A stretch of DNA of 64,000 nucleotides from Ferrimonas sp. YFM. Lineage in GTDB: Bacteria; Pseudomonadota; Gammaproteobacteria; Enterobacterales; Shewanellaceae. The notes beneath the pieces were generated by a model, which was not told the DNA's origin, did not search any database, and worked only from the letters and a program-made list of their open reading frames with translations. The translations under genes and the position numbers were made by a program. Shown piece after piece: positions 1-64,000 of this stretch (its first letter is position 1; each line of letters opens with the position of its first letter). The stretch is from positions 2,480,001 to 2,544,000 of the forward strand of contig NZ_AP027368.1 of NCBI RefSeq assembly GCF_030296015.1. Reading direction: 5' to 3'.

Positions 1-345
1 GCCAAGGCCGAGGTGTACCCCTCCAGCCTATCAGGAGGTCAGAAGCAGCGGGTGGCCATCGCCCGGGCCCTGGCGATGGAACCGGATCTCATGCTGTTCG
101 ATGAGCCCACCTCCGCCCTGGACCCGGAGATGGTCGGCGACGTGCTGGACGTGATGAAGTCCCTGGCGGACGACGGCATGACCATGGTGATCGTCACCCA
201 TGAGATGGGCTTCGCCCGGGAGGTCTCAGACCGGGTTCTGTTTATCGACGGCGGCGAGGTGGTGGAAAGCGGACCGCCCCAACAGATCTTCGATGCCCCG
301 CAGCAACAGAGGACCCAGTCTTTCCTCTCCAAAGTGCTCAGATAG
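1..345 (+). CDS. Amino-acid ABC transporter ATP-binding protein, 3' part only
   Basis: Only the last ~114 residues lie in the window; the frame is open to base 1. The piece starts just before the ABC signature LSGGQ and contains [10 protein letters not shown], the Walker B box [14 protein letters not shown] and the H-loop region VTHEMGFA. The run [15 protein letters not shown] and the ending with GPPQQIF are typical of polar amino-acid importer ATPases (GlnQ/HisP/ArtP class). It would energise uptake through a membrane permease lying upstream. A Rho-independent terminator follows at once, so this is the last gene of its operon. The last 86 bp of coding sequence recur in damaged form near 1445. 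Substrate unknown. Confidence 0.9.
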
Positions 346-349
346 ACAA

Positions 350-375
350 AAGCCCCCAAGTTTGGGGGCTTTTTG
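350..375 (+). terminator. Rho-independent terminator of the ABC ATPase gene
   Basis: The stem AGCCCCCAA/TTGGGGGCT closes on a 2-base loop and is followed by TTTT, five bases after the stop codon. The same terminator recurs at 1535-1560. Confidence 0.9.
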
Positions 376-467
376 ATGTCGAGGATGCATCAATCAAACA
401 GGAGTTTGTGGCGGTTATCGCCAAACAGCGGTCATTGAAGCCTTCAATTACTCTGAATTCTTAAACC

Positions 468-1157
468 TTACCGACGAAGCACCGCAATCCATCGTCCCAG
501 GTTTAGCAAGCTGGTCAGCGAGGCAGCGACATAGGTCAGTGCCGCCGCCTTGAGAATTTTCTCCGCATGCTTCAGGTCACCGTCGTGCAGGTACTCGCCT
601 TTCTCCAGGAGCGGCAGCGCCTTGCCATAACTGGCATCGAACTCAACTGGAAGGGTTATCAGATGCACCAAGGTACTCAGTGCCATGGAAACGACGCCAA
701 TCACTATCGTTAATGCTCCCGCTTGCGGAACGCGGGTTAGTAGAAGGATAAGCGGAGCCGCCACTAGCATAATGCCAGCAAGACGCTCGCCTACCACTGC
801 TGTCTTAACGAGTTTCTGCCGCGCAAGGAACAACGACTCGCCCCGTGAATCCTGAATGGCATGCCCCACCTCATGGGCGGCAACGGTCACTGCCGTCAAG
901 GAGTATCCTGAGTAGTTTTTCGGCGTCAGACGTACAGCCTTAGCGGTCGGATCATAATGATCACCGTCAGAGGTCTCCTCTACCTGGACGTCACCCAGGC
1001 CGTAGCTGTCCAGCAGGTGGCGCGCAAGTTCGCCACCGGTTCCCTGTTTACGGTAACGATCTGCCGGCTGTGCGTACTTTTCCATCACATGTTTGACCCA
1101 CATACCCGGCAAGAAGACGCATAATGTGATGATGAGTAAGATGATGATCCAGACCAT
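468..1157 (-). CDS. YugP-type neutral zinc metallopeptidase, membrane-bound
   Basis: About 229 residues. The N-terminus is a hydrophobic segment (MVWIIILLIITLCVFLPG) followed by WVKHVMEKYA, as in the YugP / Zn_peptidase_2 family (PF04298). The zinc-binding motif HEVGHAIQD lies near residue 100, followed by more hydrophobic segments. The family comprises membrane-anchored zinc proteases of poorly known role. I chose the internal ATG at 1157 because the reading frame upstream of it is unlike the family; no strong ribosome binding site is visible. The gene lies between two copies of the 3' end of the neighbouring ABC ATPase gene, which suggests it arrived by insertion or unequal duplication. Confidence 0.85.
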   Translation of the reverse strand: MVWIIILLIITLCVFLPGMWVKHVMEKYAQPADRYRKQGTGGELARHLLDSYGLGDVQVEETSDGDHYDPTAKAVRLTPKNYSGYSLTAVTVAAHEVGHAIQDSRGESLFLARQKLVKTAVVGERLAGIMLVAAPLILLLTRVPQAGALTIVIGVVSMALSTLVHLITLPVEFDASYGKALPLLEKGEYLHDGDLKHAEKILKAAALTYVAASLTSLLNLGRWIAVLRR

Positions 1158-1444
1158 GTAAATCGCTATGCAATGAGTATTTGTGCGGCTACTGATCATT
1201 ATACGCATAGAAATGAGCAGCAGATGCTTGCCGACGACTGTCTGCTTCAGAAGTTGGCGCAAAGCGGAAACGACTTTTAACAGAGCCTCACTGGACACCC
1301 ACCTTTGCATCCGTGGGGCATCCATCTCGAGAAGCTCCCAGCACTGTCCAACTGCTTGCTGTCAGTCTCAGCTTTGCTGGGGACGTTACGAGCAACGAGA
1401 ACCAAAGCTCTTTGGTTGGATGTCCAGTCAACTTCACCGCAAAA

Positions 1445-1560
1445 TGGTGGAATGCGGACCGCCCCAGCAGATCTTCGATGCAACGCAGTAACAAAGGACC
1501 CTGTCCTTCCTCTCCAAAGTGCTCAGATAGACAAGAGCCCCCAAGTTTGGGGGCTTTTTG
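1445..1560 (+). pseudogene. Decayed duplicate of the ABC ATPase 3' end and terminator
   Basis: These 116 bases align without gaps to 260-375 (constant offset 1185), with about nine substitutions. One substitution turns the CAG CAA pair into CAG TAA, so the copy cannot be translated through. The terminator hairpin is preserved at 1535-1560. No start or upstream part of the ATPase is present, so this is a fragment. Between the metallopeptidase start (1157) and this copy I see no convincing gene. Confidence 0.9.
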
Positions 1561-1627
1561 ACGGATTAAGGCTCCATCCAACTTCTCAATGGAAGCAACA
1601 CCAATTGAGTATCAACTCCTACCCAAG

Positions 1628-3232
1628 TTATAGAGCTCGCCTCACATCCATTGCAGTCGCAAGGCTGGGAAACAGTAACTTCAACCAGTGTTCTATTACC
1701 GGCTGAGGTGCAAAAGCGCTGAGGTCGGGTTGTGGGTTCGCGGCAGTAATTTTGTAATCAGGCTGGCAGGCTGAGGCCACCATCATTTCCAAGGCAACGA
1801 CCTGAACACCAAGAGCCTGCGATGCCATGAGAGCGGCACGTTTCAGTACAGGATGAAGACGTTGAGTGACATCTTCACCGCTGTGTTCTGATGCCGGCAC
1901 GATGACGTTCTGCTTGTAGTGCTCGCCTTGATCGATAAAGCGACCTCCAGTCTTGGAAGCAAACACATCATTGCCAATAACTAACACAACAAGTTTTTGT
2001 CCAAAAATGCTCTCCCGGGCCACCCATTTCAATGTACTGTTTTGCACAAAATGCCACGCCCCTTCAAGCTCAGCCTCGGTCTTCAAACCCAGTAAAGCCT
2101 GCTCATTGTCATTGCGTTCAACAGGCAATAAATCTATCGACACGAAAGGCTTTGCAAACTCTTCCAGCACCTTCTTCGAAGAGATCGAGCATTGTGCAGG
2201 CACAGCTACATCTATCCCCCTCAACAATGAGTTGCTGAGATGAAGATCATCGCATACTTGCAGGGCAACCGCGCTGGTTAACTCAGGCAGTGTCCCGTTA
2301 CAACGTACCGTCTGTCCCGCCAGCTGAAGTGAAAACAGCTCTCTAGCAGGATCGTGTATCTGTACCGAAATCCCCAGACGACGCGCTTGTTCAACCAACG
2401 TCAGGGTTTGAGTACTCAATGAATCCGGCTGGCACTCAGCTTCGCTGGTGTACAAAGGTTCATTGACTGCATTTCGATTCTTAACTGAGTAAACCGGAAC
2501 GCGCGCAAACCCCATTTTTTCAGCCAGTGAGCAGTCATCCTGCTCGTCATGAACTATCGACCAGTCAAGGAAATTGCGCCCTTTCGCCCGGAACCGTTTT
2601 GCTAACTCAGAAACTAACACGCTGGACACTTCTGGTAGTGGAGAGTCTTCAACAACGGCAAGCGACCACGCACTAGAACCATTGTCGGGATCATCAAACG
2701 CTAGCTTATGATCAATACCAAAAACACATCCAAGCAATTGGCCGGATTGTTCATCTTCCGCTACGAGCACTGATAATGAAGGCTCGGCAAACATCTTGTG
2801 AGTAAAGTCATCACCGAGATCCACCCTTCCTAAATCAAGCAGCAATTTATTGATGTTGTATTCGTCCCAACCCCCCATCATTGGACGGACCCGTAATCTA
2901 GGAGAGCAGACAACCTCTGGTTCAGCGCCAGACAAATCAAGCCGATAGGTCAACGAGGGGTCAATAAACAACTTATGCGGAGCTTTCGATACCAGCACCT
3001 GAGGTTCCCGGCAATAAAACACCACATCAGAACGCAACTGATCCTCATCATTTAGATCGTCTATCAACGCCTGGTGATCAGCGTAAGTATGGCCAAACAG
3101 AACTCGTCCCCAACCACAATGAACCAGCGACCTGCGTTTCATTGTTTTCTCTGCCAGCTCAGGAGAATCCCCCCAATGCTTGAGAGAGGCCATTGACTGG
3201 AAATCCACCGCGAGATTATCCCGGTTACTCAC
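1628..3232 (-). CDS. GNAT/ATP-grasp protein related to N-acetylglutaminylglutamine synthetase
   Basis: About 534 residues. The N-terminal third carries the CGWGRVLFGHTY motif and a GNAT-like acetyltransferase region (LLGCVFGID through DEQDDCSLAEKMGF). The C-terminal third begins with the NGTLPELTSAVALQVCDDL segment and ends in an ATP-grasp-like block (VQVVALEMMVASACQPDYKI). This order matches the Ngg family (TIGR03103 type), which makes the osmoprotectant N-acetylglutaminylglutamine amide with an AsnO-type amidotransferase. The middle of the ATP-grasp domain is shortened and lacks the usual KP..GEQG-type nucleotide loop, so ligase activity is doubtful. The start is GTG at 3232, five bases after a good GGAGG; an earlier in-frame extension has no such site. 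No asnO-like gene is nearby. Confidence 0.65.
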   Translation of the reverse strand: MSNRDNLAVDFQSMASLKHWGDSPELAEKTMKRRSLVHCGWGRVLFGHTYADHQALIDDLNDEDQLRSDVVFYCREPQVLVSKAPHKLFIDPSLTYRLDLSGAEPEVVCSPRLRVRPMMGGWDEYNINKLLLDLGRVDLGDDFTHKMFAEPSLSVLVAEDEQSGQLLGCVFGIDHKLAFDDPDNGSSAWSLAVVEDSPLPEVSSVLVSELAKRFRAKGRNFLDWSIVHDEQDDCSLAEKMGFARVPVYSVKNRNAVNEPLYTSEAECQPDSLSTQTLTLVEQARRLGISVQIHDPARELFSLQLAGQTVRCNGTLPELTSAVALQVCDDLHLSNSLLRGIDVAVPAQCSISSKKVLEEFAKPFVSIDLLPVERNDNEQALLGLKTEAELEGAWHFVQNSTLKWVARESIFGQKLVVLVIGNDVFASKTGGRFIDQGEHYKQNVIVPASEHSGEDVTQRLHPVLKRAALMASQALGVQVVALEMMVASACQPDYKITAANPQPDLSAFAPQPVIEHWLKLLFPSLATAMDVRRAL

Positions 3233-3462
3233 ACATTCCTCCTTCTTGATTGCCGAACTCCATAGACAGATAGTGCACCCTCCATGGACGCACTGGTATT
3301 GTCTACACACCCAATAAAGGTTACAGCTCAAATTAAAAAAAATCAAAGATTCGACAAGAACGATCAATAAGCCACTGATTAAACGTGGAGTTGTTCGACT
3401 TTGCATCATGCAGAAGATGTCGATATGATTTGTACACTATCTTTACCCAGTCAGATCCCCTT

Positions 3463-4353
3463 ATGAAAGCAAGCCTCACAACAATCCTCATGTGCGTTGT
3501 CACTCTTCTTTTCAGCCACAACCTGTTTGCTGCTGCAGCGCCCCTCACAGAGGAGCAGGAAGTACGTGATTCCGTCAGTCAATTGGATAAGCCCCTCTAC
3601 AACCCGTTTGTGGAGCGGTACCTTCTCGACGAGGTCAAATCTCTGAGAACCGAGTTACAAGCACAAAGGACAGAGTTCATCGGCGAGTTAAACAAGAAGC
3701 AGATGGCCCTTGCCAATCACTCGGTCACCTACGCGACGGATACTGTGACCTACTTCTTTTATCTGGTGGCAGGCGCCTCCTCCCTATTGGTCCTGGTTGG
3801 CTGGACCTCCATCAGAGACATCAAAGACAAAGCCTTGACGATGACCGACCAGGAAGTAACCAAATTGATCAATCGTTACGAAAAACGCCTCAAAAGCGTT
3901 GAGGAGCAGATGAATGCCAAAGAGAAGCTGATTTCTGAGAATAAGAGTGAACTGGAACGGACGAACGAAGTGCACTCACTATGGCTGAGGGCCAGTCAGG
4001 AAGTCAGTGAAGAGCAAAAAATCACCATTTATGATCAAATCCTGCAATTACGCCCAGACGATGTTGAAGCACTCACTTATAAGGCTGATTCCGCCCTTGA
4101 ACTGAGTGAGCCCAAATGGGCAATCAACCTATGCCGACAAGCCTTGCAGATCGACCCGGAGAATGGCCACGCCTTCTACCAACTGGCCTGCGCTGCGTCT
4201 GCTCTGGGTGAATTGGAGGAAGCCTCCTTACACCTGCAGCGCGCCATCGACATCTCACCGGACTACCTGGGGTATGCGGACACGGACCCACAGCTTCGTC
4301 CGCTCGTTGAAAGCGGTCGCATTGCAGGGCTGACGGTAAGATCTCCCGAATAA
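3463..4353 (+). CDS. Membrane-anchored TPR protein, function unknown
   Basis: About 296 residues. It has a signal-peptide-like N-terminus (to LFAAAAP), one membrane segment near residues 96-116 (YFFYLVAGASSLLVLVGW), a charged, probably coiled-coil stretch (about 130-175), and C-terminal tetratricopeptide repeats (ALTYKADSALELSEPKWAI, GHAFYQLACAASALGELEEA). TPR domains mediate protein contacts, so it is probably a scaffold at the membrane. The ATG at 3463 was chosen because it starts the signal peptide; the ribosome binding site is weak. It is divergent from the GNAT/ATP-grasp gene and convergent with the PsiE-like gene. No specific family recognised. Confidence 0.7.
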   Translation: MKASLTTILMCVVTLLFSHNLFAAAAPLTEEQEVRDSVSQLDKPLYNPFVERYLLDEVKSLRTELQAQRTEFIGELNKKQMALANHSVTYATDTVTYFFYLVAGASSLLVLVGWTSIRDIKDKALTMTDQEVTKLINRYEKRLKSVEEQMNAKEKLISENKSELERTNEVHSLWLRASQEVSEEQKITIYDQILQLRPDDVEALTYKADSALELSEPKWAINLCRQALQIDPENGHAFYQLACAASALGELEEASLHLQRAIDISPDYLGYADTDPQLRPLVESGRIAGLTVRSPE

Positions 4354-4370
4354 CAACCCGCTTCCACCAC

Positions 4371-4808
4371 TCAGTGGTCATCACCAGAGATCAGTTTCTC
4401 CCTTTGATAGACCACTACGGCAGCAATCCTGATGGTCCCCAAGACCAGCAGAAATACTGAGAAGGCGTAGAGCATCTCCGCCTTGATCTCATGTTTAAAC
4501 AGGGCAATGAGTATCTCGCGCACAATGAATACGATGGCAGCGTCAAGGATGAACGTCAGGCGTAATCGATGAGACTTAAAGTACTCTACCAATGACTTTG
4601 ACAGCTCTATCATCACATACAAAGTCAGTACGTCGGTGATGATGTGGATGTAATTCCCCGTTACCCCTTCAGCCCTTATCAGGTCCCAGGTGGTGAAAAA
4701 CAGCTTCATCGCTCCGATGGCAACCCCAATGGAGATGAACAGCAAGATCAGGCCAAATACAGCATCGATCGCCCTGTCGTAATACACCTTAATTTTGTCA
4801 CTGAGCAT
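4371..4808 (-). CDS. PsiE-like small integral membrane protein
   Basis: About 145 residues with four predicted membrane spans (AVFGLILLFISIGVAIGA, HIITDVLTLYVMIEL, ILDAAIVFIVREILIAL, YAFSVFLLVLGTIRIAAVV). The layout and the FIVREILIALFKHE segment fit the phosphate-starvation-inducible PsiE family (PF06146), whose biochemical role is unknown. The ATG at 4808 follows a good GGGGAGG site; the longer frame upstream is not needed. Convergent with the TPR gene, 17 bp apart. Confidence 0.75.
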   Translation of the reverse strand: MLSDKIKVYYDRAIDAVFGLILLFISIGVAIGAMKLFFTTWDLIRAEGVTGNYIHIITDVLTLYVMIELSKSLVEYFKSHRLRLTFILDAAIVFIVREILIALFKHEIKAEMLYAFSVFLLVLGTIRIAAVVVYQREKLISGDDH

Positions 4809-5041
4809 GACGCCTCCCCGGGAAAGAGCGACCTTGAGTTCATGAAAGAGCAAGACTCCAGGGCCAGGCGGCTAAGCCTCCGGCCGAGGTTAGCTAAATG
4901 TAGGCACAGGTAAGGGATATTTCACAGAAAACTCCGGACGTTTGGCAGACGCTTTGCGCGAAGACAGCTCTATACTGAAATGGCAAAGTCAGCGATTCAG
5001 AGAATGAGAAAGCCTGACCATAAGTTAATGAGGAGGCAAGA

Positions 5042-5893
5042 ATGTACCGAGCGACTCTGCTGCTGTCTGCTCTGGAGGGCGACCTGTCTCTGGTAAGATC
5101 AAAACTGCGAACTCTCCTTCGCGCGGTCAACTCCCCTTGCCGCCTGATGATCCACGGTGAATCCCCGCCCCTGCAACGCTTCTATCTGTTTGACGATAGG
5201 GAACTGGCGGCCGCCGCGGAAATCTACAAGCAACAGGTCGTAGACTGGGCCCAGGCTCTTATCGCCCCGCTTGTATCAGGAAAAGTCACCCTGGAACTGG
5301 ACTACATCTGGAGCAAGCATCTGGAAAGAGAACAAAAGCAATGGGAATCGGAGTCTGATCTGTTGGTGGTCTACTGTGCAGACAAGCGGGTTCCACCCAG
5401 ATTTCGGAGAGTCATAGAGCAGAGCCAGTGTCCGGTGTTAGTGCTAAGTGACAAGTCATGGCCGCCCCAGTTGTCCTTGCTGGCCGCCATCGATCCCTTC
5501 CACAAGAGTGACCGTCAGGCCAATATGGACGTTGAAATAGTCAATCAGGCGCTGAGGCTAAACCGAGCCCTCAATGGCGAGGTCAGCCTGGTGCACAGCT
5601 GTTATGTACCCGCCTACATGGTCAGATACCGCGCTATGATTCAGTCCACCCATCAACAGGTGATCCAGGAGTTCATTTCAAGTAATGGCTGGCGAAAACT
5701 CAATTGGCGATTGCTTCAGGGAGAGCCATCGCAGTCCTTAATCAGTTATTGCCAGAAGCACCGCATCGACATTCTGGTAATGGGACTGGTCGCCCGTGGA
5801 CTGTTTCAAAGGCAGATAACCGGCAGCACCAGCGAGCAAGTTATGGAAACCCTGCACAGTGATCTGCTGTTGATACCCAAGGAGAGAACTTAG
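5042..5893 (+). CDS. Universal stress protein, tandem-domain (UspE-like)
   Basis: 283 residues, the length of two fused Usp domains as in UspE. The second domain is clearer: it ends with DILVMGLVARGLFQRQITGSTSEQVMETL, which carries the G-x-x-G-(9)-G-S/T type of phosphate loop in loose form. The first ends with CPVLVLSDKSW. These cytoplasmic proteins act in stress survival, often through nucleotide binding. A strong site (GAGGAGG) lies six bases before the ATG. The 3' end overlaps the convergent zntB-like gene by four bases, so both stop codons share the TTAG sequence. Confidence 0.85.
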   Translation: MYRATLLLSALEGDLSLVRSKLRTLLRAVNSPCRLMIHGESPPLQRFYLFDDRELAAAAEIYKQQVVDWAQALIAPLVSGKVTLELDYIWSKHLEREQKQWESESDLLVVYCADKRVPPRFRRVIEQSQCPVLVLSDKSWPPQLSLLAAIDPFHKSDRQANMDVEIVNQALRLNRALNGEVSLVHSCYVPAYMVRYRAMIQSTHQQVIQEFISSNGWRKLNWRLLQGEPSQSLISYCQKHRIDILVMGLVARGLFQRQITGSTSEQVMETLHSDLLLIPKERT

Positions 5894-6864
5894 AGCCAAC
5901 GGCTGCGCTTGAACAAAAACCACTGCAACCCGACCAGAACAACAAGCAACCCACAAAATATCCAGAATGAGAGAGGATAGTCAGCCCCGGGTATGCCGCC
6001 AATATTGACCCCCAACAACCCGGTCAGGAACCCTAAGGGAAGAAAAATGGCCGCAACCAGAGACAACACATACATTCTGTTGTTCATCCGTTCACCCAGC
6101 CGGTTGTTGAGCTCCTCCTGGGCCACCACCGCTCGCTCGCGCACAGAGTCCAGGCCTTCGATAAACCGACTTAGATGATCGCCTACCTCTCGGATCGCCA
6201 AACGTTCCTCCTGAGTCAACCAGGCAGCTTTGAGGGCCTGCAACTGTTGAAGGGCTTCCTTTTGCGGTGATAAGTATCGCCTTAAAGAGATAACCGTGCG
6301 TCGCAATGACGCAATCTGGCTGCGAAGGCTCTGACTGTCGGAGGTGAGCATCTGCTCCTCGATCTCATCGATCTGGTCTTCGGTTTCATCAATGGTCCCC
6401 TGCATCCGGGCCATCAATCGCTCAGTGAGCACAACCAGAAACTCACCAACATTACGTGGCCCCTCGTCCAACTCCCAAAGATCAGCAATGTCCTTAACCG
6501 ACAACAAAGGACGTTTTCGAGTGCTGAGAATGCGCTGACCGTCGGTCCACAAACGAATCCCCACCATATCTTCGGGATCTGAACCCGGGCTGAGGTTCAC
6601 CCCCCTCAGATTCAACAGCAACCCCTCCGGCAACACCGTCGCTCTGGGTCGACTGCCTTCGGACAACAACGCATCGATGGCAACGCGTTCCAATCCACTG
6701 TGTTGCTCTATCCAGGCTTTCGCGCCTTCATCGGTGTAGTCAAAATGCAACCACAGAGGATCGTTGCCAGAGCTCCAATCAACGCTCTCACATTGCTCCA
6801 CAGGCTCTGCGCCACCCTGGCCATCGAAGCGGCGACCAATGATCAATCCCTGGCTGTTATTCAT
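5890..6864 (-). CDS. zntB: CorA-family zinc transporter ZntB
   Basis: About 324 residues. A long cytoplasmic domain rich in acidic and coiled-coil sequence (DETEDQIDEIEEQML) is followed by two C-terminal membrane spans. The loop between them carries GVNIGGIPG in place of CorA's GMN signature, which marks the ZntB subgroup. ZntB forms pentamers and moves zinc, probably with protons. The ATG at 6864 was chosen because it starts the conserved domain; a longer frame exists upstream. It is divergent from mgtE, so two metal transporters share an intergenic region of about 230 bp. Confidence 0.9.
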   Translation of the reverse strand: MNNSQGLIIGRRFDGQGGAEPVEQCESVDWSSGNDPLWLHFDYTDEGAKAWIEQHSGLERVAIDALLSEGSRPRATVLPEGLLLNLRGVNLSPGSDPEDMVGIRLWTDGQRILSTRKRPLLSVKDIADLWELDEGPRNVGEFLVVLTERLMARMQGTIDETEDQIDEIEEQMLTSDSQSLRSQIASLRRTVISLRRYLSPQKEALQQLQALKAAWLTQEERLAIREVGDHLSRFIEGLDSVRERAVVAQEELNNRLGERMNNRMYVLSLVAAIFLPLGFLTGLLGVNIGGIPGADYPLSFWIFCGLLVVLVGLQWFLFKRSRWL

Positions 6865-7095
6865 AAGTGTCTCATCCTCGAAATACTCCACTAATCTTAG
6901 ATAGATGCCGGTAAGAAAGATATCAAAACCCGGCTTGAGGCATTCATTGAACTGAGTTCCATTACAGCTCAAATGGCGTACAAAAAGCACACAGAAAAAT
7001 AGTTGAAACCTGACAACAGATTTTGATTGTGGAAATCCGATTTTGGGCGCATGATGCCGCCCAAAATTGACCCTTTTTTAACCACGCCTGCGGCA

Positions 7096-8478
7096 ATGGA
7101 GAGCACCTTGACCGAACTACCAAACGAAATTGACCACTCCAGGGAAGAGGTCAGTCAACTGGTTGAAAAGCTGAGCCAGGCAACGGATGGTCAGCAGGAA
7201 TCCCTGTTCGAGCAGGCCATTGAGCGAGTAGAAGCGGGTGAAATCGCGCTGCTGCTGGAATCCCTGCCCATAAGCGAACGCCTGGAAAGATGGCAGCAGG
7301 TGGCCCAGGATGAGCAACTGGATGTATTGGTGGCCATGCGCGCAGAAGCCCGTGGCGCCATTCTACGCACCCTGCCCGAATCCACTTTGATTGCCCTGCT
7401 CGATCGCGTTGACGCGGAGTCGTTGATTGAGCTGGCGGACGATCTGCCCGAGTCCATCGTAGACGCCGCCGTAGGCAGGATGACTGCAAGGCAGAGGAAC
7501 TGGTTCGAACAAGCCAATCAGTTTGATGATGACGAAGTGGGCCGCTATCTCAACCATGAGATGGTGCTGATTCCGGTTAACGCCCGAGCTGCGGACGCCC
7601 TTCGCGTGCTGTTACGCAGCCGCTATCCCTTCAGTGATCAAGCCTACCTGGTCGATGCACAGGGGGTATATCAGGGAGCAATCTCATTACAACAGTTAGC
7701 CAGCCTGACAGGATCACAGCGGCTGCTGGATGCACCTTTGCTGGACCTGGCGCCACTGCAGGCCACAACCAGCCTGGTAGATGCAACTGAAGCGGTTGAA
7801 CACTCGGATCTCTCCGCCCTGCCAGTCATCGATCAGGACGGGCGTTTGCTCGGGCGCATCAGCCTGCAACTGGCCCTGGAACTGACCAGAGAAGAGTATG
7901 AGTCACGCCTGATGGCCACTGTGGGCCTGGATGAGGAAACCGACCTGTTCTCGCCAATATGGCAAAGCAGCAAACGCCGGGCACTGTGGCTGGGAATCAA
8001 CCTGCTCACCGCCCTGCTCGCTTCCTGGGTAATTGGCCAGTTTGAAGCCACACTGGTTCAAGTGGTGTCTCTGGCCGTATTGATGCCCATAGTTGCTTCC
8101 ATGGGCGGTATTGCTGGCAGTCAGACACTGACTTTGGTGGTAAGAGGCCTGGCCATGGGCCAACTGGCGCAGGGCAACTTGCGAGCCTTGCTGTCGAAAG
8201 AGATGGGTGTAGGCCTTCTTAACGGCATTACCTGGTCGGTGATTATTGGCGCGGTCGCAGGACTTTGGTTTCACGACCTGGCCACAGGATTGGTGATGGC
8301 CGCGGCCATCATCATCAACATTGTGGTGGCCGCTTTGGCCGGCGTCATCATCCCGGTGGTTCTGGATCGCCAGGAGATTGATCCTGCCCTGTCCGGCTCT
8401 GTGGTTCTGACCACAGTCACCGACGTCGTGGGCTTCCTGACATTCCTGGGGCTGGGCACACTCGTCCTGCTCCCTTAA
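7096..8478 (+). CDS. mgtE: Magnesium transporter MgtE
   Basis: About 460 residues. An N-terminal helical MgtE domain (SLPISERLERWQQV, ESLIELADDLPES) is followed by two CBS repeats (around residues 140-260) and five C-terminal membrane spans (from RALWLGINLLTALLASWVIG), with the SMGGIAGSQTLTL pore segment. MgtE is a magnesium channel gated by cytoplasmic magnesium through the CBS and N domains. The start is uncertain: ATG at 7096 gives family length, but ATG at 7051 and TTG at 7027 are in frame and none has a clear ribosome site. A 7-bp hairpin (8482-8499) separates it from the RimB-like gene. Confidence 0.9.
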   Translation: MESTLTELPNEIDHSREEVSQLVEKLSQATDGQQESLFEQAIERVEAGEIALLLESLPISERLERWQQVAQDEQLDVLVAMRAEARGAILRTLPESTLIALLDRVDAESLIELADDLPESIVDAAVGRMTARQRNWFEQANQFDDDEVGRYLNHEMVLIPVNARAADALRVLLRSRYPFSDQAYLVDAQGVYQGAISLQQLASLTGSQRLLDAPLLDLAPLQATTSLVDATEAVEHSDLSALPVIDQDGRLLGRISLQLALELTREEYESRLMATVGLDEETDLFSPIWQSSKRRALWLGINLLTALLASWVIGQFEATLVQVVSLAVLMPIVASMGGIAGSQTLTLVVRGLAMGQLAQGNLRALLSKEMGVGLLNGITWSVIIGAVAGLWFHDLATGLVMAAAIIINIVVAALAGVIIPVVLDRQEIDPALSGSVVLTTVTDVVGFLTFLGLGTLVLLP

Positions 8479-8521
8479 CCCTGGCGCCAGAGGGCGCCAA
8501 ACATCAGCCCGAGGAGGCTGT

Positions 8522-8974
8522 ATGGACAGTGAAAAGAGATCGGCCAAAAGGTGTGCCGGTTGGCGGGAATGGGCCGCTCTACCCGATTTGGGCATAGGGA
8601 AGATAAAGGCCAAGATGGATACCGGGGCCCGAACCTCCTGTCTGCATGCGTTTCATACCCGGGTATTCGACAAAGAGGGCCAGCCCTGGCTGGAGTTTCA
8701 CGTGCACCCTATTCAAAGAGATGTAGACACCGTAGTGATCTGTCAGGCCCCGATTGTCGACCAACGTGACGTGACCGATTCCGGCGGTCATGTGGAAAAC
8801 AGGCCGGTGATTCTGACCCTACTGACCCTTGGCAGCGAGAGCTGGCCCATTGAGATGACCGTCACCAACAGAGACACCATGAAGTTTCGCATGCTCATCG
8901 GTCGCACCGCCATGAGCGGCCGACTGCTGATTGACTCCGACTCATCCTATTTGCTTGGAGAGCAACCCAAATGA
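8522..8974 (+). CDS. rimB: RimB-like retropepsin-fold protease (PF05618)
   Basis: 150 residues, full length for the family once called ATP-dependent zinc protease and now seen as retropepsin-like. Visible are [20 protein letters not shown], the aspartic-protease-style DTGA motif near residue 37, and [16 protein letters not shown] at the end. In other proteobacteria such proteins occur with RimK, and in Pseudomonas RimB acts against the glutamate tails RimK adds to ribosomal protein S6. A strong GAGGAGG site precedes the ATG. The stop overlaps the rimK start by four bases (ATGA), so the two are translationally coupled. Confidence 0.85.
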
Positions 8975-9876
8975 AGATCGGCATACTGTCACGCAATAGC
9001 AAACTTTATTCCACGCGCAGGCTCATTGAAGCGTGTGAGCAGCGAGGCCATCAGGCAGTCGTGATCGACGCCCTTCGCTGTTACATGAACATCAACTCAG
9101 ACCAGCCCAGTATTCACTCCAAAGGGGAAAGCCTGGACGGTTTCGATGCGATCATTCCCAGAATCGGCGCGTCAGTCACCTTCTATGGCTGCGCCGTGTT
9201 GAGACAGTTCGAAATGATGGGCGTTTACCCGGTAAACGAGTCGGTGGCCATCACCCGCTCCAGGGATAAGCTGCGCTCCATGCAGCTGCTGTCCCGCCGC
9301 AAGGTGGGCATGCCAATCACAGGATTTGCCAGCAAACCCGACGACATCAAGGACCTCCTGGATATGGTCGGCGGCGCTCCGGTGGTGATCAAGTTGCTCG
9401 AGGGAACACAGGGTATTGGGGTGGTACTCGCGGAAACACGCAAGGCGGCAGAAAGCGTCATCGAAGCCTTTCTGGGACTTCGGGCCAACATCATGGTGCA
9501 GGAGTTCATCAAAGAGGCTGATGGCGCCGATATACGCTGCTTCGTCATTGGTGACCGGGTGATCGCAGCCATGAAGCGCCAGGGAGCCGAAGGCGAGTTT
9601 CGATCCAACTTACACCGAGGCGGCAGTGCCTCACTGATCCGCATCACCCCGGAAGAGCGACGCACCGCCGTTGAGGCAGCCAAGGTCATGGGATTGCGTG
9701 TGGCCGGCGTGGACCTACTGCGCTCCAATCGCGGCCCCTTAGTGATGGAAGTTAACTCCTCTCCGGGCCTGGAAGGGATCGAAGCCGCAACCGGAAAGGA
9801 CGTGGCCGGAATGATCATTGAGTACATAGAAAAGAACGCCCAACCTCAGAGGACGCGCACACGTGGCAAGGGCTAA
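8971..9876 (+). CDS. rimK: Ribosomal protein S6 glutamate ligase RimK
   Basis: 301 residues, the usual RimK length. The ATP-grasp fold is complete: [15 protein letters not shown] (nucleotide loop), [20 protein letters not shown], and the metal-binding ending [14 protein letters not shown]. RimK adds glutamate residues to the C-terminus of ribosomal protein S6 and so tunes translation. It is the second gene of the rimB-rimK-hydrolase-channel cluster, with four-base overlap before and 14-base overlap after it. Confidence 0.93.
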
Positions 9877-10927
9877 AGCTAATCGTAGCTTCGAACTGGG
9901 AGGGGTCGACGTTGCTCCGGGTACACAGCAAACCATACAGTTGGACGTTGCCCAGTTGTACACCCACACGCCGCTGACCATTCCCGTGGAGGTGTTGAAC
10001 GGTCGTCTCGAAGGGCCAGTTCTGCTGATCAGTGCAGCAATTCACGGGGATGAACTCAATGGTGTCGAGGTGGTCAGGCAGATTCTTTCTCTGATAGAGC
10101 CAGCCAAGCTCAAAGGCACACTTGTGGCGGTGCCCGTAGTGAACGTCTTTGGCTTTATCCAGAAGAGCCGTTACCTGCCTGATCGACGCGATCTCAATCG
10201 AAGCTTCCCAGGAAGCCAGAAAGGCTCCATCGCGGCCAGGCTCGCTCATCAGTTCTTCAGCCAGGTGGTGACCCGGTGCAGTCATATCATCGATCTTCAT
10301 ACGGCCGCCGTTTACAGAACTAACTTGCCTCAGCTCAGGGCCAACCTGGATGACCCGGAGAGCAGCGCAATGGCGCAAGCTTTCGGTGCCCCCGTGGTGA
10401 TCAATGCCTCCACTCGAGATGGCTCTCTAAGAGCAGAAGCTCAGGCCAAGGGGATTCCCGTGCTCACCTTCGAAGGAGGTGAAGCGCTCAGGTTTGATAG
10501 CGGTGCCATAAACATGGCAATTAAAGGGTGTATCAGGGTCATGCGCAGCCTGGGCATGCTGCCCTCTCGTCGGCGAAGCCTCTCTGACACCATGGCAGTA
10601 GCACGATCAACCTCCTGGGTCAGAGCCGAGCAAGATGGCATCATCCGCTCTCAGGTTGCACTGGGCTCTAAAGTAAAAAAAGGAGACGTGTTGGCGAAAA
10701 TTGCCGCCCCACTGGGGCACGGAGAGTTCACTTTGCTTGCACCCAAAGAGGGTATTGTTATTGGCCAACATACCCTGCCGCTCGTCAACGAGGGAGACGC
10801 GCTGTTTCATCTTGCCTATTTCGAACAACAGCAAGCGGACGAAGCGATGGCTCAGATCGACTCCCTATTCGATGAGGACCCAAACCCTGGAATCATCTAC
10901 GACGTCGATGAGCCAGGATTAACCTGA
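9863..10927 (+). CDS. Succinylglutamate desuccinylase/aspartoacylase-family metallohydrolase
   Basis: 354 residues. The zinc carboxypeptidase-like core shows HGDELNG (zinc His and Glu near residue 60), [11 protein letters not shown] and IDLHTA (third zinc ligand). The C-terminal ~90 residues look like the barrel domain of the family, with a biotinyl-like segment ([13 protein letters not shown]). The start is GTG at 9863, inside the end of rimK. Family members cut N-acyl amino acids. Its place behind rimK suggests, as inference, that it may act on glutamate tails or glutamyl products made by RimK. Confidence 0.85.
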
Positions 10928-10950
10928 CACAAATACAAAGGATAAACTGA

Positions 10951-11442
10951 ATGCAGTGGATATTAGCTGGCCTACTCATCCTGGGCTATATAACGGCTGG
11001 GAGATTGGTAGCAAGGGGAATCGAAAGCTACGGACAAAAACGATCTGTACAGCCATTTAGGGTGCGCTACTTGGTGAGGACGCTCAATATTCTTCTTTCA
11101 CTGGCGTTACTCCTGGCCCTGTTTGTGGTGCTTGGGGTTGAGTATGAACAATTGGCGGTTCTGGCCTCCTCCATCTTTGCAGTGGTTGGCGTAGCCCTTT
11201 TTGCCCAATGGTCCATATTAAGCAACATTACGGCCAGTTTCGTTATCTTTTTTGCCTTCCCCTATCGTGTTGGTGACTACGTTAAGGTTGTAGACAAAGA
11301 CGATGACATATCCGGAGAGATCGAAGAGATCGCCCTATTTCACGTGATCATTAGACAGGGAGACAGAATGATCACCTACCCAAATTCGTTGATCTTGCAA
11401 AAATCAGTGATAAAGATGCCAGCGCCAAGCAAAGCTGACTAA
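10951..11442 (+). CDS. Small MscS-like mechanosensitive channel
   Basis: 163 residues, shorter than E. coli MscS (286). It has an N-terminal span, a second span (LLSLALLLALFVVLGVE), the pore-like helix (ILASSIFAVVGVALFAQWS type) and the beta domain (FPYRVGDYVKVV... TYPNSLILQKSVIK). The C-terminal alpha/beta domain is absent. It lies 23 bp after the hydrolase gene in the same direction and is probably the last gene of the RimK cluster. MscS proteins relieve turgor under osmotic downshock. Base composition is lower in GC than the genes before it. Confidence 0.8.
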   Translation: MQWILAGLLILGYITAGRLVARGIESYGQKRSVQPFRVRYLVRTLNILLSLALLLALFVVLGVEYEQLAVLASSIFAVVGVALFAQWSILSNITASFVIFFAFPYRVGDYVKVVDKDDDISGEIEEIALFHVIIRQGDRMITYPNSLILQKSVIKMPAPSKAD

Positions 11443-11686
11443 CCCTGAAACATCCAAAGATATGGCTAAGGCACGGTCTTTAGTGATGTCTATACAAGCC
11501 GACTAAGGTGATCCTTGGGCACTATACCTTGCCAACTGCAAAGACGGGAACGCCAGTTATCGCCACCTTGCGGTCACCCACTCAGGCGAATCAACATCGC
11601 TTGAGTGGATTTAAGCTATGGTAGGTCAGTCGACGGACCTGTGTTTCACCCACTTGATTGGGGAAGACTCTTATACGTTAGGTAAA

Positions 11687-12082
11687 CTACTCTTTGTCGA
11701 AGCTATCGACTACTATTGCCCCCATAGATGCAGGCATTGATATAATGATCACTCGCTTTAGTGCTACTAGCGGGTCTGACAACAAAGGTAGTTTATTGAT
11801 ACAAAACAGTACCAGCATTACTACCAAAGCTGTTATGAGGTAAGCAACCACTATTCGAAGAATGAAAACCAGTTTACGCTTGGAGACATTACGTTGAAAC
11901 ACACTTTCGTAGGTATACAACGTGAGAAACACTACAGACAAACTGAACAAAATTGAGAGATTGAGGAGTGGCAAGCTCTCACCCAAGCGCCAAGCTTCCT
12001 CAGAGAAAGAAATCGGAACAGCAAGAGCAAATGCTCCAACAAATATCTGGCTTGCATCTTCGAAGTTAAAGCTATATTTCAC
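11687..12082 (-). CDS. DUF2391-type integral membrane protein
   Basis: About 131 residues with four predicted spans. The segment FVGAFALAVPISFSEEAW and the following LPLLNLSILFSLSVVFLTLY fit the DUF2391/TIGR02587 family of membrane proteins with no known function. The start is GTG at 12082, five bases after GGAGG; the ATG at 12127 has no comparable site. It stands alone in an AT-richer stretch. The 244 bp before it (11443-11686) hold nothing I can name. Confidence 0.7.
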   Translation of the reverse strand: MKYSFNFEDASQIFVGAFALAVPISFSEEAWRLGESLPLLNLSILFSLSVVFLTLYTYESVFQRNVSKRKLVFILRIVVAYLITALVVMLVLFCINKLPLLSDPLVALKRVIIISMPASMGAIVVDSFDKE

Positions 12083-12390
12083 CTCAGCCTCCTGCCACTT
12101 ACCTAGCTGCCGTCTTATGCGGCACATTGCTGCTTTTCACTCGGCACACCTTCACCGCATGTCTAAAAGTCAGTGAAAGCATTTTACCAATGTATCTGTA
12201 GATTAGCTAAGGCTCAACGCCCTAAGATGCATACTCACCATCATGAAAGGCGGATCAGCACGGCAAAAAGGGCGGCTACATCGTACACAGTAAGACCGAT
12301 ACCAGGATCGAACAGTGCACCTGCATATGATCATGTGTCTTTCCAAAAAGAGCGCTGCGATGACCTACATATCTTTCCTAGATGCTTAAT
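12083..12390. other. Intergenic stretch without a recognised gene
   Basis: AT-rich sequence between the DUF2391 gene and the insertion sequence. Short open frames here lack ribosome sites and family likeness. It ends with AAT, which is the left copy of the IS target duplication. Confidence 0.6.
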
Positions 12391-12398
12391 TGTAGTGG

Positions 12399-13561
<1,163 letters not shown>

Positions 13562-13723
13562 TGAACACCTCTTGTTACGGTGGCGACTTTACCACCTAAA
13601 GCGGTGTCCGGGATCATTAAACCACTACAAATATATGCATGGAGTTACTATAGAGCTTGGCTAAATTTACGCAGGCACGAATTAGGCCAAGCTTTATTGT
13701 CTCACCCGTTGATGTATTTGTTA

Positions 13724-14041
13724 TTAAGTAGTCGACTCATTATGTGTTGCTTCCTCTTTTAGAGGGTCAACTACCGTGAGCGAAACCCGATACTTCCCAT
13801 ATGACTCATTTAAACTAGAACTGATAACCAAAATCGCGACAGGTATAGCTGCCAGATAAGACATAATAGAGCCAATTTGATTTGCTAAAGGGTCATTGCC
13901 TCCCGTCGCTATCAAACCGATCATTGCACCGAGCATGCCACCAATAAGTGAAAACGGGATGGCAAATAAAATGGTTTTCCATGTAATGTTCCACCAAATA
14001 CGCGAGGCTATTTTGAACGAGGGGCTAATTTCGTTATCCAT
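13724..14041 (-). CDS. Small membrane protein, unknown
   Basis: About 105 residues. Two hydrophobic segments (TILFAIPFSLIGGMLGAMIGLIA and GSIMSYLAAIPVAILVISSS) follow a short cytoplasmic head. No family recognised. The ATG at 14041 has AAGGA about nine bases upstream and is preferred to the ATG eight codons earlier. It lies just right of the insertion sequence in AT-richer DNA. The 225 bp after its start hold nothing I can name. Confidence 0.55.
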   Translation of the reverse strand: MDNEISPSFKIASRIWWNITWKTILFAIPFSLIGGMLGAMIGLIATGGNDPLANQIGSIMSYLAAIPVAILVISSSLNESYGKYRVSLTVVDPLKEEATHNESTT

Positions 14042-14266
14042 TGCTTGGTTTCCTTTGAGTTTCATAACACCAGTCCGCCGCCGGGAACAAGGTGTAACAT
14101 GCTGATTAATATAATGATATTAAGGTACACTCTCTAGTGGGTGTTTTGTGCGCGGCTAGTCACACTATGCAATGAAAAATTAGCCACGAATGACTCATTT
14201 TGGCGCCCAGACGGTCATTGGGCACCAATACAGAAAGGAGATTTTGAGGGGCGATTGAGGATTCAG

Positions 14267-14602
14267 TCAGGCGTCAGCCAGGGCGTAGACATACACCTCG
14301 ACGGTTTGGCCATCGTCGAGGGTGGCTTGGGTCAGGGTGCGCTGATAACCCTCCCCTTCGAACTCATCCAGTGACGGCCAGTGGGCTTCCAGGTTGTCTG
14401 AGCAAAAGACAAAGCCTTCGACCTTGTCTCCGCTGTCATTCAGAGTGATGCCGGGGTAACCCATGGCGGCGCCCCAGCCTTCCTGGCGCAGGGTGCCGCG
14501 AATGGATCCGGTCTGCCAACTGCCGCCGACCGCTTTTAAGATGTGTTCATTGGGGCGCCCTGGTCCCAGGGTGCCGTAGACAAAGAGTTTCTGCTCAGCC
14601 AT
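14267..14602 (-). CDS. Gamma-glutamylcyclotransferase-fold protein (AIG2/GGCT-like)
   Basis: About 111 residues. The start KLFVYGTLGPGRPNEHIL carries the YGTL-(x)-GxxN motif of the GGCT/AIG2 fold, and SLDEFEGEGYQRTL holds the catalytic Glu expected in the family. These enzymes release 5-oxoproline from gamma-glutamyl compounds, though the substrate here is unknown. The ATG at 14602 lies inside the 3' end of the hydrolase gene (8-base overlap), so the two are coupled. Confidence 0.85.
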   Translation of the reverse strand: MAEQKLFVYGTLGPGRPNEHILKAVGGSWQTGSIRGTLRQEGWGAAMGYPGITLNDSGDKVEGFVFCSDNLEAHWPSLDEFEGEGYQRTLTQATLDDGQTVEVYVYALADA

Positions 14603-15410
14603 AGACTCGCTCAAGAAAGGCCAACAGGTGGCGGTTAACAAATTCAGGGTTTTCCAGGGTGGAGATGTGGCCCGCCTTGGGGATCTCCACCATCTCGGCG
14701 CCGGTGATCTCATCCAGCATCAGGTAGCTCTCCAGCACGGTGCGGGCTCTGTCCTCCTGACCCACCATGATCAGCACCGGCAGCGCCAACTTGGCCAGGT
14801 CGTCCACCTGATCCCGGCGACCAAAAATGATGCGACCCAGACGAACGGTATCGTCGATGCGGGACTCCGGCAGGTTGGCCAGGCTGTCTCGGAAGCCTTG
14901 CGCCAGCTGTGGGTGGCGCTCTGCCACGTCGGTGGCGAAGAACAGCGGCACAATCTGGTCCAGCAGCGGTGCTGGCACCTGACGGGCTTCTTCGATGGCC
15001 GCCAGCATGGCGAAGTACTTCTTATGGGTCACCTCTGGCTCCAGGCCGACAAAGGTGTCCATCAGTACCAGGCTCTGAATGCGGCTGGGCGCCAGTTGCG
15101 CCAGCTCGGTGGCCCACATGCCGCCTACAGACAGCCCGACGATGGAGAAGCGCTCCACTTCCAGGGCATCCATCAACACCAGCATGTCTTCGGCCAGGCC
15201 CTTAAGGTTTCGGGTTTCGCCGGGCAGCGCGCCAGAGGCGCCATGGCCCCAGAGATCAGGCACGATGCAGCGGTAGTGCTGGCTCAGGGCCTCTATCTGA
15301 GGGGCCCACATGGCGGAGTCCCACAGGTAGCTGTGGCCGAACAGCAGCACCGGGCCCTGGCCCTTGTCCAGATAGCTCAATTCACTGCCGCGAATAGTGA
15401 TGGATGTCAT
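14595..15410 (-). CDS. Alpha/beta-fold hydrolase
   Basis: 271 residues, full length. The nucleophile elbow is GLSVGG, the oxyanion region LLFGHSYLWDSAMW, the acid lies probably in MVGQEDRA and the histidine in KAGHISTLENPE. It resembles small esterases or lactonases acting on soluble substrates (PcaD-like), but no substrate can be assigned. It is first in a two-gene unit with the GGCT-fold gene. Confidence 0.85.
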   Translation of the reverse strand: MTSITIRGSELSYLDKGQGPVLLFGHSYLWDSAMWAPQIEALSQHYRCIVPDLWGHGASGALPGETRNLKGLAEDMLVLMDALEVERFSIVGLSVGGMWATELAQLAPSRIQSLVLMDTFVGLEPEVTHKKYFAMLAAIEEARQVPAPLLDQIVPLFFATDVAERHPQLAQGFRDSLANLPESRIDDTVRLGRIIFGRRDQVDDLAKLALPVLIMVGQEDRARTVLESYLMLDEITGAEMVEIPKAGHISTLENPEFVNRHLLAFLERVYG

Positions 15411-15682
15411 GGCGGATGTCCTATTGCCTGGGATTCAAAGGAGATGGTTTGGGGGAACACTCTACTGCATCAGTGGGACCGATTTCATCAGACCACCTCA
15501 CCCATTTTACTCGACTGCTGGGATTTTCGACGGCCTTCCCCCTGAACACTCGGTTTCTGATTGCCGCCCATAAGAGGTATTTACATTTCTCGTTTAGTTT
15601 CAGTAGTTTTTAGGTATTATTGTCGCCTCTTCAAAGTGTTAGACATTCCTACCCCACTCCGAAGCACGTTGAAAGGAGTTCC

Positions 15683-16957
15683 ATGAGCCACAACAAACAG
15701 GTGACGGCCAACATCAAGCAGATTAAAGCCGATGTGGAAGCCGCCACCACGCAAGACCAGTTGATCCAGGTGATCACCTCAGTAAAGAACCACCCAGGCC
15801 CTCTGAATTACGACGACCGGCTGCCCTCAGGGATGATGTGGGCACTGACCGCCCTAAGTGTCTACGGCATGCTGCTGAACTACATCTATGGCGGCTCTCA
15901 CAGCTCTCTGGCGCGCATCATGTTTGCGGTGGTGGACAACTCGGCCTATTGGGTGCCTGCCCTGGTGGCCTTTGCGGTTGCGCGGCGACTGGAAAACAAA
16001 GGCCAGCATTTGCCTCTGCCCCAGTTTCTGGCCCGCCCCTTTCTTCGCATCGGCCTCATTACCGGCGTTGTCACCCTGGTGGCTGCCTACCTGCCGCCGT
16101 GGCATCAGGCCTACTGGTTTGTGTTTGCCAAGCTGATGCAGCTGCTCAGCCTCAACGGCCAGGTTTATGTGCCTTTTAACCTGGCGGCAGGCGCCGGTGT
16201 GGTTGCCCTGATTCTTTGGTTCTGGCTGCGCAAGCGCAAATACTGGCGCAACCCGGTGTCCGATCGCATCCACCTGCTGGACATCCTGTTCAACAACAAC
16301 CTGAAGCCAGTCAAGGTGGACCCCGAAGGCAAAGCCAAGGAGCTCAAGGCGCGGTTCCGCGAGTTTGATCGGGGCAATCACCGCCGCACCATCGACGCAT
16401 TCTATGAGGGGGAGTATCAGGGAGAGGTGCACACCTTCCGCTTTCAGCTGTATCACTTCCACTACGTCAACCGCCGCCAGGAGACCTACACCGACTCCAA
16501 TGGCAAGACCCGGACCCGCACCACCTACGATCACTACCATCGCCACGGGCTGTTGTTCGATTTCCCGTTCGCCAAATCTGTGGTGCTCGATGGTGACCGC
16601 GATGTCAGCTATCGGGGGGAGAAGTACACCACCGCATCCAATGCCTTCAACCGGCTCTTCAGGGTGCGCACCCGGGATCAGATGCAGGCGGCGCGCCTGC
16701 TGACACCGGCCACGGTAGAGATGCTGACCCAGTTTGCCGAGTCGTTCCGCAGCCCTGTGGTGGAGATCGACGCCAAGGGCCAGACCTGTCTGGCCATCAA
16801 CGACCAGGACCTGCTCAAGCTCAAACGGCGCAGCGGCCTGGACACCCCGGACGCCTTCATCAAGGAGATCTCCGGTCATGCCAAGCTGGATAAGCTGGAT
16901 GCCCTGCTGAACACGGTGCACCACCTGATGCGCCTGAGCGACAACAACTTCAAGTAG
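15683..16957 (+). CDS. DUF3137-like membrane protein, first of a tandem pair
   Basis: 424 residues. The N-terminal half has two or three membrane segments; the C-terminal half is soluble and contains YHFHYVNRRQETY, a TRTRTTYDHYHRHG block rich in His and Arg, and FNRLFRVRTRDQMQAARLL, which recalls DUF3137 proteins often found next to LemA. About half of its residues match the next gene by eye, so the two arose by tandem duplication. A good AAGGAG site precedes ATG 15683. It probably forms an operon with the paralog and lemA. Function unknown. Confidence 0.65.
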   Translation: MSHNKQVTANIKQIKADVEAATTQDQLIQVITSVKNHPGPLNYDDRLPSGMMWALTALSVYGMLLNYIYGGSHSSLARIMFAVVDNSAYWVPALVAFAVARRLENKGQHLPLPQFLARPFLRIGLITGVVTLVAAYLPPWHQAYWFVFAKLMQLLSLNGQVYVPFNLAAGAGVVALILWFWLRKRKYWRNPVSDRIHLLDILFNNNLKPVKVDPEGKAKELKARFREFDRGNHRRTIDAFYEGEYQGEVHTFRFQLYHFHYVNRRQETYTDSNGKTRTRTTYDHYHRHGLLFDFPFAKSVVLDGDRDVSYRGEKYTTASNAFNRLFRVRTRDQMQAARLLTPATVEMLTQFAESFRSPVVEIDAKGQTCLAINDQDLLKLKRRSGLDTPDAFIKEISGHAKLDKLDALLNTVHHLMRLSDNNFK

Positions 16958-17065
16958 CGCATCCCAAACAGAGCTTGGTGCAGTAGCAAAAGTAGGTCGG
17001 CAGTACCGCCGCCTTTTAATGCATTGACCTAGTACAACCGCTCCCAGAACCATTTAAGGAGTTTC

Positions 17066-18358
17066 ATGAGACACAACAAACAGGTAGCCGCCAACATCGA
17101 CGCCATCAAGGCCGATGTGGAAGCCGCCACCAGTCAAGCCGACCTGATTCGGGTGATCCGCTCGGTACAGAACCACCCGGGCCCACTGGACTACGATGAT
17201 CGCATCGCTGCCACCATCAAATGGTTGCTGCTGTTCGCCGGCACCATGGGTCTTTACCTCACCGCCTCTTCCGGCGGTTTTCATGGCGATATTGGCTTTT
17301 TTCTCGATCTGGCGATGAACTTCTCCAGTGCCTGGGTTCCCGCCATCGGCGTCGTGCTGTTGGCCAAAAGGCTGGAGAAAAAGGGCAAGGTACTGCCGCT
17401 GCCCGATTCGATAAACCGCCAATGGCTGCGCCTTGGCCTCATCGGCGTCGCCGCCACCGCTTTGTTTGCCGTACTGCCCTTCTGGGCCTACGCCTACTGG
17501 ACGGTGATCTACACTCTCATTGGCCTTATCAGGCTGGTGGGTGTCCTGATTCTGTTGGACGACTACCCCATCGGACAGGAGATCACCCTGGGCATGCTGA
17601 TCATCGGCGCCGGCCTGTGGATGTGGCAGGGCAAGCGATTGCATTGGCGCGAACCGGTGTCTGACCGCATCCAACTGCTGGACAGCCTGTTCAACAACAA
17701 CCTGAAGCCGGTGAAAGTCAGTAAATCCGGCAAGGCTCAGGAGTTTGGGAATAAGTTCAGGGAATTTGACCGCGGTAACCACAGACGGGAGATTGAGGCA
17801 CTGTATCAAGGAAGCTACAAAGGCAAGGTGCATCAGTTCGGTTTCCAGCTCTACCACTTCCACTTCGTGGATAAGCGCACCGAGACCTACAGGGACTCCG
17901 AAGGCAACACCAAGACCCGCACCACCTATCACCACTACGACCGTCACGGGTTACTGGTGCGCTTCCCCTTCGCCAAGTCAATCAGCCTGGACGGAGACCG
18001 CCGAATCAAGTTTGATGGGATGCCCTACTCCGCCGCTTCCAACGAGTTTAACCGTCACTTCAAGGTTCGGGCTCAAGAGGAGATGCAAGCCGCCCGGCTG
18101 CTGAGTCCGGCGGTCGTCGAGCAGCTGTGCAACATAGGTGAGAGCTATCGCAGCCCGGTGATTGAGATCAACGCCGATGGCGAGATGTGCATCGCCTTTG
18201 ACAACGACGACCTGCTGACACTGAAACGCCAGTACGGCCTGGAGAAGCCCGAGGCCTTTGCCAAGGAAATAGCCGGTCACGCCAAGCTGGAGAAGCTGGA
18301 TACGCTGCTTAAGACCGTCCACGACCTGATGCGTTTAAACGACAACAACTTTGCTTAA
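17066..18358 (+). CDS. DUF3137-like membrane protein, second of a tandem pair
   Basis: 430 residues, with the same plan as its neighbour: a conserved head (HNKQVAANIDAIKADVEAAT), membrane spans (about residues 50-190), then a soluble domain with YHFHFVDKRTETYRDSEG and FNRHFKVRAQEEMQAARLL. The soluble domain and the linker (VSDRIQLLDSLFNNNLKPVK) are far better conserved between the two copies than the membrane part. AAGGAG lies five bases before the ATG. The gene ends 46 bp before the lemA start. Confidence 0.65.
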   Translation: MRHNKQVAANIDAIKADVEAATSQADLIRVIRSVQNHPGPLDYDDRIAATIKWLLLFAGTMGLYLTASSGGFHGDIGFFLDLAMNFSSAWVPAIGVVLLAKRLEKKGKVLPLPDSINRQWLRLGLIGVAATALFAVLPFWAYAYWTVIYTLIGLIRLVGVLILLDDYPIGQEITLGMLIIGAGLWMWQGKRLHWREPVSDRIQLLDSLFNNNLKPVKVSKSGKAQEFGNKFREFDRGNHRREIEALYQGSYKGKVHQFGFQLYHFHFVDKRTETYRDSEGNTKTRTTYHHYDRHGLLVRFPFAKSISLDGDRRIKFDGMPYSAASNEFNRHFKVRAQEEMQAARLLSPAVVEQLCNIGESYRSPVIEINADGEMCIAFDNDDLLTLKRQYGLEKPEAFAKEIAGHAKLEKLDTLLKTVHDLMRLNDNNFA

Positions 18359-18404
18359 AGCGCCCTGCACTGAGCGCAGAGCCGACCATTACGAGAGACA
18401 CCTT

Positions 18405-18977
18405 ATGAATGAAGCAACTCTGATCATCATCGCCATCCCCCTGCTGCTGGTTGTGGCGGTTATCCTCATCTACAACAGCATCGTGGGGCGCTACAACGCC
18501 GTGGATCGCGCCTGGGCCTCGGTGCTAACCCAGGAGCGCCAGAAGAACAAGATCATCCCTCACGTCGAGAAGATGGTGGAGCAGTACAAGCTGCATGAAG
18601 CCTCCGTACTGACCGAGGTGACCAAGCTGAGAAACGCCATCAGCGAGCTGGGTCAGGGCGGTGTGGACGCGGCCAAACTGGCACTGACGGAGAAACACAC
18701 CGCCGGTCTTCTGCAGGGCCTGAAGGTAGCGGTTGAAGCCTACCCGGATCTCAAAGCCTCCGACACCTACCTTAAGGTGATGGCGGAGATCTCCGAGCAA
18801 CAGGAGCAGGTGGGCGCCGCCATCCGCATCTTCAACCGCAATGTGGAAGAGTTCAACAACGGCATCCAAATGTTCCCCGGCTCTCTGGTCAACGCCATGC
18901 TCAACCGTAAGCAGCCCATCAACAGCTTCACCGACGCAGAAGCTCAGGCTGGCTTCGACTACAAACCCAACCTGTAA
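18405..18977 (+). CDS. lemA: LemA family protein
   Basis: 190 residues. One N-terminal span (LIIIAIPLLLVVAVILIYN) is followed by the LemA signature (YNAVDRAWASVLTQERQKNKIIP) and the long helical domain ending QMFPGSLVNAML. LemA proteins are membrane-anchored helical bundles of unsettled role. Its partners here are two DUF3137-like proteins, an association seen in other bacteria. A strong terminator follows. Confidence 0.9.
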   Translation: MNEATLIIIAIPLLLVVAVILIYNSIVGRYNAVDRAWASVLTQERQKNKIIPHVEKMVEQYKLHEASVLTEVTKLRNAISELGQGGVDAAKLALTEKHTAGLLQGLKVAVEAYPDLKASDTYLKVMAEISEQQEQVGAAIRIFNRNVEEFNNGIQMFPGSLVNAMLNRKQPINSFTDAEAQAGFDYKPNL

Positions 18978-18991
18978 GATGTCCCAGGATC

Positions 18992-19019
18992 AAAAAAGCC
19001 CGCATTTGCGGGCTTTTTT
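18992..19019 (+). terminator. Rho-independent terminator of the lemA operon
   Basis: AAAAAAGCCCGC and GCGGGCTTTTTT pair around the loop ATTT; A and T tracts allow it to work from both sides, serving lemA and the convergent SMI1/KNR4 gene. Confidence 0.9.
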
Positions 19020-19030
19020 ACGCTTCGACC

Positions 19031-19597
19031 TCAGTGCTCGAGATAACCAATTCTGAGCACGAAGTCGATGAAGTCGAGAAACATCGGGTGGATCACCGGC
19101 GTATTGGGATCCACAAAGGCGATGGCCGGCTCGCAAGGGTTGCGACTGAAGTCCAGGCACAGCAGGAAGCCATTGTCCCAGGCCAGGGGGATCATCTTGC
19201 GCAGCAGCGTCTCATTCTCCTGAACAAAGTCAGCAGGCAGACAACCGGACAAGGTAGCAAAGGGGTTGAGATCCGGCTGCTGGAAACAGGAAAGGTCGAA
19301 GAAACAGCGGCGGTCAGGGCAGCGCAGTTCGATGCCGATGGGTTTAAACGCCTTGCCCAGCGCACTGGGGTAAACGTATTTGGTGCTGGCTTCATAGCCG
19401 CCACACTGCTCAAGAAAATCCAGAATCAGCTGGGGAAAACGGATCCCCATGGTTGCTTCCAGATAACCCACCACCTCTCGGTCCAACGGCTCGCGCATGG
19501 GCGCAAAGGCGATCTGACTGAGCATTGACCCCCGAGGCACCAGGTCCTCACCCTTGTGGAGAATGGAGAGTTTGCGGTCGTCGGTAAACAGCTTCAT
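19031..19597 (-). CDS. SMI1/KNR4 (SUKH)-like protein
   Basis: About 188 residues. The N-terminal part (VVGYLEATMGIRFPQLILDFLEQCGGYE) and the ending DNGFLLCLDFSRNPCEPAIAFVD fit the SUKH fold, with its acidic-patch loops. SUKH proteins are frequent immunity proteins of toxin systems, but solitary genes also occur, and no toxin gene is visible here. The ATG at 19597 is preferred because upstream sequence is unlike the family; its ribosome site is weak. Confidence 0.7.
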   Translation of the reverse strand: MKLFTDDRKLSILHKGEDLVPRGSMLSQIAFAPMREPLDREVVGYLEATMGIRFPQLILDFLEQCGGYEASTKYVYPSALGKAFKPIGIELRCPDRRCFFDLSCFQQPDLNPFATLSGCLPADFVQENETLLRKMIPLAWDNGFLLCLDFSRNPCEPAIAFVDPNTPVIHPMFLDFIDFVLRIGYLEH

Positions 19598-19872
19598 AGG
19601 CACTTTCACTGAACAAACATCGGAATAACAGCAGACTAACACAGCGTTTTTGCCTGGCCAGAATGGCACATTATGATTTCTTTCTATGGGCTTCTTGCCT
19701 AAATGGAATACATCAGTCCCCTTCTGGCTGATCTCTCCTCCGACCAGGGAAATGACCCTTGCTTATGCGGCTAACCACACATTTCCTGTTCGGATAATCC
19801 ATGGATTCACTAAGGTTTTGGCGATACTATACCAGATATACTTTAGTAACCACTTTACCGGGGCAGGCATCG

Positions 19873-20229
19873 ATGAAAAGCAGAATCACCACAGACGACG
19901 CGGGCAGAAAGCGGGTAGACAACGCCTGCCTGGAGCCTTGCGCCATTGAGAAGGGAATGCGGCTGATAGGCGGCAAGTGGACTGGATCTCTGCTGTATCA
20001 CCTGAAAGACGGCCCGGTTCGCTTTAACGACCTGTCCAGGATGCTGGGCGGCGCCAGCAAAAAGATGATCGATCAGCGCCTGAAGGAGCTGGAGTCACGC
20101 AACATGGTGGTCAGAAAGGTCCTGAGCGACCGCCCCATTGCGGTGACCTACGAGCTGACCGAATTTGGCCACTCCGCCCTCCATGTGTTGGAGGTGATGC
20201 GGGAGTGGTCTGAGTCCGCCGACCTCTGA
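19873..20229 (+). CDS. HxlR-family winged-helix transcriptional regulator
   Basis: 118 residues. The HxlR signature is clear: CAIEKGMRLIGGKWTGSLLYHL, RFNDLSRMLGGASKKMIDQRL and TYELTEFGHSAL. The conserved Cys residues near the N-terminus may sense redox or electrophiles, as in other members. The ATG at 19873 is chosen over an earlier in-frame ATG because the upstream part is unlike the family. It may control the phosphatase-like gene downstream or the convergent/divergent neighbours. Confidence 0.9.
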   Translation: MKSRITTDDAGRKRVDNACLEPCAIEKGMRLIGGKWTGSLLYHLKDGPVRFNDLSRMLGGASKKMIDQRLKELESRNMVVRKVLSDRPIAVTYELTEFGHSALHVLEVMREWSESADL

Positions 20230-20315
20230 GCTGCTTTAACAGATGCTGACACTTTCTCCATTGATGGCTCAAATGACTAAGGTAACTTGGCTTTAAATCT
20301 CTCAAGGAGAAACAG

Positions 20316-20849
20316 ATGATCAAGATGCTATTCCTATCCGCGCTGCTGGTCTCGACCGCAGCCCAAGCCGACATCGAGCCTGAGGCTCTGAGCGAGATTA
20401 AAGCGGTGCAATTTCCCTCCGAACGGGTAATCACCTCCGGCCTGCCCCAGCCGGACCAGTTTCCGGCACTGAAGCAGGCCGGTGTGGATCTGGTGATCAA
20501 CCTGATCCCCGCCGGAAACCCAACAGGCCTGGAGAATGAAGGGGAACTGGTGAAAAAGGCAGGCATGGAGTACGCCCACATCGGTGTGGACTGGAAACAG
20601 CCGACCACCGAGGATGTGCTGCAATTCCTGGCAGTGATGGAGGCCAACAAGGATAAAGATGTGCTGATCCACTGCGCCGCCAACTACCGGGCCTCAGCCT
20701 TTTATTATCTCTATCTGCTGAATGCTGGCGCCGAGGACAGTGAGGCTCTGCAAAGCAGCGCAATGGCGCCCTGGGGCGATCTCAGCGAGAGCTTTAAGGA
20801 GTACCCTCAGTGGCAACAACTGATTGAAGAGACAAAAAAGGGCCTCTAG
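20316..20849 (+). CDS. Exported tyrosine-phosphatase-like protein (BLH/DUF442-type)
   Basis: 177 residues with a signal peptide (MIKMLFLSALLVSTAAQA). The core has SGLPQPDQFPALKQAGVDLV and the active-site-like loop HCAANYRAS: Cys and Arg are four residues apart (C-x4-R), as in beta-lactamase-hydrolase-like phosphatases, not five as in classical PTPs. Family phosphatase activity is poorly defined. A good AAGGAG site lies upstream. The 3' end runs into a hairpin that probably terminates the transcript. Confidence 0.8.
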   Translation: MIKMLFLSALLVSTAAQADIEPEALSEIKAVQFPSERVITSGLPQPDQFPALKQAGVDLVINLIPAGNPTGLENEGELVKKAGMEYAHIGVDWKQPTTEDVLQFLAVMEANKDKDVLIHCAANYRASAFYYLYLLNAGAEDSEALQSSAMAPWGDLSESFKEYPQWQQLIEETKKGL

Positions 20850-20857
20850 GGCCCTTT
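20837..20857 (+). terminator. Probable terminator overlapping the phosphatase stop codon
   Basis: AAAGGGCC and GGCCCTTT pair around TCTAG, which holds the stop codon. The T tract is short. Confidence 0.5.
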
Positions 20858-20875
20858 CATATTCTGTGGCCTTCC

Positions 20876-21427
20876 TCAGACGTCACTCCTGAGCAAACCA
20901 AAGCACTTAAGGTCGAAGTAGCGCTCTTTCCAGAACCCCGCCTGGCGCCGCAGCCCCTCTTCCTGAAACCCAAGCTTTTTTAGTACAGACTCTGACTTCA
21001 GATTCCCAGGCACCGTATCTGCCTGAATTCGGTTGAGTTCACCACAGGCCAGCTTACCCGAGAAAGCGGCCGCAATCGCAGCACCAAGCGCTTCATTCAT
21101 ATAACCCTGCCCCCAGAAATCCGGATGGAGATCATAGCCAATTACTGCGCTTTTGCTGCGAAGACACCAAGAATTAAACCCGCAGGTACCGATCAGCGCA
21201 CCATGTTGCTTGAGGCGTATCGCCCAGCGTATTCCATCGCCATTTTCAATACGCCGATGAAACAACTCAATCAATTTTGTGGCCTGAGACAACTCGGTTA
21301 ACGGCGAAAGATCGTAGTACTCCACAACAGAGTCATGAGCGAACAACGCAAACAGATTGTCGACGTCATCATTTGATTTAATCTCGGTCAACTCCAACCG
21401 AGTTGTGCTTAGTCGGGGAAATAGCAC
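20876..21427 (-). CDS. GNAT acetyltransferase, RimJ/RimL-like
   Basis: About 183 residues. The start MLFPRLSTTRLELTEI and the segments IGYDLHPDFWGQGYMNEAL and NLKSESVLKKLGFQEEGLRR are typical of acetyltransferase_3 (PF13302) enzymes that acetylate protein N-termini or small amines. The acetyl-CoA loop is in the WGQGYMNEA stretch. The start chosen is GTG at 21427, five bases after AAGGAG, rather than the GTG two codons earlier. Confidence 0.88.
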   Translation of the reverse strand: MLFPRLSTTRLELTEIKSNDDVDNLFALFAHDSVVEYYDLSPLTELSQATKLIELFHRRIENGDGIRWAIRLKQHGALIGTCGFNSWCLRSKSAVIGYDLHPDFWGQGYMNEALGAAIAAAFSGKLACGELNRIQADTVPGNLKSESVLKKLGFQEEGLRRQAGFWKERYFDLKCFGLLRSDV

Positions 21428-21516
21428 GGCCACTCCTTAGGCAAGGCTGATTAATTCGGCATCAGGGCTCTGCATGCACAGATACGAACAACCTATCTGA
21501 AGGCCCACTCTAACCG

Positions 21517-21939
21517 TTATTTCTGTCTTTTAGAGATGGGATGATCGTCGTTTAGCTGCAGCAGGTCCCACCGGTTTCCATAGAGATCTTCAAACACCGC
21601 CACCATGCCGTACTCCTGCTCTTTGGGAGGACGAACAAAGTTGATGCCTAGAGACACCATGCGGTTGTAGTCACGCCAGAAATCATCGGTATTGAGGAAC
21701 AGGAACACGCGCCCGCCCGCCTGGTTGCCGATAAAGGGCTCCTGCTCGGATTTTGAGGCCCGGGCCAGCAACAGGGTCACCCCTTTCGAGCCAGGCGGTG
21801 CCACCACCACCCAGCGCTTATCCTGCTTAGGCTGATAGCTGTCTTCGATGAGCTCGAAATTCAGCTTGCCGACGTAGAAATCCAAGGCTTCGTCGTAGTC
21901 ACGCACCACCAGGGCAATGTGAACAATGGACTGCTTCAT
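21517..21939 (-). CDS. VOC-family (glyoxalase/bleomycin-resistance-like) protein
   Basis: 140 residues, one VOC domain: IVHIALVVRDYDEALDFYVGKL at the N-terminus and the metal-site-like FEDLYGNRWDLLQL at the C-terminus. Enzyme or binding function cannot be assigned. The gene stands alone; neighbours are a GNAT gene and a small membrane protein gene in the same direction. Confidence 0.88.
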   Translation of the reverse strand: MKQSIVHIALVVRDYDEALDFYVGKLNFELIEDSYQPKQDKRWVVVAPPGSKGVTLLLARASKSEQEPFIGNQAGGRVFLFLNTDDFWRDYNRMVSLGINFVRPPKEQEYGMVAVFEDLYGNRWDLLQLNDDHPISKRQK

Positions 21940-22128
21940 TCGCTCATCTGCTCCTAAGATCTTTCATTTTCACCAGCATCTTACATCATCGCCCGTCACC
22001 ACAACCATGGATGAGCAACAAAGGCGACCCGATAGCAAGGAGTGTTAGTCGGCTCAGCAAAATAGGGTAAAACTTAACTCGAGCACAACTGGAGAAGCTC
22101 TCCTACTTCTCTTGGTAGAACTTGTCCT

Positions 22129-22545
22129 CTACCCTTTACTTGGCTCAAAATGGTCCTTTACAGGGCTAAAATAGATCAAAGCCACGATAAAGCCACCTAA
22201 CATAAAGGCATGGTCATTAAACAAAGTCGCTGTTTCACTGTACAACCAAAGCCCATTAATATAGTAGGAAGGTAAGATAATAATGTAACTGGCCACGTAG
22301 AGAATACGGCCCCAGTTTCTGAACATCAGCAGCCCAACAAAAGCAACCAAGTAGAGCAATGATGATGCAGACACCACTATGTTCTCTAACATCTCACCTG
22401 TTTCACCACCTGTTGCTGCCACCTCCAATATTTGGAAGTTCACCTCTTCCACTAGAGTGTTGGGGAAAAACAACTCAAATACTAATGAGATAATGGCAAT
22501 CAGTAGCTCCAATATCACTAACGTCCGAAAAGCAGCCTTGCTCAT
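22129..22545 (-). CDS. Small four-span membrane protein, unknown
   Basis: 138 residues with four hydrophobic segments, including VILELLIAIISLVFELFF and LLYLVAFVGLLMF. No family recognised. The ATG follows AAAGGA at good distance. It lies 41 bp after the 498-residue gene in the same direction and may share its transcript. The region is AT-richer than average for the window. Confidence 0.6.
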   Translation of the reverse strand: MSKAAFRTLVILELLIAIISLVFELFFPNTLVEEVNFQILEVAATGGETGEMLENIVVSASSLLYLVAFVGLLMFRNWGRILYVASYIIILPSYYINGLWLYSETATLFNDHAFMLGGFIVALIYFSPVKDHFEPSKG

Positions 22546-22586
22546 AAAAATCCTTTCAGTAATTCCAATTGATCTGCAAACTCTGT

Positions 22587-24083
22587 TTACTTGTCGCTGT
22601 CTATCGATTCAGGAACCAAGTAAAAATGGTGGCGTCGATTAAACTTAAGCATCAGCAGTAACAAGACAATAAGCGGGATGATGAACAGTCTGGGTACGGC
22701 AAAAGTCACCCCCACAAATACCGGCAACAGTTTTTCACCCAGCCTGAGTGTTCTGTCAAATGATTTAGACAGGGTCTCGGAGCCCGGTACCAGCTTAAAC
22801 CTGGCGTGACAGAACATCCCTTTAAAGATGTTCACCTCTAATATGGGAGAGGTCATGCTCAAGCGCCTGACACTCAAGTTGTACCAGTTGCCCTCGAAAA
22901 ACAGGCAAGTCCGATGGGTGGTTGACCGCTTCAGTTTATAGGAGTCCACCAGAACGCCGTTGTGAAACACCGAGGCCTTGCCGGAGATGGAGATGCTGAG
23001 GTCTATCTTATGGCCATCGACGGCAAACAGCAGCTCCTGCTGCTGAAGAGCAATGCGAGGGCGGTTTTTATACCTAATGTCACAAGGGGAATTTTGCAGC
23101 AGCTCCTCGGGAAGCGCTTCCGCATCGTGAGTCGATACAAAGAAGTTTGCCTTGATGCTTTTTTCACTGAAAAACTCAGACAAGGAGCAGGTCAGTTGGC
23201 TGCAGAATTGCTCAGCGTCCCTCAGCAGAATATTGTCCTCTGACATGATGATGACGATGGGCGACTCTTCGGCCGACAGCAGCTTTACGGTGGACCAACC
23301 CGCTATAGTGCGACCCTGTTGCGAGGTCTCTTTCAGTGCCGGAAGTCGCTTCTCCTGCTCAATCCACTCCATGACCAAACCGCCCATCTCATCGATGTCT
23401 AACACAGATGATGAAGGGACGGGAATGCCTATGGTGAAGCTGGTACAGGTGCAATCACTCTCTTTGGTTTCATCGAAGGCATTACCCAAAAAGCCCGCCT
23501 TGAAGTTATAGGGGCAAGAGAAGAACTGATCGGTGATTGGCACGACCAGATCCATGACTTCCAGTAGTCCGGTGCCGTGCTTCAATGCGTAATTCAGCCC
23601 TAACTTCAGTCCATCGTCGTCCTGGAAGTAATCGGGTATTTTCGAGAACACACCAATTACCTGCTCAATGTTCTCTTTCGGGATGTATACCCCAGAACGA
23701 TAGTTTGCATCTCCAGACTGTCCGCAGTGCCGCAGTTGAGGGAAGTAGTCCTCAAACTCTTCGACTAACGAAGAGAGCGCTTTTGGGCTTTCTTCTCCGG
23801 AGTACGCAATTTTCATGATAGAGCGCCCTCTATCATAGAAATAGGGGTGCCTATGGCCCAAAATGCTGCCGATGGCAAACCCGTAATGAGCGTCAAACGG
23901 CAGACTTTCATCAGCTGCCAGCAGGTCTTTGTAGACAGACTCCTTTAAGAAGGCCCTGCCCTCTTTGGTTTTAGCCAAAGAGCCGATCCTGTCATCCACT
24001 AAGTTGGGGTCTGATAGAACATCACTGATGAAGTGTTCAACGTCTTCTAAGTCAACTGGAATATAGGCTGTGTCGAGGCCCAA
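22587..24083 (-). CDS. Large C-terminally membrane-anchored protein, unknown
   Basis: 498 residues, TTG start (AAAGG lies 11 bases upstream, a weak match). The bulk is soluble and acidic, with a Cys pair (SDCTCTSFTIGIPVP) in the middle. The last ~60 residues hold two hydrophobic stretches (LLPVFVGVTFAVPRLF, LIVLLLLMLKF) followed by a basic tail, so it is probably a tail-anchored membrane protein. I recognise no family. The part around residues 335-420 (RPRIALQQQELLFAVDGHKIDL) may be a separate beta-rich domain. About 210 bp without a recognisable gene separate it from the next cluster. Confidence 0.6.
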   Translation of the reverse strand: MGLDTAYIPVDLEDVEHFISDVLSDPNLVDDRIGSLAKTKEGRAFLKESVYKDLLAADESLPFDAHYGFAIGSILGHRHPYFYDRGRSIMKIAYSGEESPKALSSLVEEFEDYFPQLRHCGQSGDANYRSGVYIPKENIEQVIGVFSKIPDYFQDDDGLKLGLNYALKHGTGLLEVMDLVVPITDQFFSCPYNFKAGFLGNAFDETKESDCTCTSFTIGIPVPSSSVLDIDEMGGLVMEWIEQEKRLPALKETSQQGRTIAGWSTVKLLSAEESPIVIIMSEDNILLRDAEQFCSQLTCSLSEFFSEKSIKANFFVSTHDAEALPEELLQNSPCDIRYKNRPRIALQQQELLFAVDGHKIDLSISISGKASVFHNGVLVDSYKLKRSTTHRTCLFFEGNWYNLSVRRLSMTSPILEVNIFKGMFCHARFKLVPGSETLSKSFDRTLRLGEKLLPVFVGVTFAVPRLFIIPLIVLLLLMLKFNRRHHFYLVPESIDSDK

Positions 24084-24295
24084 AGCTTAACTACCTTTCA
24101 TTGGTTTTTGGTATTTCCAGACAGACAGGCGTTGCGACGATAAGCAAATGGTCCCTGACTCAGGCATAACTGAACCCGGTCAGCATCCTCACCGCATAGA
24201 AGCAACACTCTGATTTTTAAGGCTGATAACGTTACACCCTCTTCCGGATGTTTGAAAGGGGCCGAGTCACAGAACCCTGCCCCTTCCCTCGCCCA

Positions 24296-24808
24296 TCAGA
24301 CATAGCGAACCAGAAAGCTGTCCGGGTCTTCGGTCATCTGCCGGTACATCACATAGAGAATGGGCGCCAGAACCAGGCTGAACACCACCAGGCCCACAAT
24401 CATGAAGAGGTGCATGGTCGGGCGAATCACCGCGGTGTCGTGGTCGCTGGGTTTGTAGTGCACCTCTATCACCTTGCCGCGGGGAAACTCAGCCGCCAAG
24501 GCTTCGGCTTCCTCCAGGGAGTAACCGGGAATGGCGCCGGTGATGTCGGTCTTGTTTCTCTTGTGGTGAAACTTGTCGTCGACGACGTAGACATACTCGA
24601 TGCCCACTTCGTAGTGCGAATCGGCGCTGCTGCTCGGGTCGTACCGTTCCACGATCCAGCTCTCAATCACCATCCCTTCGGTGGTCGGCCAGTCAAAGGA
24701 GGCGTGAAACTGATGCACCACATAGGCCGCCAACCCCACTGCGAAGGAGAAGGTGATGAACATGAACCAGATGAAGTAGGAGACCTGCGACAGCCTGAGA
24801 CGCCTCAT
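24296..24808 (-). CDS. DUF3592-type membrane protein
   Basis: 170 residues with an N-terminal span (FIWFMFITFSFAVGLAAYVV), a periplasmic domain carrying TEGMVIESWI, YVYVVDDKFHHKRN and VIEVHYKPSDHDTAVI, and a second span near the end. This plan is that of DUF3592 proteins of unknown role. The ATG at 24808 overlaps the upstream stop by four bases (ATGA). It is the last gene of the five-gene envelope cluster 24296-27701. Confidence 0.8.
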   Translation of the reverse strand: MRRLRLSQVSYFIWFMFITFSFAVGLAAYVVHQFHASFDWPTTEGMVIESWIVERYDPSSSADSHYEVGIEYVYVVDDKFHHKRNKTDITGAIPGYSLEEAEALAAEFPRGKVIEVHYKPSDHDTAVIRPTMHLFMIVGLVVFSLVLAPILYVMYRQMTEDPDSFLVRYV

Positions 24809-25233
24809 GGCTGAGCCTCCTGCACTGTCATAAGCTGCCGGTAACTTCTGACCAAACGCACCGCAGGCCAGATGGTTCCCGCCAGCGCTAACACGGCGGC
24901 CAACAACAGATAACCGATGAGGTATCCAAAGTTTTGTGCACCAGCACCGGAGAACAGACCTCCGTGATTGTACTTCCCGGCCATCATCAAGGCACCAAGC
25001 GCCAGCAACTGACAGCCCAGATGGATGCCGATAGCCTGCATCAGCGCCCTGTACGCAGTCTTTAGCCGCAGGGAGACAGCCCGCTTCCAGCAAAGCAGAC
25101 AAAAGAGCAGCAATACGGGCCACAGCCAGGCCGCGGGCAACCACAACCAACTGGCCAGATAGATGCCAACCGGGGCCAGATAAACACAGCGCAGTTGCCT
25201 CAGCGGTGAGTCACTCATGATGTTCATGGTCAT
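24805..25233 (-). CDS. Small membrane protein, unknown, coupled to the DUF3592 gene
   Basis: About 142 residues with three or four hydrophobic segments (APVGIYLASWLWLPAAW, LWPVLLLFCLLCW, FGYLIGYLLLAAVLALAG). No family recognised. Three in-frame ATG codons (25233, 25227, 25218) are close together; none has a decisive ribosome site, so the exact start is open. Its stop overlaps the start of the next gene. Confidence 0.55.
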   Translation of the reverse strand: MTMNIMSDSPLRQLRCVYLAPVGIYLASWLWLPAAWLWPVLLLFCLLCWKRAVSLRLKTAYRALMQAIGIHLGCQLLALGALMMAGKYNHGGLFSGAGAQNFGYLIGYLLLAAVLALAGTIWPAVRLVRSYRQLMTVQEAQP

Positions 25234-25252
25234 CAGCCCCGCTAACCTCTTA

Positions 25253-26029
25253 CTAGAAGCCCTTGTAGTCACGCCATCTGTAGCCGGGCAGTTGAGACTC
25301 TTCAAAGCGGTAACGCTGACCGTCGTACTTCAGGGTATAACTGTGGCTTCGAGTCTTATCCTGTTGACGATGGATCGGCTCAAAGTAAACCTTACCCTTG
25401 GTTTTTACCCTGATGTCGGCAAAGCCATAGTGTTTGGCGCTGAGCATCTGCAACTGGGATTTTCCGACCTCTTTCTCCCAACGCTGGTCGTCACCGCAGT
25501 CCTTGCCCTCATGCACCCTGGAGAACGCCATGGGCAGATTCTCCACCACCCGGGTCAGGATATTGTTGTGGTACACAAAGAGGTTGAAGAACTGGCCTCG
25601 GTAATCACGGGCGCACTCCGGCTTACGACCGGTGTTGAGCCGAACACCAAAAGCACGCACATCCTGATTCAGGGCGTAGTTGGCGGTATCCAGCCAGATG
25701 CTGTCCGGCCGTACCTTGGTGACACTGTCCTCCTGGATCTCCTGCTGAAACTTGGCCAGCACCTCATTGGTGCTGCTGTCCATCATCACAGTGTGCCACT
25801 GGTAGGTGCGCTCCCCGACCCGGCCACCATCAGTCCAGACATAGTAGGAAGCCAGGGTCAGTTCAGGCCGGTTGGGCAGAGCCTTACACACCGGCCAGGA
25901 GAGGGGGCCGAAAAACCGCTTATCCTCCTCCAGAGAGTTCAGTTGATCCGGTGTGCAGCTTTGGGCCGCCATGGCCATGGGCGCGGCCAACGTCAGTCCG
26001 GCAGCCAGGGTTAACAGGGTTTTGCTCAT
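25253..26029 (-). CDS. Secreted protein, paralog of the adjacent upstream gene
   Basis: 258 residues with a signal peptide ending near MAMAAQS. It contains several Cys (CTPDQL, PVCKAL, ECARDY, DCGDDQ) that could form disulphides. It shares with the next protein the blocks YALNQDVRAFGVRLNTGR, QFFNLFVYHNNIL and a closing LKYDGQRYRFEESQLPG. I know no family. The AAAGGACAAGGG stretch before the ATG serves as ribosome site. Likely in one operon with the paralog and lipoprotein upstream. Confidence 0.7.
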   Translation of the reverse strand: MSKTLLTLAAGLTLAAPMAMAAQSCTPDQLNSLEEDKRFFGPLSWPVCKALPNRPELTLASYYVWTDGGRVGERTYQWHTVMMDSSTNEVLAKFQQEIQEDSVTKVRPDSIWLDTANYALNQDVRAFGVRLNTGRKPECARDYRGQFFNLFVYHNNILTRVVENLPMAFSRVHEGKDCGDDQRWEKEVGKSQLQMLSAKHYGFADIRVKTKGKVYFEPIHRQQDKTRSHSYTLKYDGQRYRFEESQLPGYRWRDYKGF

Positions 26030-26049
26030 CCCTTGTCCTTTGATTGTGC

Positions 26050-26859
26050 TCATTGTTGCCACCACTCCTTGGAGGGAAGCTCTTCCCAGATCACCGGATA
26101 GCGGTGGCCATTAAACTTGAGGGTGGTTTCAAACTGGCGGGTTTCCGGTTTAAACGACTCCTCCCACTGGCCGGTGTCGTTTTCGTCCACCTCTTGCTGA
26201 GCCAGTTCGTCGTAGGTCTCATACAAGGCGGTGGTGGTCAGTTTGAGATCGCGATAGCCGTTGGTTTTGCTCTCCAGCAAGGTCAGGCGGCCCTCACCCC
26301 GGGCGGTCCTGCTGTAGTCGTAGCGACTGCAGGGGCTGCCGTCCACCACCAGGTCCTGCTTCAACGGCAGGTGCTTGAGCACCGGCTTGAGCTTGTTGCC
26401 CTCACGCACGAACAGGGTGACAAACTGGTCGCGGCCTACATCACGGCAGTAGGCATCGCGGCCCAGATCGATGCGAACGGCGAAGGCGTTGGTGGTGTCA
26501 TTGAGGGGGTAATCGGCCTTGTCCACGTAGAACACCTCGCCCTCCAGCTCCTCCTCCAACTGGATGTTGTTGTCTTCCCAAAGGTTCAAGGTGACCGAGG
26601 CCACCACCTCCGGCTTGTCGGCCTTGGCCAACACCACCCGCCACAGCTGATTCTCTCTGCCGATGCCGGAGTCCAGTCCCCAGGTACGGTAGGTGATCAC
26701 CCTCAGGGAGTCGTCGGCAGGATAGGCACCGCAGTTGCCGAACATGCCGCCGCCAAACTTATTGGTGTCCTCTTCCCACACCCACCAATCGTTGTCGGTG
26801 CATTCGGCAAAGGCACTGGTGCTGAGCATCAGCGCCGACAGGATTAACGCTCGTTTCAT
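26050..26859 (-). CDS. Secreted protein, paralog of the adjacent downstream gene
   Basis: 269 residues with a clear signal peptide (MKRALILSALMLSTSAFA). Cys residues (ECTDND, FGNCGAY, YCRDVG, PCSRYD) line up roughly with those of the paralog, and YPLNDTTNAFAVRIDLGR matches its counterpart. It ends with LKFNGHRYPVIWEELPSKEW. The ATG overlaps the stop of the lipoprotein gene by four bases. Probably periplasmic; function unknown. Confidence 0.7.
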   Translation of the reverse strand: MKRALILSALMLSTSAFAECTDNDWWVWEEDTNKFGGGMFGNCGAYPADDSLRVITYRTWGLDSGIGRENQLWRVVLAKADKPEVVASVTLNLWEDNNIQLEEELEGEVFYVDKADYPLNDTTNAFAVRIDLGRDAYCRDVGRDQFVTLFVREGNKLKPVLKHLPLKQDLVVDGSPCSRYDYSRTARGEGRLTLLESKTNGYRDLKLTTTALYETYDELAQQEVDENDTGQWEESFKPETRQFETTLKFNGHRYPVIWEELPSKEWWQQ

Positions 26860-27701
26860 TCAAACTCTCTCTTTCCTTTTACGGCTCGATAGACGCTGGC
26901 CCGGTAGCCACGACCAGGCACGCCCCTGCGCAAGGGGACGCTGTAGTTGGACTCGGGGCGTGGGGCGTAATCGAGCAACTGCGGGGTGGCGTAGTAGAAC
27001 ACCCCCATGTACTGCTCACCCAGGTCATCCTGGGCCAGCAGGTCGTATTGTTGGTTATAGGGGTGCACCGGCAGCGGGCCGACCTGTTCGCCAAGCTTGT
27101 CGGCAAGACCCAGATTGGCGCGGGCCGCGCCGCCATTCTCCACCCAGTTGGGGCGCAGCTCACCGCTATTCTCCCGCTTCAAAGGCATCAGGTAATAGTC
27201 CACCATCATGGACGGGTGAGCTACCCTGGCCAGCAGGTCCTGGCGCTCCAGCAGCCGCAGACGCTCGGCCTCACCCTCTTTCTGCAGGTGTGGGGCGTTG
27301 ATGCCCATCACCAGGGTTTCGCACTTGGACTCGTGCCACAGACTCAGCTCCTGGCACACCTTGCGCCAAGCCGGGGTGCGAATCATCACCAGGGCGGCGC
27401 CATGGCCGTCGGCCTCGAAATGGCTTCCCAGAATCTGAAACTGGGTCTGCTTGCGGCTCTCGAGAAAACGGGCATCGAAGCTGGCACTGCGCTCCCCTTC
27501 GCAGTAAAGCAGTGGATAGGGGGTCTTATTGCCCATCCTGGCTGCGTCATACATCCGCTTGCGCTCGGCCTGGTCGTACTGGCACAGGTTGAGCTGGCCC
27601 AGCAGGGTTTGAATTTGCTGCTGATCGCCACCTGGCATCAGGGCGCTGCACCCTGAAAGGGCCAGGGCCGCCAAGGCGATGAGTGGGTCTCTTATTTTCA
27701 T
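26856..27701 (-). CDS. Lipoprotein, unknown, first gene of an envelope cluster
   Basis: 281 residues. The lipobox LSGC at residues ~17-20 follows a hydrophobic leader, so the protein is likely lipid-anchored in the outer or inner membrane. The rest has no family I recognise; an internal stretch resembles a disordered, Gln- and Glu-rich helix region. The ATG at 27701 is preferred to the GTG one codon earlier. It is coupled by ATGA overlap to the secreted paralog. Confidence 0.7.
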   Translation of the reverse strand: MKIRDPLIALAALALSGCSALMPGGDQQQIQTLLGQLNLCQYDQAERKRMYDAARMGNKTPYPLLYCEGERSASFDARFLESRKQTQFQILGSHFEADGHGAALVMIRTPAWRKVCQELSLWHESKCETLVMGINAPHLQKEGEAERLRLLERQDLLARVAHPSMMVDYYLMPLKRENSGELRPNWVENGGAARANLGLADKLGEQVGPLPVHPYNQQYDLLAQDDLGEQYMGVFYYATPQLLDYAPRPESNYSVPLRRGVPGRGYRASVYRAVKGKREFE

Positions 27702-27725
27702 CACATCTTTGCTCGGTATCGCCGC

Positions 27726-30563
27726 TTAATCTTCCAGAATTTCACAATCGGGGAACGCATCGCGGAATTTTTGTGGTGCCCGAATCGACTCATAGCCATG
27801 CTCCGGGTCATAGCCCCAGCGATACAGGGGCTCAGACGCTCGGCGCAGATCCAATCTCTTTAAGTTCTTTAGCTTGAACAGCACCTTGGGAAACTCGGCA
27901 AAGTGATTGAATGACAGGTCCAGCTCCTCCAACTCAATCAAGCCGGCCAGCTTGGCAGGCAGTTTGTCCAGATGGTTAAAGTGAAGGTTGAGCTTCTTCA
28001 CCTGCTGGTATCGCTCGAAGTTTGCAGGCAATGCTTCCAGGTAGCAGTTGTGCAGATCCAACTCGGTAATCAGGGTCTGCTGCGGCAATGCTTCGGGCAA
28101 TCTGGTCTTAGGCCGGCCCAGGTCAAAACTGTCCTGCATGTAGATGTCCGGCGAGCCGTGACAATTGGTCAAGTACTCCTCGTCGGCTCCCTCAAGGATC
28201 CGGGCAAAGCCACAGCCCTTGTGCCAGTTGAGGCACTCACCCTCCACCAGTCCAGAGGTGATGGCCTGGCGACGATCGCACTCCTCTTTTTGGGTCAGCA
28301 GCCAGATCAGCCCCTCTCCGAAGCGATCGAAGTAGGCCTTGGAAAAATCGATGCACAGCGCCCTGCCCCAACGCTTGGTCAGCCCTTTGAGTTTCTTGAG
28401 CATGGGGCCTTCACCTCTGGGGTGGCCCTCAAAGGTCAGGCCTCGCAGTTCCTCTTCGAAGAAGATGCGGTCGGTCACCGCCAACTGAAACAGCTCATCG
28501 CCCCTGCCCGCCAACAGCTGCTGAATCGATTTTCGCAGCGCCTTGTCACTGGTGGTCTTGAGGATCAGAAACAGCGGCATCCACATCGCTTCGGTCACGC
28601 CGCCCTGTGCCAACATCTCCACCGCCACTCGATGAGAGCCTTCATCCGGGGAGTGCAGCATGCTCATCACCGTATCGATCATGCCGCTGTCCACGGCCTG
28701 CTCCTGCTGCAAAAACTGAGGGGCCGCCTGCTCAAACCATTGGCTTAACGCGGTATCGTCAATCAGCCGATGGGCATCCGGGTCCAACCTATCGGTCTGC
28801 TTGGGGTTGGCACCCAGCAGCACGTGAGTGACCTTGTCATCCAGTTTCTTACTGAGAGTAAAGCCCAGTTCCTGCGCCTTGGCCTTTAGCTCGGTGGCCT
28901 TGATGCCACTCTTGCCACAGACAAAGAGCACGGTGTCGCTGCCCAGAGGACGGTCGGCCACCGCCTTTTCGGCACTCTTGCGGAGCCAGGCATGGGCGTG
29001 CTTCTTAAACGGTGAGTATTTGGCTTCCAGGAAGGTCAGATGGAAACGCCCCTCTGCCTCGGGCAGGTCCCTGGGTTTTGGCGCATGATAGACCAGCTGC
29101 CAATAGGCTTCTCGCTGTGCCTGAGTCAGCGGCGCGTTCAGCAAAATGCTGCGCTGCTTATTCAGCGCCTCACTGCGAGCCACCTGGTCGTAGATGCCAA
29201 AGTCCACCTCCATATCTGCAGGCAGTTGCATCAGGAAATCGGTACGATCGCCCCGTTGCACCGTCAACCTCAGGCGCAACTCTTTCAGCGCTGGAGCGGT
29301 CAGCAGGTCCTCCAAACGAGGCAAAGTGGTGCAAGGGCCGTGGTGGCTAAACTGCTCTATCTGCACTTCGGTCAGCGCCGTCATGGCACTCAAGTCTCCC
29401 AACTTCTCTACCGGACCGTTGCTGAGCCTTAACCGGCTGATGCCCTGATGCTGACGAAGGCTTGCCGGAAGTTCGGCATCGGTTATCCCCTCCAGCTGCA
29501 GTCGGCTCAGGTTGGTCAGCTCCGTCAACAACCGCGCCTCGCCCAGCTCTCCGGCATCACGCAGTTCCAGCCCGGTCAGTTCAGGAGAGTGCCTCAATCC
29601 CCCGAGTTCGGCCAAGGGGAGTCCGGTGGCAAACAGGTGGGTCAACCTGGGCAGGTGGAGATCGCCAATGACCCCTTGCCCTTGGGCAAACAGGTAGAGG
29701 CTGCTCAGGGTGTTGATGGGGGCCAACAGCTTCGCCAGGTTGTAGCTGGCTTTCTGGGGCAGGAACATCAGTCGTTCGACGCTGCCCAGTTGGGCAAAGA
29801 GATCGTCGGCAACGGTCACGCCCTCTCGGCCGATGTTTACGTGCAGCTCCTTGACGGAGTTGGCCCGAATCAGACCACCGCCCGCCACCTCCAGATTGTC
29901 CGCCTCGATGCGCAGCTCGTCGAGATCCGACTTTCCTGCATCGATAAAGTGATCAAGTGTCACGCTGCCCCGGGGGGAGATGGCCACCTTTTTCATGGAA
30001 TCGGGCAGCAACAACTGCTCCACCACCAAGTTGCTGGGCTCGCTGCCGTAATGGAGGGGGTAGAGATGCAGTTCGGTGAGCCCTTTGGCACTGGCCAGGT
30101 TGAGCGCCAGGCGCTCCACCTGATCCACACGCAAGTGCAGAGACTTGAGGCCACTTCCCTCTGCCAATTCGAGGACCACCGGGCCTTGCTCCACGTCCAG
30201 TTGCAGCTCCTGCAAAGCAGGGCAGTAAGCCAGATGGGCAAACTGACTGGGGTCATTCATCTTGGCGCCGCGAAGCACCTTGAGGTTGGCGGCCATCTCT
30301 GGCTCAAGCCCCGCCAGCTCCAGAGGGTTATCTTCACAGAACAGGCGCTGCAGTTTGGGAAAGCTGCGAAACAGTTCGGCATCGATGGGCCGCAGCGGCT
30401 CCAGATAGCTGCCAAAGGCGATCTCCTCCAGTTCGGGAAACGCCCGGGCCAGTTCTTCCCAGCCCGGCTGACTATCGGACACCCGATAGCGCAAACTGGT
30501 GATCTCGGTGTTGACCTTGTCCAGGATGTCCAGGTCGTAGTCGTGCAGGGTGAGTTTACTCAT
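27726..30563 (-). CDS. LRR-BRCT protein, paralog A
   Basis: 945 residues, no signal peptide. Residues 1 to ~500 are degenerate leucine-rich repeats (LEELDL-like units such as LQELQLDVEQGPVVLEL). A BRCT domain spans about 540-615 (TVLFVCGKSGIKATELKAKA, then FTLSKKLDDKVTHVLLG). A helical, HEAT-like stretch follows (about 633-690, LAQGGVTEAMWMPLFLIL). Four canonical C-terminal repeats (about 834-905, ITELDLHNCYLEALP, LEELDLSFNHFAEFP) end the protein. BRCT domains bind phosphopeptides or DNA ends in other proteins; LRRs bind proteins. It follows paralog B by 22 bp, and its partners are probably the divergent VWA and MoxR-type genes. Confidence 0.8.
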   Translation of the reverse strand: MSKLTLHDYDLDILDKVNTEITSLRYRVSDSQPGWEELARAFPELEEIAFGSYLEPLRPIDAELFRSFPKLQRLFCEDNPLELAGLEPEMAANLKVLRGAKMNDPSQFAHLAYCPALQELQLDVEQGPVVLELAEGSGLKSLHLRVDQVERLALNLASAKGLTELHLYPLHYGSEPSNLVVEQLLLPDSMKKVAISPRGSVTLDHFIDAGKSDLDELRIEADNLEVAGGGLIRANSVKELHVNIGREGVTVADDLFAQLGSVERLMFLPQKASYNLAKLLAPINTLSSLYLFAQGQGVIGDLHLPRLTHLFATGLPLAELGGLRHSPELTGLELRDAGELGEARLLTELTNLSRLQLEGITDAELPASLRQHQGISRLRLSNGPVEKLGDLSAMTALTEVQIEQFSHHGPCTTLPRLEDLLTAPALKELRLRLTVQRGDRTDFLMQLPADMEVDFGIYDQVARSEALNKQRSILLNAPLTQAQREAYWQLVYHAPKPRDLPEAEGRFHLTFLEAKYSPFKKHAHAWLRKSAEKAVADRPLGSDTVLFVCGKSGIKATELKAKAQELGFTLSKKLDDKVTHVLLGANPKQTDRLDPDAHRLIDDTALSQWFEQAAPQFLQQEQAVDSGMIDTVMSMLHSPDEGSHRVAVEMLAQGGVTEAMWMPLFLILKTTSDKALRKSIQQLLAGRGDELFQLAVTDRIFFEEELRGLTFEGHPRGEGPMLKKLKGLTKRWGRALCIDFSKAYFDRFGEGLIWLLTQKEECDRRQAITSGLVEGECLNWHKGCGFARILEGADEEYLTNCHGSPDIYMQDSFDLGRPKTRLPEALPQQTLITELDLHNCYLEALPANFERYQQVKKLNLHFNHLDKLPAKLAGLIELEELDLSFNHFAEFPKVLFKLKNLKRLDLRRASEPLYRWGYDPEHGYESIRAPQKFRDAFPDCEILED

Positions 30564-30585
30564 CAAAAATTGGGTCCTGTTTGGC

Positions 30586-33396
30586 CTATTGGTCCTGAAG
30601 GATTTCGCACTCTGGGCAAAGGTCCAGGAACGCCTGGGGCACCTGCAAACGGCGATAGCCGTTGCCGTAGTCACCATCCAGGTCTGGACGGGTGGCTCGG
30701 CGTATGTCCAGCCGCTTAAGCCAGGGCATCTTCAGCAGCACCTTGGGAAATTCGCGAAAGTGATTAAAGGAGAGGTCCAGCTCCTGAAGCTGACCGAATT
30801 TGGCCAGAGAGGCCGGCAGTGCATCCAGGGCGTTGTGGGCCAGGCTCAGGTCGGTGATCTCGCTAAAGTGTTCGATTCCCTTGGGCAGAGCGGTCAGCAT
30901 GCAGTTGCCCAGGTCCAGGCGACGAATGGTGTGGCGAGTCGCCAGCTCTTCGGGGATATCAATTTTCACCGCCCCCAACAGGCCATCGTTGTTGTGATAG
31001 AACACAGGGTGCCAGTGCAGGTTGATGGGTGAGTCCTTGTCCCAGAACTCGTGAACCTGGTCCAGGCCCATGCCCCGTCGCCAGTTCAGGCACTCTCCCT
31101 CCACCAGGGACTCCAGAATCGCCAGTCGCTGATCGGCCGGCTGCTTCTGCAGCATCACGTAGATAAGGCCCTCTGAGTAACGCCGGAAGAAAAGACGGGC
31201 AAACTCCATGCACAGGGACTCGCCCCACTTCTTACGCTGGCGCTTGAGCTTATCCACCATCACCCCCTGCCCCTTAAGGTTGCCGTAGTCATCACGGCCG
31301 CGGCAGTTCTGGAACAGGATGCGGTCATTGACCGCCAGCTGGAAGGCTTCATCCCCCATGCCGGCGAGCAGGTGTTTAATCTGTTTTCTAAAGGCATTGT
31401 CCGTGGTGGTTTTCAGGATGAAGAACAGTGGCAGACGCATCGCTTCGGTGACGCCCCCCTGCTCCAGCATCTGCACCGCCACCTTGTGGCTGGCCTCGTC
31501 CGGCGATGCCAGCATCTCCAGCACGCTGCCTTCCATAGGCTCCCCACCCTCTTGTTGCAGGAACTTGGGCGCCTGGGCTTCGAAGCACTTCTGCAGCACC
31601 GCGTCATCGATAACGGCATAGCGCTCGGTATCGATGAGGTGCACCTCCTTGGGGGCGGTTCCCAGCAGGATGTGGCTGACACTGTCATCCAGTTTTTTGC
31701 TGAGAGTGAAACCCACTTCTTCGGCCTTAGCCTTGAGTTCTGACGCCTTAAAGCCGCTGCGCCCAGCCACAAACAGGGTGCTGCCCCCTCCGAAGGGTCG
31801 GCTAAGCTGATTCTCCTGGGCCAGTTGACTGAGCCAGGCCTTATGCTGAGCCTTGAAGCGGTTGTGTTTGGCAGCCATCATCACCAGATGGAAACTGGCC
31901 GGCATGGCGGGCAGTTCGGCAGCTTTGTACACAGGCGCCAGTGCCTTCAAGAAGGTCAGCGTCTGCGCGTCACTCAAGTGAGACTGTTTGAAAATCTCCC
32001 AAGCTTTGGCCAGTTTCTCATCGCTGATGTCCAGATCCAGATCCGCTGGCAACTTGACCCAGGCAGGATCGAACTGCTTCAGTTCAATGTCCAGGCGCAG
32101 TGATTTCAGCGCCGGCACAGTCAGCAGGTCTTCCTGTGCAGGCAGCGCCTGCTGATCGTGTTTCCAGGGCTGAATCCACACCTCTGAGAGCGCGCTCATC
32201 CGGCTCATTTCACCCAGACGGGGCAGCGTCACTGACAACAGGTTCAGCCTCTCGATGCGGCCATTGTTGCGCACCTCTGATGGCAGCTCGTCCATCTCCC
32301 CACCTTGCAGAGTCAGGGAGGTAAGCTCGGGCAGCTGGGGGAAGCTCTCCACCCGCCCCTTGACCCTCAGGTTAGTCTGCTGCAGCTTGGGACTGTGGTT
32401 CAGCCACTGCAATTGATCCCCCTGCAGCCCAAACATCCAGGCCTCACGCAGTGAGGGCAGCTTCAAATTATTGGCCTGCTCCAGGACACCGGAGTAATTC
32501 ACATAGTGTAAGCGTTCCATGGCTATCCCCTCGGGGAACAGCAGACCGGGAATCGGCGTATCTTCACACCTGATCTCAGCCCTATTGGCCCGGGTCAGCC
32601 TGGAAAACAGCTCTGGTGGCAAAGGGGCGGTTTCACCGGTGAGGGTCAGGTTAAGTTCCTCCACCTCGGTCAGGTCTCCGAGAAGATCCCCTGGCAATTC
32701 GGCCTGGCCCAGACTCAGGAACAGCTTGCTGAGCTTGTGGTTCTGCCCCAGGATGGCACCGGGCAGACGGCCGACGCACTGGGCATTGAGGGTGAAGCTG
32801 TCCAGACTGTCGGGCAACGTGAGCGCCGACACCGACAGTGCCTCGGGTCCATCGTCGTAATAGTCCAGTTGCCCCAGAGCCACTGAGGTGAGGGCACTGC
32901 CCTTGAGCTGGCAGTTCAGGGTTCTCACCTGAGACTCCAATCCGATGTTCAGCACCTTCAGCGACGAACCGGCATCGATCTCTATCCGGCAGTCGGACTG
33001 ATACAGCCGCACCGTCAATTCGGCCAGCTTGGGCAAACTGGTAAGCAGCGCCAGATCGTCGCACCGGCACTGACTCAGGGACAGAGTCTCAATGTTGGCC
33101 AGGGAATCTTCGGTAACGCCACTTAACACAACCGACAGCCTGTCCCTGCTTCGGGTGGGGGTTTCCAGCCCAGAGAGCTTGGGGAAACTCTGGAAAAATT
33201 CGGCATTGATCTCTTTGCGACCGGCCACCCGGCCGAGATCCTCAAAGGTCAGTTTGCGCAGGTTGGGAAACGCCCGGGCAAGCTCAGCCCAGCTCTCCAT
33301 GGGTTCATCGCTGTCATACACCAGGTGTTCAACATCAGGGTGCACCGAAGCCAACAGGGTTTCGTGGTTATAGTCTTCCAGTTCCATGCGCTGCAT
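30586..33396 (-). CDS. LRR-BRCT protein, paralog B
   Basis: 936 residues. It has the same domain order as paralog A: degenerate LRRs to ~500, BRCT at about 539-610 (STLFVAGRSGFKASELKAKA, FTLSKKLDDSVSHILLG), helical repeats (LEQGGVTEAMRLPLFFIL), a conserved ECLNWRRGMGL segment, and four C-terminal LRRs (LQELDLSFNHFREFP). The BRCT and C-terminal parts match A closely, while the N-terminal LRR arrays have drifted, which fits changed partner choice after duplication. GGAGG lies four bases before ATG 33396. First gene of the minus-strand unit. Confidence 0.8.
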   Translation of the reverse strand: MQRMELEDYNHETLLASVHPDVEHLVYDSDEPMESWAELARAFPNLRKLTFEDLGRVAGRKEINAEFFQSFPKLSGLETPTRSRDRLSVVLSGVTEDSLANIETLSLSQCRCDDLALLTSLPKLAELTVRLYQSDCRIEIDAGSSLKVLNIGLESQVRTLNCQLKGSALTSVALGQLDYYDDGPEALSVSALTLPDSLDSFTLNAQCVGRLPGAILGQNHKLSKLFLSLGQAELPGDLLGDLTEVEELNLTLTGETAPLPPELFSRLTRANRAEIRCEDTPIPGLLFPEGIAMERLHYVNYSGVLEQANNLKLPSLREAWMFGLQGDQLQWLNHSPKLQQTNLRVKGRVESFPQLPELTSLTLQGGEMDELPSEVRNNGRIERLNLLSVTLPRLGEMSRMSALSEVWIQPWKHDQQALPAQEDLLTVPALKSLRLDIELKQFDPAWVKLPADLDLDISDEKLAKAWEIFKQSHLSDAQTLTFLKALAPVYKAAELPAMPASFHLVMMAAKHNRFKAQHKAWLSQLAQENQLSRPFGGGSTLFVAGRSGFKASELKAKAEEVGFTLSKKLDDSVSHILLGTAPKEVHLIDTERYAVIDDAVLQKCFEAQAPKFLQQEGGEPMEGSVLEMLASPDEASHKVAVQMLEQGGVTEAMRLPLFFILKTTTDNAFRKQIKHLLAGMGDEAFQLAVNDRILFQNCRGRDDYGNLKGQGVMVDKLKRQRKKWGESLCMEFARLFFRRYSEGLIYVMLQKQPADQRLAILESLVEGECLNWRRGMGLDQVHEFWDKDSPINLHWHPVFYHNNDGLLGAVKIDIPEELATRHTIRRLDLGNCMLTALPKGIEHFSEITDLSLAHNALDALPASLAKFGQLQELDLSFNHFREFPKVLLKMPWLKRLDIRRATRPDLDGDYGNGYRRLQVPQAFLDLCPECEILQDQ

Positions 33397-33778
33397 GGAG
33401 CCTCCTTACTGCAGTGTTCTGAACATCTGTGCCCACGCAGGCACAACGACTGGGAGGAGCCACCGCCTGGAGCCTCCTCGCATGAAAAAAATGGTTATCG
33501 TCGACTTCGGCCGTAATGCTGCTCGCCAGAGCCTGGGGAACTAGCTTTGAAGTGGGTAGTGCGAGGTGTCATCTCGGGATCTGGGCCCCTGAGCCTACCG
33601 GGCGTCACGTTAAAATCACCAAACATCGGATTCAACGAAATGCTCCTAAATATTGCGCTAACGAATCGGAAGTGGATTGACCACCTGGGCATTGTATGGA
33701 TAATTCACCTTAAATCATATAGTTAATCCGGATTAACCCATAAACAACGCCACACTGTCACGAATCCTGGTCAAGCTG
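33397..33778. promoter_or_regulatory. Divergent promoter region of the LRR-BRCT and VWA/MoxR units
   Basis: 382 bp between two divergent transcription units. It holds a perfect 14-bp palindrome, TTAATCCGGATTAA, at 33723-33736, about 42 bp before the VWA gene. I see no convincing gene here; a 65-codon minus-strand frame has no support. Confidence 0.5.
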
Positions 33779-34942
33779 ATGCTCAAAGAACCGTTTTACG
33801 GTCATTACCTGAGCAGCTTTCACAAGGCCTCCCATGAGCAAGGCGACACAGACTCACCTCCGCTTGAGATAAAACTCAAAGATAACAGTAACATTCAGTT
33901 TGTATGCCAGTTACAAAGCTGGAATGCACTGAATGAGGACCAGCAACTGGGTGCCCTGAAACATGAAGCGCTGCACCTGGTATTGGGGCACCCCTTCGGT
34001 CGTCACAGTTACGCGGACTCCGCCCGATTCGATTTGGCCGCGGATCTAGTGGTCAACCAGTACATTGAACCCCATCAGTTAACAGACAACGCCCCGACTC
34101 TGGAGAGGGTCAACGCCTGGCTTTCGCGGCAAGGACAGCCTGGCCTCGAACCCCATCGTGAGCTGGCCTACTACTATGGGCAACTCCCTGCCAGCGCCCA
34201 GATGCCGGGCGCCAATGTTGACGGCGCCGGAGCGGGACACCAGAACTGGAACGCCCTGGGTCAGTTGCAACAAGCCAGCCGTGCCCTGCTGGAGCAGCAA
34301 CTGGACAGCAAGCTCGAACAGAGCGCTCAGCGCACCGAGCAGGTCAACGCCCGGGCCCGGGGCCTGCTGCCAGCTAATGTGCTCGAAGCACTGGAGCAGG
34401 CGATCGCCCGGCGCCGACCCACGGTAAACTGGCGCCGACTGCTGAGGCTGTTCGCCTCCAGCGCCCGGCGCACCTCAGTCAAGAACACCCTGAGGCGCCC
34501 CTCAAAACGCTACGGCACCACCCCGGGCACGCGCATTCAGCCCCATCAGCACATCCTGGTGGCCGTCGATACCTCCGCCAGCGTCGACGATGGCCAGCTG
34601 CAGCTGTTTTTCGAAGAGCTGCACCACATCTGGCGCGCCGGTGCCCAGCTGACCGTGGTCGAATGTGACACTCAGATTCAGCGGCAATACCTCTACCGCG
34701 GCGAACCACCCGCAGAGGTCCAGGGCCGCGGCGGCACCTGCTTCGACCAGCCCATTGAGTGCGCCAACCGGCTGCGGGTCGACGCCATCGTCTACTTCAC
34801 CGATGGCGAGGCACCACCGCCGGAGGTGCCTGCCCGCGCCCCATTGCTGTGGCTGATCCACAGCGACCGGGTTGCGCCCATCAACACACCACTTCGCCAC
34901 TGTGGCCGGGTGATCCCCATGGCCCCGGCCGAACACAGATAA
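33779..34942 (+). CDS. DUF2201-type putative metallopeptidase with VWA-like domain
   Basis: 387 residues. The N-terminal metallopeptidase-like half carries the zinc motif HEALHLVLGH (residues ~62-71). The C-terminal half is VWA-like: VAVDTSASVDDGQL gives the metal-ion-adhesion DxSxS pattern, and VYFTDGEAPPPE a further VWA signature. These proteins pair with MoxR-type ATPases, as here. The ATG at 33779 has no good ribosome site, and upstream in-frame codons (reading ILVKL before it) fit the family, so a non-ATG start between 33737 and 33779 is possible. Ends ten bases before the ATPase gene. Confidence 0.8.
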   Translation: MLKEPFYGHYLSSFHKASHEQGDTDSPPLEIKLKDNSNIQFVCQLQSWNALNEDQQLGALKHEALHLVLGHPFGRHSYADSARFDLAADLVVNQYIEPHQLTDNAPTLERVNAWLSRQGQPGLEPHRELAYYYGQLPASAQMPGANVDGAGAGHQNWNALGQLQQASRALLEQQLDSKLEQSAQRTEQVNARARGLLPANVLEALEQAIARRRPTVNWRRLLRLFASSARRTSVKNTLRRPSKRYGTTPGTRIQPHQHILVAVDTSASVDDGQLQLFFEELHHIWRAGAQLTVVECDTQIQRQYLYRGEPPAEVQGRGGTCFDQPIECANRLRVDAIVYFTDGEAPPPEVPARAPLLWLIHSDRVAPINTPLRHCGRVIPMAPAEHR

Positions 34943-34951
34943 GAGTTATCC

Positions 34952-36061
34952 ATGACACACAGCCACAACTACAGCTACTACGGTTTAACCTGCCCCGCTC
35001 CGGAAGTTCGGCGCTTCATCGAGCACCTGTTGCCTCAGGCCGGACAACGCAGCGTCCCGGTGTGCATCTGGGGTCGTCACGGCATCGGCAAGACCCAGAT
35101 GGTGGAGCAGATCGCCAGAGACAAGGGGATGCAGTGGCGAGCCATCGCACCCGCCCAGTTTGAGGAGATGGGCGATCTGCTGGGAATGCCGCAGATTGCT
35201 GAAGATGAACAGGGCGAGAGCATCACCCGGTTTGCCGCGCCTCACTGGGTGCCCACCGAGCCCGGTCCCGGGATCCTGCTTATCGACGACGTCAACCGCG
35301 CCGACGAGCGCATCCTGCGCGGCATCATGCAGCTGCTGCAGAATCATGAACTGATCAGTTGGGCCCTGCCAGAAGGGTGGCAAATTGTGCTGACCGCCAA
35401 CCCCGACGGCGGCGATTACTCAGTCACCCCCATGGACGACGCCATGCTCACCAGGATGATGCACATCACCATGGAGTTTGATCCCAAGGCCTGGGCCCTG
35501 TGGGCCGAAGGCGCCGGCATCGATCCCCGGGGCATCGACTTTGTTCTGACTTATCCGGAGCTGGTCAGTGGTGAACGCACCACTCCCCGCTCCCTGGTGC
35601 AGTTTTTCCAGGCGATCGCCCCTATCGAGGACCTCAAAGAGCAGCTGCCTCTGGTGAACATCCTGGCCCGCTCCTGCCTGGATGAAACCACCTGCAGCGC
35701 CTTTATCGCCTTCGTGGAGCAAAACCTCAGCAAACTGGTCTCTCCCCAGGCCATGGTGGACGCCAAGGCCTTTGATAAGGAGATCGCCCCGCAGATTGAT
35801 CGCATCGCCGGTGGCAAAGCCCCGAGAATAGACATTCTGGCAACCCTGTGCACCCGCTTGCATCACTACCTTAAAGTCAGCGGCATCAAACTCAAGCCGG
35901 CTCAGGTGGCCAACATCCAGGCCTTCCTGAAGATGCCCCTGCTGCCCAACGACCTGCGCCTTGGGCTGATGCAGGATCTGATGAACAGCGGAAATGCGTC
36001 TCTGAAAGGGGTTTTGGCCGACGCCGAGCTGGCCAAGCTCTTTTTGACCAACGCCGCCTAA
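34952..36061 (+). CDS. MoxR-type AAA+ ATPase partner of the VWA protein
   Basis: 369 residues. Walker A is GRHGIGKTQ, Walker B GILLIDDVNRAD, and the sensor 1 region IVLTANPDGGDYSV. It has the insert-bearing MoxR/dynein-like AAA_5 arrangement. Such ATPases are thought to remodel complexes together with VWA proteins. The tandem with the DUF2201 gene is a known two-gene module; what is unusual here is the neighbouring pair of LRR-BRCT proteins. Confidence 0.88.
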   Translation: MTHSHNYSYYGLTCPAPEVRRFIEHLLPQAGQRSVPVCIWGRHGIGKTQMVEQIARDKGMQWRAIAPAQFEEMGDLLGMPQIAEDEQGESITRFAAPHWVPTEPGPGILLIDDVNRADERILRGIMQLLQNHELISWALPEGWQIVLTANPDGGDYSVTPMDDAMLTRMMHITMEFDPKAWALWAEGAGIDPRGIDFVLTYPELVSGERTTPRSLVQFFQAIAPIEDLKEQLPLVNILARSCLDETTCSAFIAFVEQNLSKLVSPQAMVDAKAFDKEIAPQIDRIAGGKAPRIDILATLCTRLHHYLKVSGIKLKPAQVANIQAFLKMPLLPNDLRLGLMQDLMNSGNASLKGVLADAELAKLFLTNAA

Positions 36062-36069
36062 CCTGTGTT

Positions 36070-36090
36070 GACCGGCCTCGGTGGCCGGTC
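36070..36090 (+). terminator. Strong hairpin after the MoxR-type gene
   Basis: GACCGGCC and GGCCGGTC pair around TCGGT, eight bases past the stop codon. There is no clear T tract, so it may be a weak terminator or a 3'-end stabiliser. Confidence 0.5.
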
Positions 36091-36167
36091 CGCCTTCCCG
36101 GCAATTTTGTACAAGCCATCGCTGTCATCTCGGTTACACTGGTGAGCCGTCAACAGTGAGGCACCCA

Positions 36168-37007
36168 ATGAGCACAGAGCAGGCAGAGTATCGACACTGT
36201 CCGGACCTGGGAGGTCTGGAACTGCTGCATGCTCGATATCACAAGCAGAACTTTTCCCGCCACACCCACGAAGGCTACACCGTCGGTCTTATTGAAACCG
36301 GCGCCCAGCGCTTCTTTCGCAGTGGTGGCAATCATGTGGCGCCCACCCACACCATCATCCTGGTCAATGCCGATGAGGTGCACAACGGCTGCGCGGCCAC
36401 CGAGGGCGGCTGGTCCTATCAGGCCATGTACCCCACCCCGGAGCAGTTTGACCTGCTGAGCAAGGAACTGGGCTATCCGGGCGCCCCCTATTTTTCCGAG
36501 CCTGTGGTGCGCGACCCGACTCTGGCGGGTCAGCTCAAACTGACCTTCGATGCCTTCAAGACGGAAAACAACGCCCTGTTCAGGCAATCCCTGCTCTATT
36601 CGGTGATGGTGCAGTTGATGAGCCGCCATGGCCGCCAGAGAGTCAACGAGCCGCGCACGCCCCGCCCACAACTGCAGATGGCCAAGGAGTATCTGGACGC
36701 CCACTGTGCGGATGATGTGGACCTGGAAAGCCTGGCGGCTGTGGTGGGCCTGAGCCCCTTCCATCTGCTGCGGCAGTTTCGCAAGGAGTTTGGCCTTCCC
36801 CCCCACGCCTACCAGTTGCAGGCACGGATCCGCCTGGCCACCAGGCTGATTCGAATGGGACTGCCACCCCTCAAGGTGGGACTGGATTGCGGCTTCTATG
36901 ACCAGAGTCATTTCAGCCGTCACTTCAAGCGGGTGGTGGGCGTTCCCCCTGGGGTCTACGCCCGCTCATGGTCCGGTAACAACCAGGCTCGAACAGCCAC
37001 AAATTGA
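36168..37007 (+). CDS. AraC-family transcriptional regulator
   Basis: 279 residues. The N-terminal cupin-like AraC_binding domain includes HARYHKQNFSRHTHEGYTVGLIE, and the C-terminal two helix-turn-helix segments include LESLAAVVGLSPFHLLRQFRKE and VGLDCGFYDQSHFSRHFKRV. The regulator sits directly before azlCD (12-base gap), an arrangement common for AzlC-type exporters, and probably controls it in response to an amino acid. The ATG at 36168 follows GAGG. Confidence 0.92.
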   Translation: MSTEQAEYRHCPDLGGLELLHARYHKQNFSRHTHEGYTVGLIETGAQRFFRSGGNHVAPTHTIILVNADEVHNGCAATEGGWSYQAMYPTPEQFDLLSKELGYPGAPYFSEPVVRDPTLAGQLKLTFDAFKTENNALFRQSLLYSVMVQLMSRHGRQRVNEPRTPRPQLQMAKEYLDAHCADDVDLESLAAVVGLSPFHLLRQFRKEFGLPPHAYQLQARIRLATRLIRMGLPPLKVGLDCGFYDQSHFSRHFKRVVGVPPGVYARSWSGNNQARTATN

Positions 37008-37018
37008 GGAGCCTGATC

Positions 37019-37750
37019 ATGTCACAGCATCCCCAACCCGGCAGGGAGGCCCGTCGCGGCGCGCAGCTTTTAAAAGGCACCCTGGCCATGAGCCCCCTCA
37101 CCCTGGCAGTGCTGCCCTGGGGCCTGCTGGTGGGCTCTTTGGCCATGGACGCCGGACTCAGCCCGCTGCAAAGTCAGGGCCTGTCGGCGATCATCTTCGC
37201 CGGCGCGGCGCAGATCGCCATCATCGGTCTGCTCAAGGCCGGTGCCGGGCTCGGTGCCATCCTGGCCACCACCGCCCTGATCACCTCCAGGCACCTGCTC
37301 TACTCCATGACCATGAGAAGCAAAGTCAGTGCCCTGCCCTTGCGGTGGCGACTGACATTGGGGTTTCTGCTGACCGATGAGCTGTTTGCCATCGCGCATC
37401 CGGGCAAGGAGGAGGCCCAGGATCCCTGGTATATGCTCGGCGGAGGACTGAGTTTCTATCTCGGTTGGAACCTGGCGACCCTGGCCGGGGTGCTCCTCAG
37501 TCACCAGTTGCAGGCGTTCGATACGTCGGGGCTGGATTTTGCCATCGCCGCCATCTTCATTGCCCTGGTGGTCCCTGGACTGAGGCGACGCTCTCATTGG
37601 GTTTGCGTGCTGGTGACCATGCCCCTGGCCGTACTGGCCGAAGCCATGGCCTGGCCCATGGGGCTGCTGCTCGCCTCGGTTTCCGGAATGGTGGCCGGAG
37701 CCCTGTTTGCCAATCTCACCGGCGAATCTCTGATGGAGGGTAAGGGATGA
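37019..37750 (+). CDS. azlC: Branched-chain amino-acid exporter subunit AzlC
   Basis: 243 residues with six or more spans. The AzlC signature LPWGLLVGSLAMDAGLSPLQ and AGAAQIAIIGLLKAGAG is followed by HLLYSMTMRSKV. AzlC and AzlD together export branched-chain amino acids. GAGGA precedes ATG 37019 by eight bases. The stop overlaps azlD by four bases. Confidence 0.93.
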   Translation: MSQHPQPGREARRGAQLLKGTLAMSPLTLAVLPWGLLVGSLAMDAGLSPLQSQGLSAIIFAGAAQIAIIGLLKAGAGLGAILATTALITSRHLLYSMTMRSKVSALPLRWRLTLGFLLTDELFAIAHPGKEEAQDPWYMLGGGLSFYLGWNLATLAGVLLSHQLQAFDTSGLDFAIAAIFIALVVPGLRRRSHWVCVLVTMPLAVLAEAMAWPMGLLLASVSGMVAGALFANLTGESLMEGKG

Positions 37751-38052
37751 TCTGGTTAACCCTGCTCTGTTGTGCCCTGCTGGTGTTTGCCAGCCGCTAC
37801 CTGTTTCTTGAACCCAAACTGCCGGTGCGCCTGGGACGACGTAGCCAGCAGCTGCTCAGTTACAGCGCCCCGGCGGTACTGAGCGCCATCGCCGCCCCGC
37901 TGATCTTCATCAGGGAGCAGAGCATCGACCTCCACTGGCACAACCCCTACCTGGCCTGCGGCCTGCTGGTGGCTGTGCTGGCCAGGTATGGTGCCAATGC
38001 CCTGGTCGCCATTGCCGCAGGCATGGGACTGTTCCTGCTCTGGCCTTTCTAG
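37747..38052 (+). CDS. azlD: Small exporter subunit AzlD
   Basis: 101 residues with four short hydrophobic segments; the RYLFLEPKLPVRLGRRS head and the following YSAPAVLSAIAAPLIF fit AzlD (PF05437). It works with AzlC in the inner membrane. The start overlaps the azlC stop (ATGA), so expression is coupled. Confidence 0.9.
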   Translation: MIWLTLLCCALLVFASRYLFLEPKLPVRLGRRSQQLLSYSAPAVLSAIAAPLIFIREQSIDLHWHNPYLACGLLVAVLARYGANALVAIAAGMGLFLLWPF

Positions 38053-38075
38053 CTCAAAGACAATAGCACCACGGA

Positions 38076-38387
38076 CTAGCGAGGATCTTCTCCCCATAGG
38101 GCAACCCGAAACGGGAAGAGTTCGGCCCCCATGACCCCTTCGGAGACGGCAGGGTCGAACTCCATCAGCTTCAGGGCTTCCTCTTGAGTTTCTGCCAGCA
38201 CAATGACAATGCCAAAGGTGTGCTCATCTTCGGTCAAGGTGCGCCCCGCCATGGCCACTTTGCCCTCATCCTTGAGGCGGCTGAGATAGGCAAAATGCGC
38301 CTCCACCGCACTGGCTTCCTGGGGGGTTGGCCCCTGACTGAGCATCTCCGGCCTAAGTGGCCTCAACTTATATAAAAACTGGTTCAT
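38076..38387 (-). CDS. YciI-like protein
   Basis: 103 residues: HFAYLSRLKDEGKVAMAGRT and ALKLMEFDPAVSEGVMGAELFPF are characteristic of the YciI ferredoxin-like fold. The conserved His/Asp pair could be catalytic, but no reaction is established. Convergent with azlD. Confidence 0.85.
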   Translation of the reverse strand: MNQFLYKLRPLRPEMLSQGPTPQEASAVEAHFAYLSRLKDEGKVAMAGRTLTEDEHTFGIVIVLAETQEEALKLMEFDPAVSEGVMGAELFPFRVALWGEDPR

Positions 38388-38704
38388 CCCTGCTCCTTAT
38401 CAGACCCGTGTCACCTCAGTGTATGTGAGGAGCAAGCCCGGCACAATTTCCCGCCAAAACAATAACCTTTCCAGGCTCCGTTTCAGGCATCAACACAGAG
38501 CCAACCAGAAAAGATTCTCTTTCCGCCTCAATGAAGAACTTGGCCAGGGATCCCACTTTGGCGACACCGAAAAAAAACATCAAAGAAACATGCTCTTGCT
38601 CCCATATTCCCGCCACCTTCTGTCGCTAATCTGAAGCCATAAACAAACATAAATCCTGAGCCTCTGACGGTGCTCTGCCGCCTGAAGAACTAACGGAGTC
38701 CTTC
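38388..38704. other. Intergenic stretch without a recognised gene
   Basis: 317 bp between the divergent YciI-like gene and the chemoreceptor. A 71-codon plus-strand frame has no family likeness or ribosome site. Promoters for both genes must lie here, but I cannot place them with confidence. Confidence 0.5.
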
Positions 38705-40615
38705 ATGTTAAGAAAGCCCAACATCAAGAACCGCATCATCATCGGCATCAGCTTGCTCGTCTCTCTGCTGATGGCCTTTATCCTGCCGCTTATTATCGTT
38801 CAGTTTTCCAAAGCCATAGACTCAGCTGAGCTCAAGCAGCTTAAGGAGCTCAACGAAACCGCTATCACCGAACTCAACGCCTCGGGTCGCCTTGCCCAGG
38901 CGCTGGCGACCGTGGTATCACTGACGCCGCAATTCCAGCAGGCTTTCGCCCAGCAGGACAGGGACACCCTGGCCCAGGCAACCCTACCCATCTTCAAGGT
39001 GATGAAGCAGGATTATGGCGCCCGCCAGTTCCAGTTCCATAACCCTCCGGCGACCTCCTTCCTGAGAGTGCACAAACCCGCCAAGTTCGGCGATGACCTC
39101 TCCTCTTTCCGCCATACAGTGGTAGAGACCAACACCAATCGCTCCCCCATGATGGGACTGGAGCGAGGCGTTGCCGGCATCGGCATTCGCGGTGTGGTGC
39201 CCGTCTCCTACCAGGGCCAGCATCTGGGTTCTGTGGAGTTCGGCCTCTCCTTCGGTCAGGCGTTCTTTGACCGGTTCAAACAGACCCATGGGGTAGAGAT
39301 TGCCCTGCACCTCCCGGATGGCAACAACTGGAAGCCCTTTGGCTCCACCCTGGGAGAACGCCGCCTGGGTTCAGACGCTCAACTGGCCCAGGCCTTTAAT
39401 GGCCAACCTCAGGTGTTGCAATCGGAGCTGGAAGGCGCCCCTGTCGCCGTCTATCTGCACAGCATCAGCGATTACTCGGGGAAACCCATGGGCGTGCTCG
39501 AGGTGGTGATGGATCGCAGCGAAAACCTGGCACTGGTAACCCAGATGCGCAATACGGTGATCCTGGCAGGGTTGGCAGCCCTTGCCATCGGCATCGGCGT
39601 CGCCTGGTTCATTGGCCGGGGCATTACCCAGCCCATCGAGGCTACCACGGCCACCATGGCCAACATCGCCGACGGCGACGGAGACCTAACCCTGAGGCTC
39701 GATGACAAGGGCCACGACGAACTGGCGGATCTCGCCCGTGCCTTCAACCGCTTCGCCGCCAAGGTGCACAGCACCATCAGCGAGGTCACCGGCGTGGCTG
39801 GGCAGCTGGACAGCTCGGCGCAACAACTGGCGTCCATCACCGGCGAAACCCAGGCAGGGATGGACAAACAGCTGCAGGAGACCGAGCAGGCTGCCACCGC
39901 CATGAACCAGATGAGCGCCACGGTCGACGAGGTGGCTCAGAATGCCACCCTGGCGGCAGATTCGGCGCAAAACGCCAACAAGGCCACCGATGGTGGTAAG
40001 GCCGTGGTCACATCGGTGTCCGACAGCATCCATCGCCTCTCATCGGAGATCGACGGCGCCGTCACCGTCATCCGGGATCTGGAGTTGGAGACCGGACGCA
40101 TCGACGGGGTACTGGAGGTGATCCGCAACATTGCAGAGCAAACTAACCTTCTGGCTCTGAACGCTGCCATTGAAGCGGCCCGTGCAGGAGAGCAAGGCCG
40201 CGGCTTTGCGGTGGTGGCCGATGAGGTGCGCACCCTGGCCAGCCGCACCCAGACATCGACCCAGGAGATTCAGCAGATGATTGAGCAGCTGCAGGGACAG
40301 TCTGCCAAGGCGGTGTCGGTTATGGACAATAGCCGCGCCACCTCGGAACAGTGCGTCGCCCTTGCCGCCGACGCCGATCAGGCACTGGGGCAGATCAGCG
40401 AGGCGGTCAGCAGCATCACAGAGATGAACATGCAGATCGCCAGCGCCGCCAGCGAGCAATCGGCGGTCTCCAATGAGATCAATAAGAACGTAAATAACAT
40501 CAATGAGATCGTTGCCGAAACCAGCCAGAGAACCCACAGGGCCGCGTCGGCAGGAGAGGCGATGGCTCAGCAGTCGAACACCCTGAGCAAACTTATCAAT
40601 CAGTTCAAACTGTAA
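38705..40615 (+). CDS. Methyl-accepting chemotaxis protein with double-Cache-like sensor
   Basis: 636 residues. The first span (about 12-33) is followed by a ~245-residue periplasmic sensor ([16 protein letters not shown], then [15 protein letters not shown], as in dCache_3). The second span lies at about 280-300, followed by HAMP ([20 protein letters not shown]) and a signalling hairpin with the conserved tip [20 protein letters not shown]. It detects a small molecule outside and controls CheA. The ligand cannot be read from the sequence. A terminator follows at four bases. Confidence 0.92.
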
Positions 40616-40618
40616 ACG

Positions 40619-40645
40619 AAAAAGGGGGCGTTTAGCCCCCTTTTT
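40619..40645. terminator. Bidirectional Rho-independent terminator
   Basis: AAAAAGGGGGC and GCCCCCTTTTT pair around GTTTA. A tracts and T tracts on both strands suit the chemoreceptor gene and the convergent small membrane protein gene. Confidence 0.92.
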
Positions 40646-40950
40646 CATCTGACGGATTTCACTTTGAACGAGACATCGAGGGGGTCCCCTCTGAACACCT
40701 GGCCAGGTTGGCGAAGGGGTTCCACCTCGAACTCCAGTTCCTGAATACGCTGCCTGAGCAGCTGATTCTCCGCACTGATCTGATTCAGTTTGCGCCGATA
40801 CTCTTCCAGGTGTTGCCGAATCCCGCTATCCCTGCTGGTTTCGGGCCTGTGTTGCCCTTTGCTACTGAGAGCCAGTGCATTACACAGTATCAGAGCAAAC
40901 AGGCATCCAATGGCGATGCCGCCAATGAAAGCAACTGCATCCACGCTCAT
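40645..40950 (-). CDS. Small membrane protein with coiled coil, unknown
   Basis: About 101 residues: an N-terminal span (AVAFIGGIAIGCLFALILCNALAL) followed by a helical, coiled-coil-like cytoplasmic part (LEEYRRKLNQISAENQLLRQ). Resembles small bitopic proteins such as YhcB in layout only. ATG 40950 lies five bases after GGAGG, better placed than the GTG two codons earlier. Confidence 0.65.
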   Translation of the reverse strand: MSVDAVAFIGGIAIGCLFALILCNALALSSKGQHRPETSRDSGIRQHLEEYRRKLNQISAENQLLRQRIQELEFEVEPLRQPGQVFRGDPLDVSFKVKSVR

Positions 40951-41087
40951 AGACACCTCCTTATACGTCCCTGTTCTGTTTTAAGCGTAGACCAAACCGA
41001 CGCTATATAAATGTAATAGAGAAATGATAACGTTTAACAACAACTCGGCTTGCCCATATTTTGCCCACAATCTGCGGGCAGATGCTG

Positions 41088-42038
41088 CTAGGTGACAAGC
41101 TGCCTCATCTCGGTTTTGTGCTCTTGTGGCCGCAGATCCGAAGGAACCGGGTACTCGGGATGATAGACATCCCGGCTGGCCCAGACCGCCGGCAATGGCG
41201 GCTCCCAGCAGGCCTCTATCTCAGACACCAGTTCCGACAGCGCCTCCTCCTTCCGGGGATATTGCCCCCAGTCGAGCGGCCAGTCGGCTTCATCGGCTCT
41301 GGCCAGCACCTGACTCATCCAGCGTCGCCTCAGGTCGGCCCATTGGGAGGACTGGGAACCACTCTCCATCACTGCCTGCCAGGGACGCACCTCCACATAG
41401 AGGGTGCGTCGCACCCCTTCAGAACGCTTAGGCTGTGAGCCATGAAGGATCATCATGTCCTGCACCAGGATGTCCCCGGCCCGGGCCGGTTGCTCCACGA
41501 CGCCTGGGGGCGACCAGCCATAGTGCTCCGACAGGGCTTCAATGGGCTGGGCGCCGTGCTGGGTACCCGGCACGTAGCGCAAACAGCCATCCCCCTGGTC
41601 AGCGTCATCCAGATAGAGGCCGATATTGAGATAGGGAAAACGCCTGTCGTGCTGAGCGCCCTGGTGCCAATTGATCACCGGATGGGGGTGCTGATGTTTG
41701 TAGAGCAGATCTGCGTGCAGGGGAACCGCTCCCGGGCCACACAACTCTCTGGCCAGTGCCATCATGGCAGGACAGGCCAGAGTCTCAATCAACAGCTCAG
41801 AGGCGTGGGCAAGCAGGTTGTCGTATCGCATCAATCTGGGACCCACACGGTCCTCAACGACACAGAAATCCCGGCCATGCAATCCCTGACTGTGCACCTC
41901 CAGGGCCTGCTGCTCGAGATGGTCCGCTACCTGGCGCCAACGACGAACCAGGTGGGGGGGAAATGACCCGGGCAGGCGCAGGAAGCCCTGTCTGGAGAAC
42001 AGACGGCGCTGGTCCGGGGTCAACTGATAGTTTCTCAT
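41088..42038 (-). CDS. Phytanoyl-CoA dioxygenase-family Fe(II)/2-oxoglutarate enzyme with H-Q-G site
   Basis: 316 residues. The PhyH fold is visible in GFLRLPGSFPPHLVRRW at the N-terminus, YLDDADQGDGCLRYVPGTQH in the core, and the distal iron His199 (ILHGSQPK) with a likely 2-oxoglutarate Arg about 11 residues later (GVRRTLYVEVRP). The proximal site, normally W-H-x-D, reads W-H125-Q-G127. Loss of the carboxylate is the mark of Fe/2OG halogenases such as SyrB2 (HxA) and WelO5 (HxG), where chloride occupies the vacant site. Asp131, six residues after His125, could instead supply the ligand. Substrate unknown. It stands alone between unrelated genes. Confidence 0.75.
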   Translation of the reverse strand: MRNYQLTPDQRRLFSRQGFLRLPGSFPPHLVRRWRQVADHLEQQALEVHSQGLHGRDFCVVEDRVGPRLMRYDNLLAHASELLIETLACPAMMALARELCGPGAVPLHADLLYKHQHPHPVINWHQGAQHDRRFPYLNIGLYLDDADQGDGCLRYVPGTQHGAQPIEALSEHYGWSPPGVVEQPARAGDILVQDMMILHGSQPKRSEGVRRTLYVEVRPWQAVMESGSQSSQWADLRRRWMSQVLARADEADWPLDWGQYPRKEEALSELVSEIEACWEPPLPAVWASRDVYHPEYPVPSDLRPQEHKTEMRQLVT

Positions 42039-42159
42039 AGGCCCTCCGTGGCTTGGCTATCAGTGCCTTTCTCTATTTACACTACCGAGTTTGAGAAAAG
42101 GAGCAATCCTCTTGCATAAAAAAACATCACAAATAGCTGGGGCTTGTCCGAGCTTGCGC

Positions 42160-42660
42160 TCAGCTGCTCTGAAGCTGACTCACTGCCGTCAATTGATACA
42201 GATTGAGGGCAAAGGGACCACTTTGGCCCTGCCCCATCAGCAACCCAAGCTGCTCGACCCGGCTCTCATCCAGAGGTTCGGCTCCGGCAACGGCGCGACC
42301 GCGAAACCTCGGCTCGAACTCGCTCAGGGGCAGTTCAATCACCTCTTCCCTGCCCGGCTGAGTCGCAAAACCGGCTACGTAGAGCACCCCGTCGTATAAG
42401 CCATCCATCTTCAGCCTGAGCTGATAGCTGTTGCCGTCTCCCCTGTGCGTCAACCTCAGAGCGCGGCACCCCTCAGGCAATACCAGGGGGCGGCGCATGG
42501 AGGCAAAACCTCCGCCATTGTCCAGGGAGACCACGCCTTCAAAACGGCACCCCTGCTCGATGGCCACCATCTGGCTTTGAGACACGCCCCCCATCACGCC
42601 ATCATTGATGGCGCGCCACCTGCTGGCTTCTTCAGCCTGAGAGAAATCCACAAGTTGCAT
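42160..42660 (-). CDS. CIA30-family protein
   Basis: 166 residues. The segment WRAINDGVMGGVSQSQMV near the N-terminus is the hallmark of CIA30 / NADH:ubiquinone oxidoreductase intermediate-associated protein 30 (PF08547), and FEGVVSLDNGGGFASMRRP follows it. Bacterial members have no settled role and adopt a carbohydrate-binding-like jelly roll. ATG 42660 lies after GAGGGCAGT and gives family length; a longer frame reads further upstream. Confidence 0.88.
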   Translation of the reverse strand: MQLVDFSQAEEASRWRAINDGVMGGVSQSQMVAIEQGCRFEGVVSLDNGGGFASMRRPLVLPEGCRALRLTHRGDGNSYQLRLKMDGLYDGVLYVAGFATQPGREEVIELPLSEFEPRFRGRAVAGAEPLDESRVEQLGLLMGQGQSGPFALNLYQLTAVSQLQSS

Positions 42661-43529
42661 ACTGCCCTCACTGTTTGAGAGTGATCTGGTGTTGAGCCCG
42701 CCTCCCCCACCAAAGAGAAAAAGGCGCTCCACAGACACCGCACCAAGGCCTTCAATCCCCGGGTAACCAGTTCTCTCTCTTCAGAATATCCCCTTAGGGG
42801 CCATTATTGTAGGCGCATCCGCCGTCCGGGGGACGCCCCGCCTAGTGACGTAATGGGTGGCAGGTAATGAGGAACACAGAGAGTAAAAACCTACTTTGCA
42901 CGCTTCTTTAAAAGAACTTACAACCAACTCGTCAAAAACCACCAAAACGGCTGAATCGGCAAAATTTAATGTTAACGCCTTGTATGGCATGCCGTCATTG
43001 AGCTTAATTTTCAATCGCAAAAGTGTAATTAAGTTACAGGGCGAGCACAGCAGATCAGCACGGCAATCCATCCACAGGCGCATTAGAAATTTGCGATATA
43101 AACTTCAGGAATTCTGAACACACAAACTCAACACCGGCGCGGGCTGGAGCGAAGATAAAAAAAGGCAGCGCTGATGAGACGCCGCCTTTTGCAGGGAAAT
43201 GATAATGAACCTAACACCGTAGAATTGTAGTTAAGTTCACAAATCATCTTACTCATTACAGACTCAATTGGAACTGGCATTTGTCACATATTTTCACTAA
43301 ATCAGGCTCGATTGTCTGTTTTGCAGCCAGAAAACGCTACCAGTCGATAACAAAACATCTCTCATCACGGATTTGGCGAAAAGTTTGATACGAAACGCAT
43401 GATTTAAACAGGCAACCATCCACATCTGCGTGAGAGCTGCATCACCAATGGAAAACTACTGTGGAAAGTAACATTGTCATCACACACCAGGGACTGGTGT
43501 ACTGTCGGGTCTGAAGTTGGAGACCTCTC
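42661..43529. other. Long intergenic region with a terminator-like hairpin
   Basis: 869 bp without a gene I can support, and AT-rich from about 42890. A hairpin at 43160-43190 is AAAAGGC-A-GCG/CGC-C-GCCTTTT with loop CTGATGAGA and A/T tracts on both sides, as in a bidirectional terminator. No protein gene lies next to it, so a small RNA may end there. A 100-codon minus-strand frame at 42781-43083 has no family likeness. ACTGTGGAAAGT at 43459-43470 also occurs inside the element shared by the two cobalamin operons. Confidence 0.55.
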
Positions 43530-44108
43530 ATGTCCCTTATCTACTGCCGCCACGGCAGAACCCAGTGGAATGAACTGGGCACCTTGCAAGGCACTTTTGA
43601 CAGCCCGCTTACAGAAACTGGCAAAGACCAGGCTCGTGACAGCGGCCGTCTGGCCGCCCTCCATGCACCCCAGCTGATCTACTGCAGCGAACTCGGCCGT
43701 GCCCGGCACAGTGCCGAACTGGCCAACCTCGCCCTCTCTGTGCCTGTGCTGACCTCGCCCCTGCTTAACGAACGCTGCTTTGGCGCCCTGCAAGGGCTGG
43801 ACAGAACCACTCATCCAAAATGGTGGCAGGCTTACACCCACAGGGAGCAACAGGACTGCATGGCCATACCCGGCTCCGAAGCCGCATCCGAGGTAGCTTA
43901 TCGAATCAGTGCGTTCTGGACTGAGATGCGCCAGATGCACGGCGATACGCGCATTCTGGTGGTGGGTCACGGTGAGTGGCTTAAGATTGCCCTGAGCCTG
44001 GCATGGGGCATCCCCCCTTGGAGCGGCGTGCCTCCTTTGCCGGATAATGGCCAGGTGTGGCGATTGGAGGAGATGCGCGGACTGATGCCACAGCAGCAGT
44101 CCGCGTAA
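43530..44108 (+). CDS. cobC: Histidine phosphatase, candidate alpha-ribazole phosphatase CobC
   Basis: 192 residues. The RHGRTQWN motif holds the catalytic His and Arg, CSELGRARHSAEL the second Arg, and VVGHGEWLKIAL the second His; ERCFGALQG is the usual acidic motif. Such phosphatases include CobC, which dephosphorylates alpha-ribazole phosphate in the lower-ligand branch of cobalamin synthesis. Its place beside the corrin operon supports that, though other members of the family are possible. Convergent with cobA, with four bases between stop codons. GGAG precedes the ATG. Confidence 0.8.
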   Translation: MSLIYCRHGRTQWNELGTLQGTFDSPLTETGKDQARDSGRLAALHAPQLIYCSELGRARHSAELANLALSVPVLTSPLLNERCFGALQGLDRTTHPKWWQAYTHREQQDCMAIPGSEAASEVAYRISAFWTEMRQMHGDTRILVVGHGEWLKIALSLAWGIPPWSGVPPLPDNGQVWRLEEMRGLMPQQQSA

Positions 44109-44112
44109 GAAT

Positions 44113-45438
44113 CTAGGCTGCCACGCGGCTGGCCTCTGGTGCCGCATCGTTGACCCTGAAGCCAAGGCGCTGCGCCTCAGAACGCACCCGTTCACAACCG
44201 CTGAACACCAGGGCATCGGGGCTCAAGAGATCATGCTCCACCAGATAGTGGAACGCCTTCTCCTCCTCAGCGGTAACCATGGAAGCCTGAACCAAGGGGT
44301 AAACAGGCTCAATCACGCGGACCTGACGCAGGCACAAGCCTTCAGAGGCATACTTGGTGATGCTCAAAGCCTCTGAAACGGGCTCTTCCGCCTGATTGAT
44401 GAACAGCCCCTGTTGCGCCATCCAATGACAGGCCTGCTCAGTGCCCGACAGCCGCCAATGCCAATGACGGCAGTCCAACTGCTGCTCCAGACAAAGGCGG
44501 TACAGGCTCTGAGCCGCTTCCCGGCTGTCCAGCCACAGTTCCTTGGCTGCCAGCAACTTGTGCCAACCTGGCTCATCCAGTGCAACGCTCTGTTCAATCT
44601 GAGGCGCCTGAACCACTACTGCGCCCTGCTGGCGCATGGACTCCAACAGAGCAGAGTCCCCACCGCAATCGAGCACCTGAACCCCGCTGAGAGGCAGTTT
44701 GCCTCGCCAGTCCAGCTCTTCAGACAAGGACACCACCTGCCCCATCACCACCAACATGGGATCCCCATTATCAAAGTCGGCAATGCGCTCACCTATCTGC
44801 TTCAGTTCTGCGGTGATCATTCGCTGCTTATGACTGGTGGCGGCTGCGATCACCGCCACCGGCGTGCCTGGGTCCCTGCCTCTCTCTATCAGTTCCCTGG
44901 CATGCTGAGCCAGTTTTTTCGCCCCCATGTAGAGCACCAGGGTGCCTGAGCTCTGGCCCATCGCCGCCCAGTTGCTGATGGTGGTGGATGCCCTGTGGCC
45001 GCTGGCAAAGGTCACATCAGATGCCATGCCATTGCTGGTCAGCGGAAAACCGGCGTAGGCCGCCGCCCCCAATGCCGAGCTGATGCCGGGCACCACCTCA
45101 TAGTCGATGCCATGATGCTGCAAACAGCGACACTCTTCGGTGGCGCGGCCGAAGATGAAGGGATCGCCGGCCTTCAGGCGCAGCACACTGCGCCCGGCCA
45201 GTGCCTGCTCCACCACTTCGGGGTGCATACCATACTCGATGCTGGTGCCGCAGTAGCCCCGGTACCCCACGGGGATCATGGTGGTGCCCGCAGGCACCAG
45301 TGAGAGCACCGCCGCATCAATAAGCAGGTCATAGCAGACCACGTCACACAGATGCATCAGTTCATGGGCGCGGCGGGTCAACAGGCCAGGGTCACCTGGG
45401 CCGGCTCCCGCCAGATAGACCTTTCCCGGCTTAGTCAT
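44113..45438 (-). CDS. cobA: Uroporphyrinogen-III methyltransferase with degenerate HemD-like tail
   Basis: 441 residues. Residues 1-250 are a complete SUMT: VYLAGAGPGDPGLLT, VVCYDLLIDAAVLSL, GYRGYCG, RLKAGDPFIFGR, EVVPGISSALGAAAYAG and LVLYMGAKKL. It makes precorrin-2 from uroporphyrinogen III. Residues ~255-441 look like a worn uroporphyrinogen-III synthase: SGVQVLDCGGDSALLESM, VVQAPQIEQ, DSREAAQSL and a closing DALVFSGCERVRSEA. CobA-HemD fusions are known, but here the tail has little of HemD's conserved core. ATG 45438 follows GGAGG and overlaps cbiF by eight bases. Last gene of the riboswitch-controlled operon. Confidence 0.9.
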   Translation of the reverse strand: MTKPGKVYLAGAGPGDPGLLTRRAHELMHLCDVVCYDLLIDAAVLSLVPAGTTMIPVGYRGYCGTSIEYGMHPEVVEQALAGRSVLRLKAGDPFIFGRATEECRCLQHHGIDYEVVPGISSALGAAAYAGFPLTSNGMASDVTFASGHRASTTISNWAAMGQSSGTLVLYMGAKKLAQHARELIERGRDPGTPVAVIAAATSHKQRMITAELKQIGERIADFDNGDPMLVVMGQVVSLSEELDWRGKLPLSGVQVLDCGGDSALLESMRQQGAVVVQAPQIEQSVALDEPGWHKLLAAKELWLDSREAAQSLYRLCLEQQLDCRHWHWRLSGTEQACHWMAQQGLFINQAEEPVSEALSITKYASEGLCLRQVRVIEPVYPLVQASMVTAEEEKAFHYLVEHDLLSPDALVFSGCERVRSEAQRLGFRVNDAAPEASRVAA

Positions 45439-46213
45439 GACTGACCTCCGCGTCGGTGATCCGCGCCCGGCGAAAGCCATGGGTAAACTCGGCGGCGTAG
45501 AGGCGCGAGTCCCGAAACTCTGTGGTATCCAGCACCTTTGAGACGATGATCATCGCCGTCGCGCGGATCCCGGCACCTTCGACCTGCTCCACTATGGTGT
45601 CCAGGGTGCCACGCAGAATACGCTGCTCGGGGTGGGAGGCTTTCTCCACCACCGCCACCGGCCAGCTTCCCGGATAGACCTCCTTGAGCTCCCTGGCCAC
45701 CTTGCGGATCAGGCTGGCAGAGAGGAACAGGCACAGGGTGGCTTCATGCTCGGCCAGAGACTTGAGGTTTTCCTTCTCCGGCACCGGGGTGCGACCGGAT
45801 GCCCGGCTGAGGATGATGGTCTGGCACTGCTCAGGCAGGGTCAGCTCCTGACCCAGCGCCGCCGCCGACGCCTGGAATGAGCTCACTCCAGGCACCACCT
45901 TCCAGTCGATGTTCAGCTTGTCCAGCCTGCGGGTGGTCTCTGCCAGGGAGCTGTAGATGGAGAGATCCCCGGTCTGGACCCGGGCCACATCCTGACCCTT
46001 CTCTTGGGCATCGACGCACACCTGGATGATCTCATCCAAGTCCATGTTTTCGGAGCTGAGCACCAGGGCATCTTCCCGGGCACGGGCTACCACCTCTTTG
46101 GGCACCAGAGATCCGGTGTAGAGCACCACGGGGCAGGACTCCACCAGGCGGGCACCCTTGACGGTAATAAGATCCGGATCGCCTGGGCCGGCGCCAATGA
46201 AAAATACGGTCAT
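45431..46213 (-). CDS. cobM: Precorrin-4 C11-methyltransferase (CobM/CbiF)
   Basis: 260 residues, family length. Visible are VFFIGAGPGDPDLITVKGAR, VLYTGSLVP, ARVQTGDLSIYSSLAE and GVSSFQASAAALGQELTLPE. It methylates C11 of the corrin precursor with S-adenosylmethionine. With CbiD and CbiG nearby the pathway is the anaerobic (cobalt-first) one, so the substrate should be cobalt-precorrin-4. GGAGG lies close to the ATG; it overlaps cbiH by four bases. Confidence 0.95.
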   Translation of the reverse strand: MTVFFIGAGPGDPDLITVKGARLVESCPVVLYTGSLVPKEVVARAREDALVLSSENMDLDEIIQVCVDAQEKGQDVARVQTGDLSIYSSLAETTRRLDKLNIDWKVVPGVSSFQASAAALGQELTLPEQCQTIILSRASGRTPVPEKENLKSLAEHEATLCLFLSASLIRKVARELKEVYPGSWPVAVVEKASHPEQRILRGTLDTIVEQVEGAGIRATAMIIVSKVLDTTEFRDSRLYAAEFTHGFRRARITDAEVSHD

Positions 46214-47040
46214 GCTGATACCTCCAATTGAGTTTCGTCCAGGGAGCGTCCCCGCTTCTGGCCCGCCTTCACGGAGCCATCGTTCAAGTCGTACTTCTTG
46301 CTGTACCCGCGAGGGGTGATGATGAGATCGGCAAATCGGTAGCTCTGACTGTTGCCCACCACCACGGCGGCGGTCATGCCGAACTCCAGATCGGTAAAGC
46401 TGTCCAGGGTGGAGAGCTGCACCGATTGCTCCGGTCGATAGGCGTTGTCCACGACGGCGACCGGCGTATCCCCGCTACGGTGCTTGAGCAGGATCTGCTG
46501 CGCTTCGATAATTTGTTGGGTACGGCGGCGGGATCTGGGGTTGTAGAAGGTGATGGCAAAGTCCGCCATGGCCGCCCCCTCGATGCGCTGACGAATCAGG
46601 CTCCAGGGGGTCAGCAGGTCCGACAGAGAGATGGTGCAGGCATCATGGCCCAAAGGCACCCCAACCAGGGACGCACAGGAGTTGGCTGCGGTGACGCCTG
46701 GGATCATCTGTACCGGCAGATCGTCGTTGCCGCGCCAACCCTTCTCTGCCAGTAATTCATACACCAGAGGCCCCATGGCGTAGATCCCCGCATCACCACT
46801 GGAGATGATGGCCACCCGTCTGCCGGACAAGGCTGCCTCGACGGCGAGGGAGGCTCTGTCCACTTCCCGGGTCATGCCACTGGCACTGGTTTCCTGACAT
46901 CCCAGCAGGGGACGAATCATATCCAGGTAGGGCTTGTAGCCTACGACCAGGTCGGCTTCTTTGATGGCCAGAGACGCCATGGGGGTTAACAGCTCCAGAG
47001 AGCCGGGGCCGATGCCCACAATACTCAGGTGACCACTCAT
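46210..47040 (-). CDS. cobJ: Precorrin-3B C17-methyltransferase (CobJ/CbiH)
   Basis: 276 residues. IVGIGPGSLELLTPMA, VVGYKPYLDMI, AIISSGDAGIYAMGPLVYE, MIPGVTAANSCASLVG and FAITFYNPRSRRR are typical of the C17-methyltransferase that also drives ring contraction. In the anaerobic route this is CbiH acting on cobalt-precorrin-3. A good GGAGG site lies before ATG 47040. The 92-bp gap to the cbiG stop is the only sizeable gap in the operon. Confidence 0.95.
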   Translation of the reverse strand: MSGHLSIVGIGPGSLELLTPMASLAIKEADLVVGYKPYLDMIRPLLGCQETSASGMTREVDRASLAVEAALSGRRVAIISSGDAGIYAMGPLVYELLAEKGWRGNDDLPVQMIPGVTAANSCASLVGVPLGHDACTISLSDLLTPWSLIRQRIEGAAMADFAITFYNPRSRRRTQQIIEAQQILLKHRSGDTPVAVVDNAYRPEQSVQLSTLDSFTDLEFGMTAAVVVGNSQSYRFADLIITPRGYSKKYDLNDGSVKAGQKRGRSLDETQLEVSA

Positions 47041-47132
47041 GGTGGTGCCTCCTCAAATCAGGTTTATTTCTCTGTGTGGACCGCTGCCAATCAGCAGACC
47101 ACTGTTCAATGGGTTTGCCGGTACCCGGGGCA

Positions 47133-48662
47133 TCACGGGCAGGGCTCCATGGTGGCCAGGCTCTGGGCAGGCACCACCTCAGCCAGGGCCCGCCCCTCAC
47201 TAAGGGCCTGGAACACTCTTTGCCACTGCTCTTTGGAGAACCCTTCCAGGGATTGCAGCCACTGGCTGTGATTCACATCCACACCTCTGGCGTAGATCAC
47301 CGCCGTGGCCCGCTGGCGACAGGCTCCGGCGCAATGGCTTCGGGTCACCTTGATGCGGTTTTGGCCCTTGGAGAGGTTCATCTCCTTGAGGATCTGCCGC
47401 AGCTGATGGGCCAAACCATCGGCACCGGACTGCTGGCAACGGCCGCCCTCGCACACCACCAGGTGATGGCGGTAATGGCGCACGGGTTTCGGCGCCCCAC
47501 CTGTGGCCAGGCCTTTGTGACTGGCGCGAGTGCGCGAAGGCCCGGAGACAAAGTTCTTCATTGCCCTGCGAGCCAGGGGCTCCTCAAAGGGGATGACACA
47601 GGCGGCCAGGGTCAGGTTGTACCCCTGCCCCTGGTATTTGAATTTGGGCACCAGCAACTTGTCAGCGCCACTGCTGTGCAGACAGGCGGCCTCGGCAACG
47701 GACGACACTCCGATGCAGCGCAGGACGGTATCCGATGGGTTTTCAACGCCCTTGACGTCTCTGAGGGTGTCGGCGCCGAAACATTCAAAGGGCAGTTCAA
47801 GGTTTTGGGCCGCACCCAGGATCCCCACTTCATCGGCCTTAAGGTCGATGGAGGCGAAACGCGCTAGCGATTGCGGGTGCAGGTTGTGGGCCTGCAAAAA
47901 TGCCTCGATGCCCTGCTCTATCACCGCCTGGGGGGTGTTGCGATCGCAACCGATGCCGAGCACCAGATCCCTGGGGCGCCACAGCGCCACCGGCAGGGTC
48001 AGCTTGGGCAATGTGCGGCTGCGGCTGATCACCACCGCCGCGTCCATGGCTTCCACCGGCGGCAACTCGGCTGATTCGCTGACCTTGAGGTGCTCGGGCA
48101 TGGGCTCCTGCCCCTGCCACCAGGCTTTCTCTCCCCCCTGCTGCCAGATTAGGGTGGGACGATGGTTGACCACGGCGCTGGCCACCCGAGTCAGGTCGTC
48201 TTCGCAGTCAGGGTCGAGGTGCCAGCCGAAGGGCTCACCCAGGGTGTCGACTGAGATAAGCCCTGAGCTGTCGGAGGCCGTGGTAAGGGTGGCGGTGGCG
48301 CCTAACAGCGCGGCGACCCGTATCGCCATCTGGTTGGCACCCCCTCGGTGACCACTGAGCACAGGGATGGCAAAGTGGGCATTTTCATCGATGCACACCA
48401 CACCGGGGTCCTGCCGTTTGTCCTGAAGCAGCGGGGCCAACATGCGGGTGGCGATGCCGGCACTGAACAGGAACAGGTGATGGTCGTAGGAGCCAAACTG
48501 CTGCTTTAGGTGTTCCGCCAGAGGCAGGCTGAGCGCCTGCTCGCCGCCCCAGTCACCCTGCCTGTCCAGCACAAACAAACGCGCACCGGGCAACTGAGCA
48601 ATCAGCTTTTGCCCCAGCTCTGCGCCTTTGCGGGTGATGGCATGGATGGCAATTCGGCTCAT
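47133..48662 (-). CDS. cbiG: Cobalamin synthesis protein CbiG fused to a [2Fe-2S] ferredoxin-like domain
   Basis: 509 residues; CbiG alone is ~330-380. Residues 1-385 are CbiG: AIHAITRKGAELGQKL, FLFSAGIATRMLAPLL, IPVLSGHRGGANQMA, LVLGIGCDRNTPQAV and PSDTVLRCIGVSSVAEA. CbiG opens the ring A lactone of cobalt-precorrin-5A, with loss of acetaldehyde. From ~405, HHLVVCEGGRCQQSG and SHCAGACRQ give a C-x4-C plus C-x3-C pattern of thioredoxin-like ferredoxins, which occur as separate proteins (CbiW-like) in some cobalamin operons. The ATG overlaps the cbiL stop by four bases. Confidence 0.9.
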   Translation of the reverse strand: MSRIAIHAITRKGAELGQKLIAQLPGARLFVLDRQGDWGGEQALSLPLAEHLKQQFGSYDHHLFLFSAGIATRMLAPLLQDKRQDPGVVCIDENAHFAIPVLSGHRGGANQMAIRVAALLGATATLTTASDSSGLISVDTLGEPFGWHLDPDCEDDLTRVASAVVNHRPTLIWQQGGEKAWWQGQEPMPEHLKVSESAELPPVEAMDAAVVISRSRTLPKLTLPVALWRPRDLVLGIGCDRNTPQAVIEQGIEAFLQAHNLHPQSLARFASIDLKADEVGILGAAQNLELPFECFGADTLRDVKGVENPSDTVLRCIGVSSVAEAACLHSSGADKLLVPKFKYQGQGYNLTLAACVIPFEEPLARRAMKNFVSGPSRTRASHKGLATGGAPKPVRHYRHHLVVCEGGRCQQSGADGLAHQLRQILKEMNLSKGQNRIKVTRSHCAGACRQRATAVIYARGVDVNHSQWLQSLEGFSKEQWQRVFQALSEGRALAEVVPAQSLATMEPCP

Positions 48663-49411
48663 TGCTGGCCCCGACGCAGGATGCCCTTACGGCCGCGAAT
48701 GGAGAGCTGAACCATGGCGAAGTAGCGATGCTCCTCGGGCACCTCTCGCAGATCCCGGTACACCTGCTGATTCTCGCCAGTGGCGTGGGAGACATAGGTG
48801 GCGCAGTGCAGCAGCCCCATGGGCTCCAGCATCTCAATCAGCGGCTTGACCATACGCCCGGCCTTGATGAGGATGATGGTGTCGAACTCCTCAATCAGCT
48901 TGGGCAGCATCTCGATGCCGTAGGTCGCCGGCACCACGCAGAATCGCTCCTCGCCATCGGCCAGAGGGATGGTGGTGGCCGCAGGCACCGCGGTGATGGA
49001 GCTTACCGCAGGCACCACTTCCACCTGCAGGTCGGGCAGGCGCTCTGCCAGCTCCTCCTGAAGGTAGGCCCAGGTGCTGAATACCGACGGGTCCCCCTCG
49101 GTGATGAAGCCCACGTCCAGCCCCGCCTGCAGTCGACTGACCAGAGCCTCGGCGGCCGCCTCCCAGGCGGGGACGGTGATGGAGACATCTCGAGTCATGG
49201 GAAACCACAGATAGAGCGCTTCACCGCGCATGCTCTCGGCATCCAGCTCCTGCTGGGCAATGGCCCAGGCAAAGGAGTCTGCCTGGCCTTTGTTCTTTTC
49301 AGGAATGGCGATCACATCCAGCGACTGCATCAGGCGCAGGCTGCGCAGAGTCATCAGATCGCCGGCGCCTGGGCCAACACCAATGGCGTAGAGTTTTCCC
49401 GTTTTGTTCAT
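48659..49411 (-). CDS. cobI: Precorrin-2 C20-methyltransferase (CobI/CbiL)
   Basis: 250 residues. The signature LYAIGVGPGAGDLMTLRSLR at the N-terminus is followed by VGFITEGDPSVFSTWAYLQE and VVPAVSSITAVPAATTIPLA, as in CobI/CbiL. It methylates C20 of (cobalt-)precorrin-2. Coupled by ATGA overlaps to both neighbours. Confidence 0.95.
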   Translation of the reverse strand: MNKTGKLYAIGVGPGAGDLMTLRSLRLMQSLDVIAIPEKNKGQADSFAWAIAQQELDAESMRGEALYLWFPMTRDVSITVPAWEAAAEALVSRLQAGLDVGFITEGDPSVFSTWAYLQEELAERLPDLQVEVVPAVSSITAVPAATTIPLADGEERFCVVPATYGIEMLPKLIEEFDTIILIKAGRMVKPLIEMLEPMGLLHCATYVSHATGENQQVYRDLREVPEEHRYFAMVQLSIRGRKGILRRGQQ

Positions 49412-50664
49412 TGGCCTTTGGCCCTCTTTTCAATGGTAAACAGATGAATGGGGTTATCCCCCTGGTATCGGGTGTAGTGCGCCAGGCTCTGACCGTGGGC
49501 GGCAGAGAGCATCAACACCTGGGCATCGACGCCGGCGTCACGGCACAGTTGGTGCAGCTCGCTGAGGCTCTCTAGGGTGACCGCGCTGAACACCAGCCGG
49601 CCTCCGGGTTTGAGTCTGGCCAGGGCCAACTCGAAGATGGCCTTCATCTCTCCGCGGCTGCCGCCACAGAACACGGCGTCGGGGTCGGGCAGTTGCTCCA
49701 GAGCCTGGGGCGCCCGCCCCTTGATTAAGGTGAGGTTGTCCACCCTGTGGGCAAAGCGGTTTGCCTCCAGGGTGGGATAACATTGGTCATTGCACTCCAC
49801 CGCGTACACCTGACCCTGCCAGGCCTGCTTGGCGGCTTCGATGCCGATGGAGCCGGAACCGGCGCCCAGGTCCCACACCACGGAATCCGGTTGAACCCTG
49901 AGGTTGGCCACCGCCACCGCCCGAACCGGCGCCTTGGTGATCAGCCCCCTGTCTGGGGTGCGCTTGGCGTAGGCGTCATCCGGACAGTGACCGGGATACC
50001 CGCCCCAGCGCAGAGCGTCTGTGCGCTCCAGCATCATCAGATTCAGAGGCTGAACAGGCTCGGCCTTCCCCTGGGTCAGTTCCTCGACACTGAAGCTGCG
50101 CACCCGCTCGTTGACCCCGCCCAGGGCTTCGCACAGGTGAACCCGCCAGTGGGTTTCCCCGAACTCCAGCAGGTGTTGAGCCACGCTCTTGGGGTTGTGC
50201 TCGGCATCGGTGAGCAGGACGAAACGCCCGCCCTGCTGAAGCCTGGCCACCAAACCGGCCAGGGGTCGGCCATGCACCGACAGCAGGCCGGTCTCCTGAC
50301 TGGCCCAGCCAAGTCGGGCACAGGCCAGTTGCATAGCACTGAGGCTGGGAATAATCTCCAACTCCGGAGGCTGCTCCAGGCCATCGAGGAAGGTTTTGAT
50401 GCGGCTGCCGATGCCGAAGAACATGGGATCGCCTGAGGCCAGCACACAAACATCCCTCTGCTGGGCCGACTCGGAGATGGCCTGCAGGTAGCCCTCAATG
50501 GGGGTAGTCAGTTTCAGCCGCTCTCCCTGAAACTGGGGAAAGAAGGCCAGATGGCGGCTGGCACCGGCCAGCACCTCGGTTTCGGCCACCGCATTGATGG
50601 CGCGGCTGGTCAGGCTAAGGCAGCCATCATCGCCGACGCCAATGACCCGGATGCGCCCTTTCAC
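49408..50664 (-). CDS. cobL: Bifunctional precorrin-6B methyltransferase/decarboxylase (CobL, CbiE-CbiT)
   Basis: 418 residues, full-length fusion. Residues 1-200 are the CbiE methylase (RVIGVGDDGCLSLTSRA, LASGDPMFFGIGSR, IPSLSAMQLACARLGW). Residues 210-418 are the CbiT Rossmann methylase (LGAGSGSIGIEAAKQAW, AVFCGGSRGEMKAIFE). Together they methylate C5 and C15 and decarboxylate the C12 side chain. In this operon no CobK/CbiJ reductase, which should supply the substrate, is present. Overlaps neighbours by four bases on each side. Confidence 0.95.
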   Translation of the reverse strand: MKGRIRVIGVGDDGCLSLTSRAINAVAETEVLAGASRHLAFFPQFQGERLKLTTPIEGYLQAISESAQQRDVCVLASGDPMFFGIGSRIKTFLDGLEQPPELEIIPSLSAMQLACARLGWASQETGLLSVHGRPLAGLVARLQQGGRFVLLTDAEHNPKSVAQHLLEFGETHWRVHLCEALGGVNERVRSFSVEELTQGKAEPVQPLNLMMLERTDALRWGGYPGHCPDDAYAKRTPDRGLITKAPVRAVAVANLRVQPDSVVWDLGAGSGSIGIEAAKQAWQGQVYAVECNDQCYPTLEANRFAHRVDNLTLIKGRAPQALEQLPDPDAVFCGGSRGEMKAIFELALARLKPGGRLVFSAVTLESLSELHQLCRDAGVDAQVLMLSAAHGQSLAHYTRYQGDNPIHLFTIEKRAKGQ

Positions 50665-51314
50665 TGTGCCGCCTCCACCATCAGGGCATGCAGGGTGGAC
50701 ACCACCAGGGGGCTGCCCCCTTTACGGCCCACAGAGGCGATGTAAGGCACCCCGCTCTGAGCCACCAGGGCATCTTTGGATTCGTCGGCACGGACAAAGC
50801 CCACGGGAATGCCGATGATCAGGGCGGGTTTGGCCTCGCCGGCCTCGACCATGCGAAGCACTTCAAACAGTGCAGTGGGGGCATTGCCCACGCCGACGAT
50901 GGCGCCATCGAGCAGTCCCTGGTCCCGGGCAAAACGCATGGATTCGATGGCTCTGGTGATCCCCTGCTCCCTGGCCCGTTCGATCACCTGGGGATGGCTG
51001 ATGAAGCACTGACAGGTGACGCCAAAGCGCTCGCTGCGCACCGGGCTGACACCGGCGGTGATCATGGTGACGTCGGAGATGATGTTGCAGCCACGGCGCA
51101 GGGCCTGGACTCCGGCCTCCACCGCGTCCTGGGAAAACTGGAACAACTCTTTAAACTCAAAGTCTCCAGTGGTGTGAATGGCGCGCCGCACCACATTCCA
51201 CTGACCAGGGGTGAAGGGGTGACCCCCCATGTGTGCCACCTCCTGATCGATGATGGCGAAAGAGTCAGACTCGATTTGCCGCCCCTGGGCGGTCAGTTGT
51301 TGCATGGCACTCAT
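50661..51314 (-). CDS. cobH: Precorrin-8X methylmutase (CobH/CbiC)
   Basis: 217 residues. SDFAIIDQE-like start, VVRRAIHTTGDFEFKEL (with the catalytic His), ISDVTMITAGVSP and the closing VGFVRADESKDALV (substrate-binding motif) are diagnostic. It moves the C11 methyl to C12 to give (cobalt-)hydrogenobyrinate. Coupled by overlap to cbiD and cbiET. Confidence 0.96.
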   Translation of the reverse strand: MSAMQQLTAQGRQIESDSFAIIDQEVAHMGGHPFTPGQWNVVRRAIHTTGDFEFKELFQFSQDAVEAGVQALRRGCNIISDVTMITAGVSPVRSERFGVTCQCFISHPQVIERAREQGITRAIESMRFARDQGLLDGAIVGVGNAPTALFEVLRMVEAGEAKPALIIGIPVGFVRADESKDALVAQSGVPYIASVGRKGGSPLVVSTLHALMVEAAQ

Positions 51315-52462
51315 TGAGGCTCTCCATGGCGGGCGCAGGCCAGGGTGGAACCGTCGAAGTCCACCAGGCGAACACTCACCGAAAAGGCGTTGTGGGAATA
51401 ATCGGCGCAGTGGCGGGCGGCCTCGGCGCAGAGGGATTGCAGATAGGATTGGGGTAACACCCCACGAACCAGATCCAGGATGTGGCGGCCGGTATTGGCC
51501 TGACGAATCTGGTCAATGACCGCCTTGTCCTGACAGTGGTCTGCGGCCAGGCTGGCCATGAGGTCAAAATCGATGGGGCGGCCACTGACATGGGTCATCA
51601 TGGTGCCGGAGACCAGCTTGCACAGCTTGCCGATCATGGTCACCAGCTCCAGCCGCCGAACCCCGTAGCGGGTGCTGGCGCGCAGGCCCACTCCGGTAAA
51701 ATCCCCCACCTGAATAAAGGCGGTGTCGGTGAGATCCGGATGGTGCGACATGGCCGCCTTTTCGGTGCGACTGCCTGTGGTCAACACCACCTGCGACAAT
51801 CCCTGGGCGCGGGCCACCTGGATACTCTGGCGAACCGATGCGGCATAGGCGGAGGTGGAGTAGGGATTGACCGTGCCTCTTGTACCCAGAATGGACAGGC
51901 CACCGATGAGTCCCAGGCGACGGCCTATGGTTTGCTCCGCCAGGGCCTCCCCGCCGGGGATGCTGACGGACACCCGGGCTCCGGACAGCCCGGATTGCTG
52001 AAGCAGAGGCAGCAGGTGCTCACGCATCATCTTGCGGGGCACCGGGTTGATGGCCGGCTCCCCCACCGCCAACTCCAGTCCAGGCAGGGTCACAATGGCC
52101 ACTCCCTCCCCCGCTTCGAAGCGGATGCCAGGCTGATCTTCCAGTTGCACGGTGGCGGTGATGGCCGCCCCGTGGGTGCAGTCGGGATCGTCCCCCGCAT
52201 CCTTGATCACCGCACAGCATGCGCGGCCCGGTTCAAGACATTGGGGAATGACGTCGAAACTGGCCTGCTCGCCAATGGGCAGCTGGATGGTGACCCGCTC
52301 AGGTGCAGAGGATTCGCCACCACACAACCACTGCAGGGCAGCCAGGGACGCGGCGGTTGCGCAGGCGCCTGTTGTGTAGCCCCGTCTGAGCTCACCCCGG
52401 TGGCGGCTCTTGCGGATTCGGGTGACCCCGGCGGCGGATGGCGATTGTTGTGTATTGGTCAC
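51311..52462 (-). CDS. cbiD: Cobalt-precorrin-5B C1-methyltransferase CbiD
   Basis: 383 residues. LRRGYTTGACATAASLAAL, KDAGDDPDCTHGAAI and VLTTGSRTEKAA are specific to CbiD, which exists only in the anaerobic cobalamin route; this fixes the type of pathway. It is the first gene behind riboswitch 1, and seven further genes follow in the same direction. The ATG at 52462 starts right at the conserved region; a weak site lies upstream. Confidence 0.96.
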   Translation of the reverse strand: MTNTQQSPSAAGVTRIRKSRHRGELRRGYTTGACATAASLAALQWLCGGESSAPERVTIQLPIGEQASFDVIPQCLEPGRACCAVIKDAGDDPDCTHGAAITATVQLEDQPGIRFEAGEGVAIVTLPGLELAVGEPAINPVPRKMMREHLLPLLQQSGLSGARVSVSIPGGEALAEQTIGRRLGLIGGLSILGTRGTVNPYSTSAYAASVRQSIQVARAQGLSQVVLTTGSRTEKAAMSHHPDLTDTAFIQVGDFTGVGLRASTRYGVRRLELVTMIGKLCKLVSGTMMTHVSGRPIDFDLMASLAADHCQDKAVIDQIRQANTGRHILDLVRGVLPQSYLQSLCAEAARHCADYSHNAFSVSVRLVDFDGSTLACARHGEPQ

Positions 52463-52530
52463 TTGAAGCGTTCCACTAGAATCTTTGGAAGCTCAACGAC
52501 AGGGGGCGGGTGCAATGATCTCTCACTACT

Positions 52531-52550
52531 GCCGGGTAGGCCCGCCTGGC
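52531..52550 (-). promoter_or_regulatory. Hairpin downstream of riboswitch 1 with conserved loop
   Basis: The RNA reads GCCAGG-CGGGCCTA-CCCGGC. A matching hairpin with the same loop lies after riboswitch 2 (57920-57940); both share GGCGGGCCTACCC. In cobalamin riboswitches a loop here often kisses L5 of the aptamer, so this is probably the expression platform. It lies 69 bases before the cbiD start and does not cover a ribosome site. Confidence 0.6.
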
Positions 52551-52558
52551 GTTTAGCG

Positions 52559-52691
52559 TCAAGGTTCGAGGTGGGTATTCTGGCTTTCAGCGATGCTGAC
52601 TACAGTTGCGGGTACAGCCCGGAATTTCGATCCGGTTCCCCCTGCCCGGCTCCGATTTTGGAGACGGGCCGCCCTCTTGCGGGCCCCTTGA
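52559..52691 (-). ncRNA. Cobalamin riboswitch 1, upstream of cbiD
   Basis: Read on the minus strand: P1 pairs TCAAGG with CCTTGA; then come the conserved GGGGAACCGG element, GGGCTGTACCCGCAACTGTA (near consensus CCCGCCACTG) and the B12-box variant GCCAGAATACCCACC. All are in canonical order for RF00174. It should respond to adenosylcobalamin (established for the class) and control the cbiD-to-cobA operon. Confidence 0.9.
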
Positions 52692-52700
52692 ACTGTGCCC

Positions 52701-52751
52701 AGTCTAGAGAGCCCGTCTGTCAGAAACACTGTGGAAAGTTGAAGTGATTTT
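52701..52751 (-). promoter_or_regulatory. Promoter of the cbiD operon with the shared 29-bp element
   Basis: A -10-like TAGACT (minus strand, 52701-52706) lies 16 bases after the end of a 29-base sequence (52723-52751) that is identical at 58162-58190. No -35 consensus is seen, but the element ends in TGTTTC, where a -35 would lie. Confidence 0.6.
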
Positions 52752-52791
52752 TGCCCGTGAAGCTGATCAGCCTGGGCGAACCGAATTCTGT

Positions 52792-53592
52792 CTACAAATT
52801 GGGCTTCAGCGAAGACTCCTCGTCCAAAAACAGGCGGTTAAGCTCCAGGGCCAGGTCAAAGGAGTGGCCATTGGCCCGGGAGAAAGCGAGCTGATCCACC
52901 ACGACCTCTTTCGCCTTGAGTCTGGCGTAGTGGGGCCGGCTCAAAGGCTTTGAGGGACTGCGGTTCATCGGGCCCACCTGATAGAGGTAGAGATCCGGGC
53001 GATTCATCAGCACCGCTTCCGGACTGAACTTGATCAGTTTGCGACTGGAGGGGGCCAACAACTCTCCCCCGGCGGCCTTGATGATGTCGGCGACAATGTT
53101 GCCCCGACCTGCAATGGTCAGGGGCATCTCGGTAACCTCAAAGATCACTCCAGGGGCCCTGGGCACAGGCCGCAGTTGCGCTCGCAAGGCGCTGAGCTCG
53201 GCAACAAGCCGGGCAGCCCTGGGCTGACACTCCAGGGCCTGACCCAGCTCCGTCACCCCACTGAGTACCCCGTCCAGGGTCACCGGGTTATAGATCAGGA
53301 TTTTCGCCCCCACCAGGCTCTGCATCTCTGAGCTGAAAAAGCGCTCCGAGCCCAGCACAATCAGGTCCGGATTGAGGCTGCGCACCAGCTCCAGGTTGGG
53401 CTTGATGTGACTGCCCACTTTAAGGGCATGGGGAAAATCCTCGTTGGACCGGGTGACGCCCACCACCTTGTGGGCCTGCCCCAGCCGCTGAAACAGATCC
53501 CCCGCCGCCGGTGCCAGCAGCACCACCCGCTCATGGGCCTGGGCGGTGGCGGCGAAAAGCAAAAGCGCGAGAATCCACAGACACCGATACAT
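52792..53592 (-). CDS. btuF: BtuF-like periplasmic substrate-binding protein
   Basis: 266 residues with a signal peptide (MYRCLWILALLLFAATAQA). The class III binding-protein fold is seen in RVVLLAPAAGDLFQRLG, HIKPNLELVRSLNPDLIVLG and the C-terminal LMNRPDLYLYQVG. It would bring a corrinoid, heme or metal chelate to the permease. Cobalamin or cobinamide is inferred from the riboswitch. The start is well supported by AGAGGT seven bases upstream, yet the gene overlaps the ATPase by 62 bases. Confidence 0.85.
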   Translation of the reverse strand: MYRCLWILALLLFAATAQAHERVVLLAPAAGDLFQRLGQAHKVVGVTRSNEDFPHALKVGSHIKPNLELVRSLNPDLIVLGSERFFSSEMQSLVGAKILIYNPVTLDGVLSGVTELGQALECQPRAARLVAELSALRAQLRPVPRAPGVIFEVTEMPLTIAGRGNIVADIIKAAGGELLAPSSRKLIKFSPEAVLMNRPDLYLYQVGPMNRSPSKPLSRPHYARLKAKEVVVDQLAFSRANGHSFDLALELNRLFLDEESSLKPNL

Positions 53593-54283
53593 CGTACACC
53601 TCTGATAATATTTCCGGAGTCACCCCTGCTCGGGGTACGTCAAACAGCAACTGCCCCTGCTTGAAAAACAGGAAGCGGTCAAAATGGTCATAAGCCAGAT
53701 TGATGTCGTGCACCGCAGTCACCACGGTGGCATCCAGGCTGGCCAGATGGGCAAAGATTTCCAGGGTATGGCGCACATCCAGGCTGGCGCTGGGCTCATC
53801 AAGAAAGATCACCGGCGTCTGCTGGTTCAGCACGCGGGCCAGCATCACCCGCCTCTGCTCACCACCGGACAGCTCTCCGTAGCTGCGATGGCGATACCTC
53901 AGCATGTCCACCCGCTCCAGGTTGCTGAGGCTGAGTGCCCGGTCCTCCTGGCTGTAGCCCTGGGGCCCCAGGTGGGCAAAACGCCCCATCAGGGCCACCT
54001 CCTCCACGGTAAAGGGGAAGGAGACCTCGGAGAACTGGGCCAGCAGGGAGAAGGTCTGAGCGCGCTCGCCGAAAGGGATCGCTGCCAGCTCGCGGCCGCC
54101 ATAGGCGATACTGCCCGCCCGGGGCTGGGTCAGGCCAGTCATCAGGGACAACAGGGTGCTTTTGCCGCAGCCGTTCTCGCCCATCAGGGCCACCTTCTCT
54201 CCCGGTGCAATCACCAGGTGGTCGAGCTCCAGCTGGAAACCGGAGCGGTGAAACGACAGTTGAGTCAGTAGGATCTCAGCCAT
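53531..54283 (-). CDS. btuD: BtuD/FecE-type ABC ATPase
   Basis: 250 residues. Walker A GENGCGKSTLL, signature LSGGEQRRVMLARVL, Walker B VIFLDEPSASLD and H-loop TAVHDINLAYDH are intact. It energises the importer made with the next two genes. It overlaps the permease by eight bases and the binding-protein gene by 62 bases. Confidence 0.9.
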   Translation of the reverse strand: MAEILLTQLSFHRSGFQLELDHLVIAPGEKVALMGENGCGKSTLLSLMTGLTQPRAGSIAYGGRELAAIPFGERAQTFSLLAQFSEVSFPFTVEEVALMGRFAHLGPQGYSQEDRALSLSNLERVDMLRYRHRSYGELSGGEQRRVMLARVLNQQTPVIFLDEPSASLDVRHTLEIFAHLASLDATVVTAVHDINLAYDHFDRFLFFKQGQLLFDVPRAGVTPEILSEVYDVSVSVDSRAFAFRRHRPGP

Positions 54284-55226
54284 GCCACAGTGCCTCGCGA
54301 CGGGTTTGAAGCAGATAGAAGAAGAATCCGCCGCCTAAGATGGCGGTGATGATCCCCACCGGCAGCTCGGCGCCACCGGGGATCACCGTGCGAGACAGGG
54401 CGTCGGAGGCCACCAGCAGGCCACTGCCCATCACCGCCGAATAGAACAGGTTGAGTTTCATGTCACTGCCGAACAGACTGCGGGCCACATGGGGCACAAT
54501 CAGCCCGACGAAGCCGATGATGCCGGAGAAGCTCACCGCCACCGACACCATCAGGGTAGAGAGGACAAAGGCCCAACTGCGCAGCTGCTTGACGTTGACG
54601 CCCAGACTCTGAGCCGACGCCTCATCCAGGCTGAGCAGGTTCAGCGCCTGGGCCCGGCGGCTGAGGAAGAGATAGACCCCGGCCAGCAGAGCGGCACACA
54701 ACACCAGCCTGTCCCAGCTCACCAGGAAGATCCCTCCCATCAGCCAGTAGACAATGGCATTGAGGGAGTCCTCGAAGTAGTACTTGGAGAAGCTGATGAT
54801 GGCGGAGGCGACAATGTTCATCACCACCCCGGCCAGGATCATGGTGATGGGATTGATGCGCCCCCGGGTCTGGGACAGGCGATACACCAGGCCAAGGCCG
54901 CCCAGTCCGGTGGCAAAGGCGCACAAAGCGACCCAGTGGCCCGGCACGCCCAGGGCGATGGCCAGCACCGCCCCCAGTGCCGAGGAGGACGCCGCGCCGG
55001 TGGTGAAGCTGTCCGCCAGGGGGTTTTTCAGAGTCAACTGATAGACACTGCCGGAGAGCCCCAGCATGGCTCCGATGAGAGCGGCAAACAGCACCCTGGG
55101 CAAACGCAGCTCGGTCACTATGCCTCTGCCCACCTCATCCAGTTCCAGGGGGTTCAGCCACTGGGGACCGGCCAGGGTCGCCCCGCCGCAGGCCAGCAGC
55201 AGTAACACCAGGCTGAGGGTCCTCAA
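54276..55226 (-). CDS. btuC: BtuC/FecCD-type ABC permease
   Basis: 316 residues with about ten spans. LRLPRVLFAALIGAMLGLSG, NPLADSFTTGAASSSALGAV and GFVGLIVPHVARSLFG are family signatures. The start is TTG at 55226, which overlaps the stop of the preceding gene (TTGA) and follows GGAG; the longer frame that runs into that gene is not real. Pairs with the ATPase and binding protein as a type II importer. Confidence 0.9.
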   Translation of the reverse strand: MRTLSLVLLLLACGGATLAGPQWLNPLELDEVGRGIVTELRLPRVLFAALIGAMLGLSGSVYQLTLKNPLADSFTTGAASSSALGAVLAIALGVPGHWVALCAFATGLGGLGLVYRLSQTRGRINPITMILAGVVMNIVASAIISFSKYYFEDSLNAIVYWLMGGIFLVSWDRLVLCAALLAGVYLFLSRRAQALNLLSLDEASAQSLGVNVKQLRSWAFVLSTLMVSVAVSFSGIIGFVGLIVPHVARSLFGSDMKLNLFYSAVMGSGLLVASDALSRTVIPGGAELPVGIITAILGGGFFFYLLQTRREALWHG

Positions 55227-55960
55227 GGCTCCATCCTCTTCAGGGTGTGCAGCGCCACCGCCGCCAACGCCAGGTTGAGTCCCGCCAGAATCCCCATGGA
55301 CAGCAGGTCGAGGCTTTGCCCCAGCAGGGCGTGGCGCAGCAGATCGGCGCTGTAGGTCAGGGGCGAGAGTGTCGCGACCCACTGAATCAGCAGTGGCATC
55401 TGCTCAACAGGAAAGAAGGTGCCGGAGAGGAACATCATTGGGGTGATGACAAAGGCGTTCATCGACGCCTGGTCCCTGTGGTTTTTCATCTTCAGTGCCA
55501 CGATAAAACCGATCTGGGCAAACGCTGCCAGGTGCAGCAGCAGAGAAAACCAGAATCCCAGGCCAAAACTCAGCTGAATGCCACACAGCACCGCATAGAC
55601 CATGATGATCGCCACCGGGATCATCCCCCGGGTAACGCCGTAGAGCATCTCCGCCACCAGCACCTGCCAGCGCTGAACCGGCGCCAACAGAAACTCCTCG
55701 AAAATCTTCAGATAGAAGCGGCTGATGTTGATCTCCGTGGCAATGTTGTAGCTCTGGTTCATGCTGGCCATGGCCAGCAATCCGGGCAGCAGGAAACTCA
55801 GGTAGTCGGTTCCCTGAACTACTGAGTCCTTGCCCACACCAAAGCCGAAGGCCATCAGGTAGAGGAAGGGGGGCACCGCCGCCGCCAGCACCACCCGGGG
55901 CAACTTGCGGGAGAGCACGCGTACCTCCCGATAATAGATTCCAACAATGCCATCAACCAT
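55223..55960 (-). CDS. ABC-2-type permease (exporter class)
   Basis: 245 residues with six spans. The PVQRWQVLVAEMLYGVTRGM segment and the closing LSPLTYSADLLRHALL match NodJ/DrrB-like ABC-2 permeases, which export lipids, glycans or drugs. Its companion ATPase overlaps the start by eight bases. The permease stands between chelatase and BtuCDF-like genes in one unit, so it may handle a metal-related substrate. This is inference. Confidence 0.88.
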   Translation of the reverse strand: MVDGIVGIYYREVRVLSRKLPRVVLAAAVPPFLYLMAFGFGVGKDSVVQGTDYLSFLLPGLLAMASMNQSYNIATEINISRFYLKIFEEFLLAPVQRWQVLVAEMLYGVTRGMIPVAIIMVYAVLCGIQLSFGLGFWFSLLLHLAAFAQIGFIVALKMKNHRDQASMNAFVITPMMFLSGTFFPVEQMPLLIQWVATLSPLTYSADLLRHALLGQSLDLLSMGILAGLNLALAAVALHTLKRMEP

Positions 55961-56822
55961 GGGTCACCAACCGAGTGCCCGTCATCTGTAAAAACGCATC
56001 CTCCAGGGTGGTGGGGCGCACGCTGCCGGACTCCTCTATCTCTCCCAGGCGGGACAAGGCCAGCTCGCGGCTGTCGAAGAACTCCACCCGGTTGCCCTCC
56101 CCCACACGCTCGAGGGCAAAGGGCCCCAAGGCCCGAGTCAGGCTGGTGACATCGCCGTCGGCGATGACCCTGCCCTTATCGATAAACAGCACCCGGGAAG
56201 CCAGTCGCTCCGCCTCCTCCAGGTAGTGGGTTGTCAGCAAAATTGTGCACTCCTGATCCCGGTTGATGCGGCTGAGAAACTGCCACATGCTGCGGCGACT
56301 GTGGGGATCCAGTCCCACACTGGGCTCATCCAGAAACAGGATTTTCGGCTTGTGCATCAGGGCACGGGCGATCACCAGCCGCCGCTTCATCCCGCCGGAG
56401 AGCTTGTCGGCGGTCACCTCTCTTTGCTCCATCAGTTCGGCAAAGGCCAGGCTGCGATCGACGGCGGATTTCAACTGCTGGCCCCGCATGCCATACAGCA
56501 GCCCATGCACCTTAAGGTTCTCGGCGCAGCTAAGCTCGCGGTCCAGGTTGTTGTGCTGAGGCACCACCCCAATCAGGCGCTTCAGAGCCAGTCGATCGCT
56601 GCTGTAGGGCTCCCCCATGTAGCGAATCTCGCCACAGTCCGGTTGCAACAACCCGGTGAGCATCTTAATCAGCGTGGTCTTTCCCGCACCGTTGGGGCCC
56701 AACAGAGCACAAAACTCGCCAGAAACGAGTGAGAAGCTGACATCGTTCACGGCCCTGCGCTTACCAAAGGTGCGCGTCAGTTGGGCCCCCTCCAGCACCG
56801 GGCTGGGTTCAAAGGTCATCAT
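55953..56822 (-). CDS. ABC-2-type transporter ATPase
   Basis: 289 residues. Walker A GPNGAGKTTLI, signature LSGGMKRRLVIARAL, Walker B ILFLDEPSVGLDPHSRR and H-loop LTTHYLEEAERL are of the DrrA/NodI (CcmA-like) class. It drives the adjacent ABC-2 permease. It is second in the operon behind cbiK, from which it is separated by a strong hairpin. Confidence 0.92.
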   Translation of the reverse strand: MMTFEPSPVLEGAQLTRTFGKRRAVNDVSFSLVSGEFCALLGPNGAGKTTLIKMLTGLLQPDCGEIRYMGEPYSSDRLALKRLIGVVPQHNNLDRELSCAENLKVHGLLYGMRGQQLKSAVDRSLAFAELMEQREVTADKLSGGMKRRLVIARALMHKPKILFLDEPSVGLDPHSRRSMWQFLSRINRDQECTILLTTHYLEEAERLASRVLFIDKGRVIADGDVTSLTRALGPFALERVGEGNRVEFFDSRELALSRLGEIEESGSVRPTTLEDAFLQMTGTRLVTHG

Positions 56823-56835
56823 GGCTCTCCAAAAT

Positions 56836-56858
56836 GCCGGGCTGACCCTCAGCCCGGC
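56836..56858 (-). promoter_or_regulatory. Intercistronic hairpin between cbiK and the ABC-2 genes
   Basis: GCCGGGCTGA and TCAGCCCGGC are perfect 10-bp arms around a 3-base loop. There is no T tract, so it more likely tunes mRNA decay or partial termination than ends the transcript. Confidence 0.65.
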
Positions 56859-56865
56859 GAAGGGA

Positions 56866-57837
56866 TCAGTTCAATACAATGCCCGCTGCATCTGCAGCGT
56901 CGGCCAGGTGTGTCAGGTAGCGCTGGCGCACTTGTGGGGTTTCGCCCAGCCCCTTGAGCACCGGCGTCACCTCGATGCCCGCGCCCAGGAGCTGAACCTT
57001 CCATGAGTCCTCTTCGTCGCCGGCCATGTCATTGGTGGCGTGGTCTCCTGCCACCACCATCATCGGCTTGAGCACCACCTTGGTGACGCCATCCTCGCTC
57101 AAGCGGGACTTGAGGCGGTCGAAATCGGGGTGTCCCTCCACCAGGCCCACATAAGTGCTGACCTGGGGATACTGCTGGTTCATCAGCTCCTCAAGTTCGT
57201 AGTAGAGACCGGTGGACAGGTGGTCATTGCCGTGGCCCATGTAGACCAGTGCCGCGCCCTGCTCTTTCGCCATCGCCACGTCTGCCGAGAGCGACTCGGC
57301 CAACTTGGCCAGATCCTCCCGATATTCGAATGCCGGACCCCAGCTGCCCATCAAGGGACGGCCTACGGCGATCCTGTTGAACGGCTTCCATCTGGCCTTA
57401 ACGGTGTCGATGCCGGCCAGGGCATCGGTGTAGGCCAACAGGTCGGTGAACTCCTCCCCATGGGTCAGCAGGGTGGTCTGTACCACAATGTCGCGATAGC
57501 CCTGGTCCTGTAGGTCCGCCAGGGTGCCCAGTACGTTCTTCACCGAATAGAGGGATTCCGGGACCTCAGGGTGAGCCGCCCGGTACTGGGCATCATCACG
57601 GCGGGCCTGCCAGCGCTTACGAATGATGTTGGAGGTAAAGGCAAAATGCACCGGAGTGTCCGGGTAAGCCGCCTGCACATCCTGCTGAATCTGCAGAAGT
57701 GAACTGAGCGCGGAATCATAGGTGGTGCCGAAAGCCGCCAGGACAATGGCGCTGGAGTGATCCGATTCATTGAGAGGCGCCGCAGAGAGGTTGGCGCTAA
57801 GAAGAGCAGCGGCGGCCGCAATCTTAAGGGGTTTCAT
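56866..57837 (-). CDS. cbiK: Exported sirohydrochlorin cobaltochelatase-like protein, CbiK-type
   Basis: 323 residues with a signal peptide (MKPLKIAAAAALLSANLSAA); ordinary CbiK is ~265 residues and cytoplasmic. The chelatase fold is clear: AIVLAAFGTTYDSALSSLL, VVQTTLLTHGEEF (first metal His), VYMGHGNDHLSTGLYYELEE and VVLKPMMVVAGDHATNDMAG (second His). CbiK inserts cobalt into sirohydrochlorin. Exported relatives exist in Desulfovibrio (CbiKP). ATG 57837 has AAAGGA ten bases upstream. First gene behind riboswitch 2, followed by two transporters, so it may act in the periplasm on metal or tetrapyrrole traffic. Confidence 0.88.
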   Translation of the reverse strand: MKPLKIAAAAALLSANLSAAPLNESDHSSAIVLAAFGTTYDSALSSLLQIQQDVQAAYPDTPVHFAFTSNIIRKRWQARRDDAQYRAAHPEVPESLYSVKNVLGTLADLQDQGYRDIVVQTTLLTHGEEFTDLLAYTDALAGIDTVKARWKPFNRIAVGRPLMGSWGPAFEYREDLAKLAESLSADVAMAKEQGAALVYMGHGNDHLSTGLYYELEELMNQQYPQVSTYVGLVEGHPDFDRLKSRLSEDGVTKVVLKPMMVVAGDHATNDMAGDEEDSWKVQLLGAGIEVTPVLKGLGETPQVRQRYLTHLADAADAAGIVLN

Positions 57838-57919
57838 GGAGGTGAATTTCCTTTCGTGCCCAAGGGCACTGTGGACGGCCAATGTCCTGAACTGTTGCTG
57901 GCGCCAGAGACTGGCTGCT

Positions 57920-57940
57920 CCAGGGGTAGGCCCGCCCCGG
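57920..57940 (-). promoter_or_regulatory. Hairpin downstream of riboswitch 2 with conserved loop
   Basis: The RNA reads CCGGGG-CGGGCCTAC-CCCTGG. Arms differ from those after riboswitch 1, but the loop is the same, as expected of a kissing loop. It lies 83 bases before the cbiK start. Confidence 0.6.
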
Positions 57941-57952
57941 GATCCAGCACGA

Positions 57953-58134
57953 CAGCAAGGGCAGGTCTCCTGGCTTACGACTCGCGCTCCGCTGCCCTTC
58001 CCGGCCTGGGCCAGTGGCGTTTCAGCGGTGCGTTACCTGTTGGTAGGGCCGATTACAGTTGCGGGTACAGCCCGGATCTCTCATCCGGTTCCCTTCGCGG
58101 CCAGTTGGCAGCGGCACGTATGGCTCCCTTGCTG
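57953..58134 (-). ncRNA. Cobalamin riboswitch 2, upstream of cbiK
   Basis: Read on the minus strand: P1 pairs CAGCAAGGG with CCCTTGCTG (9 bp); GGGAACCGGAT, CTGTACCCGCAACTGTAAT and a full B12 box AAGCCAGGAGACCTGCC follow in canonical order. It is longer than riboswitch 1 and closer to consensus. It should control cbiK and the transporter genes behind it. Confidence 0.95.
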
Positions 58135-58139
58135 GGGCC

Positions 58140-58190
58140 ATTGTAGAAACTGGCTTTGAGGGAAACACTGTGGAAAGTTGAAGTGATTTT
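58140..58190 (-). promoter_or_regulatory. Promoter of the cbiK operon with the shared 29-bp element
   Basis: A good -10, TACAAT (minus strand, 58140-58145), lies 16 bases after the 29-base element (58162-58190). Sequence and spacing repeat those of the cbiD promoter, while the 16 bases between differ. Confidence 0.65.
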
Positions 58191-58318
58191 GGCGAGTACT
58201 TCAGGGCGTGATCCAGGTCCGCTTCGGTTTTTGCCGCTCCTCCTTGCCGCGGATCCGGACACTATCTAGAGTTAAATGTGACCTTCCATCTGCCCCGATT
58301 GCGGGGGGAGGAAACACC

Positions 58319-58729
58319 ATGACCATCATCCGCACCAGTCTGCTCATGCTGCTGCTTCCCATGGCAGCCCTAGCCCAGCCAACCAAGGTTGTCTTCCATA
58401 TCGATGATCCCACCCAGGGACGCTTCGCCCTCTACATGGCCCAGGATCATCTTCGCCTCAATCCGGAGATGAAGATCACTCTGGTCGCCTATGCCGGCGG
58501 CGTAGACTTCCTGCTCAAGGGGGAAGCGGACAGGGATGACAAGGCTTACGCTCCCAGAGTGGAGGCTCTGATGGAGAAAGGGGTGCAGTTCCGTTTCTGC
58601 GCCTCCACGTTGCGATTCAGGGAACTCAGCAAAGACCAGGTATTGGCCGGTGTTGAGTTTGTCCCTTCGGGCACATTGGAGATAATCCGGCTGCAATCGG
58701 AAGAGGGCTACGTTTATATCAAGCCCTAG
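58319..58729 (+). CDS. Exported DsrE-like protein
   Basis: 136 residues with a signal peptide (MTIIRTSLLMLLLPMAALA). TKVVFHIDDPTQGRFALYMA and ITLVAYAGGVDFLLKG followed by LMEKGVQFRFCASTLR fit the DsrE/DsrF fold; the single Cys in FCAST is where family members carry their reactive Cys. Periplasmic members have no proven role. The GGGAGG site is eight bases before the ATG. Divergent from the cbiK operon. Confidence 0.8.
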   Translation: MTIIRTSLLMLLLPMAALAQPTKVVFHIDDPTQGRFALYMAQDHLRLNPEMKITLVAYAGGVDFLLKGEADRDDKAYAPRVEALMEKGVQFRFCASTLRFRELSKDQVLAGVEFVPSGTLEIIRLQSEEGYVYIKP

Positions 58730-58736
58730 ATAGGAA

Positions 58737-58757
58737 AGGGGAGCTCAATGCTCCCCT
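58737..58757 (+). terminator. Terminator-like hairpin after the DsrE-like gene
   Basis: AGGGGAGC and GCTCCCCT pair around TCAAT, eight bases past the stop. The T tract is weak (GGTTTCC), so its strength is uncertain. Confidence 0.55.
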
Positions 58758-58765
58758 GGTTTCCA

Positions 58766-59197
58766 CTACAGACAGATCAGCGCGTGCTGACGGATCGCCT
58801 TTTCAAGATCCGGGAAATCGTTGATCTGCTCTGACACCACAAACAGCGGCTGCTGCCTGGCGTCCTCCACCACCATCACCTGAGAGGTGCGGTCGTAGTA
58901 GGCGTCATCCACCTCCTGCCACAGGTGACGGATGAAGTTGCCGTCGGCACTGGTGAGGGTGAAGCCTACCGGGTCCACCTGAATCTCGGTATTGAGGTAG
59001 GGGATGAGTCGCAAGATCTGATAAGTCATGCGAAAACAGCACAGCCCCAGGGCGGCACAAAACAGAATCAGCGACCAGTGGGGGGTGTCCACCCAGGTCG
59101 GAAACATCAGCGTGAGAATGCCGGCGATGGCCACCAGCGGCAGTTCGATGTGAACCCGTTGTTTTACCTCATCGGGGTGAGTAAATACATGAGTCAT
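58766..59197 (-). CDS. Small membrane protein, unknown
   Basis: 143 residues. Two spans (LPLVAIAGILTLMFPTWV and WSLILFCAALGLCCFRMTYQ) are followed by a soluble domain of about 80 residues (QVDPVGFTLTSADGNFIRHL). The plan recalls small YcxB-like or PH-like membrane proteins, but I cannot assign a family. Convergent with the DsrE-like gene. Confidence 0.6.
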   Translation of the reverse strand: MTHVFTHPDEVKQRVHIELPLVAIAGILTLMFPTWVDTPHWSLILFCAALGLCCFRMTYQILRLIPYLNTEIQVDPVGFTLTSADGNFIRHLWQEVDDAYYDRTSQVMVVEDARQQPLFVVSEQINDFPDLEKAIRQHALICL

Positions 59198-59584
59198 AGT
59201 TCCGCTTCCCTAACTGAGGCGCCATGGCTGCCGCCTTTCCTACTCCCTAAGCCTATAACATGGCCCCATTTCGGTCACTTTTCCACCAAATATCACCCCC
59301 TTATACAAATACAGTATGAATTTAGATCGCCGAACTATTGCCTGATGCCGCATAACTGGCCTGTATTTGTTCAGTCAACGGCCGGGAGAGTGGAGGTATT
59401 TACCCCTTAAGTAATAGGCACTTGGTGAACCAGTTCACACTTTGCCCTAGCCCTTAAGACAGCTCTTGAGCATTCCCGAGTATTTCACTAAAGTATAACT
59501 GTCATTTTGAATGCATCTTTAGAGTTTGAGTTAGGCCTTCTCTTAACAGTGCCCAAAGTGACACCCAATTTTGCAGGTGACCCT
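59198..59584. promoter_or_regulatory. nnrS upstream region with an NsrR-like box
   Basis: No gene seen in these 387 bp. At 59497-59519 the sequence AACTGTCATTTTGAATGCATCTT matches the NsrR-type dyad AAGATGCATTT-AAATGCATCTT in about 17 of 23 positions, the right half perfectly. A -10-like TATAAC at 59494-59499 overlaps it, as expected for repression relieved by nitric oxide. Confidence 0.6.
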
Positions 59585-60799
59585 ATGCTCAATATCGATG
59601 ATCCCAACTTCAAAGATCCGACCCCGGCGCTGTTCCGGCTCGGCTTCCGTCCCATGTTCCTCGCCGGCGCCGCCGCTGCCGCGTTGCTGATCCCCTTGTG
59701 GTTGCTGGTCTGGTACCTGCCAGGGCAATCGCCGATTCTGAGCCCTAGCTTCTTTACCCCGGTGATCCCCATCTGGTGGCACCCTCATGAGATGCTGTTC
59801 GGGTTCGCCATGGCCATCGTCGCCGGGTTCCTGCTGACCGCCACCCAGAACTGGACCAATCAGCCTGGCCTCAAGGGTTGGCCCCTGGCCCTGGTGTTCT
59901 TGCTGTGGCTAGTGGCACGGGTCAGCCTGATGCTGCCTACCGCCATTCCCCTGTGGTTGCCCGCCGTGGCCGACGCCGGCTTCCTGCTGATCACCGCCGC
60001 CAAGATTGGCCACTCCATCATCAAGGTCCATCAGTGGCGCAACCTGGGTTTCCCTCTGCTGCTGCTGTTGGCCACCGGTGCCAACCTCTACAGCTACTAC
60101 GCCCTCTACCAGAGAGACATGGTGCTCTCCACCACCCTGTGGCAGGCGATGATCTGGTGGATGGCACTGATGATCACCTTCGTGGGCGGTCGGGTGGTGC
60201 CGTTTTTCACCGCCATCCGCATCAAGAGGGGCAAACCCTCTCCCCTGCCCTATCTGGACTGGCCTCTGTTTATCGCCCTGGCGGTGCTGGCCGTCAACTC
60301 GGTCACCCATACCCTGAGCGGCGTGGCCCTGCAGGCTCTGCTGGTGGCCGCAGGTGCTCTGCAACTGGTACGTCAGGCCCGTTGGTTCCCCCACAAAACC
60401 CTGAAAGAGCCCATGTTGTGGTCGCTGCACCTGAGCTACCTGTGCATCGCCCTGGCCCTGCTGGGGATGGCCCTGTTCCTGGATAACCCCCATGTGGAGC
60501 GTCAAATGCTGCATCTGGTGGGGGTGGGCGCCATCGGCGGCATGTGTCTGTCGATGATCTCGCGGGTCTCCCTGGGTCATACCGGCCGCAACATCTATGA
60601 AGGCCCGGCCATGGCACCTGGATTTATGATGATCCTGGCCGCGGCCCTGATTCGCGCCTTTGGTCCCATCCTCTGGCCGGAGAACACCGTCGTCTGGCAC
60701 TGGCTGGCCGCCAGCCTGTGGACCGCCGCTTTCGGCTTGTTCCTGTGGCACTATACCGGCATGCTGAGCAAGCCCAGGCTGGACGGACGCCCCGGATAA
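59585..60799 (+). CDS. nnrS: NnrS-family heme/copper membrane protein
   Basis: 404 residues with about 12 spans. PALFRLGFRPMFLAGAAAAA, IPIWWHPHEMLFGFAMAIVA and HTGRNIYEGPAM are family hallmarks, with several conserved His that bind heme and copper. NnrS is linked to defence against nitric oxide. ATG 59585 follows AGGTGA; an in-frame ATG at 59507 lies inside the proposed NsrR box and is unlikely. nrfA follows 74 bp later, so the pair links nitric oxide tolerance to nitrite reduction. Confidence 0.93.
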   Translation: MLNIDDPNFKDPTPALFRLGFRPMFLAGAAAAALLIPLWLLVWYLPGQSPILSPSFFTPVIPIWWHPHEMLFGFAMAIVAGFLLTATQNWTNQPGLKGWPLALVFLLWLVARVSLMLPTAIPLWLPAVADAGFLLITAAKIGHSIIKVHQWRNLGFPLLLLLATGANLYSYYALYQRDMVLSTTLWQAMIWWMALMITFVGGRVVPFFTAIRIKRGKPSPLPYLDWPLFIALAVLAVNSVTHTLSGVALQALLVAAGALQLVRQARWFPHKTLKEPMLWSLHLSYLCIALALLGMALFLDNPHVERQMLHLVGVGAIGGMCLSMISRVSLGHTGRNIYEGPAMAPGFMMILAAALIRAFGPILWPENTVVWHWLAASLWTAAFGLFLWHYTGMLSKPRLDGRPG

Positions 60800-60806
60800 G
60801 CGAAGT

Positions 60807-60829
60807 GGGTGCAGGCGAGGCCTGCACCC
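60807..60829 (+). promoter_or_regulatory. Hairpin between nnrS and nrfA
   Basis: GGGTGCAGG and CCTGCACCC pair perfectly (9 bp) around CGAGG. There is no T tract, so transcription may read through, with the hairpin tuning nrfA mRNA level. Confidence 0.55.
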
Positions 60830-60873
60830 TCGACTAAATTTACAGATAATCAGAAGAAGATAACGAGAACCCC

Positions 60874-62229
60874 ATGCGCATCATCACTCCCCTGCTGCTG
60901 TCGGCCCTGAGCTTTAGCCTGCACGCCGCCGACGCCGTCCCCAATAGCTTCTGGAAGGAGCGCGCTCCCCTGGAGTACCAGTCCTGGCAGACCACGGAAA
61001 GCCAGGGCGAGCGTGAGGATATGCTGGCTCAGCGCCCCCAACTGGTGGTGCTCTGGGCAGGCAGTGCCTACGCAAAAGAGTTTCACAGCCCCAGGGGGCA
61101 TCGCTTCGCCATCTCAGACGTGGCACAAACCCTGAGAACCGGGGTAGCGCCTGCACAGGGCCAGAAGGGGATGTCCGCCAGTTGCTGGACCTGCAAAGGG
61201 CCGGATGTACCCAGGATGATGGCCAAGCTGGGTGAAGAGGGGTTCTCTGGCAAGAACTTCACCGACCTGGGCACCGAGATGGGCAACACCGTCGGCTGCA
61301 GCGATTGCCATGAAACCGATTCCACCAAGCTGACCCTGAGCCGCCCCCATGCCCAGAAGGCGATGGCCAAGGTCAGCCTGCCCTTCAACGAACAGAACGC
61401 CGCCATGCAGGGTGCCCAGACCTGTGGCCAATGTCATGTCACCTACTACTTCCAGCCTGAAGCCAACAACAAGGTCAACATTCCCTGGATCTTCGGCAGC
61501 ACCGCCGATGACATTGAGCGCTACTACGACACACGTCGTTTCTATGAGTGGTCCCACCCCATCTCCCGCACCCCGATGCTCAAGGCTAGGCACCCGGAGT
61601 TTGAGCACTGGAGCCGAAGCCACCACGCCAAGGAGGGAGCCACCTGCATCACCTGCCACATGCCTCAGGAGCAGGGTGAAAACGGCAAGAGCTTCAGTGA
61701 GCACCGGGTAGGCAACGCCCTGGATCGTTTCGATCAGGCCTGTGCCGGCTGCCACGACAGCAAGGCCGGCGTAGAGGCGGCCCTGAGGGTGAACAAAGAG
61801 AAGATCGACACGCTGCGGACCGAAGTGGAGATGCTGCTGGTCAAGGCCCACTACGAGGCCAAGGCGGCCTGGGATGCCGGCGCCGAATGGTACTTTATGG
61901 ATGAGCCGCTGATGAGCATCCGTCACAGCCAGTGGCGTTGGGACTTTGCCGTCTCCTCCCACGGACTGTATGCCCATAATCCTAAAGAGGGGGTGGAGCT
62001 TCTGACCACCGCCCTGTCTCAGGCGAAACAGGCCCGGGCTCAACTGGGTGAGATCCTGCTTCGCCTCAAGGTGGAGAAGGTGAGCTACCCGGATCTCTCC
62101 AGCAAAGAGGCGGTCCAGGCTGCGGTGGGGCTCGACATGGAGAAACTCACCGCCGAGAAGAAGGCCTACATCGACTCAGAGATCAAGAAGCACTGGCCAG
62201 AAGCGGCCAGCCGATTGCCTCACGAGTAA
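60874..62229 (+). CDS. nrfA: Periplasmic cytochrome c nitrite reductase NrfA
   Basis: 451 residues with a signal peptide (ITPLLLSALSFSLHAADA). The five heme sites are all present: the active-site CWTCK (CxxCK, Lys as axial ligand), then CSDCH, CGQCH, CITCH and CAGCH. This is the pentaheme enzyme that reduces nitrite to ammonium with six electrons. The CxxCK site usually needs dedicated maturation (NrfEFG-type in E. coli), which is not seen here. It ends ten bases inside the convergent cobD gene. Confidence 0.96.
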   Translation: MRIITPLLLSALSFSLHAADAVPNSFWKERAPLEYQSWQTTESQGEREDMLAQRPQLVVLWAGSAYAKEFHSPRGHRFAISDVAQTLRTGVAPAQGQKGMSASCWTCKGPDVPRMMAKLGEEGFSGKNFTDLGTEMGNTVGCSDCHETDSTKLTLSRPHAQKAMAKVSLPFNEQNAAMQGAQTCGQCHVTYYFQPEANNKVNIPWIFGSTADDIERYYDTRRFYEWSHPISRTPMLKARHPEFEHWSRSHHAKEGATCITCHMPQEQGENGKSFSEHRVGNALDRFDQACAGCHDSKAGVEAALRVNKEKIDTLRTEVEMLLVKAHYEAKAAWDAGAEWYFMDEPLMSIRHSQWRWDFAVSSHGLYAHNPKEGVELLTTALSQAKQARAQLGEILLRLKVEKVSYPDLSSKEAVQAAVGLDMEKLTAEKKAYIDSEIKKHWPEAASRLPHE

Positions 62230-63269
62230 GTGATCAGCAGTGGCAGCGCCTCGGCCAGGCGTTGCCACTGACTCTCATCCAGGGGCAGACCAAATCTCAG
62301 CCCATCCCCCTCATCGGTCAGCCGCACCAAGATCCCTTCACCACACAACTGTTTGTGCCAAATCGCCGCCCTGGGGTGATAGAGGGTCTGAAACAATCCG
62401 GTACCACAGAGTCTGCCCCCCAGGGGTTTGAGCTGTTGGTGCAAGCGATTTGAGGCCGACGTCAGCCGCTCAGCTTGCCGCGCCTGCCACTCCTTGTCTT
62501 CCAGCGCTCGGCGACAGGCGATACGACTGGGTCCCGCCAGGGTCCAGGGCCCCAGCTCATCGGTCAGCTGTGCCAACAGCCAGGGTTCAGCCAGGACAAA
62601 GCCGGCGCGGATTCCTGCCAGACCGAAGAACTTACCGATGGAACGCAGCACCACCAGACCAGGCTGAGGGCACAAGGGTGACAGGCTCTCGGCCGGTTCC
62701 ACATCGGCGAACGCCTCATCCACCAGCAGCAGGCCATGACGGCACAGCAGCTGTTGGTGCCAGGCCAATAATGACCCCTTTTCCTGAACCTCTGCGGTAG
62801 GGTTATTGGGGTTGATCACCACCAAGGCAGCGATCTCCGGGGCCAGGACTTCGCCCGGGTGACCCTCATAATGAACCACCTGCCAACCGGCGCGCTGCCA
62901 GGCTTTCTGGTGCTCCTTGTACCCGACCCTGGGTAAAAGAACTTTGAGGCCGGATTGCCAACGCCCCTGGCTCTCCATGCGCCCACGCCAAAGCTTGGGT
63001 ATGGCCTGGATTGCCGCCTGAGAACCGGCCACCGGCAACAGCGATGGGCAGCCATAATAGCTACGGGCGGCCGCTTCCAGGCCATCTTCACACTCGGGCA
63101 GCCGGTTCCAGCTCGCCACCGGCATCTCGCCGACCGGATAGGTCCAGGGACTGACGCCGGTGGAAAGATCCAGCCACTTCTCGAAGGGGATGCCATACTC
63201 TTCGGCGGCCTGACGTAGCCGACCACCATGGTGCAGGGCCGAGGGCGTTATCGATCTCAGCTCAGTCAT
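62220..63269 (-). CDS. cobD: Threonine-phosphate decarboxylase CobD (class I/II aminotransferase fold)
   Basis: 349 residues. SALHHGGRLRQAAEEYGIP at the N-terminus, WLDLSTGVSPWTYPV, VVINPNNPTAE and RSIGKFFGLAGIRAGF, whose Lys binds PLP, identify CobD (also called CobC in aerobic producers). It makes aminopropanol phosphate, the linker of cobalamin. ATG 63269 follows GGAGG and overlaps the cbiB stop by one base (TGATG). Confidence 0.93.
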   Translation of the reverse strand: MTELRSITPSALHHGGRLRQAAEEYGIPFEKWLDLSTGVSPWTYPVGEMPVASWNRLPECEDGLEAAARSYYGCPSLLPVAGSQAAIQAIPKLWRGRMESQGRWQSGLKVLLPRVGYKEHQKAWQRAGWQVVHYEGHPGEVLAPEIAALVVINPNNPTAEVQEKGSLLAWHQQLLCRHGLLLVDEAFADVEPAESLSPLCPQPGLVVLRSIGKFFGLAGIRAGFVLAEPWLLAQLTDELGPWTLAGPSRIACRRALEDKEWQARQAERLTSASNRLHQQLKPLGGRLCGTGLFQTLYHPRAAIWHKQLCGEGILVRLTDEGDGLRFGLPLDESQWQRLAEALPLLITYS

Positions 63270-64000
63270 CACAGGCCTCCCCAGAGCAGCAAACCGATCA
63301 GGGCACACAGCACTGCCCAGGCCCAGGCGCCCCTGTCCACCAGGTTGACCGCGCGCTGCACCGACTCACCGGTGGGCGCCGGCCCCGACCCCAATTGAGG
63401 TTTCTCGCAGCTGTAGCCATCGTATTGGGCGGCGCCGCCCAGGGTCACCTGCAGGGCCGCGGCTCCTGCCGCCATCACCGGGCCGCCATTGGGGCTGGCG
63501 CACTGCCTGCCCTGTTCGCGGGCACAGCGCATCGCCTGTCCGGTGTGCCCTTGCAGAGCATAGGTGAGTACGGTTAACCGCCCGGGAAGCCAGCCCATCA
63601 GGTCATCCAGGCGGGCCGCGGCCCAGCCAAAGTTCAAATAACGGGGGCTCTTGTAGCCCCAGCGGGCGTCCAGGGTGTTGACGATGCGAAACGCCACCGC
63701 ACCAGGCACCCCGGCAATCAAAAACCACAGCAGCGCACCAAACACCGCGTCATTGCCATTTTCCAGTACAGATTCTATGGTGGCCGCCGCCACCTGGGTG
63801 TCACTGAGTCCGGCGGTCTTGCGACTGACCATATAACCCACCCGCTCCCTGGCCAGGGGCAGATCATCGGCTTTGAGGGCATCGGCCACCGCCTGCCCAT
63901 GCTCGCCGAGGCTGCGATTCCCCAACACCAGATAGAGCACCAGCACCTGAGCCCACCAGGGCAGCGGCCACAGTAGCAGCAATCCCAGGGGCAGAAGCAG
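63269..64000 (-). CDS. cbiB: Adenosylcobinamide-phosphate synthase CbiB, 5' end outside window
   Basis: About 243 residues are seen and the frame runs off the right edge; full CbiB is ~310. Visible are ERVGYMVSRKTAGLSDTQVA, AATIESVLENGNDAVFGALL, WGYKSPRYLNFGWAAARLDD, and GGPVMAAGAAALQVTLGG. CbiB is a membrane enzyme joining aminopropanol phosphate (from CobD) to adenosylcobyric acid. With cobD it starts a nucleotide-loop gene group that probably continues outside. Confidence 0.93.
   Translation of the reverse strand: MLLPLGLLLLWPLPWWAQVLVLYLVLGNRSLGEHGQAVADALKADDLPLARERVGYMVSRKTAGLSDTQVAAATIESVLENGNDAVFGALLWFLIAGVPGAVAFRIVNTLDARWGYKSPRYLNFGWAAARLDDLMGWLPGRLTVLTYALQGHTGQAMRCAREQGRQCASPNGGPVMAAGAAALQVTLGGAAQYDGYSCEKPQLGSGPAPTGESVQRAVNLVDRGAWAWAVLCALIGLLLWGGL

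Follow-up and report, generated by a model that had tools for sequence, protein, structure and literature searches.

The closest described systems are the MoxR-vWA-centric ternary systems of Kaur et al. 2020 (PMC7159879), in which a MoxR AAA+ ATPase and a VWA protein with a MIDAS site are linked to a third protein that is proposed to complete the complex. The section headings of that paper name four subsystems (VMAP, iSTAND, FtsH and beta-propeller), its systems are found mostly in multicellular prokaryotes, a variety of effectors are fused to the vWA domain, the MoxR clade is delimited by an insert in helix 2, and its section 8 proposes the logic of ring formation, MIDAS capture and remodelling for MoxR-vWA pairs. 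RavA-ViaA and NorQ-NorD are also MoxR-VWA remodelling pairs, and according to PMC7824862 a jumbo-phage MoxR accompanies a vWA domain fused to an N-terminal metallopeptidase, with a proposed role in virion assembly.

Here we describe a locus in the window (the whole 64,000-nucleotide stretch of Ferrimonas sp. YFM DNA that was analysed) in which two large genes encoding LRR-BRCT proteins A and B are divergent from a gene pair encoding a putative metallopeptidase with a VWA domain and a MoxR-type AAA+ ATPase (Table 1). The general likeness to the MoxR-vWA ternary systems proposed in the first-pass annotation holds, with a MoxR AAA+, a VWA protein with a MIDAS site and a linked third protein. However, that third protein is an LRR-BRCT-helical-LRR protein, none of the four types in the section headings of PMC7159879 (nor did Pfam show a VMAP, iSTAND, FtsH or beta-propeller component), and the VWA protein has one fixed DUF2201 metallopeptidase in place of varied effectors. 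In the main text of that paper BRCT, WGR and DUF2201 were not found, and LRR occurs once, in a reference. The cassette also differs from RavA-ViaA and NorQ-NorD, the abstracts of which describe neither a DUF2201 peptidase nor a giant LRR partner. The jumbo-phage pair has the same core architecture as the cassette, but the phage relatives of the VWA and AAA proteins are less than 30% identical (among the best 20 matches listed per search) and LRR-BRCT proteins were not found in phage records. By sequence, the core would be of the known MoxR-vWA ternary type, with the LRR-BRCT proteins, as the proposed recognition and docking subunit, making this a new variant.

Table 1. Features of the cassette and its surroundings, numbered from the first letter of the window.
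Feature	Position	Strand	Comment
Possible accessory lipoprotein-like gene	26856..27704	-	Assigned by eye
LRR-BRCT protein B, 945 aa	27726..30563	-	Paralog of A, 39% identical across the full length
BRCT domain of B, residues ~539-617	28713..28949	-	Placed via alignment with A
LRR-BRCT protein A, 936 aa	30586..33396	-	N-LRR, BRCT, helical section, C-LRR
BRCT domain of A, residues ~534-612	31561..31797	-	Pfam and AlphaFold model
Promoter-like element, 43 bases	33677..33719	+	TTGAC-N7-GCATTRTATGGATAAT-N8-AATCATA; matched exactly in 11 of the 12 full cassettes
-35-like part of element	33677-33682		
31-base core of element	33689-33719		
-10-like part of element	33699-33704		
DUF2201_N putative metallopeptidase and VWA protein, 387 aa from ATG	33779..34942	+	HExxH and MIDAS invariant, 11 of 11
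MoxR/midasin-type AAA+ ATPase, 369 aa	34952..36061	+	Walker A and B invariant, 12 of 12

The metallopeptidase-VWA and AAA+ core

Pairing of a MoxR ATPase with a VWA protein, as read in the first-pass annotation, is borne out by Pfam matches and by the invariant Walker and MIDAS residues. The VWA protein matches DUF2201 (66.6 bits) and DUF2201_N (44.2 bits), both above the Pfam cut-off. The HExxH residues (H62, E63 and H66) and the MIDAS residues (D264, S266, S268, T320 and D342) do not vary among the aligned rows, and because all eleven VWA proteins align end to end the same single N-terminal region is present in each (DUF2201_N by Pfam in the window protein). The structures matched by the VWA model are mostly VWA folds, including midasin MIDAS-NLE1 (E 8.2e-3), and none named among the best 50 of 600 is a metallopeptidase. 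No PDB sequence matches the VWA profile well, so that the putative peptidase activity rests on Pfam and the HExxH motif. The true start of the protein is probably a little upstream of the ATG at 33779, since in-frame codons for L-S-R-x-[LS]-V-[KR]-L directly precede the ATG in nine aligned loci; in one P. aquae locus (L030) S-I-S-T-A-M-V-R-L stands in their place.

The AAA protein matches AAA_5 (25.1 bits, Pfam cut-off 22) and has intact Walker A (GRHGIGKT) and Walker B (LLIDD) motifs, with a mean column identity of 87%. Its profile matches midasin (E 7.3e-14), and midasins are its only solved relatives by sequence at 1e-3. Midasin (Mdn1/Rea1) is a eukaryotic ribosome assembly factor with a MIDAS domain that grips a partner, which the ring then strips off; its AAA modules are in one chain, and it is not known to have a metallopeptidase or an LRR partner.

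The LRR-BRCT proteins

Both proteins are approximately 940 residues long, and their first-pass reading as paralogs composed of an N-terminal LRR, a BRCT domain, a helical section and a C-terminal LRR is confirmed by Pfam, AlphaFold and alignment. The B gene is given as extending to 30563; a longer open reading frame, to 30677, overlaps A. Protein A matches LRR_4, LRR_8 and BRCT above cut-off (25.7 bits for BRCT, PF00533, cut-off 21.3). Protein B matches LRR above cut-off and BRCT at 18.7 bits as a whole protein, which is below the cut-off, and at 21.4 bits with the region excised. All 24 members of the LRR-BRCT family match BRCT at E <= 1, and the region shows weak likeness to solved BRCT domains, the nearest being a TopBP1 BRCT (E 0.031). 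LRR and BRCT were the only Pfam families matched by A and B at E <= 0.1; no WGR match was seen at that threshold, and the suggested relation to MolR/WGR-type clusters is not supported. The helical section is visible in the AlphaFold model (mean pLDDT 86.9) and lacks a Pfam HEAT match.

The mean column entropy of 24 sequences is 1.97 in the N-terminal LRR, as against 1.10 in the BRCT, 1.19 in the helical section and 1.17 in the C-terminal LRR. The dN/dS of the LRR genes is 0.08–0.13 gene-wide in close copies, denoting purifying selection, and 0.12–0.40 in distant pairs, where dS is high or saturated. The entropies therefore uphold the earlier picture of proteins that are fixed at the C-terminal end and have drifted in the N-terminal LRR, whereas the gene-wide values of the close pairs do not point to diversifying selection and lend no support to hypervariable LRRs. 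An acidic tail of the form [IV]-[LQ]-x-D lies within the last 12 residues of all but one of the 24 proteins.

Linkage, transfer and the divergent gap

Fourteen of 17 loci were kept for counting linkage, L033–L035 being dropped as matching the LRR part only; these 14 represent 12 species of Ferrimonas, Vibrio, Photobacterium and Microbulbifer. An AAA gene is adjacent to LRR-BRCT genes in 11 loci, and in ten there is an intact VWA gene as well, in the same divergent layout. Linkage of LRR-BRCT genes to DUF2201/MoxR genes, on which the first-pass annotation staked its interpretation, thus recurs in all four genera. Two P. aquae loci (L026 and L029) have LRR-BRCT genes without an adjacent AAA or VWA gene.

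The cassette is sporadically distributed. Among 14 Ferrimonas genomes five have all of the parts, one has a single LRR-BRCT gene and a VWA remnant, and eight have none, and LRR-BRCT is present in 4 of 227 Vibrio. There are one to three LRR-BRCT paralogs per cassette, and broken copies are seen in F. sediminum, P. proteolyticum and Vibrio G838. At the DNA level the cassette genes of F. aestuarii are 88–92% identical to those of V. intestinalis and 71–82% identical to those of the window species, and from these comparisons the cassette is seen to travel as one unit, also between families. In Vibrio it sits between rpsO and pnp, which are ~270–380 bases apart in all ten cassette-free Vibrio genomes checked. 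A phage or plasmid origin was rejected, as no LRR-BRCT protein was found in 72,556 plasmid records (E <= 1e-10) or in 50,697 phage records, two of which have generic LRRs.

The divergent gap contains a promoter-like element, sought in all 12 full cassettes, three decayed cassettes and two LRR-only loci; the one full cassette that lacks it is that of P. aquae L030. The 31-base core occurs once per cassette-bearing Ferrimonas genome and nowhere else in the 14 Ferrimonas genomes with up to three mismatches, so that no link to a regulon is seen and the idea of a global regulon was dropped. A looser pattern is present on two viral contigs, but we take this to be chance because the matching site falls within a coding gene of the phage and the stretches examined yielded no cassette gene; phage carriage of the element was likewise rejected. 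Expression of the cassette is probably set by this private element.

Among more distant relatives, a repeat-type protein of 821–990 aa follows the DUF2201-MoxR pair in three of five loci of the same order (L099–L101). These resemble the window cassette in having AAA, DUF2201-VWA and giant protein genes in one run, but all are on the same strand and the core is only ~23–27% identical to the window VWA protein (BLAST). Profile comparison found no homology of these giant proteins to LRR-BRCT, and they were rejected as homologues. An LRR-BRCT gene was flagged in none of 13 distant DUF2201 loci, which indicates that the DUF2201 core does not need LRR-BRCT, and an AAA gene was flagged beside the VWA gene in four of eight; the longest frames were taken and antisense frames can be preferred in GC-rich DNA, so the absence of a gene from these loci is weak evidence.

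Possible functions of the cassette

The block that passes between marine bacteria encodes a protein-remodelling motor together with what is likely a metal-dependent protease and one to three very large proteins for recognition, and its products have the look of a sensing and remodelling machine of a kind not yet described. On balance, and with modest confidence, we favor an ATP-driven machine of three components in which the LRR-BRCT proteins are dedicated recognition and docking or adaptor subunits. The MoxR AAA+ would form a ring on which the VWA protein docks, with its MIDAS holding an acidic ligand, for which the [IV]-[LQ]-x-D tail is a candidate. The slowly changing BRCT, helical and C-terminal LRR end would dock to the VWA-AAA core, and the faster-changing N-terminal LRR would bind a target. 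ATP hydrolysis could then either pull the adaptor-target complex apart or un-gate the metallopeptidase, which would cut the target or a regulator. Because the cassette is sporadic, horizontally moving and sometimes broken, an accessory stress or conflict module is suggested rather than a housekeeping one.

A more ambitious proposal, which we offer tentatively, is that this is a fifth MoxR-vWA ternary class, in which giant LRR-BRCT receptors work in pairs and hand targets to a ring ATPase that is coupled to a metallopeptidase, like an NLR immune receptor split over separate genes. It would control its own expression through a private operator and circulate among marine bacteria as a ready-made cassette, with LRR-BRCT and LRV/HEAT as alternative recognition modules on one peptidase core. 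Pairs of DUF2201 metallopeptidase-VWA and MoxR proteins are scattered across bacteria and phages, and no tested function was found in the literature consulted. With its dedicated giant recognition proteins, intact motifs, compactness and mobility as a unit and private promoter-like element, the cassette opens the DUF2201-MoxR group as a whole to functional tests; should the LRR proteins be sensors, it would represent an LRR receptor system of bacteria with a remodelling ATPase and a protease at its base.

A narrower version of the three-component machine, and one that does not exclude it, is an anti-phage or conflict system with NLR-like logic and its parts on separate genes, in which paired LRR proteins sense an invader and the AAA-VWA core activates the metallopeptidase to halt or kill the infected cell. 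Sporadic occurrence, transfer as a unit, the broken copies and the varying paralog number are all consistent with this, and MoxR-vWA ternary systems have been argued to counter invaders (PMC7159879). However, PADLOC-DB 2.0.0 has no match for A, B or the VWA protein and only a weak AAA match for the ATPase (E 0.019), the Vibrio neighbours are the housekeeping genes rpsO and pnp, selection is purifying gene-wide, and the plasmid and phage records lack LRR-BRCT. The conflict role put forward in the first-pass annotation, whose interpretation is partly supported overall, accordingly stays a guess, and we regard it as possible but doubtful.

A NorQD-type chaperone for assembly or metal insertion, in which the AAA-VWA pair would mature a client enzyme with the help of the LRR-BRCT proteins as client adaptors, is unlikely. 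Studied MoxR-VWA pairs do act in this way (PMC9976466, PMC13036017), and the high column identity of the AAA protein fits, but a metabolic client gene beside the cassette was recognised in no more than one genus (neighbours mostly judged by eye, few scanned), and the cobalamin genes of the window were not recognised at other loci.

We consider it quite improbable that the cassette is a DNA-damage module, in which BRCT would recruit the complex to phosphorylated repair proteins or to the ends of DNA, with the peptidase then removing DNA-bound proteins, by analogy with SprT-type proteases. The BRCT matches throughout the family, weakly closest to TopBP1, and the conserved HExxH motif agree with such a role, but Pfam finds no repair domain besides the single weak BRCT, and the 31-base core is at no other place in the Ferrimonas genomes. 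Least credible, to the point of near-dismissal, is that the LRR-BRCT proteins are secreted adhesins or effectors merely beside an unrelated AAA-VWA pair. The NCBIfam matches to secreted LRR effectors, which would favor this reading, are weak and far below cut-off, with their best stretches in the C-terminal LRR. Inspection by eye showed no secretion signal, and the genes are linked in four genera and stay linked on transfer between families.

The window has cobalamin genes at 43–58 kb and two cobalamin riboswitches. A cobalt or metal chelatase was considered and set aside, with no cobalamin biosynthesis gene recognised at the other loci (nearly all genes judged by eye). The lipoprotein-like gene downstream of B was not found in the Vibrio, Photobacterium or Microbulbifer loci examined, and is present in exactly the five Ferrimonas genomes that have the full cassette.

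Layout, linkage and movement of the cassette

The finding of LRR-BRCT genes together with VWA and AAA genes is real, linked and mobile. In the 4.66 Mb single-contig source genome the LRR-BRCT pair (A and B, 39% identical over their full length) is separated from the VWA/AAA pair by a divergent gap of 382 bases. An LRR-BRCT alignment compared with 84,980 species genomes gave 17 loci, three of which match the LRR alone; the remaining 14 span 12 species (four Ferrimonas, three Vibrio, four Photobacterium and one Microbulbifer). The AAA gene adjoins the LRR-BRCT genes in 11 of these 14 with the divergent layout unchanged, and ten have an intact VWA gene as well, bearing out the linkage in other genomes whose absence the first-pass annotation had named as refuting. 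Four loci depart from this pattern: F. sediminum (L023), P. aquae L026 and L029 (this genome also has a full cassette at a separate locus, L030) and P. proteolyticum (L032), where the VWA and LRR genes are both broken.

Features of the window
Feature	Position	Strand or orientation
Two DUF3137-type genes and one LemA-type gene	15683-18974	
Two PA3715-family proteins and lipoprotein-like gene, downstream of LRR genes	25253-27704	
Lipoprotein-like gene, beyond LRR genes in Ferrimonas	26856-27704	
LRR-BRCT B	27726-30563	minus
LRR-BRCT A	30586-33396	minus
Promoter-like element	33677-33719	
Conserved VWA frame upstream of ATG 33779	33740-33780	
DUF2201 metallopeptidase-VWA gene	33779-34942	faces LRR-BRCT genes (divergent)
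MoxR-type AAA+ gene, after VWA gene	34952-36061	faces LRR-BRCT genes (divergent)
Cobalamin biosynthesis and uptake-type genes	43407-58145	
Cobalamin riboswitch	52553-52692	
Cobalamin riboswitch	57943-58145	

The cassette is rare in wider sampling. Among 97 genomes of the genus, family and order (own included) the LRR-BRCT protein is present in six, all within the genus; it is in one of 369 genomes of a class-wide sample, the window's own, and in four of 227 Vibrio genomes, one of which (G838) has broken VWA and LRR-B genes. Within Ferrimonas (n=14) five genomes have the complete cassette, one has a single LRR-BRCT gene and a VWA remnant, and eight have nothing; the AAA gene is in five members and the VWA gene in six, including the remnant of 51 residues with an internal stop. 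Cassettes contain one to three LRR-BRCT genes, with three in F. aestuarii.

Cassette genes are closer between F. aestuarii and V. intestinalis (DNA identity 91.1, 90.7, 88.3 and 92.4% for LRR-A, LRR-B, VWA and AAA; dS 0.34-0.52) than between F. aestuarii and its congener, the window species (70.7, 72.2, 74.4 and 81.7%; dS 1.2-1.7), which points to transfer of the cassette between families as a single unit. Gene-wide dN/dS among close copies is 0.02-0.15. The insertion site in Vibrio (L020, L021, L024 and L102) is the rpsO-pnp gap, with rpsO confirmed as a flank on L020 and L021 and pnp on L020 and L024, and, as read by eye, the cassette lies directly past a hairpin and T-run 3′ of rpsO. In cassette-free Vibrio, rpsO to pnp is about 270-380 bases in all ten genomes checked, out of 223.

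Protein anatomy and conserved residues

The AlphaFold model of LRR-BRCT A (24-row alignment; mean pLDDT 86.9, pTM 0.59) has LRR-type strands as far as about residue 457, an alpha/beta unit resembling BRCT near 534-612, a helical stretch at 619-801 and then a second LRR block, and its Foldseek matches are LRR proteins (e.g. SHOC2, TLR8). Mean column entropy across 24 LRR-BRCT proteins is 1.97 in the N-terminal LRR versus 1.10-1.19 in the BRCT, helical section and C-terminal LRR, a contrast equalled in three of 936 circular shifts (counting the unshifted one); the drift of the N-terminal repeats against conserved BRCT and C-terminal parts, suggested previously, therefore stands.

The VWA protein gave a moderate model (pLDDT 74.6, pTM 0.53). 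Its top structure match comes from one chain of a B19V capsid entry, and the best 50 of 600 matches are mostly VWA domains, among them the midasin MIDAS with NLE1 (E 8.2e-3). The HExxH residues H62, E63 and H66 and the MIDAS residues D264, S266, S268, T320 and D342 are invariant in 11 of 11 proteins. The AAA proteins (n=12; mean column identity 87%) all share Walker A, Walker B and R168, the last of these a likely arginine finger, and at 1e-3 the AAA profile matches five distinct sequences in the PDB, every one of them midasin (best 7.3e-14). A motif [IV]-[LQ]-x-D is present inside the last 12 residues of 23 of the 24 LRR-BRCT proteins, and because a MIDAS site usually has an acidic side chain as its ligand, this acidic tail is a candidate for that role. 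From this anatomy, LRR-BRCT would provide recognition, VWA would grip, AAA would supply force and DUF2201_N might cut.

A promoter-like element and the VWA start

Aligning the divergent gap of nine loci revealed a conserved block, kept where the remaining gap diverges, of the form TTGAC, 7 bases, GCATT[A/G]TATGGATAAT, 8 bases, AATCATA. It contains sigma-70-like -35 and -10 sequences with a 16-base spacer, although such matches are no commoner in the region than in shuffles; invariance also covers the spacer end and the block downstream. Eleven of the 12 full cassettes, from four genera, match the 43-base pattern exactly (the window, F. aestuarii, F. kyonanensis, F. balearica, genome G013, three Vibrio, P. 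chitinilyticum, P. alginatilyticum and M. taiwanensis), the exception being the full cassette of P. aquae (best match with 10 mismatches). In the three decayed cassettes it is exact (Vibrio G838), has three mismatches (F. sediminum) or is absent (P. proteolyticum), and in P. aquae the LRR-only locus L026 has it with four mismatches and L029, also LRR-only, lacks it. A 31-base core (≤3 mismatches) has one exact copy in each of the five cassette-bearing Ferrimonas genomes, one copy with three mismatches in F. sediminum and none in the eight others, and the reversed core matches nowhere in the Ferrimonas genomes. We read the element as a putative promoter and operator, through which the cassette is probably autoregulated. 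By eye, there are possible inverted half-sites (TRTATGgAT / ATCATAYA) about two helical turns apart.

VWA translation probably begins upstream of 33779, since codons before this ATG are conserved in frame. In the window no ATG, GTG or TTG occurs between the in-frame stop and ATG 33779, and the start probably uses a different codon, which may be CTG or ATA.

Related designs and neighbouring genes

At E ≤ 1e-8, nine genomes in a phylum-wide sample of 299 contain PF13203. Eight of them are distant, and the loci examined there (seven of 18 kb and one of 5 kb) had no flagged LRR-BRCT. Across the order (394 genomes) the VWA profile has seven carriers, of which two are Ferrimonas and five are distant; the AAA gene adjoins the VWA gene in all five distant loci, and LRR-BRCT was flagged in none. 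At three of these distant loci (L099-L101) the gene that follows codes for a protein of 821-990 residues, with no sequence homology to LRR-BRCT found. The 821-residue protein has clear LRV (50.1 bits, cut-off 21.6) and HEAT (33.4, cut-off 23.5) matches, and the 990-residue protein has weak LRV-type and DUF2336 matches, all below cut-off. These loci are possibly analogous ternary systems, and giant repeat partners of DUF2201-MoxR pairs may have more than one origin; as there are three loci, and two share 94% identity, this is suggestive only. Near another distant pair there is a further MoxR-like AAA gene with CO-dehydrogenase-like genes (L049:12907-17625; names by eye).

Distant DUF2201 genes are in 70 phage records and distant MoxR genes in 326, and jumbo phages are described in one paper as having MoxR together with a vWA-metallopeptidase fusion (PMC7824862). 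Excerpts of papers on MoxR-vWA systems or BRCT/LRR proteins do not pair LRR-BRCT with MoxR-vWA (PMC7159879, PMC7824862, PMC12839542, PMC8195603, PMC10910872, PMC4275035). Judged by title and abstract start, none of the open-access matches listed describes this gene combination, and none of the four papers naming DUF2201 concerns its function. The cassette is best filed with the MoxR-vWA ternary machines, as a further variant.

The lipoprotein-like gene is in exactly those five of 14 Ferrimonas genomes with the full cassette, and no copy was seen at the loci retrieved from Vibrio, Photobacterium and Microbulbifer. Six Ferrimonas loci (the window, F. aestuarii, F. kyonanensis, F. balearica, G013 and F. 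sediminum) have DUF3137-type genes close to the cassette, as does Microbulbifer, and a LemA-type gene accompanies them everywhere except in the F. aestuarii stretch examined (by Pfam for L031, L054 and L023, and by tblastn elsewhere); neither type was seen at the loci retrieved from Vibrio or Photobacterium, and NCBIfam gives none of the three window genes a name above its cut-off. On the other side of the cassette the window contains cobalamin biosynthesis and uptake-type genes.
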